DNA from: Pseudocercospora fijiensis CIRAD86
Taxonomy: Eukaryota; Ascomycota; Dothideomycetes; Mycosphaerellales; Mycosphaerellaceae
Direction of reading: 5' to 3'
Length of the DNA stretch: 64,000 bases
Assembly (NCBI RefSeq): GCF_000340215.1
Contig: NW_006921554.1
Coordinates: 248,001-312,000 of the forward strand
Below, piece by piece: positions 1 through 64,000 of the stretch; the first letter of the stretch is position 1, and each line of letters opens with the position of its first letter. Made by a program: the position numbers and the translations under genes. Under the pieces are notes generated by a model. It searched no databases. It saw only the letters and a list, made by a program, of their open reading frames with translations, and was not told where the DNA came from.

Positions 1-59
1 CTTTTAAAGTATCGTATCGTTAGGAATAGCTAGGTAGTAAGTATATAGCTACCTTTTTT

Positions 60-1440
60 TATTTCCTAGCTACCCTAGCTACCCTAGCTACCCTAGCTAC
101 TTGAACTTTTCCCTTTTATACGACGGTTCTCTCCTACTAACGGAATAGAGCTACTATAGCAATCGAGCTTGTTTTTAGTCTTAATCCTTCCTCCTTTAGC
201 GTAAGATACTCGATAAGTAAATGCTCGGGCTGAGTTTAACTACGAAATCTATATCTAACTAATACCTCCTTTAACTAATCCTACTTCTCGAACTCCCTCC
301 GCTTCTTAGTAAAGACCTTAAAGAGCGAACTAGCTTCGTTAGGCGACTACGGAGTAGTCGAGATAAAGCCGTATTACTAAAGTAGGTAATTACTAGGAAC
401 CTTATATAGAGGTCGAGAGAAATCTAACGGGAAACTATCCTACTAGTAGCTTAGATTCCGGATATAAGCCCTCTCTACCGGAGTAAAGATTTTATATAGT
501 AACGGTACTCTTCCCTCGGAAATCGCTTTCTATTCGACTATTAGTATCTACCGGCTACGAATGCCGGCTATAGCTACCGGCTATAAAATACTTACTTTTA
601 CGTCCTCTACCTCTAGTAATACCTTCGCCGCCCTTAGATATCTAGCCTCTATATTATTAATCGTAAGATATTTTTCCTTTCTACTTATAAAGGCGTTCCT
701 TTAATACTTATAAAGAAATCTCTACTCTATATTAAGGATCTAAAGACGACTAGCCTTAATTCTAATCTTCGTAAGCTTTTCGTAGTAGCTTTAACGATAA
801 CTATCTAGATTAATAGGACTTATGCCTTAGACCTTTACTAGCGCCTCGTCTCTTTTGCTATACTTAATCTACTCCTAGCCCTTATCGTCTATAGCGTTAG
901 GCCTTAGGACTACGCCTATAAATAGATCGACGTATAGTATCTCCTTACTTTTTTTAGTCCTATTATTCGTAGTAATAAGCTCTTACGTAGTATTCTAAAG
1001 TCTAGTATTACTACTCTCGGCTATTTAAATATCTCCGTTATTATCGATCGTATCGATAGAGGTAGTAAGAATAGGTCTAAATAGTATTAGTTACCGATTT
1101 CGAGAAAGGATACTAGCTACGCTACTAGCTATATATACCGGCTACGTATGCCGGCTATATTAACTTACGCTAGTAGAAATTGCTCCTCGAAAACTAGCCG
1201 TAATTCTTTCCTCCTCTAAGCCTTCTCCTAGCTTGTCTTCTACTTCTAACCTTCGCTCTTTTTAATAGGCGCTAGCTATTAATAGAATGCCTCGTTACGC
1301 GCCTTCCTTCTCTTATTCTTAGCTCTTTTATCCTCGTCTATATTATCCTTCCTCTCGCGATCTCGTATAGAATTTTTATTTATAGAGTACTCCTCTTTAG
1401 TCTTACGTATTTTTTTAGATACTAAGCTAAAACAAACTCG
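60..1440 (-). pseudogene. Unrecognised basic protein of the hAT element (E1 copy), RIP-inactivated
   Basis: Third copy of the accessory gene described at 10965-12330. Reading the minus strand and treating TAG/TAA as former CAG/CAA gives the same product: a Lys/Arg-rich N-terminal part, a middle segment broken by a 12-bp repeat unit (GCCGGCTATAGCTACCGGCTA-like, about 545-590 and 1128-1155), and a C-terminal part ending near 60-240. The nearly equal spacing in three copies shows that this is a real gene of the element and not a chance frame. I do not recognise a domain. Many stops and a lost start codon make it non-functional. Confidence 0.55.
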
Positions 1441-1640
1441 CGTTCTTTACTATCTTCTCTTTAGCGCGCGGCGCGCTTCTCTCTTACTATTTTAAAAAGG
1501 AGAGAGGGAAGGGGGAGGGGGGGGCGAAGCGTTAATAGTTATTGTAGGTATAGAAGAGGAAGAAGATAAAAGGTATAAGAATATCGCGAAGCCCTAATTA
1601 TTGCTACCTACGTAACGTTATCTAGGTAAGCTTTTATAAC

Positions 1641-1720
1641 TACGGTAACTACGCCCTAGTAACGGTAACTACGCCCTAGTAACGGTAACTACGCCCTAGT
1701 AACGGTAACTACGACCTAGT
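1641..1720. repeat. 20-bp tandem repeat, four units, in the hAT right arm
   Basis: Four head-to-tail copies of a unit close to AACGGTAACTACGCCCTAGT occupy 1641-1660, 1661-1680, 1681-1700 and 1701-1720, the last with one change. Copy E3 has only about two units (36758-36800) and E2 about one and a half (10721-10757). The unit number therefore varies between copies of one element family, as expected for a minisatellite in a terminal region. Subterminal repeats often bind the transposase in hAT elements, but that role is only an inference here. Confidence 0.85.
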
Positions 1721-1764
1721 AACGGCAATCGCTATTATTAAGGCAATCGCGGGCGGGGAAAATG

Positions 1765-1990
1765 TAATCTAGTTGCTATAATAGCCGGTAATAGTAGCCG
1801 GTAGTCGGGTAGGAGTATACTTATAATAAAACTAATATAGTCTCTCGCTACTACGACCTATTAACGGCAATGCTTATAGTTAGGGCATCCGCGAGCGACC
1901 TAAATATAACCTAGTTACTATTATAGCCGGTAATAGTAGCTAGTAATTAGATAAGAGTATATTTATAATAAAACCGATATAGTCTCTAGT
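1765..1990. repeat. Direct duplication of about 80 bp in the hAT right arm
   Basis: A block containing TAGCCGGTAATAGTAGC, then a stretch ending in AATATAGTCTCT, occurs at about 1765-1845 and again at about 1910-1990. The same pair is present in E3 (about 36835-36920 and 36985-37065), whereas E2 has a single block (about 10585-10680). The duplication separates the 20-bp minisatellite from the terminal inverted repeat. No coding sense was found. Confidence 0.7.
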
Positions 1991-2109
1991 TCTAACTAGG
2001 AATCTATATAGTTTAAAAAAACTAACCTAGAACTAGGGAGCTAGTTTGCCGCTAAGATACTAAACTATATACGTTTTATAGTTCGCAACCTAAACTACTT
2101 CGTAGTCTA

Positions 2110-4880
2110 GCTTTTATATACTATTGTATTATATCTTCGACTATACCTCGTAGGCTTAGGGTTAGCTTAAAACCCGGATAGGCCTAGGGCTCGTATTCGA
2201 TCGTCTAGATTCTCTATAGAGGAGCAATCTCTAGATTTATTATTCTAAGATAGGTAAAGTCGTATACTAAAACAGCCTCGCGGTTATATAGAAGCTCGTA
2301 TATTAGGTTTTGCTTAAGGTCCGAAAGTTCTATACTAGGATTAATATTTACTAGTCTCTCCTATATTAGCCTTAAACCCCTAGGAATAGTAGAAAACTTC
2401 TTAGTAATATATTTCTAGTTATATAGACTATCCCTAGGCGGCAATTCCGCCTCTCGGTTAAGGCACTTTTATAGCTAGTTAGGATTCCTACTAGGATTAG
2501 ATCTATCGGTAATATATATACTACCCTTTATAGGCTTAATCTTGCCGGCAACCCTCTTATATAGAGTAAAAGTAGTAACTACTTAGGTAATTAGAGCTTT
2601 CTCCCTCTAACGCTAGCCGTAGAGATTAGCGTAATTAAATAGTATATATATATTATCTAAAGGCTTCTTAGGTCGGTACGTATATAGCTAGTAATCTCGA
2701 CCTATAATACTAGCGAAAACGTTAGTTTCGTAATAACATTCCCGAAGTAGTATTAGGCTCGAGCTCTAATTAGTTAGATCGGTCTACTCGCGTAGACCTA
2801 AAGTCGTATCTACCTTCGTATAAGATAGCATTATTAGTAAGACTAAGGCGCTCGGTAGTAGCCCCTATATCTATATACTCGCTATCGCTTCGAGTATCTT
2901 TCTTCCTAGTACTAAGCCTAGAAACCTGCCTTAACGTACGCTTCGGCGTACTTCTAGATATAACCTATTTAAGATATACTAATTTCTAGCGTAGATTATC
3001 GGTCTTATAACCGCGCCCTATCGTTTCCCGATACGCGCTTCGACGTAGTAAGAATGTCTTCGTAGGACCTATAACTAGTATTACTAATATAACTAGTAAA
3101 GACGACTCGGTTGCCCTTCTAGTTAGTAATAGTTCCTTTCTAAGAGCTATTATTGTAGTTTCGCTAGACGCCGCGGACTATTCGAGATTATAGTCGACCG
3201 AGTAGGATTAGTATCCTTAGGTCCTTAGCAATCTAGAAGGTAAAGGTAACGTATACTCCGAAGGCATCTACTAGTTTATTATAATAGGTACTAACTAGCG
3301 CTACCTCCCTATTTACTTCTTATATACTAGGGGCGATATCTCTATTTATTAGTAATATAAGATATTTCGTAGTATCCTTACTTATAATAAGCGACTACGA
3401 ACTATTATTAAGCATTACTAGTATCTACTAACTATAGTTCCTAATAGTAACGTCGATATAAATACTAGAGACGACGGCGAAGGAATAGGTAACTACTAAA
3501 AGGTTAATATTATTAGGGATAGAGTATAGTTCTTTAGATCGGGGTAGTACTACTCGACCGATTTATTAGGTAGCAAATCGGATAGCGTTAACTAAAATAG
3601 GCTCTAAGATATCGTTTCCTCGGCCTATCTCTTTAACCCCTTCTTTATTAGTATTATTAATATTGTCTTGACTCTGGCTAGTAACCGTCTCTTTACTATC
3701 TATAGGTAAAGTAGCGCCTATAAACTCCGGGAGAAGTTATAGGGAAGAGATATTAATATAGTCCTCTCGCCCCTATTTCCTTCGAAGGATAGCGAGATCT
3801 TTTATAAAGATATTATCGTTAGGAATTTGGCTCTAGAATAGGTTAGTAGGCAAGCCGTACGATAGTAGGTCTCCTATAGATATATTCGACTTAAGGTCTA
3901 GGAACTAAGAAGCCTAAAAGAGAGTATTCGCCTTTATATCGTACGTCTTAGTAGGCACCGCTCTATACTTCTTTAAGTACCTGTTAAAGCGAAAGGTCTT
4001 TGGGTTAGTTAACTTTCGCTTGTAGGTAGACAGGTTAGCTAGGCTAGGCATCCTACTAATATTAGTTAGGTCGTCTTCTATAACGACGTCTAGGGTTTCC
4101 GGTATTACTAGAGTCCCTTATATAGATACATTACTACTACTAGCTCAGGTAGCACGGTCTTTAGCTATTTAGAAGCTCTTAGTTTTAGCGGTTAACTTCC
4201 GTTATTATTTAGCCTTATCGACGGCCTTTTCTTTAATTATCCTTATAGGCGCTACTATACTAGAGCGAGAAGGATTCTATAGGCTTCTAGTCTTGCCTTA
4301 AGTTTAGGACGTAGATTAGGCTTAAGATTAGGACCTCGTAGTAGTATAGGTACCGACGCTACTATTAGTAACCGTATAGACGTTAGTAATCTAGTCCTAG
4401 TCCTACGAAACAAAGTTAACCTCTATAGGATTAGTCGTACTATTCTTTCTTCGTTTCTCTATCTATTTTACTCTAATCCTCTAAGTCTCTCGTTTAGTAG
4501 TAGTAGTAAGGGTACTATTTCTAGTCTTATCGAACTTGATCTTATCGCTATACTTCTTCTCTAGAAGGGTCTTAAGTTGTAGGAGCTTTAGCGCTCTACG
4601 GTCCTATTCGAAGTCGATCTTTTTACTACTATCGGTATAGTAGAATCGACTATTAACTTATATAACGAGCTTTCGGTTAAGAAGCTCTTTCTATATTAGA
4701 TAGTCGGACTAGATATATTTATAACTACTATATATCTAGTATTTACTATCTAAGTCGGAATAGATCTTTCGTATCGTAAAGATATTAACTAATAGGGCTT
4801 CGGGATAGTTAGGATCGGGGAACTAGTAGATTTCTCTATTTTTCCTTAGTAGCTTAGTGTAGATAACCCCCCTAACCCTC
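2110..4880 (-). pseudogene. Gypsy II protease and 5' part of reverse transcriptase
   Basis: This is collinear with 20479-23220 of Gypsy I, which carries a retroviral-type aspartic protease (active site at 21752-21760) and the beginning of reverse transcriptase. Here the corresponding protease segment lies near 3390-3420 and the RT start at 2110-2400. Many stops and no intact start are present. The frame is cut at 2110 by hAT copy E1, before the catalytic FLDD motif. Confidence 0.65.
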
Positions 4881-5026
4881 TATATCGCTTTCGTTACGAA
4901 AACTTTTTTACCGATCCTATCGATCCTATCGATTCTAGCGATCGCGAGCGATCGCGAGCGATCCTAAGCTATCCTAGAACGATAAATAGGTAACTTGTAA
5001 AAGTTAGACTTTTACCTAATACTGTG

Positions 5027-5207
5027 CTAAAAATAGAACATTTTTGTCATATATTACTAAGCCGTAAACCTTCTAGATAAAAAGATATAAAGGAAAGAAA
5101 ATCGCTTTTCTAGACATTTTGCTTCTAATTTGTCTTTTTTTCTAGTAGGTTTATAGCTTAGTAATATAGTAGAAAGGTACTCTATTTTTAGTATATTATT
5201 ATAAAAA
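5027..5207. repeat. AT-rich inverted repeat with about 60-bp arms
   Basis: The arm at about 5027-5088 (including TATTACTAAGCCGTAAACCTTCTAG) matches the reverse complement of about 5142-5205, leaving a 50-bp loop. The segment could fold as a hairpin or be a small MITE inside the larger foldback element. No coding capacity. Confidence 0.6.
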
Positions 5208-5599
5208 AATATAAAATTTATAGATTTTCTACGAAACTAAAGCTAGGGAACAGAAATAAGCAATATAGTATTTTAGCTTTTCTAAGTTATACTTTACTAT
5301 TTTTAGAAATCTAAAAAATAGAACTTAAAGTTCTATATACTAATAAGAGTATTATAAATTTTTAAGTTATAATATCTAGTAGTTATCTTAGAATCTAGAA
5401 AAGAATCTCGAGTGTTTCGAGTGTACTTTTTTTCAAAGTTCTGCTTATTAAGCGTCGGCTTTTAAAGGAAACCTTAACGAAATATCGGCTACATTTAACG
5501 AAACCTTAACGAAAAAAATTTATTTATAAAAAAAACCTACGAAACCGCTAAATTTGACTTATATAAGCGCGTAATACCTCGAAATACCTCGTAGTATCC

Positions 5600-6140
5600 G
5601 GGGTTTCGTTAGTTACACTTCACCCCGCGGTCGCGGGGATTTCAACTATACGTAAAATCGCACTTTGTTAGTAGGCCATACGTAAATCTCGATATAGTCG
5701 TACATTCTAGTCCTATTCGGATATCTAAGTAGGTGTAGTAAGGAACCGCGAGTCCAAATATTATATATATAGCCTTGTCCGAGTGTATAGTAGCTATAGA
5801 CCTCACTGCCGCCGGTTTCTTATATAATCCTTAGCAAGCGCGTCTACCTCATTCTAAGGCTCGGCTAAGAAGGTTAGTATTCGCGCACTCTGCAATGCCG
5901 AGAAGGCAAGCTACCTATATAGCCGGATTAAGGTCCTACGGTCGCAATTTAGTTACTAATATGCCGGAAATCTACTGTCTCTTATCTCTTATCGTACTTA
6001 TATTCAGTTTCCTATTATATATACTCTATAACATTGCTGTCGTCGAGATTTACGTATAGCCTACTAAGAAAGTGCGATTTTACGTATAGTTTAAATCCCC
6101 GAGCGCGGGCGAGGGGTGAAGTGGGCTAACGCAACCCTAG
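5600..6140. mobile_element. MITE-like element with about 90-bp terminal inverted repeats
   Basis: The left arm (about 5600-5695) starts GGGTTTCGTTAGTTACACTT and contains ACTATACGTAAAATCGCACT. The right arm (about 6046-6139) is its inverted counterpart. Both carry a GC-rich block (5621-5638, 6096-6117). The roughly 350-bp core keeps CA and TG dinucleotides (for example at 5780-5900), so it is much less RIP-mutated than the surrounding Gypsy DNA. That suggests few copies or a later arrival. TAGTAT flanks both sides (5592-5597 and about 6142-6147) and may be the target duplication. No open frame. Confidence 0.65.
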
Positions 6141-8176
6141 ATAGTATATACGGAGTAGTAGTAGTCGGGCTTTAACTACGGGCTAACTTGTCCCGCGTCC
6201 TTTACGTTCCTTGCCCTCGAATTTCGGGACGGCCCGTCCCGAAATTCGCGATCCTAAGCGATCCTATCGATAGGATCCTCGCAATCGGAAAAAAAGTTTT
6301 CGTAACGTTCGTATTAAGGTTTAGCTAGGCTAGAGATTTAGCTAGGCTTAATATCTCCTATAGATAATAGGTAGTACTAGCGGGTGTTTCCTTTATAAGT
6401 AGGCCGCTTTTTAATTCCGGAAGGAATTTAGGTCCTTTAGCTACTCCTACGGAATTGCTCTTTACTCTAGTAAGATCCTTCTTATCTTCGCTATAGATAA
6501 ACTTTCTTATATTAGCGGAGCTATTAATATCCGCCTTAATATACTCTAGGACCTTTTTGTAGTTTCTAAAGCTCTAGGGATTAGTATTGCTACGCTTATA
6601 GCGACGAAAGATACGTTAGGCTATTATCTAAGACAATTCTTAAAGGAGTAGTCTAATCCTTTAGAAATTCTTAACGTCCTCCTATTCGATACTGTCCGCT
6701 AGCTTAGTAGGTTCGCGAATATAATCTTTTAGGTCGTTATTATTAGTACGCCTCTTTATATAGAGGGACTTAAGCTAGATACGACTAACTTTAATTCGGC
6801 GGCTATTATTATTCTAATACTTCCTTAGGAAGGAAATCCTAAAGACCTCCTATTAGGTATCCGACTTATCGTCCTCTTCTAGGTAGCCGATTAGGATCTT
6901 AAGAGTCCTATATAGTTTAGTAATAGCCGTTTTAGCGAAAGAACGGATCTTATACTAGTCGGATTTACCGTCTAGTTCGTACTCGGTTAGGTTATCCTTA
7001 AAGCGCTCTATATAAGTAGTAGCGTTCTATCCTTTAAACTATAGATTTAAGTCGCTTCCTAGCTCCGGTAGATAGCGCCTATTCTAATAAAGGAGCTTTT
7101 CTTACTTCTCGATTGTTTTTATACCGATATTATAGAGTAACTCCTAAGAAGTAGGCTTAGTAGCCTTATTAGTAGCTTTGCCTTAGGCGACTATACTTAT
7201 ATTAACTAGTTTTCGCCGAATTTCCTCGATAATAGGGCTAGGGGTTTTACTATTAGAGGATATTATTAATTTACGACGTTTGTCGTCGCTTAAGCTTATT
7301 TAGTTGCTCTTATAAAATATATAAATAAAATGTAATAATAGGTTGTTTTTAGTATACTTTAGTAGGTTTGTTTCGATATTGCTATAAGAAAGAGGAAGTA
7401 GTAGTTTCTAAGCTATTAGGCTAATAATATCTCTAGGATAGTATTAGGCTTTAGCCTCCTAATAGTTACCTAGATACTAATAGGAGCTTTACTTATTGTT
7501 TTTAAATAATAAGGCCCTCGGAGGAGGAAGCTACAACCTCTATTTACTCCTAGATCCTAGAGACCGGGTCCCTTACTAACTACTATTTTCGCCTTTAGCT
7601 AGCTAGAGTCTTCTTTTTATAGTAGAAGGCTAAGTACTATCTAAACGAGGCTCCGAATTAGGGAGCAATCTGCCTAATTAATAGGGATTCTATCCTTTTA
7701 TCTAACCTACCGTCTAAAGCTTGCTATTATATAATAGTCTTAGCGGGGCCCGTAAAGTTAATAGGTAACTAATCTATATCCTTATTAGGGTAACATTCCG
7801 CGTTACTAACCCTTTCTAGTCTCTTAGACCTTCTAGTATTAGGCAACCGGATAGTCGGGCGGTAGCTTATCTCGAGTAAGCGGTACTAAATAGGTCTTCG
7901 ACCTAGATCCGAGTCCTAAGACGCTAGCCGTAGTTCTAGAACTAGGCCCTAAGCTATAATAGTCCTAAGAGTTTATAGCTTTTCGGGGTTAAAGTAATAC
8001 TCTCGTCGAGAGGTTTCTCTACTTATTATAATAGCCCCTTAAGATACTTCTATATCGTCTATATCGTAGGCTCTTCTCGTACCCTCCCTTTAGATATAGC
8101 TATTCGTACCTAGAGACTATCTTTAGCCTACCTATACCTATTAGTTAGGAAGAGATAGCCCTACCTTTAGCTCTAA

Positions 8177-8463
8177 TAAAGGACGGAAACTAATACTACT
8201 ACTACTACTAGCTATAATAGTATAGGTCCCTAAAGGTAGTATAACCTAACGCAATATAGGCAGCTATACTTACTATAATAGGATAGTAAAACGAGTCGTC
8301 TAGGCTATTAGCTAGAGCCCTATAATAGAGGCACTATTAAAACGTAATAGGAATAGTATAATATATAAGGTTAATAAATCGATCCTTCTATAGATAGGAG
8401 CCTCTTTTATAGGCTAGCTACTAGCTACCCTAGTAAGGGTATAGAGCTAGTTGCTAGCTAATA
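8177..8463 (-). repeat. 5' LTR of Gypsy II
   Basis: It aligns end to end with the two 280-bp LTRs of Gypsy I: it starts TAAAGGACGGAAACTAATAC, contains the (ACT)n run and ends ...GCTAATA. Its length here is 287 bp, with several differences from the Gypsy I LTRs (for example GTTGCTAGC at its end), so this copy comes from an older or different subfamily insertion. The termini TA...TA are what RIP makes of the usual TG...CA. Confidence 0.88.
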
Positions 8464-9545
8464 GTATACTTAAGGCAAAGTAAATTAGTATTAGGTCCGC
8501 TAATTTTATATAAGTTTACCCTAGCCTACTTCTATAGACTATATTCTAACTTCTATTATAGGGCAAGCTCTATTATAATCGATTACCGATATCTAGTATT
8601 AGTAAGACTAAGAAGTAAGCGGCGATAGTTTCGAAGGCTAGAAATTAGTAGGTATATAGGGAAATGTTTAGCCGTATAGCATATAGGGATTTAGTATAGT
8701 AGGTAGTTAGGGCTTATATATTATTGCAATATTATATTAAGCTTCTTATACTAAATATAATCTATTATCTTCTCGCCGCTCGTATCTAGTTTTTATATTA
8801 AAATCTATACTAATAACTAGGTACTACTATAGCAGTCTACCGGCTTAGGCTAAGCTAGGCCGCTTTACTCGCTACGAACACTTTCCTACTAATTCTACTA
8901 TTATTAAAGCTAGAGTACGTCTTAGATATCGCGTTATATACTATAGCTAATTCCCGTAGCGGAGCCTACGTTTGTCTTACTACGCTTGGCACCGTTTTGC
9001 GTATATCTAGTTATCCTAGCCTAGCTTCCTCCCTTTACTATATTATATACTAATAGAATAATTACCTACTTTTTATAGTATATATTCTCGATATTAAAGC
9101 TACTATCGTAAGTACTCTATCTCTAATAGATATACTATAAACTAGGTAATATAGCCGATATAATAGCTATAAAAGATATAACGTACCTAGAGTTATAGTT
9201 ATTCTCTTCTATATCGTCGGCGCCTAACTATTTATTATTACCCTTTAACTAACTATAGTTACCTATTATTACTAGCTATTCGCGTATCTCCTACTAAGTA
9301 TATTATCTAGCTAGTTAGTCTACTTCTTAGATTTAACGAAGAGTCTTAGTATTAACCTCTTTATACTATATTTATATATCTTCTTACTACTACTACCTAA
9401 TAGGGCCTACTTAGGTATACTATTTATCTTCTACTATATCCGAGCTATTAAGAATATCTTCCTATTGCTACTATTACGGCTAATTACGAGCTACTATAGC
9501 GAAGAACTTAGTATTAGTTATAATATATCTACGCTAGCCTAGAGT
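8464..9545 (-). pseudogene. Unrecognised degenerate reading frame(s), minus strand
   Basis: Two adjoining minus-strand frames read through RIP-type stops: about 9190-8930 and, in another register, about 8960-8470. They show mixed hydrophilic protein-like composition with no motif I can place. One contains YDSSFNIENIYY followed by a basic stretch; the other ends with a hydrophobic part containing LVLLILDIGNRL. The change of register may be a small indel. They abut the Gypsy II LTR at 8463. No TIR, LTR or known domain was found, so this could be a remnant of another transposon or of a captured gene. Confidence 0.3.
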
Positions 9546-9775
9546 ATACGCTAGTACGCTACGAAACCTTTTTTTACCGATCGCGACGATCCTATCGATC
9601 CTAAGCGATACTAAGCGATCCTAAGCGACCGAGTCGCTACCCGACTCGCGTCTAGATCCTTAGGATCGCTTAGGATTAATATAAGTCGGGTCGCGACTTA
9701 GTCGCTTAAGATCGCTAAGGATCGCTTACGATTAATAGGATCGTTATAATCGGTCGGAATCGCTTAGAATTATAT
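9545..9775. mobile_element. Short foldback piece related to 4892-6307
   Basis: The left side (ACGAAACCTTTTTTTACCGA then GATCCTATCGATCCTAAGCG, from about 9550) resembles the end of the 4892-6307 element. The right side (about 9720-9770) is its inverted, degraded counterpart. The centre has a palindrome around CGAGTCGCTACCCGACTCG. About 230 bp, no coding capacity, probably a non-autonomous derivative. Confidence 0.55.
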
Positions 9776-9789
9776 AGAAGAAATTTTAT

Positions 9790-10459
9790 ATATATAGTAT
9801 AGCCTAGGTTACTTATAGTCGTAACCGGTAATATTTATATTATTCGTATATTACTATATTAATACTTACTAACTCGTCGACTAAGTCGACTACTAGTTAA
9901 CTCGGTCTAAACTAGAATATACTAGTAGTACTATAGGCTTATAACTATTACTATTAACTATCGTAGGTTATTATATTCTATCTTCTACGTTCTCTATTAA
10001 CTATAAAGTTATTATTCGCTACCTTAGTATTATTATCCTCTATATTTTAGAGGCGGAATTTCTATATACTCTACTCTACGAGTTACTATTTTAATACTCG
10101 CCTATAAGCCTTTATAGCTCGTATTTCCTTATTTTTCTATTCCTCGTCGTAAACTATATTATACGTCTCGAAGTCTACTATACTATTTATATAGCGAGTC
10201 CTATAAGGGGCGCCTTCGTCTATAGGTATAGTATATAATATATAATATACTAGTAGTCTTTATATCCGTCGCCCTTAAAGTCTACTATAGTATAGTAAGA
10301 GACGCTATAGACGAATTATCGTTAGACTATACGTGTCCTAGTACTCGCTCTTATCGTTAATCTAGTTATAAAGCTTAATAAAAACGCCGGTAGTAGGCCT
10401 CCGTTTAGTCCTAGGCCCCTTCCTATATTTTATTCTTATTTCTTTATTTATCGATATTA
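9790..10459 (-). pseudogene. Unrecognised degenerate reading frame, minus strand
   Basis: A minus-strand frame runs about 10450-9800 when TAG/TAA are read as Gln. It holds a basic start (KGPRTKRRPTT-like), an acidic middle (VDFETYNIVYDEEQ-like) and a Lys/Arg-rich helical-looking segment. It may belong with the frames at 8464-9545, the two being separated by the 9545-9775 foldback piece. Nothing identifies the family. Confidence 0.3.
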
Positions 10460-10467
10460 CGTATCTC

Positions 10468-10900
10468 TAGACCCCGTAGTAGTTTAATTCACGAACTACT
10501 AACCGGATATAGTTTGGTTTCTTAGCGGCAAACTAGCTCCCTAGTTCCGATTTAGGTTTTTAAACCTATATAGATTCCTAGTTAGAACTAGAGACTATAT
10601 TAGTTTTATTATAAGGCTACTCTTATTCGACTACCGGCTACGATTGCCGGCTATAATAGTAACTAGGTTCTATTTACCCTACTTATAGTTGCCTTAATAA
10701 TAGCTATTTCTATTACTAGATCGTAGTTGCCGTTACTAGGGCGTAGTTACTATACTTATAAAAGCTTACTTATATAACGTTATATAGATAGTAATAATTT
10801 AGGCTTCGCGATATTCTTATACCTTTAACTTCTTCCTCCTTTATATTTATATCTATAATAAGCGCCGCTACGCCCCCTCCCCTCTCCTACCCTCTCTACC
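10468..10900 (+). repeat. hAT E2 right arm: TIR and subterminal repeats
   Basis: The terminal 20 or so bases are inverted relative to the left end. They are followed by a conserved block (TTTCTTAGCGGCAAACTAGC) shared with E1 and E3, one copy of the duplicated 80-bp block, and about one and a half units of the 20-bp minisatellite near 10721-10757. No gene was seen here; it is the terminal non-coding region. Confidence 0.75.
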
Positions 10901-10964
10901 TCCTTAAAATAGTAAGAGAGAAACGCGCTACGCGCTAAATAGAAGATATAACTAAAGACCGCGA

Positions 10965-12330
10965 GTTTATTTTGCCTAAGCGTTTAAGAAAAAAGCGTAA
11001 GAATAAAGAGGAGTACTCTACGAAGAAGAATTCTATATAGGACCGGAAGAGAAAAGGGAAAATAGATAAAGATAAAAGATTAAAGATTAAGAAAAGAAAG
11101 GCGCGAAATAAGGCATTCTATCGCTAGCTAGCGCCTATAGAAAAAAGCGAAGGTTAGAATTAGAAGATAACTTAAGAAAAGGCTTAGAGAAGGAAGGAAC
11201 TACGTCTAGTTTTAAGCGTAAAATTCTAGTAGCGTAAGTTAATATAACCGGTAGCTATAGCCGGTAGCTATAGCCGGTATTTTTCTCTTTAAAACGTTTA
11301 CTAGTAGTATTTAGATCTAATGCCGCTATATCTATTAATACGATCGATAATAACGGAGCTATTTAGATAGTAGAGAATAGTAATACTATAGTTTAGAATA
11401 CCGCGAGAGAGCTTATTACTACGAATAAAGGGACTAAAAAAAATAAAGAGATACTATACGTCGATCTAGTAATAGGTATAGTCTTAGGGCCTAGCGCTAT
11501 AGACGATAGGCATTAGTAGTAGATCGAGTATAGTAAAAGAGACGAGGTACTACTTAGGGGCTAAAGTATAAGTCCTATAAATCTAGAAAATCGTCCTTAA
11601 AGCTACTATAAAAGGCTAGCGAGGATTAGAATTAAGGCTAGCCGTCTTTATATTCTCGATATAGAGTAGAAATTTCTTTATAAGTATTAGAGGAATGCCT
11701 TTAGGTCTATAAAGGCAAAGTAGCTTACGATTAATAGAATAGAGGCTAGGTATCTAGAGGCGGCGGAGGAGTTATTAAATATAAAAGGGGTATAAGTAAG
11801 TATTCTATAGCCGGTATATATAGCCGGCGTTCGTAGCCGGTAGATACTAATAGTTAAATAGGAAGCGATTTCCGAAGGTAGAGTGCCTCTACTATATAAA
11901 ATCCTTACTAAGATACAGCGGGCTTATATCTAGAATAGTTTCCTATTAGATTTTAGTTAATCTCGATATAAGGCTTCGGAAAATTACCTACTTTAGTAAT
12001 ACGACTTTATCTCGACTACTCTATAGGCACCTATCGAAGCTTAGGCGCTTTTTAAGATCTATACTAAGGAGTAGAGGGAGTTTAAGGACTAGGATTAGTT
12101 AATAGAGCTATTAGTTAGTTTTAGGGTTCGTAGTTAGACTCGGCCTAAGCATTTGCTTATCGAGTATCTTATACCGAAAGAGGATAGATTAAGACTAAAA
12201 ATAAGCTCGGCTTCGTTCGGTATAGTAACTCGGTTCCGTTAGTAGGAAAGGGCTACTATATAGAAGGCGAAATTCGGGTAGTTAGGATAGCTAGGATAGC
12301 TAGGAATAAACATTTAGTAGGTAGGCTAGC
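10965..12330 (+). pseudogene. Unrecognised basic protein of the hAT element (E2 copy)
   Basis: With TAG/TAA read as Gln, a long plus-strand frame emerges. Its first part (about 10965-11230) is strongly basic (LPKRLRKKRKNKEEY, KKRKARNK), suggesting nuclear or nucleic-acid binding. Next come a 12-bp repeat tract (11250-11280), a segment around 11620-11790 (SRLYILDIEQKFLYKYQ, EARYLEAAEELL), a second repeat tract (11808-11840), and a hydrophilic C-terminal part to about 12290 (YLIPKEDRLRLKI). Two other copies (E1 minus strand, E3 minus strand) share the layout. It lies upstream of the transposase on the same strand. I recognise no domain. A DNA-binding or chromatin partner would fit the setting but is a guess. 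Many stops make it inactive. Confidence 0.55.
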
Positions 12331-12479
12331 TAAGGTAGCGAGAAAACAAAAAATAGGGTAGCTAGCTAGTTACTACGTAGCTATTCCTAACTATACGATA
12401 CTATAAAAGAAAAGATATTTCCCTATAGTTACTAGTATATCTCTACTACTCCTAACCTCTCCGTATAAAACTTTAAAAT

Positions 12480-13018
12480 ATACCGAACGATATTATATAT
12501 ATATTAGGCGCTATACTAGGAAGGGTAACAACGAGACGATAGTCGAAATAATCTATTCTACGAACTATATCGTAACGACGTCGAGGCGAGACTATATACT
12601 TACCTTCGAGCCTATTAAGTACTAGACGACGATTAAGGCTAGATTTATTCTCTCCTAATCCTAGTAGTAGGATTTCGTTATAGGGTACTAGTATCGGGTC
12701 CTTACCTTTATAGAGTCTAACTAAAAGATTATTCGGAGATCTAAGAATATCGAGTATTAACCCGGATATCTTCGAAAAGACTAGCTAGGTATATCTTTAG
12801 AAATCTAAGTATACCGAGAAGTTTAATTAATAGGTCTATAAGATAAAGTTCCCTTTATACTTACGTTTAAGGAAGTATAAACTACGGAAGTACTCGATAT
12901 AATAGAATAGTAAGAATCGAATAGATATATTCTATAAATTCTTTATAGAGGGGGCATTATAGTATAAAACGACTTCTCGACTTAAAGATTAACTAGTAAC
13001 TATCTACAAGTTCTATAG
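12480..13018 (+). pseudogene. hAT transposase, N-terminal part (E2 copy)
   Basis: This plus-strand frame continues beyond Gypsy I at 25262, and its E3 counterpart (34990-34450, minus strand) is uninterrupted. It reads as Lys/Tyr-rich sequence (for example KFPLYLRLRKYK near 12850). That is the position of the N-terminal DNA-binding region in hAT transposases, though I cannot see intact zinc ligands. A TATA-like stretch (TATAAAACTTTAAAATATA) lies just upstream at about 12465. The insertion of Gypsy I at 13019 breaks the gene, and RIP stops are frequent. Confidence 0.6.
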
Positions 13019-13298
13019 TAAAGGACGGAAACCAATACTACTACTACTACTAGTAGTAATAGTATAGGCTACCGAGGGTAATATAACCTATAGCAATATA
13101 GGCAGCTATGTTTAGTATAATAGGATAACAAGACGGTTGCTTAGGCTAATAACTAGAGCCCTGTAATATAGGCATCGTAGAAGTGTAATATAAACAATGT
13201 ACTATACGAGGTTAGTGCTCTATCTACAATATAGAAGGAGGCCTCTTATATAGGCTTAAAACTCAGCCTAGGTATATAGGGCCGGTTACTAGCTAATA
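13019..13298 (-). repeat. 3' LTR of Gypsy I
   Basis: 280 bp, starting TAAAGGACGGAAACCAATAC and ending ...TTACTAGCTAATA. It is nearly identical to the right LTR at 24982-25261; the visible differences are mainly C/T and G/A, so insertion was fairly recent relative to RIP. The ends TA..TA fit RIP of TG..CA. Confidence 0.95.
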
Positions 13299-13312
13299 TC
13301 CCTCCCTTTCTT
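13299..13312 (-). promoter_or_regulatory. Polypurine tract of Gypsy I
   Basis: Directly inside the 3' LTR the minus strand reads AAGAAAGGGAGGGA. This is the expected polypurine primer for plus-strand synthesis and fixes the element's orientation as minus. Confidence 0.85.
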
Positions 13313-13499
13313 CGTGTCTAACTAGACACGCTTTATATTACGCGCTTAAAACAAACAAACAGTTATATAGGGCACCTTAGGCATCTTAGCTAAGGCTATT
13401 TTTTAGAAACTCCGTAATAATACCCCTAAAGTAGTACTATTCCTAGATTCTATTAATATGCAAAAACAACTTCCTAAGCATCTAATCTACTACGCTAAC

Positions 13500-16241
13500 T
13501 TACTACTGCTTTAATGCACCGTAATCCTTACTAGTAATAACCTTATTAGCTAGTCGACTCTCCTAAACTCCTCCGTAGGTATTAAAGCTGTTAGTACTAA
13601 AGTACTCTACCTCGAAGTAAGCTTAATTAACGAGGAGATTAGTAGCCTTATCCTATACAGCCTTCTCCTACTCGCGTAGATAGTCCTTAAGCTCCTCCTT
13701 ACTAAACTAGAGGATTTATTTAACTTCGTTCTAAATAACGTAACTTAACTAAGGAATTCTACCGACTAGGGCATCGGAAATGTAACTAAGGCCTTCGACT
13801 AAGATAGCGGTAGGGAAGGCGAACGGTACGAAGGTATTAGAACCTAGAAGGGCGGTTAGATTACGGTGCGCCTTAGCAACCTTAGCGACGGTTAAGTTGT
13901 CGTAGCCCTTAATCTTAGTACCGTCGATAATACGAGAGTAGCCTAGGTCGATTAATATACGGTTACTCTCGGGCTTTAGATCGCTATACGGAAGGTATAG
14001 TATCTAAACAGAGACTTCGCATTCTTTTAGAGGGTTAAGGATCTACTAAGCTACCTCGCCTTTGTTAGGCTAACTATCGAATATATAACCGAGGTCGTCG
14101 TTAGTAAGGTACTTGTTAGTAAGCTTGCTAATCTTGTTTAGTAGTACTAGGCTACGGGCATTAAGCTTCTTAACCTAGTTCTCGAAGACCTCTAGTTCGT
14201 ATATGCCCTCGATAATAGTTAAATAGGCGGTCTTATCTTTAGATATAAGAGAAACCTTAATGCGTAGATAGCTAGCACCCTTACTAGCTACGAGCTTAAC
14301 TATATCTTGTCCGAGACGAGAAGTCTCCTTAGTAGGGCAGTTCTTATAACCGCTATTACCTACCTTAAAGTACTTAGTAGGCTTAGGGACGGAGATAAGC
14401 TTATATACGTAATTAGGTCGAAGGGCAACGGCTAAGAGCTACAAGGCGGGATACTAACGGACGATTTAGTTACTTACTCTATAGGTTTAAAGGGCATTGC
14501 GGCCTTCCTACTTAGACTTAGGCAGTTTACGTATATACTAAAAGAATATACGAAACTCCTTCTATATTAGGTCGACGATAAGAGGAAGGTACGCTCTACG
14601 AGGCGACTATATCTAACCGAAGACTCGAGGGAAGATAGTATTACTAGTCTAACGAAAGCGGTCGAAGGAAGTGCCTTAGCCGAGAATACTAGTAATTAAC
14701 TTATACCGACGCTTAGTTAGCGTAAGATCGCGAGTAACAGTGCTAGTAGGGTTAAATACGTAGAGTCCTAGGGAGGTCGGGGCGGCAGTAGGGCGTCTAG
14801 GAAACTAGTTAGTATAACTAGTCTTAAGGGTAGTAAAGGCATCCTAATTAGCGATCTCGCGTCTAATCTTTAATAGGCGACCGATAAGAACACTCGTCTT
14901 AGTACTAGCGTAAAGACTATAGACCTTAGCGGCCTTCTTAATATAGTTAGTATATATAGTAAACCGCTCTTTACCTAGCTTACTAAGGTCGTCGAGCTAT
15001 TAATAGATAGATAGGGCAGTAGGAGCTTTGCCTATATCGGCTTTAGGAACTATATCGATATTAGTAATAAGGTACGTAATAGAGTCGCCCTTGCAAGAAC
15101 TATAGATGTTCTTAGTTAATAGGATCGGCGAGAGGCCTCTATCTCTACGCTCGCTAAAGGAGCCTTCGGAGGAGACATCTTCTAGTAGTATATCTAGTAT
15201 ATTAATATCCGAGTTACTATAGTTAGTACTATAGTCGGTACTAGAAGGAGTACTATACTTCTTAGTAGCCTTACGGAGGGCCTAGCGAGTATATAATGCC
15301 TTCTTGCGCGCTACTTCGGCCTTAGCGCGCTCGTCTTAAACTTCTTAAAAGATCTTACGGTTGCGGGTCGAGCGACGATCTTTAGCCTATATTTCTATAG
15401 CGAGCGTAAGACTAGCAGCCGTATCGGCCTCGGTTTCTAGGCGAAAAGCCTTACGTTTAAGGACATTAACGATAGGAGCCTCTTAACCTTTAACAATAAA
15501 GCCTATACTATTAATGCGATAGCCCTTCTCTTTTAGTAGATCCTTAGTTGTCTATACGTTAAGATCGACCTAGACAATCGCATCGTAGTACTTCTTCTAG
15601 TAGGCTATCGTAAAGTCGTTAAGCGCAAAGGACAAGTTAAGTAACTACTTGCCTACCTTCTTACTAGCGGTAGATATACGATAGATTATAGTACGGGAAA
15701 GATACTCGGCGCCTTAACGATAGACCTTATACTTGTTAACGAACGAAGAGACCTACTTAGTACGCTCTTATCTACCGTAGGCGAAGTTAATAAGGCTCTT
15801 AGGAAGACTACTTAGTCCTCCCTAATGTTCGAAGGCCTAGTCGAGGGTCTTAAAGCGTAAACGAATCTAGGTACCGGCTATCTCGAGGCTATAGACGATA
15901 GGAAAGGCTTATTCGATATCTATATCGTTAAGAACCTCGCGCTTAAAGATACGCTTACCGATAGACTAACGCAAGTTGTTTATACTATACGTAACTAAGA
16001 TAGTAGCCTTCTTAATATTCCTATTAATAACGCGTAGTAGGGTGCGAGCGTTCTAGATCTTCTCTTAAGGGTCTTTAAGGGCGGTAACGATCTAGAAGTA
16101 GTGCTCGAGGCTAGTTATAGTAGCTAAGGCGCTGTCGGATAGGGCTTCGATCGGAACTAGGGCGGCTAGGCTTAGGTTAATAGGGGTAGGCGGGTCGTTA
16201 CTACTACTAGCGCCTAGCGGATTCGGGGCGCCGGAAGATAT
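13500..16241 (-). pseudogene. Extra ORF of Gypsy I between pol and the 3' LTR, function unknown
   Basis: A single minus-strand frame of about 900 codons, interrupted only by RIP-type TAG/TAA. It begins at 16241 with ATA (former ATG) followed by SSGAPNPLGASSSNDPPTP, a low-complexity start like that of gag. Mid-parts read as ordinary soluble protein: GAEYLSRTIIYRISTASKK near 15690, a Lys/Arg/Ala-rich helical stretch near 15300-15400, NSGYKNCPTKETSRLGQD near 14350, and a C-terminal part with EGLSYISDALVGRIP near 13770. I see no signal peptide, fusion peptide or clear membrane anchor, so an env-type glycoprotein is not supported despite its position. It is less RIP-mutated than pol. It may be a second gag-like or captured host gene. 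The exact end is uncertain (13440-13530). Confidence 0.6.
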
Positions 16242-17375
16242 AGTCGACCGAAGCGGAAGTAGGTTATAAACGAGTTTGCGAGTGTGTTCGTTGCTTAATA
16301 ATAATAATTAAAGGGTTTAGGTAGAAGGGGGGGTAGTTAGGTAGTAGCGAGTTAGTTAGTAATCGAGTAGAAGAAGGAGCTTAGGAAGCTCGCTTTAAAT
16401 ATAGTACGAAGGTAACGTAGTCCGTATATTCCGCGCTAGTAAAGTAAACGGATAACGGCTATATATAAAAGTAAAGCTATATACGAGACTTTCTTTATTA
16501 TTAGGGTAGGCTAAAGTTTAACAATCGATCTAGCTAATTGCTAGTAGCGACTATACGCCTTTTATTAAACTTTAGCTATCGTAGACTCTCGCGTACTCGA
16601 AATGTAACTAGTTAGTTCGAGTCCCTAATAGAAATCTATAGTAGTAAGGCTAGCGGGACTAATAATACCCCCGGGGTAGTATTAGCTTTTCTCTAGAGAT
16701 ACTCGGTAACGAGGAGTAAGTCGCCTAGGCCTAGCGTAGCTAATTCGTTAGTGCGTTAGCCTATAGTACTACCGTTATAGATATAGCATTACCTTTTATA
16801 TTAGTAAGTACGTAAAGGTAGTCTATACGTTTACCTTCTTCCTTCTTCCTTCTTCTAAATGCTAAGCTTAATAGCCTAAGGTCCCTATTCTTAGAGGCTA
16901 TCGGCCTAGGTTGCTATATCTATTTAAGAGCTAGGAAGGGAGAGGGATCCTCCCTTTCTTAGTATCCTACGTAACTAGTGCTAATTATAGCAGGAACATC
17001 CTCTAGTAGAGTATCTTATTATCGTTGTTACTTAAGGGTAGTCGCTAGAGTCTAGAAATCTAGAGGGAAGTAGTTCTAGAAGGGTAGAGGGTTAGGTTCG
17101 GCTATTTTCCTAATACTACCCCCGGGGTATTATTAGGAAAACACGCCTCGTATAGTTCTATCTAAGGAAATAAGAGTAAAGGAATAAAGTTATAGTAATA
17201 TCTCGAAGGCTAAAGAGCAAAACAATAGACAAAGTAAAAGTAAAAGAGGGTAATAACTATAAGTATTAACACCGTAGGAACAAGCAGTAAGGACTAAAGC
17301 TACAGGGCGGCACTATATTAATAGCGCGGAGAAGGCAAGGAAAATAACGTAGTAGAGGTAGGGAAAGATAGGCAA
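16242..17375. other. Non-coding spacer of Gypsy I between pol and the extra ORF
   Basis: No frame reads through. It contains two near-perfect palindromes centred on CCCCCGGGG (about 16656-16684 and 17108-17138) plus purine/pyrimidine-rich runs such as CTTCTTCCTTCTTC (16843-16856). It may hold the promoter or splice signals for the extra ORF, but nothing identifies them. Confidence 0.5.
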
Positions 17376-20300
17376 TCATTTAGTCTCGGGATCTAGCTAT
17401 AATTCTAGGCGGTCTTCGTCGCTAGACTAGTCGAGCTCCTCCTCGGAGTTAGAGTTAGATAGCTAGAAGTCTAGTTTACTATCGGAATCAATATCGGAAA
17501 TGCTCTACGTATAATTAATACGTATATAACCCTCCCTTTGTTTATAAGTTATTCCTAATAGCTTACTAAGACGTATCTAGGGATATATATAGTTGTCGGG
17601 CAGAATAGGATCTATAATCGCGGTAGGATCCTCCTCTCGATAGGTATCTAAGGTAGGTAGAGGGTCTATAGAGGCATTAACTTCCTCCTCGGTCGGGGGA
17701 GGGTAGGTAGGCTCTCTTAATTCGACGACCTTCTTTAGGTTAGCCCGGGGGTGCGAGTGCTTTAAGGTAGCACTATTAAGCTCCTAAAGACGGTACGTAG
17801 AACTATCGTAAAGGACCTCCTATACTCTATAAGGCCCTTTCTATTTAAAGGCTAGCTTATAGGAGTAACTATATTCTAACTCGGACCGGTATAGGAGAAC
17901 TATATCGCTAACCTTTAGAGGCTCCTAATTAACAGCATTATAGTTATTAAAATACTGCTTAGCCTCTTTACGAAGGCGCCGTTATCGAGTAAGACCCTCT
18001 TAAGAAGTCGTAGTTATATCCTTAAGAGCCTTAGCCCGTAGGGTAAGAAGATCTGCCCTCGTACGAATAGACCCCTAATCGTAAACGCTATACGTACGAT
18101 AGGACAACTTAATAGGAAGAACGGCGTCCCTCCTAATTATAAGCTCTGCTAGCGTAAGTCTAGTCGTATCGATAATAGTAGTTCGATCCGCCTAGAGAAG
18201 GGCCGGAACGCGGGTAGAGATAGGAACGGACCTATCCCCTCTATTAGTTATCTTAGATAGGGCATTAATTAAAGACCGATAGCTACGCTTTATAATAGCA
18301 TTCGACTAGGGATAGTACGGGGAGATACGAACGCTCTTCGCCCTATACGAAATAAGTAGTACTTAAACTTCTTTAGCTATATTGTTCGTAGCGTTGTCTA
18401 AGATAATCTCGTAAGGTGTTCCCTAGCGGCAAAACAGATCTTTAAATAGGAAGGTAGCTATATTACGAGCATTAATAGCGCCGCAGCCCTTATAGAAATA
18501 ATAGGCCTCCGGCTATCGAGAAAGACCTTCTCGAATAATATATAAGCTATTATTACGACTAAGATAGACCCTATCGCTATACTATCGCTCTCCGACTAAT
18601 TAGGTAGTAGGAATACGTAGCTCTCCTAGACGTCGGTAGCTATTCCTAAAATTGCACTTAGGATAGCTCTTATAGTAGCGGGAGACATTAGCCTATACGC
18701 CGTCCTACTAGTAGCACCGACGAAGGATATCGAAGGTGCCCTCCGCCGCCCGGTAGCCGAGCTTATCGTAAACGGAACGAAGGATCTCTTATCGGGCTAC
18801 TAGGTCGTTAATAATACGCTAGAGAGGTATATTAACTATCGCTTATCGCTAAAGGATTCGATCTTTAACTAGGAATCGTCGAGAATAGCGAATAACCTAA
18901 CGGTATTAACTCTTTAATAGGCTAGGCGCTTTCTTCGTATAGGTTAGGAAGTAGGCGATATAATAGGAGTCGTCGGAGTAGACCCTATTAAGGATATTAT
19001 CCCTCTCTAGTTTATCCGCCTTAGCTTTAGCCTAGTCGTTATCGTTAGTAGTAGGGCTCTCGTCGGGCTAGTTACTAGATTAGTCGCTAGGTTAGTCGTC
19101 GGTAGTAGGCCTAGTAATCGCTAGTATAGTATTAATATAGAAGGTAGCGAAGAAAGTACGGTTAATTACCGTATCGATATCCTCTTCTTCTATTATCTCG
19201 GCGATATCCTCTTCTATAGCGGGCCTTCTAGAAAGGCTATCCGGTCTAGTATACTTCTTACTAGGAACGTAGAAGACGTCGAAATTAAACAAATAGATCT
19301 AGGCAACCTACCGAGCTATCGTAGAGTTTAGTAGGTCGGAGGCTATACGGTTAAGCTAATAGACTAGCGTCTAAGCATCGATTTCTAAGCGAAAGAATAT
19401 ACTAAAGAGCTATAGCCGGAACTTCTTTAGAGCCTTATAGACTCTAAGGCACTCTCGCTTACTAGTATCGTATCGAGCCTCGATCGGTTTCTATAGTCCG
19501 GAGTCGTACCTAATAGGATAACGCAAGGATAGCTCCTTACGGTTACACTATATTAGTATCTCGCTATAGCCTTCCCCGCTCGAGTCGATAGTAACAATTA
19601 TTAAACCCGCACCCTCTAAGTAGTTAATAGACGTAAGTATAGGTACGCTAACGAGTGCCTTAGTTACCTTGTCCTTAGCCGCTTAGTATATAGGGGTCTA
19701 TTCGAACTTAGTATCCTTCTTAAGCAAGGCGTATAAAGGCTTATATACTAATATAAAGTTCTCGACCTAGATACGGAAGTAGGAGACTACTCTAAGCTAG
19801 GTTCGGACATCTTTTTAATAGGTAGGATCCGGCTAGGATACTATCTTTAGGACCCGTATATTATTAGGATAGCGGCCGTTTTTATCGGTTACAAACCCGA
19901 TAATATTTATTCGTTTGTATAGGAGCTAAAGCTTCTCCCTATATACCGTTAGATTAGCTCGCTCTAGGTCGTAGAGGACGCTATCGAGGTTCTAGATATA
20001 TTCGAGAAAGAACCTACGGATACTAGGCTCTACTTCTTTATTATCGTACCTAGTTTTAGGGCCTTTAATACCGATATCGTCGAGGAAAGGCATCGCTATA
20101 TAGGAGATATAGGCCGCGAGGACTTAGTTTATAATACGAACGAACTAGGTTATAGAGTTGGTTGCCCCTTAGGGAAGGGTAGTTTGTCTATATAGCCTAA
20201 GAGGGGTCTCGAAACTAGTAAGGTCCCGACTATTAGGGTAGAGAGGAATTTAGTCGTAGCCCGAGAAAACGTTAACTAGTAAGGCTACAATACAGTTAGC

Positions 20301-21000
20301 AAAGGCTTCCGAGAACCTATTAGTCTCCGGAGGAAGGTTAGTATCTCTAATCGTAACCGTATTGAACTTTTATATAGCGTTAATTAGACGGTACTTCTTT
20401 AGTTCCCTAGGAGCTGTTTTCTTTTAAACTAGGAAGTATAGATTACGATACGAGGCATAGGAAGGCTTAAGTGTGCCGGCCTTTACGCGCTACCGTATTA
20501 TATCCTCGACTATATCTCGTAGGCTTAGGTTTAGCTTGAAACCTAGGTAGGCCTAAGGCTTATATTCGATCGTTCGGATCTTCTACGGAGGGGCAACCTC
20601 CGGGTTAATTCTACCTAGGTAAGTGAAGTTATATACTAATATAGCTTCGCGATTATATAGAAGCTTATATAGTAGGTTAAGCTTAAGATCCGAAAGCTCT
20701 ATACTAGGTTTGATATTCGCAAGCCTTTCCGGTATTAGCCTTAAACCCCTAGGAATAGTAGAGAACTTTTTAGTAATATATCTCTAGTTATACGGACTAT
20801 CCCTAGGTAGTAATATTGCTTCCTAATTAAGACACTTTTGTCGCTAGTTAGGATTCCCGCTAGGATTAGACCTATCGGTAATATATACGCTGCCCTTTAC
20901 GGGCTTAATCTTGTTAGCTACCCTCTTATATAGGGTATATATACTAATCGATTGTCGAACCCGAGCTCGCTCTCTTTGTCGCTAGGCTTAGAGATTAGCG
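17376..21000 (-). pseudogene. Gypsy I pol: reverse transcriptase, RNase H, integrase
   Basis: Minus-strand frame with RIP stops. RT: the segment around 20240-20170 matches the fungal Gypsy pattern with GYDQIPL and LPQGATNS, and the catalytic motif PFLDDIGIKGP is intact (DD codons at 20076-20081). The RNase H to integrase link is open at 19292-19092 (FNFDVFYVP...DSLSRRP). Integrase: an HHCC-type zinc region with RAAEGTFDILRRC near 18750, then the DDE core with EIILDNATNN near 18390. The expected catalytic Glu is Lys (codon at 18288-18290, AIIKRSYRS), a G-to-A change. The frame ends in an acidic tail (SNSNSEEELD) and a true TGA at 17376-17378. Together these make Gypsy pol near certain, and inactive. 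Confidence 0.92.
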
Positions 21001-22400
21001 TAATAAAACAGCGCGTAAACTTCTTTAGAAGTTTCCTTAAGTCGATAGGTATATAGCTAGTAGTCCTAATTTATAACGCCGGCGAAAACGTTAGATTCGT
21101 AATAACACCCCCGGGGTAGTATTAGACTCGCGCTCTAAATAGTTAGTTCGGGTAGACCCGCGTCCGGTAGTAATACTTACGATAGCATTATTACCTTAAC
21201 TCGTGTATTAGGTAGTCGTTATATTATGCTCGCTATCGCTTCGGGTATTCGCCTTCTTAGTGTAGAACCTAGAAACTTGCCTTAACGTACGGAGCGGCGT
21301 ACTTCTAGAAATAACCTATTTAAGCTATACTAACTTATAGCGTAGATTGCCGGTCTTACAACCGCGCCGTAGCGTTTCCCGAAGACCGTCTAGAAGTAGC
21401 AAGGATATCCTCGTAGGACTTGTAGCTAGTATTGCCGATATAACTAGTAAATACGACTCGGTTGCCTTTCTAGTTAGTAATAGTTCCCTCCTAGGAGCTA
21501 TCGTCGTAGTTACGCTAGATACTACGAGTTATACGAGACTATAGCCGACCTAGAATAATTAGCGTATTTAGGTCGGCGGCAATCTAGAAGGTAAAGGAAA
21601 AGCATATACCGAAGGCGTCTACTATAACATTATAGTAGGCACCTACTAGCGCAACCTCCCTATTTACTTCCTATATACCGAGGGAGATATCTCTGTTTAT
21701 TAGCAGCCTAAGCTGTTTAGCCTAACGCTTACTTATAATAAGTAACTCCGAACTATTATTAAGCATTACTAGTATCTATTAACTATAGCTCCCGATAGTA
21801 ACTTAAATATAGATAGTAGGGACGACGGCGAAGGAACAAGTAACTACGGAAAGGTCTATATTATTAGGGATAGAGTAAAGTTCTTTAGGTCGAGGAGGTC
21901 CTACTCGACCGATTTGTTAGCTAGTAAACCGGACAGCCTTAATAGAGACTAAAACTAGAGTAGGGTCGGGATTATTACTATCCCCTTAGCCTATCTCCTT
22001 AACTCCCTTTTCGTTAGTATTATCGATAGTCTCTTAGTTCTCGTAGGTTACCGATTCGCCTTCTACTAACTCTTAGGCACCTAAAAATTTAGGAAGGAAC
22101 TATAGGAAAGAGACGTCGATATAGTCTTCTCGTCTCTGTTTCCTTCGGAGGGTAGCGAGGTCTTTTATAAAAGTAGTATCGTTAGGAATTCGGCTCTAGA
22201 ATAGGTTAGTAGGCAAACCGTATACTAGCAGCTCTCCTATAGACATATTAGACTTAAGGTCTAGGAACTATAAAGCCTAGAAGAGAGCGTTTGCCTTTAT
22301 ATCTAAGGAGTTAGCTAGGCTAGTACTATACTTTTTTATATACCTATTAAAGCGAAAGCTCTTTAGATCGGATAACTTTCGCTTATAGGCCGGTAGGTTA
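21000..22400 (-). pseudogene. Gypsy I protease region
   Basis: A minus-strand frame with a retropepsin-like layout. The active-site triad reads Asn-Asn-Ser followed by Ser-Glu (triad codons at 21752-21760), exactly what G-to-A RIP makes of Asp-Ser-Gly. About 60 residues on comes IVDAFGI, then ADLNTLIILGR (about 21560-21530), like the flap and the ILGRPW-type C-terminal motif of Gypsy proteases. The catalytic Asp is therefore lost. The part towards 22400 is low-complexity linker. Confidence 0.6.
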
Positions 22401-24208
22401 GCTAGACCTAGGGTACTACTAATATCGGTAGCAATATCCTCTATATCGACCTCTAGAGTCTCTAGGACGACTAGGCTTTCTATAGGTAGGGTACTAGGTA
22501 CGGTACTAGGTACGGTACTAGATCGGGTAGTACGGTCTATAGCTATCTAGAGAGTCTTAGTTTTAGCGGTTAACTCTCGCTATTGCTTAGCCTTATTAGC
22601 CGCCTTGTTCTTTAGTACCCTAGTAGGGGCTGCCGTACTAGGGCGAGTAGGGTTCTAAGGGCTCTTACCCTTATTTTAGGACTAGGTCTAAGACCGCGTA
22701 GTAGCGTAGACATCTATACTATTTTTAGTAACCGCGTAAACATTAGTAACTACGTCCGGATCCTAAGAAACAAAGTTAACCTTAATAGGCTCGGTAGTAC
22801 TGTTACTGCTTCGCTCCTTAACCTATTTAGCCCTAACCTTCTAAGTTTCTCGTTTAGTAATAGCGGCGAGGGTACTATTCCTAGTATCCTTAAACTCGAT
22901 CTTGCCGCTATACTTCTTTTCTAGAAGGGTCTTTAGCTAAGGTAGCTTCGGGGCTCTCCGATCCTATTCGAAATTAATCTTGTCGCCGGTGTCTATATAG
23001 TAGAATCGGCTATTTACTTATATAATAAGCTTCCTTTTAAGAAGCTCTTTTTAGATAGAGTAAGACGATTAGATATATTTGAACCCGCTATACATCTAGC
23101 ACTTGCTATCTAAGTTAGAATAGATCTTCCGTATAGCGTAGATGTCTACTAAAGGGGCTTTAGGGTAGTTAGGATCTAAAACCTAGTAGACTAGTAGTAC
23201 ATCGCCTAGTATAGTAGTATTAATAACCTCCCTAACTCGCTATAATGCTTTCGCATTTAGGTTTAGCTAGGCTAGGGATTTAGCTAAGTCCGCGACATCC
23301 TAAGAGTGCTTAGTAATAGTAGGAGTTACGGTCTTAGGACTACTTTGCGATTTAGGTAGGAACTTAGGTCCCTTACTTCCTAAGGCTTCTTTCCTAACCT
23401 ACGCTAGGTTATTCCGGTCTTCGCCGTAGATAAACTTCCTCGTATCGGCTATACTATTAATGTCGGCCTTAATACATACTAGGACCTCTTTGTATTTCCT
23501 AAAGCTCTTAGGATCGGCCTCGCTAAGCTTATAGCGACGGAAGACACGCTAAGCTATAGGCTACGGCAATCCCTAGAGGAGTAGCCTCGTTCTCTAAGAG
23601 TTCTCGAGGTTACTCTACTCGATGCCGTCCGCTAACTCGACAAATTCGCGGATATACCCCTTTAGGTCGTTATCCTTAGTGCGCCTTACTAAGTAGAGGG
23701 TCTCGAGCTACGCGCGACTACCTTTAATACGACGGCTATCGCGCTCCCGATACTCCCTTAGAAAGGCTAACTTAAAGATCTCCTAGTTAGTATTAGACTT
23801 GTCGTCCTTTTCTAAGTAGCTAACTAGGGTTCTAAGGGTTCGGTAAAGCTTAGTACTAGTAGTGCTCGTAAGGGACCGGATCTTGTACTAGTCGGACTCT
23901 CTATCGAGCTCGTACTTAATTAGGCCTTCCTTAAAACGCTCTATATATACTATAGCGTTCTACCCTTCGAATAAGAGGTTTGCAGTACTCCCTAGTTCTA
24001 GCGGGCGACGCTTGTTTTAACGGAGAAGTTTAGTTTGCTTCTCTATTATCTTTATAATAACATTATAAAGCGCCTCTAGCGTAGAAGGCGTAGGAGGCTT
24101 ACTTATATTAACTAGTCGCCGCCTAATTTCTTCGTTAATAGGATTAGGGGCGTTTTCGGATTCCGAAGATTCTACTAATTTGTAATGTTCGCTTCTGTTA
24201 GAGCTTAT
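22400..24208 (-). pseudogene. Gypsy I gag
   Basis: The minus-strand frame starts at 24208 with ATA (RIP-mutated ATG) followed by SSNRSEHYKLVESSESENAP. It continues through a capsid-like region with LARTIKGFQL-type helices and RRYKLSEADPKSFRKYKEVL (about 23550-23490), which fits fungal Gypsy gag. TAG/TAA interruptions are moderate. The C-terminal part becomes Lys/Thr-rich near 22600. I could not see an intact CCHC knuckle. Gypsy II carries the same gene at 4880-7299. Confidence 0.7.
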
Positions 24209-24962
24209 TCGATTATTATAAAATAGTTGAAATAAAATACTATAGAAAGTGTTTTTAGTGTCTTTAGTTTGTTTAGTTTGTTATAATATTGCTACGCGAG
24301 AGAATAATGTATTAGGCTATTTCTCCTAGTATTACCCCTAGGGTAGTATTAGGACTTAGCCTCCTAGGGGTCGCCTAACTACCTCTAGGAGCTTAGTTTA
24401 GTATTAGACGAAAGCCGCTCGGAGGGAGAGACTGCAATCTCTATTTATACCTAGATCCTAGAAACTAGCTCGTATCTCCTTTAGCTAGGCGGGGGGGCGG
24501 TAGCCTTCTTTTTCTAGTAGAAGGCTAAGTACTATCTAAGCGAGGCTACGAATCTAGGAACGCCCTACCCGATTACTAGGGGACTCCCCGGCTATCCGAC
24601 CTACAAGCCGTATTTGCTATTAATTAATAGTCTTAGTAAACTAAGCAAGGCCGATAGGTAATTAGTCTATCTCCTCCTTAGGCGGGGCTTATCTCGAGCA
24701 AGCGGTACTAAATAGGTCTTCGACCCGGAGCCGAGTCCTTAGAAGCTAGCTATAGCTATAGACTAGGCCCTAAGCTATAACAGTCCTAAGGGTTTGTAGC
24801 TTTTCGGGGTTAAAGCGATGCCCTCGTTAAGAGGTTTCTCTACTTGTCGTAATAGCCCCTTAAGATACTTCGGTATCGTCCGTATCGTAGGCTCTTATCG
24901 TGCCCTCGCTTCGGTTATAGCTATTCGTGCCTAGAGACTACCTTTAACATACCCGAACCTAA
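24209..24962. other. 5' leader of Gypsy I
   Basis: About 750 bp between the primer site and gag. It is not coding. It contains one copy of the palindrome TAGTATTACCCCTAGGGTAGTA (about 24328-24349) that recurs in this element. Matching leader in Gypsy II is 7300-8176. Confidence 0.6.
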
Positions 24963-24980
24963 GCCCTACCTTCGGCTCTA
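24963..24980 (-). promoter_or_regulatory. Candidate tRNA primer-binding site of Gypsy I
   Basis: One base inside the 5' LTR the minus strand reads TAGAGCCGAAGGTAGGGC. If the leading TAG is RIP-mutated TGG, this is complementary to an 18-nt tRNA 3' end finishing in CCA. The same site in Gypsy II is 8158-8175. The matching tRNA was not identified, so this is a positional inference. Confidence 0.5.
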
Positions 24981-24981
24981 A

Positions 24982-25261
24982 TAAAAGACGGAAACTAATA
25001 CTACTACTACTACTAGTAGTAATAGTATAGGCTACCGAGGGTAATATAACCTATAGCAATATAGGCAGCTATGTTTAGCATAATAGGATAATAAGACGGT
25101 TACTTAGGCTAATAACTAGAGCCCTACAATATAGGCATCGTAGAAGTGTAATATAAACAATATACTATACGAGGTTAGTGCTCTATCTACAATATAGAAG
25201 GAGGCCTCTTATATAGGCTTAAAACTTAGCCTAGGTATATAGGGCCGGTTACTAGCTAATA
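24982..25261 (-). repeat. 5' LTR of Gypsy I
   Basis: 280 bp matching 13019-13298 over its full length, with a few transition differences. The bases beyond it (25262-25265, ATAG) repeat those before the left LTR. Confidence 0.95.
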
Positions 25262-27890
25262 ATAGTTTAATATTAAAATACCTAAAACTAGGGAATATAG
25301 ATTTATCGCCGACTAACTATCTCTATTCTAATTAATATCGGGAATTTTAAAGAGAGATAAGGGCTAAAGTAGATATAGCGTTCGAGAAAGAGATACGTCT
25401 TCTAGATACGCCGGCTATAGCTACCGGCTATAGCTACTAGCTATAGTTGCCGGCTATAGCTATAGGCTACTTAAATTAGCTACGCTAAAGGAAGCTTAAG
25501 GATTAGAGGCTACCGATTTCTCCCTTAAAGACTTTAAGTAACTAGTAAACGAAATGCTAGCTATAAATAGTCTTCGGGAAGACTTCTACGAAAGGGAGTC
25601 TATATAAAAGATATACCTATATCTTATAAACTACCTCCTCCTATTTCTCGGCGCGACTATCTAGCGCGCTATATTCGAGAAGAATAAAGAGGCTATATTA
25701 GACGACATTCGGGAGATCCTCCGTAATACTCGCCGAGTAGCTATTACTATCGATAGCTAGTTAAGCCGGAATATAGGACTCTCCTTCCTCTCGATTATAC
25801 TATACTTTATAAATTTAGATTAGAAATTCTAAGAACTCTTAATTAGATTCCTAGAAATCCTAAATTCCTTTATTAGTAAGAATATAGCGAAGCTTATCTA
25901 TACGGTAATAGATAAGATTAGCGTAACTAAGAAACTAATCTTAATTACTATAGATAACGCTAGTAATAATCGAATATTAATATAAGGCGTTATCTATACT
26001 ATTTAGTTATATTTATCTTTAAAATTGTTAATAGTATTAATAGGGTCGAGTATATAGACGAGATTATAAGGTCTATAGTCTAGCTTAGTCTTCTAAATGT
26101 TTAGCTTATAATAATTCCGGATACGTCCGATACGTAGGATAATAAAAAAGACACTTCGGATAGTACTAGTAGTAGCGCTATAGAATAGGAGCCGATAGTA
26201 GTATTTATATTTCCGAAGAAGTTTCCCTACCTCGCTTATTTAGTTTAAATCGCGATCCGAGCCCTTCCTAAGTCGCTTAAAATTATACTATTAAACGACG
26301 ACTAATAGAAGATCCTAGATAAGAATAAAGTAAAGTTAAAAGTCGAGAAACTCGTTAGGGGATAAAACTAGATAAGGCAGAGAGCCTCGCTTTCGTTTTA
26401 TATAAGATATAACTTTTGTCCGTAGCTAGTAGCTATAGCTAGTAACTATAGTTAGTAGCTATAGCCGGCAATCTAGGATAGTTCTAACTCTTTCTCCCTA
26501 GCTTCGTCGTTTAGCAATCTATACGAACTCGAGCTTATAGAGATATAATCGATTTAAGGCTATTTAAAAGACTCTTATTAAGCGCCCTAAAGTCGATACC
26601 TAGAATATCGTATAGAATAAATAATAGTAAAACCGGCCCCTCTAGCGTCTACTCTATTTTATCTAAGATATAAAGACCCGGTTTGATTCGACTTTCTATA
26701 TAATTACGAGGGGATATAACCTACGTACCGCTTTCGAGACCTATTAGAATTCCGAAGATATTAAGTAGCTCGTATTTACTACCGCCGAATAGCGCTAGGT
26801 AGAGTATCTCGTAGATATTAGTAAGTATTACGCGAAGGTTACTACTATAATTAGAAGAATCCGAGGACCGACGACTTATTTTATCTTTAGATACTATAAC
26901 TAGCTCTTTAACGAGCTCGACGAAACCGTAGCTAAGCTAGCTAAGAAGAGCGTCCCCTAGAAAGTAGCTATAACGAAAGCTATAGATACTTCTTATACTA
27001 AGTTATATAAATATTATAGTACTATCTTCGAGTCGTTTAGGGATTCTATAGCGTTCCGTACTTACTAAACCTAGTAGAAAAGTTAATATACTAGTAGAAG
27101 GAGAAATAGGAGGAAGACGAGAAATAGTCTAAGCGATACTAGTATATTCTAGAAAAGATACTCTATAGATATCGGAAAGAAACTAGTCTAAATATAGCTC
27201 GTATAAAGAGAAAGAAGGCTAAAAAGGCTCCGATGTCCTAGTTATTTCGTAGATAGATAGTTAAGATAGAAGAGGAAGTAAATACTAAAGTAAATAAAGA
27301 AGAGTTCGATCTCTATCGGCGCGTAAGTAAATATACTAAACTTTTAGACTCGGCAAGAGGGCTATTATCTCTGATCTTACTACTTTTCTAGACGAGTTCG
27401 GAGACGATATTCTCGCTATATAGTAATAGTTAGAGCCTAAGTTTCTAACGATAGCTACGATAGCTTAGAACGTCCTCGCTATTCCGAGCGTAGATATAGG
27501 CTATAAAAGATTTTTTAATATCGCCTATTACTAGGGCCGCTTTAATCGAATATACTCGCCTACTACCTTCGAATCTATTATAGTATTCCGATATAACCTC
27601 CTCTACTAGAGTCGCTAAGGCAAAATACTAAATATTATACTAAAGGACTTAATCGAGGAACTAGAAAAGCTTAAGATCGAGGAAACCTAATAGCGCGAAA
27701 AGAATACAAAATTTAGTTTAAGCGAAATACTTATTAGCGATAATAAAGAGGAGGAGAGCGGAGGTAGAAGGCGATATCGAGTCGAGAAGCGGAAGTATAT
27801 ATAGGCTAATAGTAGCTTTAAAGAGAAGAAGCGTTTATATAGAAGGTAATATAGCCGATATATATAGCCGGTATACTTTCTTAATATAGC
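25262..27890 (+). pseudogene. hAT transposase, catalytic and dimerisation part (E2 copy)
   Basis: Continuation of 12480-13018 after Gypsy I. Reading RIP stops as Gln gives a clear hAT transposase. AITIDSQLSRN near 25745 sits where the first catalytic Asp is expected. ILITIDNASNN near 25940 is the hAT DNASNN motif with the second Asp. TIATIAQNVLAIPSVDIG followed by RFFNIA and a FRYNLLYQSRQG tail (about 27450-27620) is the C-terminal hAT dimerisation domain (consensus ...AIPsSs..sER.FS...). The gene runs in the same direction as the basic protein upstream and the two H3-like genes downstream. It is inactive through many stops and the Gypsy I insertion. Confidence 0.88.
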
Positions 27891-27989
27891 TTAAAGTCCT
27901 AAATAGACTAGTTACTATAGTAACCTACCCCGCTTACCTACTAACTATTTCTAATCTCTATTCGCTCTTTCTCTCTATCTTTCCTTTCC

Positions 27990-28581
27990 CTATATTCTAA
28001 AAGATAAATATACCTTACGGATTAGGTTCTTTAGGCCTTACTAAGTCGGCTACCTCCTCTACTTATAGCGACTATCTTAACTAAGAATCTAACGAGGACC
28101 TACTAAGACGCTTTAATAGAAGACTATTTAATTTAGAAGGTAAGAACTATTAATATCTCGTTACGATTATAGGCTTATTAATTTTCTAGATTTTACCGAT
28201 ATATCCTCGTCGCCTAGGTATATATAAAGATATCTTTAGAACTTAGAAAAGAGTAAGAGTAAAACAAACTAGGTATATAAAGGCCGTAGCGAGAACGAGA
28301 TATTAGAAGAGGAGGATTATTCGTAGTATATATAAAGGAAGGGGATTCCTTAGAAAATGGTATCGAAAAATAAGAAGGCTTTAAGTAGATAGGAGAAGGC
28401 TAAAGTAGCTAAAAAAGGGTCGGACGAAGGCTATTACAAAGAAGAGTTATTCTTCTGTAAAAAAAAATATAAAAGTTAGGTCCCGATACTAAAGAAGTAG
28501 CGCTTTAAACTAGATACTATTACCCTTCGCGAGATCCGGCTATTCTAAAAGTAAAGATAGACCGAGTTCCTAATCCTTAAG
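27990..28581 (+). pseudogene. H3-A: histone H3-fold protein, N-terminal extension, tail and start of fold (E2 copy)
   Basis: The plus-strand frame corresponds to E3 31680-31200. It holds an N-terminal extension, an acidic patch (ENEILEEEDYS, about 28290-28320), a basic Lys-rich tail (28350-28480) and the opening of a histone fold: RFKLDTITLREIRLFQ at about 28500-28548, the counterpart of H3 RYRPGTVALREIRRYQ. The frame is cut at 28582 by hAT copy E3 and resumes at 37194. It lies about 100 bp after the transposase. Because of RIP the reading frame is not functional. Confidence 0.75.
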
Positions 28582-29150
28582 TAGACGCCGTAGTAGTTCG
28601 GGTTAGGTTAGGTTAGTTTACTAAGCCGAAATTCCGGTTTAGTTTAGTTTAGTTTACTAAGAAACCGGTATATAGACCGGTTTCTTACTAGCTATATACC
28701 GGCTACGGAACAAAGCCTACCTTAAATACGTCTAAATAGCCTAAAAAATAGATACAATCGTATAGTATATATAATATAGGGCCCCCGTCGCGTTCTAGAC
28801 TCGTTCCGAGGTCGTCGTATATCGTCGTATATTATCGTAGTTTAGTCGGGATTTCTCGGAAACTAGCCCCGAACTAGCGGAGTAGTAAACTAAACCGAAC
28901 CGGACCGCTAAGCTACCGCTAAGAAACTAAACTATATATGTTTTATAGTTCGTAAACTAAACTACTTCGGGGTCTAGTTTCTAAGAAGTATAAGAATATA
29001 TACGTAACTTAAAGTAAGCCCTTTATAAGACTAGTACTAATAGAATTTCCGAAGACTTTAATTCCGTACGCTTAAGAAAGTATATTATACTATATATATA
29101 TATGCCTAGAGAGTATATAGAGCGCGCTATATAGCGCTATATTTTACGTA
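28582..29150. repeat. hAT E3 left arm, containing an extra right-end-like segment
   Basis: The TIR is followed by GGTTAGGTTAGGTTAGTTTA and several GTTTAGTTTA units. At 28916-28976 a sequence nearly identical to the last 60 bp of the element's right end appears facing outward. The body then resumes at 28977 in line with 40345 of E2 (reverse strand). The extra piece (at most about 28685-28976) looks like a small non-autonomous hAT derivative nested in the left arm. GTTTCTTA / GTTTCTAA on its two sides may be its target duplication. No gene. Confidence 0.6.
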
Positions 29151-29179
29151 TAGAAACGCTTATAGAGGATACTAAGAAC

Positions 29180-29880
29180 AACTACGCTATCTTTTACTAT
29201 ATCGAATAAAGATATTCTAGCCCGTAAGAATCTAATCGAGGGCGATAAAATCCTTCTATATAATCGTAATACGCTTAGCGTAAATAGCTATAAGTTAGAT
29301 AGCTAAAATAGCATTAGTATAGTTCGAAAAGAGATAGAAGAGAAATATATATTTAAAGATACGAATTAGATAGGGTTCTATAGCCTCCTAAAGGGCCTCG
29401 ATTACGGATCTCTAAAAGCGAAAATCGACTCGATAGCTAATAGCAATTTCGCGAATAAGTCGCTAGAAGGGAGCTTTAGGAATAAGGAGCTTATCTCCCC
29501 TCTAATATCTCCGAATCTTACGAAGGGCTACGGCTAAAGAAGGATTAGTAAAAAGGAGTAAAGATGCCGGCTACGCTACCGGCTACGCTACCGGCTATAC
29601 TACTAGCTATAGCTACCGGCTATAGAGAAAACTTACTTCCTAGGCGTTATCGACGCTTACTACGATTATTACTACTAGTAGTAGAAGCACTCGTCGTCGT
29701 CTTATATAGAGCTTTACCCGCCGTCGTTTTACGTAGATTCTTACCTATAGTCTACTTTTACCTAGCGCGACCGGTAGCGGTAGTAGCTATCTTACGTAAA
29801 TATACTATACTCTTTCTACTAGGTCTAGTTATATTACGACCCTAAGTAGTAGTAGGTCCCTTCTTACGAGGCTTCGGACT
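29180..29880 (-). pseudogene. H3-B: histone H3-like protein with H3-type tail (E3 copy)
   Basis: A minus-strand frame. The tail (about 29880-29650) contains ARQKQT and, further on, RKTTAGKAL, resembling the H3 N-terminus around Lys4 (ARTKQT) and Lys9 (ARKSTGGKAP). A linker follows with three units of a 12-bp repeat (29564-29605). The fold begins near 29530 with ALRKIRRYQ, then KLLIPKAPFQRLIREIA, DFRFQRS and ALQEAIEPYL. After a probable intron it continues LIAIYAKRITI and KDFIALDQIL. The match to H3 alpha-N, alpha-1, loop 1 and alpha-2 is gap-free, and loop 1 is of ordinary H3 length, not the longer CENP-A type. RIP stops and changes inactivate it. A second copy is at 38560-39230. Confidence 0.82.
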
Positions 29881-30952
29881 TTAGTCGAGTAGATTCGCTA
29901 TTATAAAAGTCGTCGAATTAGTAGAAAAGTACGTTACGAAGATATAGAAAGGCGCGCGCGGAGCGGAGATATAGTAGAGGTAGTAGATATAGAGCGTAGA
30001 AGTATCGCGGTATCGCTAGGCAACTAAGTAAGCTTCGCGTAAGCCTATAGTAGAGTAACGTTATAGTAAGTAAAGAAGGTAGGTATAGCTAAAAGAGGTA
30101 GGAACGGCAAACTTTAAAATATAGCTAGTACTTATAGCTAGTATAGAAATACGGCAAAAGCCTCCTTTTAATAAATAGTCGGCGTAATAAAAGTAGCCTA
30201 CTATAATATAGGTATTTTCTAGTAGTTCGATTAAATACCGAATCGGCTTTCTCGCTTAGAAATAGAAATACTTATCCGCCGGATAGTAAAACGGCGACTC
30301 GCTTTATAAGGAGAATCTAGGAAATTCTACCTAGTAATACTATAATACTATAAATAATAGTACTAAAAAAATCTAGTTATACGATTATCTAAGTCGAGCT
30401 CTATTTAGTAATATAACGGCTAACTAGCTATAGCAAAGTATTTACTTAAGCTTATAGTTTACCTTACCGTTACTATATCTTTTAATATATAGTAATCCTT
30501 ATCCGGGTTTAATATAGCTAACTAGCCGCGGACGCCCGATAGTACTAACTTTTATAGCCTATTTTCCTAGTCCTAGCCGCTTCCTTAGTCCTCGTAAGGA
30601 AGCCGTAACCCTCTATATCTTATTTGCTATCGCTCCGCGACAACCTAGTAAATATAAGGTACTAGGTTACTACTTCGTATCCTAGATATAGATAGGGCGC
30701 GGAGTTGAAATTAGAGGTATAGCTAGTATATATAGCCGGCAAAAGGATACGGAAAGAAGCCTCCTCTTACTAAATAGCCGGCCTATCTATAGAAGCCTAT
30801 CGTAATATAGATATTCTCTAGTAATGCGATTAATAGAGAATTAGGGAGTATTAATAGAGAAGGAGAAGGAGAAGATATCGAAAGGCTTACGCCCTAAGAG
30901 CGGCCGTTCGCCGAGTAAGCGATTAGTCTAGTTACTAGGTACAAATCCTAAT
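29881..30952. other. Spacer between H3-B and H3-A in E3
   Basis: About 1.07 kb with no convincing frame. It is collinear with 37416-38560 of E2 (reverse), apart from a CA-rich block found only in E2. It contains 12-bp GCCGGC-type repeat units near 30120-30150 and 30725-30745, and short repeats of its own (GTAGGTATAGCTAAAAGAGG region, 30080). It presumably holds promoter and terminator sequences for the two histone-like genes. Confidence 0.5.
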
Positions 30953-31680
30953 TATTCCGCTATAAATCGACGCCGAATCTTAGCTAGAAGGTATATATCT
31001 TTTTATTAAAGAGTAACCCGCTTCGTATAGATAGTAAGAAGGTTAGAAAGCTCTAACTCGGTTATAAGAAATACCTCCGTAGCTTCCTGAAGAGTACTAA
31101 TCGCCTTAGCCGTAAATAGTATACTAGACGTAAAAGCTAATATAATTTCTTAGACGAGTCGCTAGAAAGGAGCCTTAGGAATTAAAAGCTTAGTCCCCTT
31201 TTTATCTTAGAATTTCCGGATCTCGCGAAGGGTAATAGTATCCGGTTTAACGCGCCGCCCTTTACCCTTTTTCCTTATAGAAGAATAACTCTTTTTCGCG
31301 ATAGTCTTCGTCTACCTACTTTTTTTTCCCACTTTAGCCTTCGCCTGTCTAGACGAAGCTGCCTTATTTTTTAATACTATTTTACGAGAAACTACCTTCC
31401 TTTATATATACTACGAATAGTCCTCCTCTTCTAATATCTCGTTCTCGCTATAGTCTTTCCGTACTTAGCGTCCTTTATCCTTACCCTTTTCTAAGTTCTT
31501 AAGGTATCTTTATACGCGTTCGGGCGACTAGGATATATCGGTAGTATCTAGAAGATCTATAAGCCTTTAATCGTAAAAAGATATTAAATGCCTCTTATCT
31601 TCTAAACTAATCGCTATAGGGAGAGGGAGCGGCCGACTTAGTAAGGCCCGAAGAGCCGAATCCGTAAGGTATATTTATAT
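30953..31680 (-). pseudogene. H3-A: protein with C-terminal histone H3 fold (E3 copy)
   Basis: A minus-strand frame with stops read as Gln. From the N-terminus it shows an extension with RYLKNLEKGKDKGR, an acidic patch (ENEILEEEDYS), a Lys/Arg/Ser-rich tail containing SRQTKTIAKKS (compare H3 ARTKQTARKS), and a fold at about 31255-30960. The fold contains KPDTITLREIRKFQ, KLLIPKAPFQRLVQEI, ISTLQEATEVFL, NLLTIYTKRVTL and KDIYLLAKIRR. It spans about 98 residues, like the H3 fold, with gap-free alignment from alpha-1 to the end and two extra residues between alpha-N and alpha-1. Loop 1 has H3 length, so it is not CENP-A-like. The extended N-terminus is unusual for a histone. The start is uncertain. 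Confidence 0.85.
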
Positions 31681-31959
31681 TTTAGAATATAAAGAAAGGG
31701 AAAAAGGAAAGGAAGAGCGAATAGAGATTTAGAAATAGTAGTAGGCGAGCGGGATAGGTTACTATCGGAACTACTCTATTTAGGAATTTAAAATATATTA
31801 GGAACGTATATTAGCCATATACGCCGGCTATATACGCTAACTGTACAGGTCGGTTATATATAGAAACTCTAGTAAAGATAGCTATTTGCCGGCTATACCT
31901 ACTAGCTATATTATCTTCTACGTAAACGCTTCGCCTCCTTTAAGTCGCTCTTAGCCTAT

Positions 31960-34900
31960 ATACGCTTTTACTTCTCGACTTATAGTCGCCTTCCACCTCC
32001 GCCCTCCTCCTCTTTATTATCGCTAATAAGAGTCTCGCTTAGACTAAATTTCGTATTCTCTTCGCGCTTTTAGGTTTCTTCGATCTTAAGCTTTTCTAAT
32101 TAGTCGATAAGCTCCTTTAATAAGATATATAGTATCTTGCCTTAGCGACTCTAGTAGAGGAGGTAGTATCGGAATACTATAATAGATTCGAAGGTAGTAG
32201 GCGAGTATATTCGATTAAACCGGCCCTAGTAACGAGCGATACTAAAAGATCTCTTAAAGACTATACCTATACTCGGAATAGCGAGGACGTCCTAAGCGAT
32301 CGAAGCTATCGTTAGAAACTAAGGCTCTAACCGCTACTATATAACGAGAATATAATAAATATTATCTTCGAATTCGTCTTAAAGACTAGTAAGATTTAGA
32401 GATTATTAGCTCTCTTTCCGAGCCTATAAGTTTAGTACTTACCTACGTACTAATAGAGATCGAACTCTTCTTTATCAAGTACAGAACTAACTTACTCTTC
32501 TATTTCTACTTCCTATTTACGAAATAGGTAGGATATCGGAGCCTTCTTAGCCTTCCTTTTCCTAATATAACCTATATTTAGAGTAGTTTCTTTCCGACGC
32601 TTACTAAATATCTTTTTTAGAACCTCTTAATATCGCTTAGGCTATACCTTATTATCCTTCTATTCCTCCTTCTACTAGTATATATCCTTTTAAACTAGCT
32701 TTAGTAAATATATAACGCTATAGAGCTCCCCGAACAACTCGAAGGTAGTACTATAATATTTGTCTAGCTTAGTATAGGAAGCCTCTATAGCTTTCGTTAT
32801 AGTTACTTTCTAAGGGACCCTCTTTTTAGCTAGCTTAGCCGCGAGTTATTTAAGCTTATTAAAGAGCTAGTTATAGTATATAAAGATAAGGTAGATCGTC
32901 GGTCCTCGGGTTCTTCTAATCGTAGTAGTAACCTTTACGTAATATTTACTAATATCTACGAGATACTCTACTTAGCGCTATTCGGCGGATATAAGCGCGA
33001 GCTACTTAATACCCTTAGTATTCTAATAGAGCTCGAGAGCGGTACGTAAAGTATATCCCTTCGTAAGTATATAGAAAGTCGAATCGAATTAGGTCTTAAT
33101 ATCTTAGATAAAATAGAGTAGGCGCTAAGGAGGCCGCTTTTGCTATCGCTTATTCTATATAATATTCTAGATATCGACTTTAGGACGCTCGATAAGGATC
33201 TTTTAAATAGCCTCGAATCGGTTATATCTCTATAAGCTCGAGTTCGTATAGATTACTAGACGACGAAGCTAGAAAAAGAGAGTTAATAGTATCTTAGATT
33301 GCCGGCTATAGATACTAGCTATAGATAAAAGTTATACCTTATATAAAACGAGAGCGATACTCTCTACCCTATCCTATTTTATTACGGTAACGAGTTTCTC
33401 GACTCTCGACTTTGCTTTACCCTTATCTAGGACCTTCTATTAGTCGTCGTTCGATAGTATAATTTTAAGCGTCTTAAAGAGGGCTCGGATCGCGATTTAA
33501 ACTATATAGGCGAGGTAGGGAAACTTCCGTAGGGATATAACCGCTAATATCGCCTCCTATTCTATAGGTCCGTTAAGACTTCTTAACTAAGGGTCCTTAT
33601 TATCTTTTAAGTCGTACGTATCCGAAATTATAGTAAGCTTAATATTAGGAAGATTAAGCTAGATTATAGACCTTACAATCTCGCCTATATAGTCGACCCT
33701 ATTAGTACTATTAGTTATTTTAAAGATAAATACAACTAGATAGTATATATAACGCCTTATATAATATTCGATTATTACTCGCGTTTTCCGTAGTAATTAA
33801 GATTAGTTTCGTAGTTACGCTAACCCTATCTATTACCGTATAGATAAGCGTTACTATATCCTAACTAGTATAGGAACCTAGAATTTCTAGGAATCCGATT
33901 AGCATTTCCTAGAGTTTCTAATCCGAATTAATAAAGTATAGTATAATAGAAAGGAAGGAGGCCCTTATAGTCTAGCTTAACTAGCTATCGATAGTAATAG
34001 CTACTCGGCGAGTATTACGGAGAATCTTCTAAATATCGTCTAACGTAGCCTCTTTATTTTTCTCGAATATAGTACGCTAGGTAGTCGCGCCTAGAAATAT
34101 AGAGGGGTACTTTATAAGATATAGGTATATCTTCTATATAGAATCCCTTTCGAAGAAGTCTTCTAAAAGACCGTTTATAGCTAAAATTTCGTTTACTAGT
34201 TACTTAAAATCTTCGGGGAAGAAATCGGAAGCCTTTAATACTTAAGCTTCCTTCTACGTAGCCTATAAAAATTAGTAGTAGTTATAGGGTTAAGTTTAGG
34301 AGCCTCTAGCTATAGCCGGCAGCTATAGCCGGTAGCTACGGCTAGTATATTTAGAAGACGTACCTCTTTCTCGAACGCCGTATCTATCTTAACCTTTACC
34401 TCTCCTTAAGATTCCCGATACCGTTTAAAACGGAGATAGTTAGTAGGCGATAAATTCCTATCCCTTAGTTTCGGGTATTTTAAGATAAAACTATAGAATT
34501 TATAGATAATTACTAGTTAACCTTTTAGATACGAACTCGTATTATAGTATAATGCCTCTCTTATAAAAATTTTCTAGAATATATCCGTTCGATCCTTACT
34601 ATCCTATCGTATCGAGTACTTCCGTAGTTTATACTCCCTTAAACGTAAGTAAAAAGGGAACTATATCTTATAGATCTATTAATTAAACTACTTAGTATAC
34701 TTAGGTTTCTAAAGATACGCCTAGCTAGCCTTTTCGAAGATATCCGGGTTAATACTTAATATTCGTATCTCTCTAAATAACCTTCTTCTTAGACTCTATA
34801 AAGGTAAGGACCGGACGATAGTATCCTATAACGAAATCCTACTACTAGGATACGAAGAGGATAAATCTAGCCTTAATTGTCGTCTAGTACTTAATAGGCT

Positions 34901-34990
34901 CGAAGGTAAGTATATAGCCTCGTCTCGACGTCGTTACGATCTAGTTCGTATACTAGACTATCTCGCCTATTGTTTCGTAGTTACCCTTCC
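31960..34990 (-). pseudogene. hAT transposase (E3 copy)
   Basis: Uninterrupted version of the E2 transposase on the minus strand. The C-terminal dimerisation domain is clear: TIASIAQDVLAIPSIG followed by RSFSIARYQGRF (about 32330-32220) and FRYYLLYQSRQGK. The first residue of the usual ER pair is Lys, another G-to-A change. The catalytic region (reverse strand, about 33950-33750) is collinear with the DNASNN motif of E2. It lies between the basic protein gene (right) and H3-A (left), all on one strand. Stops of the TAG/TAA type occur throughout. Confidence 0.85.
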
Positions 34991-35189
34991 TAGTTTAGCG
35001 CCTAGTATATATATAATATCGTTCGGTATATTTTAAAGTTTTATATAGAGAGGTTAAGAGTAGTAGATATATACTAGTAATTATAGGGAAATACCCTTTC
35101 TTTTATAGTATCGTATCGTTAGGAATAGCTAGATAGTGAGTATATAGCTACCTTTCTTTATTTCCTAGTTACCCTAGCTACCCTAACTA

Positions 35190-36550
35190 CCTAATTTCTT
35201 TCCCGGCTACCCTAGCTACCCGAATTTTTCCCTTCTGTACGACGGTTCTCTCCTACTAATAGAATAGAGCTACTGTAGCAATCGAGCTTGTTTTTAGTTT
35301 TAATCCTTCCTTCTTCGGCGTAAGATACTCGATAAGTGAATACTTAGGCCGAGTCTAACTACGAAACCTGTACCTAACTAATACCTCCTTTAACTAATCC
35401 TACTTCTCGAACTCCCTCCGCTTCTTAGTAAAGACCTTAAAGAGCGAACGAGGTTCGTTAGGTATCTATAGAGTAGTCGAGATAAAGCCGTATTACTAAG
35501 GTAGGTAACTACTAAGAACCTTATATAGAGGTTAAAAGAAATCTAACGGGAAACTATCCTACTAGTAGCTTAGACTCCGGATATAAGCCCTCTCTACCGG
35601 AGTAAAGACCCTATACAGTAACAGCACATTCCTTCGGAAATCGCTTTCTATTCGACTATTAGTATCTACTAGCTACGAACGCCGGCTATAGCTACTAGCT
35701 ATAAAATACTTACTTTTACATCCTCTATCTCTAGTAATACCTTCGCCGCCCTTAGATATCTAGCCTCTATTTTATTAATCGTAAGAAATTTTTCTTTTAT
35801 ACTCGTAAAGGCGTTCCTCTAATATTTATAAAGAAATCTCTACTCTATATCGAGGATATAAAGATAACTAGCCTTAATTCTAATCTTCGTAAGCTTTTCG
35901 TAGTAGCTTTAGCGATAATTATCTAGATTAATAGGACTTATGCCCTAGACCTTTACTAGCGCCTCGTCTCTTTCGCTATACTTAATCTACTTCTAGCCCT
36001 TATCGTCTATAGTATTAGGCTCTAAGACTACGCCTATAAATAGATCGACGTATAGTATCTTCTTATTTTTTTAGTTACTTTATTCGTAGTAATAAGCTCT
36101 TACGTAGCATTCTAAAGTCTAGTATTACTACTCTCGGCTATCGAAATATCTCTATTATTATTAATCCTATTAATAGAGGTAGTAGGAATAGGTCTAAATA
36201 GTATTAGTTACCGATTTCGAGAAAGGATACTAGCTACGCTACTAGCTACGTATACCGGCTATAGCTACTAGCTATATTAACTTACGCTAGTAGGAATTGC
36301 TCCTCGAAAACTAGCCGTAATTCTTTCCTCCTCTAAGCCTTCTCCTAGCTTGTCTTCTATCTTTAACCTTTACTCTTTTTAATAGGCGCTAGCTATCGAT
36401 AGAATGTCTTATTACGCGCCTTTATTCTCTTATTCTTCGCTCTTTTATCCTCGTCTATATTATTCTTTCTTTCGTAATCTTATATAGAATTCTTCTTAGT
36501 ATAGTACTCCTTCTTAGTCTTACGCTTTTTTTTAGATACTAAGGTAAAAT
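35190..36550 (-). pseudogene. Unrecognised basic protein of the hAT element (E3 copy)
   Basis: Counterpart of 10965-12330, including the basic N-terminal part (near 36550-36300), the 12-bp repeat tract (36240-36275) and a second tract (35670-35700). It is separated from the transposase by about 200 bp containing a TATA-like stretch. Preservation of its length and layout in three copies argues that the element encoded it. Family unknown. Confidence 0.55.
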
Positions 36551-36599
36551 AACCTCGCGTTCTTTACTATCTTCTATTTAGCGCGCGGCGCGCTTCTAT

Positions 36600-37185
36600 C
36601 TTACTATTTTAAGGAGAAAAGAGAAAGAGGGAAAGGGGGGCGTAGCGCTAATAGCTACTATAGGTATAGAAGAAGACAAAGATAAAAAACATAAGAATAT
36701 CGCAAAGCCCTAATCGTTGCCGCATATATAACCTTATATAGGCAAGCTTTTATAACTGCGGTAACTACGCCCTAGTAACGGCAACTACGACCTAGTAACG
36801 GCAATCGCTATTATTAAGGCAATCGTAGGCGGGGTAAATACAACCTAGTTACTATAATAGCCGGTAATAGTAGCTAGTAGTCGGGTAGGAGTATGCTTAT
36901 AATAAAACTAATATAGTCTCTAGCTACTACGACCTATTAATAGTAATATATATAGTTAGGGTATCCGCGAGCGACCTAAATATAACTTAGTTACTATTAT
37001 AGCCGGCAATAGTAGCCGGTAGTCGGATAAGAGTATATTTATAATAAAACCGATATAGTCTCTAGTTCTAACTAGGAATCTATATAGTTTAGAAAAACCA
37101 ACCCGGAACTAGGGAGCTAGTTTGCCGCTAAGAAACTAAACTATATACGTTTTATAGTTCGTAACCTAAACTACTTCGGCGTCTA
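36600..37185. repeat. hAT E3 right arm
   Basis: Non-coding terminal region: a purine-rich run, about two 20-bp minisatellite units (36758-36800), the duplicated 80-bp block twice, and the conserved last 120 bp ending ...CTTCGGCGTCTA. The TIR matches the left end at about 20 of the first 26 positions or better. Confidence 0.75.
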
Positions 37186-37193
37186 TCCTTAAG

Positions 37194-37415
37194 ACTCCCC
37201 TTTAGCGACTCGTCCGAGAAACTATATTAGGTTTTTAGTATAGTATACGATCTACGGCTAAGGCGACTAGTACTCTTTAGGAAGCTACGGGGGCATTTTT
37301 CGTAACCGAGTCTAAGCTTTCTAATCTCCTCACTATCTATACGAAGCGGGCTACCCTTTAATATAATAATATATAGCTTCTAGATAAGATTCGGCGTCGG
37401 TTTATAGTAGATTAA
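37194..37415 (+). pseudogene. H3-A: remainder of the histone fold (E2 copy, after the E3 insertion)
   Basis: Continues the frame cut at 28581. It reads RLVRETILGF, then EATGAFFV, SNLLTIYTKRATL and LLDKIRRRFIV, ending with a possible natural TAA at 37413-37415. These are the alpha-1, alpha-2, loop 2 and alpha-3 parts of an H3 fold, collinear with 31180-30953 of E3 (reverse). The two flanking copies of TCCTTAAG show that the break was made by E3. Confidence 0.78.
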
Positions 37416-38560
37416 TTAGGATCTATATCTATTTTCGTATCCTTTTACCGGCTATAGGTACCGGCTATACTTCTAATTTTATATCTGCTATACCTAAATC
37501 TAAGGTACGAAGTAGAAACCTAGCGCTTTATATTTACTCGGTTATCGTAGCGCGTTTATAAGTAAGGTATAAAGGGTTACGGCTTCCTTACGAGGACTAC
37601 TTTACCTTAGCTAGTTAGATATTTCGAACCTAGATAAGGAAGCGGCTTAGACTAGGAAACTAGGCTTTAAAAGCCGGTACTGTCGGCCTTTCTAGCAGCA
37701 GGCGCCCGATCGCATATAACACACTCCTATAAGCGAAGTCCGAGACAACACAGGCTCCTAGTCGCCTAGAGCAACGCACTACACAAACAACTAGGCGCAC
37801 TACTCCCACCCACCGACGCCCGATATCCTAGGATACTCTTCTCGCACTTTTTCACATCCTTTTTTAGTACCTTACCCGTAAGCGCTCCGCGATAACGGAG
37901 TAAATATAAGGTACTAGGTTTCTACTCGGTACCTTAGCCTTAAGATAGGGCGGAGTCGAATTTATAGGTATAGCCGGCACTCGTAGCTAGTATATAGAGA
38001 CGGAAGTAAGCCTCTCCCTACTAAATAGCTAGCTTATTTAGTATAGCCTACTATAGTATAGATATTTATTATATTTCCTAGTAAAAGCCGGTTCGGAATC
38101 TAATCGAATTCTTAAAGAATATCTATATTATAGTAGGATACTATTATTACGCCGACTGTTTATTAAAAGGAGGCTTTCGCTATATTAGTATACCGGCTAT
38201 AGGTACCGGCTATATTTTAAAGTTTACTATATCTATCTTTTCTACGCTGTACCTACCTTTTTAGCCGTATCTACCTTTTTAGCTATATCTACCTTTTTTC
38301 GCCGTACCTACCTTCTTTACTTACTATAACGTTATTATAATATAGGCTTACGCGACGCTTATACTATCGGCTAGCGATACCGCGATACTACCTCTCTCGA
38401 TATATATAATCTTTATATTAATATCTATACTTCTATACTCTATATCGACTATCTCTACTAACCTTTACTCTACGCGTACTTTCTTATACCTTCGTATCGT
38501 ACTATATTATTAATTAGACGACTTTTATTATAGCAACTCTACTCGACTAACTTATAACGT
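37416..38560. other. Spacer between H3-A and H3-B in E2, with a CA-rich block
   Basis: No convincing frame. It is mostly collinear with 29881-30952 of E3. Positions about 37685-37862 differ: this block has abundant CA dinucleotides (AACACACTCC, CACTACACAAACAACTAGGC) and so has escaped RIP. 12-bp repeat units occur at 37448-37470 and 38195-38215, and three units of a TACCTTTTTAGCCGTATC-like repeat at about 38240-38310. Confidence 0.55.
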
Positions 38561-39230
38561 CTTATAAGAAGAAGGGTCCTACTACTACTTAGGGTTATAA
38601 TAAGACTAGACCCGATAGTAAGAGTATAGTATATATATATAAGAAGGCTTATACCGCTACCGCTATCGCTACCGGTAGTACTAGAAAGAGCGTAGTAGAT
38701 AAGACTCTACGTAAAACGACGAGTAGCACTTCTACTACTAGTAGTAATAATCGTAGTAAACGTTAATAGCGTCTAGGAAGTAAGTTTTATCTATAGCCGG
38801 TAGTATAGCCGGTAGCGTAGCCGATAGCGTTGCCGGTATTTTTACTCCTTTTTACTAATCCTTCTTTAGCTAAAGCCCTTCGTAAGATTCGGAGATATTA
38901 GAAGGATTAGAAGCTCGTTATTCCTAGAGCTCCTTTTAATCGACTTATCCGCGAAATTGCCTTTAATAGTAGAGTAGACTATCATATTTAAGCCTCTGTA
39001 CTCGAGGCCCTTTAGGAGGCTATAGAAGCCTACCTAGTCCGTATCTTCGAATATATATTCCTCTTCCCCTTTTTTTAAACTATACTAATACTATTTTAGC
39101 CTTTAACCCTATAGCTATCTACGCGAAGCGCGTTACGATTATAGATAAGGATTTTAAAGCCCTCGATATAATTCTTAAAGGCTAGAATATCTATATTATA
39201 GATAGTAGTAGGTAGGATAGATCTTCTTAG
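38560..39230 (+). pseudogene. H3-B: histone H3-like protein (E2 copy)
   Basis: A plus-strand frame. The tail (about 38590-38770) has GSTRKSVVDKTLRK, a weaker match to the H3 tail than in E3, then a Ser/Thr/Asn-rich part. The linker carries 12-bp repeat units (38793-38842). The fold starts near 38870 with AKALRKIRRYQ, KLVIPRAPFNRLIREIA, LEALQEAIEAYLVRIF. After a probable intron it resumes with IAIYAKRVTI and KDFKALDIIL. It is in the same order and strand as the E2 transposase and H3-A. Agreement of two independently inserted copies supports a real gene. Confidence 0.8.
39049..39099 (+). other. Probable intron in H3-B
   Basis: Between AYLVRIF and IAIYAKR the coding match lapses for about 50 bp. 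The segment is pyrimidine-rich, has a branch-like TACTAAT (39083-39089) and ends TTTTAG at 39099. E3 has the same structure (about 29390-29335, minus strand). The 5' boundary reads ATATAT, which could be GTATAT after a G-to-A change. The placement corresponds to the FED/TNL part of the H3 fold. Confidence 0.5.
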
Positions 39231-39239
39231 TATCCTCTA

Positions 39240-40101
39240 TAAGCGTTTCTACACATAATATCTACCGCTATTATACGGCGCTATATAGCGCGCTCTAAAT
39301 ACTCTTTAAGTATATTTATATATAATATAATATACTTTATTAGCCGTACGGAATATAAGTCTTCGAAATATCTATAATCTATTAGTACTAAGAAGAAAAA
39401 TGCTAACTACGCTACCGGCTACGCTCTAGGCTACGCTACCGGATCTTATAAAGAACTAAAAGAAGATAGAAATTCTAATTTGTTTATTATAGTTTAGATT
39501 TTTATAAAAAGGAAAAAAAGAAAAAGGGGGAAGGTTAAAGAACCTAAAACTAATATTTATAGGAATTATCCCTAGTTTCTAGATCTTATTATATATCTGT
39601 TTTCGTAAATCTACCTAATAGTCCTTGTAAATATTCTTATACTCTACCTACTAGAAATCTAACTAGATGCCTAGACCTATAGTAGCCTCTATATCTTTTA
39701 CTATATTCTATATACTAAATGCCTCCTTAATAGTATTCTCTACCTCCCCATATAATACGAAGTTACTTCCTATCCTATCCCCTATATCCGCTAAATAACT
39801 AGGAGTTCTAAGGATCGAACTAGAATTCGGCTATAGTAAAGCGACTAACTAGTAGAACGTAGTATAAAGCTATTTTACAGCTCTTTTACACACTTTACCG
39901 ACATCAAAGGAGGAACCATCCTAGCACTTAATACTAGAGAGTAGTTTAGTAGGAAAGTATCGGAACTTCTTATAAAGAGCTTCGAGAGAAATCGATAAGT
40001 TCTACCTAGATCTAGATAAAAACATTCTACTAAGTAGTTAGGGAATTAAATAAGGGGCGAAAGGATAAAGTTTATACCTAAGGAGTATAGTTTCTAAACT
40101 A

Positions 40102-40135
<34 letters not shown>

Positions 40136-40457
40136 TTAATTAGTTAGTACCCTTAGCTAATGATCTATAGATTTAGGGTAATATAAATACCTTCTTATAG
40201 CTACTACGGAATTAAAGTCTTCGAAAATTCCATTAGTACTAAGATATAAAAATGCCGGCTACGCTACCGGCTATACTACCGGATCTTATAAAGGGCTTAC
40301 TTTAAGTTATGTATATATTCTTATACTTCTAAAAAACTAATAAATTCTATAGTTCGAACCTACTACTACTATAGTTTCTTAGTAAACTAAACTAAACTAA
40401 ACTAGAATTTCGGCTTAGTAAACTAAACTAAACTCATCTAAACTACTACGGGATCTA
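39240..40457. repeat. hAT E2 left arm, with an insertion of about 0.8 kb
   Basis: The flanks repeat each other: CTACCGGCTACGCT...CCGGATCTTATAAAG occurs at about 39410-39455 and 40256-40299. E3 lacks the roughly 840 bp between them. The insertion contains a (TA)n run (about 40102-40132) and a tRNA-like stretch on the minus strand (39805-39868). The terminal part (40300-40457) has the GTTTAGTTTA repeats and the left TIR. No protein frame was seen. Confidence 0.6.
39805..39868 (-). other. Possible Pol III promoter boxes (tRNA-derived SINE candidate)
   Basis: The minus strand reads TTCTACTAGTTAGTCGCTTT (A-box-like) and, about 25 bases on, TAGTTCGATCCTTAGAAC (B-box GTTCGATCC). The spacing is shorter than in a true tRNA, and no full cloverleaf can be drawn with confidence. 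A tRNA-related SINE within the 39480-40300 insertion is the best reading, but weak. Confidence 0.3.
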
Positions 40458-41900
40458 CCTACTACCATATCGAAGCTACCTTATATAGACTAAGAATATA
40501 CTTATACTATTCTACTAGTTTAAATCTATATCTATTAATACTCTTTTAAGTATCTCTAAATCTTTTACTACTATTTTATTTTTTAATAACTACTTCTTAT
40601 ATAGTCTAGAATAGGCTACTAAAGAAGGAGGGAATACTATTAAGGGACTCTAACTTAAAAGTAACTATTAAGCTCCTCGGTAGCGCTATATATCTTATTA
40701 GTAAAGCTTAGCGTACTAAAAAAACTTATTACTTACTTACTCCCTTTTCGAATCGCTTAGATATTATTATATAGAGAAGTCTTACTACTATATTATATCT
40801 ATATAACTATTTAATTGCTTTCCCTATATTTATATTAATATTTATTATACCTTTACTTACTAAAAGTAAAGCTATTAACTTTAGATTAGTAGAATACTTA
40901 CTTATCCTAATTTTTTCTATTATATATTAACCTAGAAAGCTTTAATTACTTTTATAGTAGCTACTATACCTATATCTATATTTGCTATTATACTAACTAC
41001 TATCCTTTTTTTAATCTAAAATATATTTAGAATTAATACCGATTTAAGGTACTTAGAGTCTATAGCTAATTTTAAGTTTATTATATCGAAGATTTATAAA
41101 AAGGCTTCGAAGAATCCGCTATTTACTATTAAAAAAGATTATAGTTTTTATAAACTAAAAGGAGATAAATATATCTAGAAAAGTATAGAGTATCTAATAA
41201 TATCGGCCTAAGCTAAATCTTTGTTTTACCTTTATCTTATTCTTAATCTTATTCTTAATCTTATTCTTAATCTTATTCTTAATCTTATTCTTAATCTTAT
41301 TCTTATTCTTATTCTTATTCTTATTCTTATTCTTATTCTTATTCTTATTCTTATTCTTATTCTTATTCTTATTCTTATTTTTAGTTTATTTTTATGATTT
41401 TTTTCCTTAGTATTCTAATAGAGAGGCCCTTTATAGAGTTATACTAATCTCTAAGATACTCTATAATTAGCTAGGAATATCTTATACTAGTAGAACCTTC
41501 TAGAATATTATAGTTACTATCTAGAATATATCGATAGGTTAGCCGCTATACTATAGAATAACGTTAGATTTAAGTTATCTTAGTAGTAGAGGCCTTATAC
41601 GAAGGAGGTCGCCTAGTTAGCTATATAGTATAGTACTTTAGGAACTCTTAGAGAGGCTGTATATAGTATATTAATATATTATATTTTAATATACTAGCTC
41701 CGGAACTATACTAAACGACGCGTATACGAATAACAGTAAGTAAGATATATAAGAGAGCTATAGGATAGATCTAGATAGTAGAAAGGGGCTAGAGGATATA
41801 AAAGAGATAAAATAAATATATTTAAGATAAGAGCGTTCGCGCTAGCGCGCTAAATACGATAGTAGGGAAAAAAGATTACTTTAAGATATAATAACTAGAT
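40458..41900. other. AT-rich region without a recognised gene
   Basis: No frame with a known motif on either strand. It is rich in TTTATTATA-type sequence and short direct repeats. It contains the CTTATT microsatellite at 41226-41388. It may be a fully decayed transposon between hAT E2 and the Copia remnant. Confidence 0.5.
41226..41388. repeat. (CTTAAT/CTTATT)n microsatellite
   Basis: About 27 units of a 6-bp repeat: first alternating ATTCTTAATCTT, then pure CTTATT. The change from a 12-bp to a 6-bp period suggests expansion by slippage. Confidence 0.9.
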
Positions 41901-43060
41901 AGTAGTACTTATAGAAGACCTATCTATAGGAAGCTTTATCCTATCTAAGATAATATCTATAGATATAGGAAATCGTAGTTATCTAAAGATTATTTAAGAT
42001 AGTACTATTTTAGAAGAACTATCTATACTAGTTTATATCTAATTCGATTATCTAGCTATCTAGTTATCTAGTTATCCTATTATAATATAAACTAGTATAG
42101 ATAGTTCTTCTATAGTAAGATATCTATAGATAAACTCTATAACTTTACGATAATTTTATCTATATATTATCTATAGTAGACGATATAGTATACTTAGAGC
42201 TTCGAGATAGACGGACTTCCTACTAAAGATAAAATAGACCGCTAAACTACGTAAAGAACTATCTAAGGGTATATATCTCTTAACGATAAGTCTTTTGCGT
42301 TTAGCCGCGTTAAAGGATAATAAAACTATACGTTTTAGTTATTAAGGATCGAATTATACCTAGTATAGAAAGCCTATTTTAAAGCTATAATCGACGAGAG
42401 TATAGACGAAGAAATTAAGTCTAAAGCCTTAGCTATTCTTCGACTATCTATAGAGGACGGTCTTTTAATATAGTCTTAGTATACGAGGGACCCGAAAGAA
42501 GCTAAGAATACTTTAAAAGAATAATACTCGCTTAAGGGTTTAGCCTCTTTAGCGCTACGTTTTAACTAGTCGTTTATATAGTCGTTTATTAACATCTAGT
42601 TTATTAAGGCGTAGTTATTTACCTACTATAGAAGGGCCTCGTATTACTAAGCGTCTTTTAAATTAGAAGCCTATATATCGTAGGAGCGGAAGAAGGCCTA
42701 TATAGCTACTTCTTATATAGAATAGAAGTATTCCTTTACTTAGCGCTTTTGTAATACTCTTAGAGCCTTATTAGTATTAACGTAGGTCGCTATACCTAGC
42801 TAGCTATTAATATTAATAATAAGCCTAGTATTTTGCTACTCTAGGTATATAAAATTGCTATTTAGACCTTAAAAGCGGCTCTTATATAACTAAAAATAAC
42901 GTCGTAGCGTAAGAATGCCCGTACTAGTAGTATAGAAGCGCTAGATATATTTGTAAGGTAGGTAATAGCTATACTAGAATTAGTAGAAGTACGTAGTATA
43001 TACGTCGTCGTATAGAGTAGGTAGAGCTATCCGCTAAGTAGGCTTATTATTATCTATATC
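41900..43060 (+). pseudogene. Ty1/Copia-like leader and gag, 5' part, interrupted by LINE-1
   Basis: The plus-strand frame from about 42330, with stops as Gln, reads KAYFKAIIDESIDEEIKSKA, then LAILRLSIEDGLLIQ, DPKEAKNTLKEQYSLKG and LALRFNQSF. This is the Copia gag (UBN2-type) pattern, in which a short helix bundle is followed by an AW..L...Y-type motif. The preceding 41900-42250 is full of inverted TATCTATAG units and may be LTR or leader. The same gag start appears at 63640-64000. At 43061 a LINE interrupts it; the element resumes at 47945. Confidence 0.6.
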
Positions 43061-43066
43061 GAGAAA

Positions 43067-44350
43067 ATAGCAGCGAACAATTAGAGACGAAGGGAAGACA
43101 GTTAAGAAGGAAGGGAGGACGAATAGAAAGCACTATATACGAGGGCAGAGGAGGTACTAAAGGCGGAAGATAGAAGAACCCCTAAAAGGGTATATAGGAT
43201 AATAATCTTAGAACTCCTTAGAGGACTAAAAGCAATCTATAACTAGGCAAGCTACGTAATTACAAAGGTAGCTAATATAGTCGTAGCAAAGATTACGAAG
43301 AAACAATAGAAGACAAGCCTAAACTACCGCACCTAAGCAGTAGTAGCTAGTTAGGAGGCGCTAAAACCCCCGAGGACAGTAGTTAGAGTCTATATTACGG
43401 ACCTATAGGAGTAAAAGGAAATCCAAGGACTTATAGGAAAAGAGATTATAGAAAGAATTATAGTTAAAGAGGTAATTAGGGCTAGGAACGAAGGTAAAGG
43501 GGTAATCAAGCTATTTATAGTATAAGAGCAGGACAAAAAGAAGCTAGAAACACAAAAAGAATAGACAACTAAGATAGGGAAAATAGCAAAGGTCTCCTAA
43601 TAGCAATTCATAATTATAGCCTATAGCATAATAAGAAGCTTCAAGGAAGAATAGGATATTAAGAGCCTATAGAGACAAAACCAAGCTATATACCTAGGCC
43701 TAAAGATTACAAAAGTAGCATAGATTAAAAGGAAAATCGAAGAGACTAAGAAGCAGTCTTCCCTAATTATCTAGGTAGGGAGTATAAAGCAAGCCAATAT
43801 AGTGCTAGACTAGGGGTTATTCTAGGACTTTAAAAGATTAGAAACAGAGATACATAGAAGCAACTATAGGATAATACAGTGCTTTAAATGTCAATACTAT
43901 AAACACTTAGCAGCTAAGTATATAAAGACAACCGATACCTGCTCCTATTATATAGGGGATTACTAGGTTAAAGAATGCAAAGCATATAAGGGAGAAGCAA
44001 GATATGTATACTACACTAAAAGACACCCCTCGTAGGCGAAGGAATGCCTAGTAAGAATATAGGCAGCTAGGAAGGCAAAGGAAGCTAGAATCAATATACT
44101 AAAAAGATATATAATAAGCTAGGGCAGCTAGGTATAGAAGCAACCTAGCTAAGTGCTACAAAAGAGGTCTAGGCAAGATAATAGGTTTATATTTAGGGCC
44201 TTATTAGCATAAGAGAGCTACTAGCAACTAGGGAGACTAAGATACCTTAATATTGCAGGAAAGGAAGTAGAGTAGATAAAGCTTAGTTAAATGTTAGTCT
44301 AAAGTAAGGGAAGACTAAAGGAAAACTTATAGGGAAATGAAATAGATAAA
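43067..44350 (+). pseudogene. LINE copy 1 ORF1 (gag-like RNA-binding protein)
   Basis: Starts at 43067 with ATA, which is ATG in copy 2. The N-terminal half is charged and helical, with RIIILELLRGLKA near 43195. At 43880-44055 lie three CCHC-type knuckles (first: CFKCQYYKHLAAK then Cys or Tyr). Several Cys codons have become Tyr (TGT to TAT), including two in the third knuckle. A Gln-rich C-terminal part follows. The protein would bind LINE RNA. It is inactivated by TAG/TAA. The stop position is ambiguous, around 44350. Confidence 0.8.
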
Positions 44351-44369
44351 ACCTAATAAACATTACAAC

Positions 44370-47300
44370 ATTACTAAACATTATACAGTATAATATTAAT
44401 AAGAGTAAAGACAAGGTATAGAGGAGCTTCCTTTAAGTACTAAACCTAAAAGAATATTATATTATTGCAATCTAAGAGCCCTAGCTTAACCTATATATAA
44501 AGAGACTAGCAATAGTCAAAGACCTAAGATACTACCTAATTATCTATAACTAGGGAGCCCTAAGGATATATATCTATATTAGTAAGGAGATAGATACAGA
44601 AACCTAGCAGGCTATACTATAGGAGGATAGGGACCTAATATTAGTTTAAGTAGAGATATCCTAAGGTACACTCTAAGTCTACTATATATATAACCTACTA
44701 CTAGACTTAAGAAGTAGTACCTAACTAAAAACCCTAGAAAGACTACCTAGAGTTATCTAGGGGAATACCTACTAAATCCTACTTAGGGATTTCAACCTCT
44801 ACTACCCCCTCTAGGGCTTAGACTTTACCCTAGCTTACTACTTCCTAGTAGGAAGACTAATTGATATATTAGAGAGGGAAGGAATAGAAATTGTTACCCT
44901 AAAGGGACTAATTACTTAGGAGGCAAGAGGAAGTAGTAGTACACTAGACCTATACTTTATATTATATTAGATTAGGAATAGGATTACAAGATATAGGGTC
45001 AACTAGGAACTAGAAGAATTATTAGACTACTTCCCGGTATAGATTAAGCTAAATATCTAAGCCAATTAGGAAAGGGAACTAGAAGAGAAGCTTAACTAGA
45101 AAGGTACCTAATAAGGCAGGATTAGGGAGGAACTAGAAAGGGACCTAAAACTAGAGGAACTCTTAATAAAGTACCTACTAAGGCTAGAGGACATTAATAA
45201 GGCAGTAGAAGAACTAACAGGAATCCTAAAACAGGTAGCTAGAAAGCATACCCTAGTAAAGAAACATTTACTATACTAGTAGCTATACTAGACTAGTAAG
45301 TATATAAGGAAGGTTAAAGTAGCAAGGAAGGCTAGGAGGCAGTAGACACAAACCTATACCTAGGAAGCATAGGATAACTATAACAAAGCCTACTAGGAAA
45401 AGAAGATCTAGATCTAGAAAGATAAGATACAAGAATAGAGATCTATAATAGGAATAATTACAAAGAAACTAGAGGAGATATAAAGGATAGCTAAATAGGT
45501 AAGGAGACCTAAATAGGACAAGGATATACTACTACAATTCCCGGATATTATAGACTAATAAGGACAAATGCAGACTATAATAGAAGGGAAAGCAAGAGCC
45601 CTAGGCTAACACTTCTTCTATAGAAAAGTATAAGTAGACCTATTAGATATAAAGGAGAAAGAACAAGAGACTCTACTACTAGGTATACTAAGAGACACCT
45701 AGGTTAAACCCGAAACTATTAAAAGGATCCTAAAGAAAATTCTAGGCAATAAGGCACTAGGAGAAGACAAGATCTATAACAAACTTCTAAAAGCATATAG
45801 GAAGGGGCTAGCCCTAGTACTAGCTAATATCTTTTTATAAAGCCTAGTACTAGGACACTACCTAAGACTATTTAGGAAGTCCCTAATAGTAGTGCTAAGG
45901 AAGCCCTAGAAGGAAGACTATATATAGCTCAAGGCCTATAGACTAATAGCCCTACTTAATACAATAGGTAAGGTGCTAGAAAAAATTGTCGCTAAAAGGC
46001 TAATAACCTTTACCGAGGAAAGGAACATCCTTTCTAAAGGCTAGATAGAAGGAAGAAAGAAGAGGTCAATACTAATAGCTATAGAACTAATTATAGAACA
46101 GATTAAGTATATCTAGCACTATAGTTAAAACTAGGTAGTAACCCTCCTCTCCCTCGATATCTTAGGAGCCTTTAATAATATCTCCTATAAAAGGCTCCTA
46201 TATATACTTAAATAGAAAGCTATACTAAACTAGATAGTCTAATTTATCTAGTCCTTCCTATAGGAAAGATTAATATAGCTTATTCTAGGCAAATTCAAAT
46301 TAGACCTAATACTAACTAAAAAGGGAATCCCCTAAGGATTAACACTCTCCCTAATCCTCTTCCTTATCTTTATAGCAGACCTACTCCTACTCCTAGAATT
46401 AAAAAACATATTAGCATTAGGGTTTATAGATAATACAAACATCCTAGCCTAGTCTAAGATAATAGAAACCAACTACAAGATCCTAGAAGAGAAGCACTAG
46501 GAATATAAAAAATAGGTAAGGAGGTATAGAGCAAAATTCGCCCTAGAAAAGTACTAGCTTATCCACTTTAGTAAGGCTAAATCAACCTATAATATAAAGC
46601 AATCAATTACTATCTAAGGCTTTAAAACCTAACTATTAGTAGAGCTTAGGGTACTAGGGATCTAGCTAGATCCAAAACTGAATTAGGGACTATAAGTAAA
46701 GAAGGCAAAGCAGAGGGTAGATACTAATATACAATCTATTAATAGGCTTATAGCCTCTATATAGGGGGCTATATTCGAGAAAGCTAAAGTTATATACAAA
46801 GCAATTGTTAAGCTAGCAATACTATATAGAGCACAGATATAGACAGCCTAAGAGAAAACACTAAAGAGGATTAAGCAACTAGTTAGTAGGTCCTAAACCT
46901 AAAGCCTAAAGAAAATCCTAGGAGTATACAAAACTATACTAATAAGGGTAGTAGAAATAGAATTAGGGATCCTACTAGTCAAACAATACTTCAAGGGACT
47001 AAGACACTAATATATAGCAAAGACAATAGAATACCTAGCCTAATAGACTATCTAAAAGGCACTAGACAAGATAAAAGCCTAGTATATTAGGACTAGGAGG
47101 CGAGACAGACTACAAATAACTCCCTAGAAAGTCAAAGACCTAGAGCAATATAGAGTCTTAATAAGAGAAATGCTAGAGAAAGAGCTTTAGGGACCAAATA
47201 TAAGGCTAAAGGAAGATAAGCTAAAGGGAGAGAAACAAAGCCTAGCAGAATCAATTACTAGACACCTATAGGAATAGGAATAGAATAAAACATAAGTTAG

Positions 47301-47745
47301 GCTAGGAACCCTAAAGGTACTAATTAAATTTAGTTAATACAACTACTAGCTCTATAAGGACCTAAATAGGGCCGAAGCAAGCCTAGCTATCCAAATCAGA
47401 TCTAAACATATTAGACTTAGATCTTACCTATTTAGAAGAAACGTCCTAGGAATTAAAAGCAGAGCTTACTAATATAGCTACTAATCTTAGAACCCTAAGT
47501 ATATGCTACTAGTCTGCCCTTAATAGTTAGAAGGCAGAAGTAATTAGAGACTAAAAGCAATAGAAAGGGAATACGACAAGCTAATCTAGAGTAAAGAAGA
47601 TCTAAAGAGGATAGTAAAGTAGATTATTAAACAGGGATTTGTATAATAATTCGCACTAGTAAGGGAAACTAAGGAGTAGATAAGAAGGAGGGAAGAAGAG
47701 GGGGAAAGAAGGGCAGGGCAGCAGGCAAGGTAGTTAGAGGGTAAT
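44370..47745 (+). pseudogene. LINE copy 1 ORF2 (endonuclease and reverse transcriptase)
   Basis: An APE-type endonuclease comes first (NPKEYYIIAIQEPQL near 44450; RDFNLYYPLQGL near 44785, from GDFN.HHP.WG). The reverse transcriptase follows: RLIALLNTIGKVLEKIVAKR near 45945, LSLDILGAFNNISYKRL near 46155, GIPQGLTLSLILFLIFIADL near 46325. The catalytic box reads GFIDNTNILA at 46421-46445, where FxDD has become DN by G-to-A. The C-terminal part ends with a Cys/His motif remnant near 47475-47520. No RNase H was seen. The layout matches Tad1-clade LINEs of fungi. Confidence 0.9.
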
Positions 47746-47944
47746 AACTATAACACTAGTATACCCTAGAGGAAGGAAAACAAGGAAACAAGGAAGATTA
47801 GCACTTATAAGTAGGACAGGAGGGAGGTTTTTACCAATAAGTTAGTTTCCTACCTAAAACAATATATAGAAACAGACCTATATAGGCCGAAAGGCACTAC
47901 AATAGGCAAATGAAATATCTATCTATCTATCTATTATCTATATC

Positions 47945-48350
47945 CTTATAATACTATATAAGCTTATAAGCTATCTTCTTCTATACCGAGAGTACTAGAT
48001 ATTTAAAGGCTAGAGTATTATATTTCCGCTATATTAGTAGCTAACTATAGGTATCGACAATATCGCTTCGTTATACGCGCTCGCGAATATAATTATCGAG
48101 TTAGTATAGGTATATTATAAGGCCTAGAAACAGTTAGTTATTCTTAGTAGTTATAGTATAGAAGGGAAGAATATAGTCGAAGAAGCCGTTTTAAGGAATT
48201 CTAGCTATTCAAAAAAATAAAGAAGAGGGCTTCTTCTAGATAAATATAGATAATACTATAAAAAGGGTACGGATACGTACCTCGTAAGCTCTATTTACGT
48301 ATCTAAGGGCTTAGTAACCGGTTTATTCGAAACGGAGTACTAAGAGATCT
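47945..48350 (+). pseudogene. Copia-like remnant, continuation after LINE-1
   Basis: The sequence CTTATAATACTATATAAGC continues the element broken at 43060, as in the intact relative at 49801. Around 48270-48310 it matches 50155-50190 (CGTAAGCTCTATTTACGTATCTA). No catalytic motif is visible. It fades into unrecognised DNA near 48350. Confidence 0.5.
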
Positions 48351-49370
48351 AAGTATATTAACCTATAAAGTAAATTCGAGGTAGCTCTAGTATGCCCTAT
48401 AGGTTCTATATACCCCTATAGAGTGCCCTAAAACTGCCGAAATTAGTATGTAAATCGGGGTATTACAAACACCCCTTATATAACCTAAATACCTCGGATT
48501 CCTACCGTTCCGAATAGCCGTAATAACTCGAAAACGACTAAGTCTACGCCTATACCTTAGTACTACTACTTCTACCGCTTAGAAGCGACAACCTCTCCTT
48601 AGATCCGTCGTTTTAGTAGTCTAATTAGTATAGGAGATAGCGTACGAGAGGATTAATCTATCCGGTACGGTTTAGGTAGTATAACTATATATAATCTTCT
48701 ACGAGCGCGTTTCGAAGGTATACTAGCTTACTAACTAAGGGCTTATAACGAGGACGAGGCTTATAAGAGCTACCTAATAGCTATAGTATATTAAGTAAAG
48801 TGTCTTTACTAGTATATAATAGAACAGGTAATAAATATAGAGCTACAGATAGTGCCGAAGAAGGTAACTCTACTATAGAAGGTGGCTCCGCTATAGAAGG
48901 TAGCTCCGCTACAGAAGGTAGAAATAACCTACTTAGTAAGGGCAAATTATCTAGTAAGGACGATAGCAACGGCTATTAATGCTTTAATGCCTCGTCGTTA
49001 TCGCATTAATTACTTTTGCTAGCGTCCTTTAGTAAAGATAGTAGCAATCGACTAACTAGCGTTAATTATAGAAGAGGGTCTATATCTAAGAGGCTATTAA
49101 ATAGGTCCTTATTAACCTCGTATAGTACGTCTTTATCTTTAACTTTAGCCTAAGTAATAACGCCGTCACTATTAGGTAGACTATAGACTAGTAGAGCGTA
49201 GCCTTCGATAATAAGGCGAGGCCGATATAGAAGGTTAGTTATAGAAGCGATAGGTACTAGTAGTAATAGTAATAGAGCTAGAGGTATATAGAAGACTAGT
49301 TACCGTAACGGCTTATCGTTAATAACTCGCTACTTTATAGTACGACGAGTCATTAATTTAGCCTACTAAG
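48350..49370 (-). other. Unrecognised region with one degenerate minus-strand frame
   Basis: A minus-strand frame at about 49310-48990 reads with few stops. It contains a hydrophobic run (FYIPLALLLLLLVPIASI), then GYALLVYSLPNSDGVIT and an acidic stretch. It could be the C-terminal part of the transposase at 50200-52000 displaced by the Copia piece, but nothing proves it. At 48856-48924 there are nearly four units of an 18-bp repeat (GCTCCGCTATAGAAGGTA). Confidence 0.3.
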
Positions 49371-50210
49371 TACTATTCTTAAACTACTAGTCTATCTAAA
49401 CGATACGCGAGTCGTAGCTAAGTGCTATAAAGTTAGTAACCTACTATAGAAGGGCCTTATATTACTAACCGTCGGTAAGGTTAGAAGCCTACGAGCCGTA
49501 GAACCGGAAGAAGGCCTATAAGGCTGCTTCTTATATAGAATAGAAGTATTCCTTTACCTAGCGCTTCCGAGATACTCCTAGTGCCTTATAAACGTAGAAG
49601 ACCTATACTAACTGTTTAGCTTTACTAATATAGAGGCTATAGCGGTATAGTATAAGACGACTAATTCCTTCCTTATAAAAGCGCTAAATATACTAATAAG
49701 GAAGGTAATAGCTATACTAGAAGTAATAGAAGCACTTAGTATATATATTATCGTTCGTAGCTAGTAGAGCTATTCGCTAAGTAGGCTTATTATTATCTAT
49801 ATCCTTATAGTACTATATAAGCTTATCCGCTATTATCTTCTTAATAGAAAGAGGTAACCGTCGAAATTCCGAAGTCTTCTCTTAACGCTATATTAGAAGC
49901 TAGCTATTCTTATCGATAACGCTATTTTAACGGACGCGCTCGCGGATATAGTTACTAAGCTAAGCGAGGTATATAACGGTACCTAGAGTAGTTAGTTATT
50001 ATTATATAGAAGAGACAAGAAGCCGTAGAAGTCTAAGAATAATACTAAAGGCTAAAAGCTAGCCTATTCTAAGAAATCCGCCCGTTCTAAGGAATATAGT
50101 AGGAGGACTCTATTCTTATAGAATTCTAATAGCAATAGAAGAAGGGGAAGAATATATACTTCGCAAGCTCTATTTACGTATCTAACGCTTATCTCGGTAC
50201 TTTAAGTATA
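49370..50210 (+). pseudogene. Second Copia-like fragment
   Basis: Collinear with 42580-43060 plus 47945-48310, so it is another copy of the same element without the LINE. The frame includes RKKAYKAASYIEQKYSFTQRF near 49500, matched by RKKAYIATSYIEQKYSFTQRF near 42690. It provides the intact target site for LINE-1. No protease, integrase or RT was seen. Confidence 0.55.
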
Positions 50211-52000
50211 TATAATAGCCTTCTAATAGACGAGTAGTACGAACGGCTATTAAAATCGGGTCTCCGAGCCTTGCCTAAGTCGCCTAGCGATCGCTATCGG
50301 AAGTCTTCTAATTAGCCTTTAAATAGGCTAGTTCTTTACTCGATTTGGTCGTATTATAGATCTTAAAGGCGGCTATTGCTTAGTTAATAAAGTATTAGCA
50401 TTCTTCTTAGTCTCGAGCGATAAATAGAGCCTTACTTAATGCCTTTAAAATAGATAGAAAGCGCTTAAAGTGCTTCTTAAGGGTCTTAATAAGGTGCCGT
50501 TAGTAGAGGCGTTAAATAATACTGTAATCTATAAGACTATAACTAACTCCGAGCTCTTTACTTACTAAGTCGTTAGTTATTAACTATAGTAGTATCTAGG
50601 AAGATTGCTTAGTATAGTTAAAGTTGTCTTAATCTTTAGCCCTAGAAGAATAGCGGTTAGCCTAGTTAAAGAAGAAGTACTTCCTATAGATATTAAAACC
50701 GGTTATCTAGTATTTGTAGTCTAATTTAGCTATTTCTTAAAGGCTCGAGATTGCCTTCTTAATTAGGTATACTTACTCGCAATCTATAAGGAAGTAAGAC
50801 GTTAGAAGCTACTCTAGACAGTTATTACGGGCGTATATAGTTAAGAGAGGCTATTTAAGCCTATTAGTAAGGTATATAGAATCTAGTAAGAATAAGGACC
50901 TATAGTTGCGAAGGGCTCGAAGTTGCTAGTTTGCCGCCTAAATTAGGCCTTTATAGACGAGTCTATCGCTTCTACGAGATTTAATTATCTCTATAAAGCT
51001 ACTTCCACTACTAAATTTAGTAGACAAGTACTAATAAGCCTACTATAACTGCTCCCTAATAGCTAGTTTAGTATCTTATCTTCGCTTATTACTTAGTCGC
51101 TTTAGACCTTCTCGATTAGCGCTAGAAACACGGTCTCGAGTAATACTAACCGTACTAGTATTATACTAAATTTGCCGCTATTTAGGCCTTCTTATTTCCT
51201 TAACTAACTAAGCGACTAACGTTAAGCTACCTCGAGAAGCAATTAGGTCCTTCTATACCGCCTTTACGCTATCGTTAGTTTATAAGGAATCGACGAATTC
51301 GAGACTATACGAATAGCGGTTAGTAAGCGGCCTTAATACTACGTAGACTAGCCTTAGAACCGTTAAATTCGTACTTAGAGTCGAAGGCAGCTCGGCTAGT
51401 ATATAATTATCGAGAAACTCGTCTTCGTAATTTAGTCGCTTCTCGTAGACCTTAATAATTACTAACTTCGCGCAATAGTCGTATATATATATCGTACGCG
51501 CTACGCGCTATCCCTAAGGCCTTCTACGCTTAAAAATAACCTCTCTACTATCTACGCGGTAATAGTCTATATAGCGCTTATAGATACGATACTCGAAGCT
51601 AAGTCGGCGATATAGCCGACCTTGCGAGTCCTTTAATAGCTTCTTCGGTCGATTCTTATAATACTATATATTAGTTACGAAATAGCGGTATTTGTCGTAT
51701 TCGAGGCCTTCTATCCGTAGACCCTCGTACGCCTAAATACTACTTAACTCGGCTATAGGAGGGTAGAAGATTAGGCGCCTTCGGTTATATATATTTAGTA
51801 GAAATAGGCTCTTAAACGATATACTAGTTTAGAGCTATCCTCGACCTTACCGACCTTACCGACCTTATACGTACCGGCCGCTCTACCTCTAGCTTAGCAA
51901 GCAACGCTTCTATATCCTTAGGAGGTAGGTATTTCTTTTATATCGTAAAGAGCGTAGAATTTAGCGATAGGAAGGTAGAAACAAGCGCGATACGTAATCG
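50210..52000 (-). pseudogene. MULE-like transposase, broken
   Basis: A minus-strand frame of about 550 codons with sparse RIP stops. The N-terminal region (about 51800-51450) is Tyr/Arg-rich (YDKYRYFVTNIQYYKNRPKK) and may be a mutated zinc-binding DNA-recognition domain. The core has LFLLDSIYLTNRLKQPLLTI (Asp codon at 50881-50883), matching the Mutator-like D(S/T)TYxTN motif, then LIDCEQVYLIKKAI. The C-terminal part ends near 50240, against the Copia fragment. No TIRs were found. It is distinct from the MULE at 58907-62137. An origin in another DDE family is possible. Confidence 0.55.
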
Positions 52001-52866
52001 CGAGGAAGAGGTAGAATAGGTTAATAAACAAGAGGTAGAAATAGCCGCTAGACAAGGTCTAGTTTAGCTCTATTCTAGACTCCTTATTTATAGGCCTATA
52101 CTATACGATTATATAGCTTTAAATTAGCTCGAAATTAGACCTGTTAGCGGTCTATATATAGCCTATTAACAACTATAGAAGTAGTTAAGCGTCCTTACAA
52201 ACCTAGCCGCCGTAGCGGCGCGATCTATACCCTTATATAGGTTGATATACTTACACCTAGTACTAAGACTAGTTAATTAGTTAAGATTCTATACTTTACT
52301 AACAAATTTGCTAGGCAATCGATAGTTTACGAGCGACTAGACTAGTAGCTATCTCTTATATCGAACTAGCGACGAACGAGCTATTATAATTACTATCTTC
52401 TACCTTATTTTACTACCTAAAGGTACTACCTAAAGTCTAGCCTTTACCGAGAGTACGAGGATGCGATAACTATATAGAAGATATACCTCGTTATCTAATT
52501 TACTTATTATAGCGGCTGCTAATATAGAAGGCTATATACTAACAAGCGCTATAATAATAAAGATTAGATTATAGACACGATAGGCTCTAAGTTCTAAAGA
52601 TCGTATATCCTCTACTATAGATAATATATAGATAATATATAGATAATATATAGATAATATATAGATAATACATAGATTATATATAGATTATATATAGATT
52701 ATATATAGGTTATATATAGATTATATATAGATTATATATAGATTATATATAGATTATATATAGATTATATTGTCTTATAGTAAGAGATTTTCTCTAGAGA
52801 TATCTTACTATAGATAAATTCTAGATCCTCTTTGTCTTCTAATAGAATAGGTATATACTTAAATAA
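52001..52866. other. Non-coding stretch with a TATAGATTATA minisatellite
   Basis: No recognised frame. From about 52612 to 52770 it consists of ATATAGATAATAT, then TATAGATTATA units (roughly 13 tandem copies of 11-12 bp). TATATACTTAAATAA at 52852-52866 is the left target duplication of LINE-2. Confidence 0.6.
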
Positions 52867-52926
52867 GATTCCTAAGATCTTTGAATAGGAAGGTAGCTAT
52901 ATTACGAGCATAGCCGTTATAAGAAA

Positions 52927-54210
52927 ATGGCAGCGAACAATCAGAGACGAAGGGAAGACAGTTAAGAAGGAAGGGAGGACGAATAGAAAGCACTATATAC
53001 TAGGGTAGAGGAGGTGCTAAAGGCGGAAGATAGAAGAACCCCTAAGAGGGCATATAGGATAATAATCTTAGAACTCCTTAGAGGACTAAAAGCAATCTAC
53101 AACTAGGCAAGCCACGTAATTATAAAGGTAGCTAATACAGTCGCAGCAAAGATTACGAAGAAACAATAGGAGACAAGCCTAAACTACCGCACCTAGGTAG
53201 TAGTAGCTAGTTAGGAGGCGCTAAAACCCCCGAGGATAGTAGTTAGAGTCTATATTACGGACCTATAGGAGCAAAAGGAAATCTAAGGACTTATAGGGAA
53301 AGAGATTACAGAAAGAATTATAGTTAAAGAGGTAATTAGGGCTAGGAACGAAGGTAAAGGGGTAATTAAGCTGTTTATAGTATAAGAGTAGGATAAAAAG
53401 AAGCTAGAAATATAAAAAGAATAGACAACTAAGATAGGGAAAATAGCAAAGGTCTCCTAATAGCAATTCATAATTATAGCCTATAGCATAATAAGAAGCT
53501 TTAAGGAAGAACAGGATATTAAGAGCCTATAGAGACAAAACCAAGCTATATACCTAGGCCTAAAGATTATAAAAGTAGTATAAATTAAAAGGAAAATCGA
53601 AGAGACTAAGAAGTAGTCTTCCCTAATTATCTAGGTAGGGAGTATAGAGCAAGCTAATATAGTACTAGACTAGGGGTTGTTCTAGGACTTTAAAAGATTA
53701 GAAACAGAGATATATAGAAGCAACTATAAGATAATATAGTGCTTTAAATATCAATACTATAGACACTTAGTAGCTAAGTGTATAAAGACAACTAATACCT
53801 ACTCCTATTATATAGGGGATTACTAGGTTAAAGAATGTAAAGCACATAAGGGAGAAGCAAGATGTATATACTGTACTAAAAGACACCCCTCTTAGGCGAA
53901 GGAATACCTAGTAAGAATATAGGTAGCTAGGAAGGCAAAGGAAGCCAGAATTAATATACTAAAAAGATACATAACAAGCTAGGGTAGCTAGGTATAGAAG
54001 CAACCTAGCTAAGTACTATAAAAGAGGTCTAGATAAGATAATAGGTTTACATTTAGGGCCTTACTAGTATAAGAGAGTTACTAGCAACTAGGGAGACTAA
54101 GATACCTTAATATTATAGGAAAGGAAGTAGGGCAGACAAAGCTTAGTTAAATGTTAGTCTAAAGTAAGGGAAGACTAAAGGAAAACTTATAGGGAAATGA
54201 TATAGATAAA
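52927..54210 (+). pseudogene. LINE copy 2 ORF1
   Basis: Begins ATG GCA GCG AAC AAT CAG (MAANNQRRRE). It is otherwise as copy 1, with zinc knuckles at 53740-53915. In the first knuckle the second Cys is Tyr, whereas Cys pairs elsewhere that are lost in copy 1 are kept here, so the copies were mutated independently. TAG stops begin within 15 codons. The product is an RNA-binding gag-like protein. Confidence 0.8.
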
Positions 54211-54229
54211 ACCTAATAAACATTACAAC

Positions 54230-57200
54230 ATTACTAAACATTATATAGTACAATATCAACAAGAGCAAAGATAAGGTATAAAGGAGCTTCCTTTAAGTAC
54301 TAAACCTAAAAGAATATTATATTATTGCAATCTAAGAGCCCTAGCTTAACCTATATACAAAGAGACTAGCAACAGTTAAAGACTTAAGATACTACCTAAT
54401 TATCTATAACTAGGGAGCCCTAAGGACATATATCTATATTAGTAAGGAGATAGATATAGAAACCTAGTAGGCTATACTATAGGAGGATAGGGACCTAATA
54501 TTAGTTTAAGTAGAGATATCCTAAGGTATACTCTAAGTCTACTATATATACAACCTACTACTAGACTTAAGAAGTAGTACCTAACTAAAAACCCTAGAAA
54601 GACTACCTAGAGTTATCTAGGGGAACACCTACTAAATCCTACTTAGGGATTTCAACCTCTACTACCCCCTCTAAGGCTTAGACTTTACCCTAGCTTACTA
54701 CTTCCTAGTAGGAAGACTAATTAATATATTAGAGAGGGAAGGAATAGAAATTGTTACCCTAAAGGGACTAATTACTTAGGAGGCAAGAGGAAGCAGTAGT
54801 ATACTAAACCTATACTTTATATTACATTAGATTAGGAATAGGATTACAAGATATAGGGTCAACTAGGAACTAGAAGAATTATTAGACTACTTCCCGGTGC
54901 AGATTAAGCTAAATATCTAAGCTAATTAGGAAAGGGAACTAGAGGAGAAGCTTAACTAGAAAGGTACCTAATAAGGTAGGATTAGGGAAGAACTAGAAAG
55001 GGACTTAAAACTAGAGGAACTCTTAATAAAGTACCTACTAAGGCTAGAGGACATTAATAAAGCAGTAGAAGAACTAATAGGAATCCTAAAATAGGTAGCT
55101 AGAAAGCATACCCTAGCAAAGAAATATTTACTATACTAGCAACTATACTAGACTAATAAGTATATAAGGAAGGTTAAAGTAGTAAGGAAGGCTAGGAGGC
55201 AGTAGATACAAACCTATACCTAGGAAGTATAGGACAACTATAATAAAGCCTACTAGGAAAAGAAGATCTAGATTAAGAAAGACAAGATACAAGAATAGAG
55301 ATCTATAATAGAAATAATTACAAAGAAACTAGAGGAGATATAGAGGATAGCTAAATAGGTAAGGAGACCTAAACAGGACAAGGATACGCTACTATAATTC
55401 CCGGACATTATAGACTAATAAGGACAAATACAGACTATAATAGAAGGGAAAGTAAGAGCCCTAGGCTAACACTTCTTCTATAGAAAAGTATAAGCAGACC
55501 TATTAGATATAAAGGAGAAAGAATAAGAGACTCTACTACTAGGTATACTAAGAGATACCTAAGTCAAACCCGAAACTATTAAAAGGATCCTAAAGAAAAT
55601 TCTAGGTAATAAGGCACTAGGAGAAGATAAGATCTATAACAAACTTCTAAAAGCATATAGGAAGGGGCTAGCCCTAGTACTAGCTAATATCTTTTTATAA
55701 AGCCTAGCACTAGGACACTACCTAAGACTATTTAGGAAGTCCCTAACAGTAGTGCTAAAGAAACCCTAGAAGGAAGACTATATACAGCTCAAGGCCTATA
55801 GACTAATAGCCCTACTTAATATAATAGGTAAGGTACTAGAAAAAATTGTCGCTAAAAGGCTAACAACCTTTACCGAGGAAAGGAATATCCTTCCTAAAGG
55901 CTAGATAGGAGGAAGAAAGAAGAGGTTAATACTAACAGCTATAGAACTAATTATAGCATAGATTAAGTATATCTAGCACTATAGTCAAAACTAGGTAGCA
56001 ACCCTCCTCTCTCTTAATATTTTAGGAGCCTTTAATAATATCTCTTATAAAAGGCTCCTATATATACTTAAACAGAAAGCTATACTAAACTAAATAGTCT
56101 AATTTATCTAGTCCTTCCTATAGGAAAGATCAATATAGCTTATTCTAGGCAAATTCAAATCAGATCTAATGCTAACTAAAAAGGGAATCCCTTAAGGATT
56201 AATACTCTCCTTAATCCTCTTCCTTATCTTTATAGCAGACCTACTCCTACTCCTAGAATTAAAAAACACATTAGCATTAGGGTTTGTAGATAATATAAAC
56301 ATCCTAGCCTAGTCTAAGATAATAGAAACTAACTATAAGATCCTAGAAGAGAAGCACTAGAAGTATAAAAAATAGGTAAGGAGATATAGAGCAAAATTCG
56401 CCCTAGAAAAGTACTAGCTTATCTACTTTAGTAAGGCTAAATCAACCTATAATATAAAGCAATTAATCACTATCTAAGGCTTTGAAACCTAACTATTAGC
56501 AGAGCTTAGGGTACTAGGGATCTAGCTAGATCTAAAACTGAATTAGGGACTATAAGTAAAGAAAGCAAAGCAGAGGGCAGATGCTAATATACAATCTATT
56601 AATAGGCTTATAGTATCTATATAGGGGGCTACATTCGAGAAAGCCAAAGTTATATATAAAGCAATTGTCAAGCTAGCAATACTATATAGAGTATAGATAT
56701 AGACAGCCTAGGAGAAAACACTAAAGAGGATTAAGTAACTAGTTAGTAGGTCCTAAACCCAAAGCCTAAAGAAAATCCTAGGAGTATACAAAACTATACT
56801 AATAAGGGTAGTAGAAATGGAATTAGGGATCCCACTAGTTAAACAATACTTCAAGGGACTAAGACACTAATATACAGCAAAGACAATAGAATACCTAGCC
56901 TAATAGACTATCTAAAAGGCACTAGACAAGATAAAAGCCTAGTATATTAGGACTAGGAGGCGAGACAGACTATAAATAACTCCCTAGAAGGTCAAAGACC
57001 TAGAGCACTATAGAGTCTTAATAAGAGAAATGCTAGAGAAAGAGCTTTAGGGACTAAATACAAGGCTAAAGGAAGACAAACTAAAGAGAGAGAAACAAAG
57101 CCTAATAGAATCAATAGCTAGATACCTATAGGAGTAGGAATAGAACAAAACACAAGTCAGACTAGGAACCCTAAAGGCACTAATCAAATTTAGTTAATAT

Positions 57201-57610
57201 AACTACTAGCTCTATAAGGACCTAAATAGGGCCGAGGCAAGCCTAGCTATCCAAATCAGATCTAAATATATTAGACTCAGATCTTACCTGTTTAGAAGAA
57301 ACGTCCTAGGAATTAAAAGTAGGGCTTGCTAATATAGCTACCAATCTTAGAACCCTAAGTATATACTACTAGTCTGCCCTTAATAGTTAGAAGGTAGAAG
57401 TAATTAGAGACTAAAAGCAATAGAAAGGGAATACGATAAGCTAATCTAGAGCAAAGAAGACCTAAAGAGGATAGTAAAGTAGATCATTAAATAGGGATTT
57501 ATATAACAATTCGTACTAGCAAGGGAAACTAAGGAGTAGATAAGAAGGAGGGAAGAAGAGGGGGAAAGAAAGGCAGGGCAGTAGGCAAGGTAGTTAGAGG
57601 GTAATAACTA
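54230..57610 (+). pseudogene. LINE copy 2 ORF2 (endonuclease and reverse transcriptase)
   Basis: Collinear with copy 1. The RT box reads GFVDNINILA near 56280, again with the second Asp changed to Asn. GIPQGLILSLILFLIFIADL precedes it. The endonuclease RDFNLYYPL is near 54645. Most differences from copy 1 are transitions at CA or TG sites. Non-functional. Confidence 0.88.
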
Positions 57611-57776
57611 TAACACTAGTATACCCTAGAGGAAGGAAAACAAGGAAACGAGGAAGATCAATACTTATAAATAGGATAGGAGGGAGGTTTTTACCAACTA
57701 AGTTGGTTTCCTACCTAAAACAATATATAGAAACAGACCTATATAGGCCGAAAGGCACTACAACAGGCAAATGAAA

Positions 57777-57800
57777 TATCTATCTATCTATCTATCTATC
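57777..57800 (+). repeat. (TATC)n 3' tail of LINE copy 2
   Basis: Six TATC/CTAT units after ATGAAA at the 3' end; copy 1 has a shorter run (47910-47932). Such short-repeat tails replace poly(A) in several Tad and I-type LINEs. Confidence 0.85.
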
Positions 57801-57815
57801 TATATACTTAAATAA

Positions 57816-58897
57816 CATTTATAGAATTAGATAAATATAAGTATAGATAGTCTTTCTATACTAGTATTATCTTAGATAGTCTATAGATAACTAAAATTTC
57901 TCGTATCTATTAATACTATTATAGGTAAGGCAAAGTTTCCTATAGATAGGTTTTCTATAGGTAGTATTATCTAGTTGCTATATCTAGATAATCGTATCTA
58001 TAATAGATATACGTTTGTATATATATTAAGATCTTTAGAGTTGTTTTTAGTCCGGTTCGTTTCGGTAGTTTCGCTCGGTATAAAGGTTAATCTATTTCCT
58101 TAATAAATTCCGAAGCTCTTATTCGTATAGGTCGAGAGGATTGCCTATTATCGAAGTTATCCGATAGAAGATCGATTGTTATCCGGAGTTGTCGGGGGTT
58201 ATAGATAGCTATAGATATATTAAAGGGTATACAATATATAGTCTAGCGGAGGTCGTAGGAAGTGTCGGATGTCGTAGTAGTAGTAAGCGAGTAGATAATA
58301 ATTAAATATACTTAAACAAGAAGGATTTCTAGGTCCTCTATAATCTATTAAATAAACTAGATGCTAAGCCCTTATTAAATATTTTAGCTAACTATTCTTA
58401 AGTTATAATATATCTAAGTTCTATAGTATCGGTACTATAAGTCCTAATAGCGACAGATAGTAAAAGAGGACGAATAGAGCCTAAAAACCTAGGTTAAAGC
58501 GTAGATTGCCTATTTAGGCCTAGTGCCCCCTCTAATAGGGAATCTAACGTAATCTAACGCGAGTCTAACAATCTAACGATTAATTAACGAATTAATTTCT
58601 AACAAGTTAATAATTAGTACTATATTTAAGGAATCTTTATTAATACGAGGGATCTAAAATTAAATAGTACTCGTACCTCTAAGAGAGAACCTCCTATAGG
58701 TTCGGTCGCCTCTAGAATAAATAATTCTAGAGATATAATTACGGAATTCAAACTAGGGACACCTAGTAGTACGCGTAGGTTAATACGCTTACTTAGAACA
58801 TACTAGTACCCTAATAGCTAATATAATAACGCGACGAATGTCGCGTATTAGCTAGTAAGATAGTTTAACTACTCTCTACTCTACGTCTACTACTATA
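57816..58897 (+). other. Degenerate retroelement-like DNA left of the MULE
   Basis: The first 200 bp are rich in inverted TATAGATAGT units, as near 41900 and 62700. A plus-strand frame at 58316-58500 reads with few stops (KKDF, VLYNLLNKLDAKPLLNILANY), but no family can be named. AATCTAACG-type short repeats lie at 58548-58600. The MULE interrupts this unit; its continuation is at 62147. Confidence 0.35.
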
Positions 58898-58906
58898 GTC
58901 TCTATA

Positions 58907-61900
58907 CTTCGAGGATTCCCCGAGCCCTAGCTACCCGCCCGAGCCCTAGTATATCCTAATATTACGAGATCGGCTATTCTATCTAAAATCGCGTATAGAA
59001 GCGAGAATCGCGTCGTAGTATACCCCTCCGACCGGGCAACTACTCCTATACTACTACTAGTAGGTATAAAGGTAAAGTTTATTAGTAAATTAGTAGTATA
59101 GCAAAATTTAAGGTATTATTAGTTGCTATCTACTTAGGTCTAAGTAGGTTACGACCTATAGCCTTACAGCTACTAAGGCTATATATGCTAGCCTATATTA
59201 GTTACTTATTTGCTAACTAGCCTACTAGTATATATAATACTGCTACTAAGTAAACTAGTAGTACTATTGCGATAGCACTTAGTAACAAAGTAGCCGCCCT
59301 ATTAGCTATATAAGCGACTATTATTATTATTACTAGTACTAAGTAGCCTATCATTATTATTGCTTATATAATGTCGCCTACTAGCGGTTATAGTAAGCTT
59401 GTTACCTCGCTCGCTCTTCTTCTATCTATAGTCGTTATTACTTATAGGTACGAAGGTATTTAACCTCTCGGCGGAGCGGATCTAGCTTAGAAGGTAGCTC
59501 CGGTACTACTACTGCTAGAATTAAAAACTTAATATGTAGATTATAGCATTCGAAGCCGCTTAGATAGTAGGCAGAGCTATAAGTACGATTAGCCTTCTAG
59601 CAAAGGTACTATTAAGTACGATACTAGCTCTTTATATACTTATAGTAGTTAATAGTCGCTCTAAGCTAAGTAAGAGATACGCCTAGCTCTAAGGTAAAGT
59701 CTACGGTCCTTACTATCGCTATCTTATACTTCTTAGTAACTATAGTATAGTTTAAATCGTCGAGTTCTCGAGCCGTTACTATACCCTTAGTTAAATATAA
59801 CGTTACTCCGCTAGTAAGAGGTTTGCGGTTGCTATATACTATCTATAGCTCTTAGAGCCGTACTGGTAGTCGATCTACCTCCTACTTTCGTACTAGTAAG
59901 AAGTCGATAAACTAGTAGACGTAGAAGTAACGTAGCAATAGTAGAGCGCGTTTTCTACTTATCTTAATTAGCTTTATTATCTCGTATAGGTACGGATAGC
60001 TATACGTCTTCGCTAGGTAGTCGTTATAGCGGTACTATAAGTAGGAGTACGAAAAAGCCGAGTGCTTTATCTTGTTACTATTGTCGTCCGTTGTAGTATT
60101 AAGAAGGGTAATAGCACGCTCGTAGACCTTACAAACCTCGAGAAGGCAGTAGTCGCTTATAATACGACTAATACCCGCGAAGAATGGCCCTACTAATAGC
60201 TTATAGTAGCGCTTCAGGTTGTCGGCTAACTAGACTCTACGGCGATCGTGCCCTTAGTACTACTAGTTAAGAAGCGACTCGAAGAGCGTATAAATATCGT
60301 ATTAGCTGCTATAGTTAAGCTACTATTTAGTACGACCGTAGTATACTTCTATTCGAGAGGTAGCCTTCTTACTAAAGTAAAGGATTTGGTTGGTCTGGTA
60401 GTAGACGATCTTCTCTTTATATTTCTACTAATTACTATATAGATATTACTTTAACTAGAGATATATATTATCTAGTTTGCTAACGTTGCTATTAAACTCT
60501 TCTTCTAACTAACTTCTTATAGTATATATAAACAACTATAAGAACTTACTAGTACTTAGACTATTAGTCTAAGAGCTATTAGACTTAATCTATATAAAGT
60601 TACCTCTTTCTTTAAAGATAGGCGTAAGAATATTCTACTATAGATACTAGCTATATATAGTAAAAGGCGCTTTAGGTATAACCTCTTTAATAGCGTAGAT
60701 AAGCGCTTCTTCGCGATCCGTACCTATAACGTAAGGTATTAGATAACCGGCTTCTTCGAGGCCCTTCCGTAGTAACTATTATAGCTATATAAAGTCCTTC
60801 TTGTTAGGCTTCGGCCTAATAGGACTAACGCCGAGCTTAATAGTATTATTTATAGATCTAGCGGCGACTATATCTAGGAGCTCGAGGTTATATAGATTAG
60901 TCGAATACGTAGTATCGAGAACGAGGGTATAAGGCGTATTCTTAAAGGCCGAGAGTAATATAGGGTAAAGGGAAACTATAGACTTAATTAAGCTATTATC
61001 GTTAGATTAAATATCGTAGAACATGCTACTCTTATTAAGCAAGTCGATAGTCCGCTAGGCCTAGTTATACTCCCGTCGACTGTTAATACTACGTCCCTAG
61101 GCGAGGTTTTTAATATTATATAGCCGTAAAAGAACGCTATAGTTACGAAAGTATACTATAATCTTAGAAGTAGCTATTCGAGCTTGCTAAAGCCGGTTTA
61201 ACTCGTCGAGGAACTAAGCCGTACGAGAGCGTTGTCGGTAAGTCGCTAGTACTATAATATTATTAGGTCCGTAGTTATAGTAATAGTAATCTCGATTGCT
61301 AGAGTAGCGAATTTGCTACTAACCTTCTAGTTATAGAGGGTCGATTGCAATAGCGTAGAAGTAGAATTTATACCCTATCTTCTTCGAGTACGATTCGACT
61401 TGCCCTTATACTAAGTCCATTTATCTAGCTAACTAAAGTAGCTATATATATAGTAGTGCCTATATTTAACGCCGTTCTTGTTCTTCTTTAGTATCTGCTC
61501 CTTAAACTCGTACCCGTATTGCGCGCCAAATTTGTAGATATAGCGCTCGAGGGCCTTTTTCGAAGGGAAGTCGTCTTCTCGTAGTATTAGACCTCGAGGT
61601 CGCTCTACTAATACTACCTTCGAGAATAGCGCCTTCTACGGCCGCGGCGATACCGACGCGTACTATAGTAGATACTATAGCCCTATATACGGCGAGTCGA
61701 CTAATCGACTACGCGTACGACCTCTCGGCGCTTCTTCTATTACTAATTCTACTACTACTAATTCTACTACCTCCGATTCTACTACCTCCGATTCTACTCT
61801 ATAGCGCCGGCGATACTATTATTAGCGATACTATCGTTAGCGAGAAAGTTATCGATATAAGCCTCGTATAATAGAGATTTATCTATTTTCGATAGTTACT

Positions 61901-62137
61901 AGGCAATCTACTATAAAAGGGGGAAGAAATGCGAATTTTAGGTCTACGGTAGAATTCGAGGCGCGACTTCCTAGGTAACGCGCTACGCGCCTATTAACAA
62001 TACTAACCAAGAAAGGAAATGGCCTGTATTAGGCAGAAAGAGCACGTAATTCTATATAAAGGCGATTCTACGATAGTGCTAGCCTAGGGATATACTAGGG
62101 CTCGGGCGGGTAGCTAGGGCTCGGGGAATCCTTAAGG
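58907..62137 (-). mobile_element. Full-length Mutator-like element (MULE), 3.2 kb
   Basis: A 9-bp duplication GTCTCTATA (58898-58906 and 62138-62146), the standard MULE length, flanks an element with inverted ends: CTTCGAGGATTCC on the left and, on the opposite strand, CCTTAAGGATTCC on the right. A conserved GC-rich block of about 45 bp (GAGCCCTAGCTACCCGCCCG) lies inside each end. The element holds one transposase gene on the minus strand. RIP is moderate, and the TIR cores are almost unmutated. Confidence 0.92.
59430..61620 (-). pseudogene. MULE transposase
   Basis: A minus-strand frame with RIP stops. The N-terminal FAR1/WRKY-GCM1-like part starts DDFPSKKALERYIYKFG near 61570; its zinc ligand region reads DYYYYNYGP near 61280, from an HNHG-type motif with His to Tyr. 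The catalytic core has LVLDTTYSTNLYNLELLDIV with the first Asp at 60914-60916, and YVIGTDREEALIYAI with the second at 60716-60718. Both fit MULE transposases. The third acidic residue and a C-terminal SWIM finger were not located with confidence. A frame change near 61380 suggests a small indel or intron. Confidence 0.85.
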
Positions 62138-62146
62138 GTCTCTATA

Positions 62147-63640
62147 CTACTACTACGACTTCCGATACTATATACGACTTCCGAACGCCTCTATAAATCG
62201 CCCTCGAAGAGGTTATAAGCCCGGGTAGCTCGTAACTACTCGGAAACCTAAGACAATAGATATCTATAGATACAACCTCTATATATAGATACCTATATCT
62301 ATCTATACCTTCGAAAAGTCTAGACAATATACGATCCTATCGACCGAACCGAACGATACGAACGATATACGGCCGATATTATCTATCCTAAAGGCCTATA
62401 TAACCTAATAGCGCTAATAAACAAGACGGTATACCGACGAATTCCTAGATTTCTAAAGGAGGCTCGTAGAACTCAAAGTCCCTACTACGCTATACCTTCG
62501 AAAGAGAGAGACCTACGGTTACCTAAAGTAAAAGGAACCCTATTAAAGGACCGCTAGGAAAAACTAGCTACATACTCTTATATTAGGTCCGAAAATTAGG
62601 GAAATAAGGGGTTAGTAGCCTCGACAAAGTACCTATAGTATCGCGCCTATCCTCCTAAGGTACTATAAGAAGCAGTATCTAAAGATCTCAGTATTTATAC
62701 GTTCGCCTATATATATTATAGAGTGTCTAATATAGATATAATTATCTAGACCTCTATCTAGCTATAGATATAGATATTATCTATATTTCTAGATTCTAGA
62801 ACTAGATAATACTGCCTATGGATAATATGTCTATATACAACTTCGTCTAAGACAATACCTATAGATACGAGTATATCTCGCCTATCTATACATTATTTAA
62901 GATAATATTAGTATAGAACCTTACTCTATACTAATATCTCTCTATCCTAATAGCTATTATCTCTAATATATAGCGATATAGACAATAAGATAAAGAGTAT
63001 CTCTATTATCTATAGATATCTATAGAACGAGAAACATATACTTATTCCTTAGATAATCTAAGATAATATCTAGGCTCTAGAAGAGCGCTAAGCCGCTATT
63101 TATATTCTCTCTAAGTCGAATATATATTAAAGACACCTAGCTAAATTAGTAGTAACTATACCTAGAGAATTATCTTAGGAATCGTAGACAAGATCTCTAT
63201 TTATTACATAATAATACCTAGGTAGTCTGTTTATTCTAAATAAACTAGATGATCGACGATAGTATATTAAAGAGACTAGATATCTCAAGGTGTTATCTAT
63301 ATTTCTATAGATAAACTCTCTCTCTATAAGATAATATTATTTATATATAATCTTAAGAGACATCTCTATCTAAAAAATATTATCTATAGAAGACTCTCTA
63401 TCTATAAGATAATAATAACTATAGAAGATTTAAAGAAATACTTTATATCTATACTAGAACAAGTTTGAGACAGTTCTATATAAGATCTTTATAATAAGAT
63501 TAACCCTAAGAGGCGGAATTTTCTATTATATATACTAGGTCTAAAAGAACACTCTATCTATTAAGATCTAAAACTATCTTAAACAAGCAGATTTAGTTTA
63601 GATCTTTAGTATTTAAAATACCTTAAGTTTACGATCTATA
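62147..63640. other. Continuation of the unit split by the MULE, then inverted-repeat-rich DNA
   Basis: Up to about 62650 there is mixed-composition sequence without a recognised frame. From 62700 to 63560 many TATCTATAG / CTATAGATA units occur in both orientations, resembling 41900-42250. By position this may be LTR and leader of the Copia-like element whose gag starts at 63640. No LTR pair could be closed inside the window. Confidence 0.4.
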
Positions 63641-64000
63641 AGCTACTTCTTCCCTAGAAACTATTAGACAAATCTCGTTAAGAGCTATCTAAAGAAACCT
63701 AGACTTCGAAGACTATCTTCCCTTATTAGAAAGATAAGAACTAAGCGCTAAGGAGTAAGAGATATATCTCTTTACGGGAGATCTTTTACGTTTAATATAC
63801 TTAAGGGATAACAAAACTATAGGTTTTAGTCTCTACGTATAGAGTCGTATTTAATAGAAAAGGGGTATTTTAAGGCTATTTCCGACGAGAATATAGAAGA
63901 CGAGACTAAAGCTAAAGCTTTCGCTATTCTACGTCTATATATAGAGGACGGACTCTTTTAAGGGTTACTAAAAATATAAAATAAGGATAATCCGAAGGTA
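63640..64000 (+). pseudogene. Third Copia-like gag fragment, running off the window
   Basis: The plus-strand frame reads ESYLIEKGYFKAISDENIED and KAFAILRLYIEDGLFQG near 63845-63965, close to the gag at 42330-42480. It has fewer stops than that copy. The element continues beyond 64000. Confidence 0.6.

What the first reader, a model, noticed from the sequence alone, without database searches (positions are those of the whole stretch)
28582..37185. A hAT DNA transposon that carries two histone H3-like genes
E3 has hAT ends, an 8-bp target duplication and a hAT transposase. Downstream on the same strand it has two separate frames that end in a histone H3 fold (30960-31255 and about 29220-29530). 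The matches cover alpha-N (LREIRKFQ / LRKIRRYQ), alpha-1 (KAPFQRLVQEI / KAPFQRLIREI), alpha-2 (TLQEATE / ALQEAIE), loop 2 (IYTKRVT / IYAKRIT) and alpha-3 (KDIYLLAKIRR). I know of no described cut-and-paste transposon encoding its own H3 proteins. Possible roles, all speculative, are packaging its own DNA, evading heterochromatin, or steering insertion through nucleosomes.
Basis: partly seen in the sequence, partly recalled or inferred. Interest (0 to 1): 0.97.

Follow-up and report, generated by a model that had tools for sequence, protein, structure and literature searches.

The report
Dead hAT transposon with histone genes
A mutated, dead fungal jumping gene (a hAT transposon) carries two genes for proteins like histone H3, the DNA-packaging protein; such elements were reported in 2013 and 2019, so the kind is known, but one of the two genes was likely a working, spliced gene that selection kept.

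Summary
Window 28582-37185 is a complete 8.6-kb element with inverted ends and a perfect 8-bp target duplication. It has a hAT-like transposase and two histone H3-fold genes on the minus strand (PF00125, stops masked: E = 1.4e-19 and 2.3e-13). [quoted passage not shown]

The claim that no such transposon is described does not hold. H3-carrying hAT elements were published in Pyrenophora tritici-repentis (2013) and, with one or two H3 copies per element, in Pseudocercospora fijiensis (2019), very likely this genome. The window copy belongs to an 8.6-kb subfamily about 81% identical to an element of the abundant kind there.

Details I did not find in what I read of those papers: H3-2 keeps an intron one codon from the host H3's second intron. 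Its published "16-amino-acid insertion" looks like a 48-nt intron. A transversion-only test, which RIP cannot bias, suggests purifying selection on H3-2 between two subfamilies (p 0.003-0.011, near-replicate pairs), but not against a third, and not on H3-1. Neither gene is CENP-A-like. E3 sits inside the H3-1 gene of an older H3-hAT element. Known kind; the open question is whether selection kept the histones.

The parts
28582..37185 (.). E3, complete 8604-bp hAT-type element of the 8.6-kb subfamily (B); RIP-inactivated
   Evidence: ends, 8-bp duplication and related copies
28574..28581 (.). left target-site duplication TCCTTAAG
37186..37193 (.). right target-site duplication TCCTTAAG
28582..28600 (+). 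left terminal inverted repeat
   Evidence: 16 of the first 17 bases match the right end inverted
37167..37185 (-). right terminal inverted repeat
32000..34330 (-). hAT transposase-like region (limits uncertain; similarity to L050 runs on to about 36060, where the held part of L050 ends)
   Evidence: tblastn from open hAT frames of the same genome to about 33777-34106, E 3.9e-6 and 1.3e-6; Dimer_Tnp_hAT-like piece about 32235-32330, E 0.085, below cut-off
30940..31299 (-). H3-1: intronless H3-fold gene core with a 2-residue insertion before alpha-1
   Evidence: PF00125 E 1.4e-19 with stops masked; copies in three subfamilies
29238..29531 (-). H3-2: H3 fold, in two exon parts around a 48-nt insert
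   Evidence: PF00125 E 2.3e-13 with stops masked; alignment
29303..29350 (-). 48-nt insert in H3-2, likely an in-frame intron (the published 16-aa insertion)
   Evidence: TACTAAT and TAG at its 3' end; leaving it out of the count gives H3 length
29534..29636 (-). predicted intron of H3-2 between tail and fold (GTAAGT...TACTAAT...TTTAG, 103 nt)
   Evidence: same signals in 8 of 8 H3-2 copies held, 79-116 nt
29637..29790 (-). H3-2 tail with RKTTAGKAP-like units (outer limit approximate)
37186..40458 (.). one side of the older H3-hAT element into which E3 inserted; H3-2 at 38872-39212(+), part of H3-1 up to 37427(+)
   Evidence: alignment to L050, tblastn
25265..28581 (.). other side of the same older element (its transposase side)
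   Evidence: alignment to L050 4975-8284

Best explanation
E3 is a RIP-killed hAT DNA transposon that carries two histone H3-like genes, is a subfamily member of the H3-carrying hAT elements already published for what is very likely this same genome (Pseudocercospora fijiensis), and when alive likely made at least one of them (H3-2) as a spliced H3 variant. Shown: ends, 8-bp duplication, hAT-like transposase, two H3 folds, and both H3 genes in 8 of 8 elements whose held DNA spans both regions. Inferred: the transposase moved the element by cut and paste. Predicted: H3-2 was transcribed with two introns, and its protein paired with H4 in nucleosomes. Its tail would carry several copies of a motif like residues 8-16 of H3. 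Most likely role, inferred only: the variant or its repeated tail would weaken H3-lysine-9-based silencing of the element, as an altered substrate or a decoy, so that selection on the transposon kept the gene.
For: Element and H3 folds. Published family and host match: one or two H3 copies per element, 16-aa insertion in the second, original H3 on scaffold 6; H3 without stops on C6; 74 Mb, largest scaffold 11.8 Mb; here 73.9 Mb, and C1 of 11.88 Mb. H3-2 as a spliced gene: intron signals in 8 of 8 copies held, one codon from host intron 2; 48-nt insert with 0 of 48 purine/pyrimidine differences in each of six L050-B pairs, against 25-28 of 243 in the exons (Fisher 0.007-0.020 per pair); P0132, an open environmental H3-like protein, has an equally long block at the same site. 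Selection: transversion-only N/S ratio 0.25-0.30 for L050 against six B copies, p 0.0031-0.0107 (exact exon limits; with limits off by one codon gave 0.23-0.28, p 0.0014-0.0053). Tail repeats vary in number among copies.
Against: The six B copies share ancestry and were tested against one A copy, so this is close to a single comparison. The older element against the six B copies gave ratios 0.63-0.77, p 0.26-0.42, and against L050 0.42, p 0.11. Of eight wrong-frame controls the lowest p was 0.052, the others 0.096-0.69. H3-1 showed no significant selection (ratios 0.62-0.73, p 0.33-0.39; fixed purine/pyrimidine differences 5, 3, 6 by codon position). A 5' splice site of the 48-nt insert is not readable in any copy I hold. 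No expression, binding or silencing data exist here. The role in silencing is conjecture.
Confidence: 0.6

Rival explanations
1. Passive cargo: a host H3 transcript was captured once (transduplication) and copied along with the transposon without ever doing anything for it, as Dhillon et al. 2019 propose.
For: H3-1 is intronless and shows no significant selection; the third subfamily gives no significant selection on H3-2 either; the copies seen are RIP-killed; the published phylogeny reads it this way.
Against: H3-2 keeps intron signals in 8 of 8 copies held, so at least that copy was not a plain transcript. L050-B divergence is depleted in amino-acid-changing transversions. H3-1 and H3-2 do not group together, and H3-1 groups with an open environmental protein, P0001 (support 94).
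Confidence: 0.3
2. The element carries a CENP-A-like centromeric H3 and uses it to act on centromeres or AT-rich chromatin.
For: H3-1 has a 2-residue insertion before alpha-1, and its best protein relative P0001 also has a loop-1 insertion.
Against: Neither element H3 has a loop-1 insertion, and neither has the RW of host CENP-A. H3-2 is closer to host H3 (51-69%) than to host CENP-A (48-63%); H3-1 is equally far from both (48-55% and 48-56%). The identification of the host CENP-A rests on hallmarks that I recall.
Confidence: 0.04
3. The H3 sequences are unrelated insertions or flanking debris, not part of the transposon.
For: The window is a nest of repeats inserted into one another; one copy, L004, breaks off before H3-1 and shows no H3.
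Against: Both H3 genes lie in the same place between ends with target duplications in separate insertions (E3, L032, L033) and in 8 of 8 elements whose held DNA spans both regions.
Confidence: 0.02

Closest known systems
H3-carrying hAT of Pseudocercospora fijiensis and five other Mycosphaerellaceae (Dhillon et al. 2019, PMC6710886)
   Same: Very likely the same genome; hAT ends, 8-bp duplication, one or two H3-like sequences per element, 16-aa insertion in the second, all RIPped.
   Different: Their full-length set is 9.5-9.9 kb with a 20-bp TIR; E3 is 8.6 kb and about 81% identical over the transposase to L050, a copy of an abundant H3-carrying element that I take to be theirs. They describe the captured sequence as a transcript without introns; H3-2 shows intron signals.
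H3L-carrying hAT of Pyrenophora tritici-repentis (Manning et al. 2013, PMC3538342)
   Same: A hAT element with an H3-like gene beside its transposase, amplified in the genome; H3L has ESTs.
   Different: 5.6-kb and 2.3-kb forms, one H3L, copies mostly intact; the 2019 paper reports no sequence similarity between the two hAT groups.
Canonical fungal histone H3 (host gene on C6, L051)
   Same: Same fold; element H3s are 48-55% (H3-1) and 51-69% (H3-2) identical over the fold; nearby intron position in H3-2.
   Different: Diverged tails, IYTKR/IYAKR in place of IHAKR, the 48-nt insert that the host gene lacks, RIP stops.
P0001 and P0132, open environmental H3-like proteins
   Same: P0001 shares the 2-residue insertion and C-terminal pattern of H3-1; P0132 shares the 18-residue block at the intron site of H3-2.
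   Different: Open frames on short contigs; no genomic context available, so no link to a transposon is known.

Membership tests
hAT superfamily | 8-bp target-site duplication | tested here: met
   TCCTTAAG twice for E3; perfect also in L032 and L033, 6 of 8 in L031
hAT superfamily | short terminal inverted repeats | tested here: met
hAT superfamily | hAT transposase with C-terminal dimerisation domain | tested here: inconclusive
   Dimer_Tnp_hAT below cut-off (0.085 and 0.014; an unrelated family also scored 0.019); tblastn from two of three open hAT frames of the same genome, E down to 1.8e-9; protein search with 178 masked residues: none of 513 candidates passed
hAT superfamily | catalytic D-D-E residues | not tested
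   RIP damage and unknown intron limits
H3-carrying hAT of P. fijiensis (2019) | two H3-like copies, second with a 16-aa insertion | tested here: met
   48 nt at 29303-29350
H3-carrying hAT of P. fijiensis (2019) | full length 9.5-9.9 kb | tested here: not met
   8604 bp: a different subfamily; L050 stands for the abundant form, though its own length was not measured
H3-carrying hAT of P. fijiensis (2019) | DUF659 domain | tested here: not met
H3-carrying hAT of P. fijiensis (2019) | host genome | tested here: met
   73.9 Mb, C1 of 11.88 Mb, H3 without stops on C6 against 74 Mb, 11.8 Mb, scaffold 6; species not named by any tool
Histone H3 fold | PF00125 above curated cut-off | tested here: met
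   71.0 and 50.9 bits against 26.4, stops masked
CENP-A (centromeric H3) | loop-1 insertion and RW at the start of alpha-2 (hallmarks recalled) | tested here: not met
Retrocopy of host H3 | no introns | tested here: not met
   H3-2 keeps intron signals in 8 of 8 copies held; H3-1, by contrast, is intronless

The most novel reading that the evidence does not exclude
This hAT lineage did not just drag a dead histone copy along: it owned two separate H3 variant genes of different descent, at least one a spliced gene with a repeated K9-K18-like tail kept by natural selection, and used them against the host's chromatin silencing. It would be a cut-and-paste transposon with its own histones as tools.
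Probability: 0.3. Interest if true: 0.85.

Novelty: already known. Interest (0 to 1): 0.42.

Why it matters
Manning et al. asked in 2013 whether captured histone genes are under selection and why (passage). Because RIP makes only transitions, counting transversions alone gives a test that RIP cannot bias, even on dead copies. The first result here (H3-2 suggestive in one of three subfamily comparisons, H3-1 not) shows that the question can be put. If H3-2 proves selected across species, H3-bearing hAT elements would be a natural experiment in a mobile element carrying its own histone variants. The intron evidence also questions the published account that the captured sequence was a transcript.

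Tried and rejected
Selection on H3-1: no significant result (the wider scan was also uninformative). L037 was dropped for a 9-residue deletion, 3 A copies (L036, L041, L050) of the 6 used and 7 of 8 B copies (L043 left out) were used. For H3-2, one search had the insert limits off by 3 nt and printed 48 also for pairs with a gapped copy; one search misaligned the second exon piece of the older element by two codons; one search corrected that but kept one mixed codon. One search recounts with exact limits and is the one I rely on; it weakened the p values (from 0.0014-0.0053 to 0.0031-0.0107), not the direction. Pfam on whole masked transposase frames: nothing. Protein search with the transposase: none of 513 candidates. 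P0132 against viral contigs found one locus, L056, whose neighbours look viral (giant-virus-like, my judgement) and which carries an unrelated fused histone gene; not pursued. NCBIfam: nothing. CENP-A reading: hallmarks missing. Literature: searches (15 of 28 papers listed; 0 found; 15 of 56 listed; 4 of 4 listed; 0 found); in these listings I saw no later paper on the function of H3-bearing hAT elements. Supplements were not readable.

In one search, 16 of the 120 listed proteins were read; 9 of 16 (P0132, P0134, P0135, P0139, P0140, P0143, P0144, P0145, P0148) have extra residues at the FE site. This is biased, because the query itself carried the insert.
Full report
WHAT IS THERE. The window is G000:C23:248001-312000 of a 73.9-Mb assembly in 30 contigs. 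CpA and TpG are at 0.06-0.08 of expectation over 28001-36000, the mark of strong RIP. The element E3 (28582-37185, 8604 bp) has inverted ends and a perfect 8-bp duplication, TCCTTAAG. Copies L032 and L033, at other sites, have equally perfect 8-bp duplications; L031 matches at 6 of 8.

THE TWO H3 GENES. With X at every stop, 30935-31299(-) and 29180-29561(-) match PF00125 at 1.4e-19 and 2.3e-13, well over the curated cut-off. Copies of H3-1 occur in three subfamilies in this genome: B (E3, L031-L035, L043, L054), A (L036-L041, L050) and C (L052, L053). Both H3 genes were found in 8 of 8 elements whose held DNA spans both regions (E3, L031-L035, L050 and the older element in the window). Other copies were held only in part; one of them, L004, breaks off before H3-1 and shows no H3 in the 1.5 kb beyond. 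The genome holds at least 150 PF00125 matches, the number scored from 772 candidates; among those 150 only two show no stops, the host H3 on C6 and a second gene on C5. The C5 gene has the RW and loop-1 features that I recall for CENP-A.

THE TRANSPOSASE. It is too damaged for Pfam cut-offs, but two of three open hAT frames of the same genome match it by tblastn (E 3.9e-6 and 1.3e-6 in E3, down to 1.8e-9 in L050). A weak dimerisation-domain match lies in the corresponding place of E3 and L050 (0.085 and 0.014), though an unrelated family scored 0.019 in another L050 frame. With the 8-bp duplication, hAT is the best reading.

IT IS A PUBLISHED KIND. Dhillon et al. 2019 (PMC6710886; parts 1-5 of 7 of the text read; not the supplements) report 784 H3-like copies in 471 hAT elements of P. 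fijiensis, one or two per element, the second with a 16-aa insertion, 8-bp duplications, all RIPped, with the original H3 on scaffold 6. The present assembly has the size, largest scaffold and H3 position of P. fijiensis (PMC4981457 passages); no tool names the species. Manning et al. 2013 (PMC3538342; passages) described an H3L-bearing hAT in P. tritici-repentis. E3 differs from the abundant form in length (8.6 kb against the published 9.5-9.9 kb) and in sequence (81% over the transposase region, 73% over the H3-1 region, against L050). I take L050 to be a copy of the published form; 40 of 40 scored matches to its H3-2 region were 92-100% identical (438 candidates in the first look).

WHAT I ADD. 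First, H3-2 is not a plain transcript copy. All 8 copies held have GTAAGT...TACTAAT...TTTAG (79-116 nt) between tail and fold, one codon from the host gene's second intron. The published 16-aa insertion is 48 nt with a TACTAAT and a TAG at its 3' end, and without it the fold has H3 length. An open environmental protein, P0132, has an equally long block there, and 9 of 16 relatives read have extra residues at the same place (a biased sample). The 5' splice site of this insert is not readable in the copies, so this intron is predicted, not shown. Second, the insert has 0 of 48 purine/pyrimidine differences in each of six L050-B pairs, while the exons have 25-28 of 243 (Fisher 0.007-0.020 per pair). 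Third, RIP makes transitions only, so transversions can be used on dead copies. L050 against six B copies gives N/S ratios of 0.25-0.30 (p 0.0031-0.0107), but these six are near-replicates of one comparison. The older element against L050 gives 0.42 (p 0.11) and against the six B copies 0.63-0.77 (p 0.26-0.42). H3-1 gives 0.62-0.73, not significant. Eight wrong-frame controls gave p 0.052 to 0.69. The evidence for selection on H3-2 is therefore suggestive, and for H3-1 absent.

DESCENT. Over the fold, H3-1 is 48-55% and H3-2 51-69% identical to host H3. In a tree of 100 columns H3-1 groups with P0001, an open 164-aa environmental protein sharing a 2-residue insertion (support 94), and H3-2 forms its own group (support 100). 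Many other nodes are weak, and the alignment is short. This favours two H3 genes of different descent over one recent capture from this host, without proving it. Neither is CENP-A-like by the hallmarks tested.

THE H3-2 TAIL. It carries repeated units such as RKTTAGKAP, close to RKSTGGKAP of H3, and the number of units differs among copies. A decoy or altered-substrate role against H3-lysine-9 silencing is my inference; nothing here tests it.

NESTING. E3 sits in the H3-1 gene of an older H3-hAT element whose two sides are 37186-40458 and 25265-28581; the uninterrupted site can be read in L050. tblastn over the whole window shows four H3 copies, two in E3 and two in the older element.

VERDICT. 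What remains open, and is testable, is whether the histone genes were kept by selection and for what.

Noticed in passing
window 25265-28581 and 37186-40458: An older H3-hAT element, diverged from L050 (about 81% identity on one side, 74% on the other), is interrupted by E3 within its H3-1 gene.
   Followed up: yes
window 1-2109 (G000:C23:244158-250109): Another copy of the E3 subfamily overlaps the left edge of the window and breaks off before its H3 genes; a further left-end motif TAGACGCCG lies at 3165.
   Followed up: partly
L034 618-1001; E3 28582-28976: A 384-bp non-autonomous derivative with both ends and a perfect 8-bp duplication (GATCGAGG) sits inside L034; the left 395 bp of E3 resemble it, while L031-L033 lack most of that stretch at their left end.
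   Followed up: partly
P0001 (164 aa, environmental): An open H3-like protein with both the H3-1 insertion and a CENP-A-like loop-1 insertion; its contig of 1189 bases gives no context.
   Followed up: partly
L056 1262-2479: A viral contig (neighbouring genes look giant-virus-like, my judgement) encodes a 405-aa protein with an H3-like part after another histone-like part; unrelated to the hAT element.
   Followed up: no
G000:C23: The window's contig (334 kb) is not among the 12 core scaffolds (1-10, 12, 19) named in PMC4981457, if the contig numbers equal scaffold numbers; it may be a dispensable scaffold.
   Followed up: no
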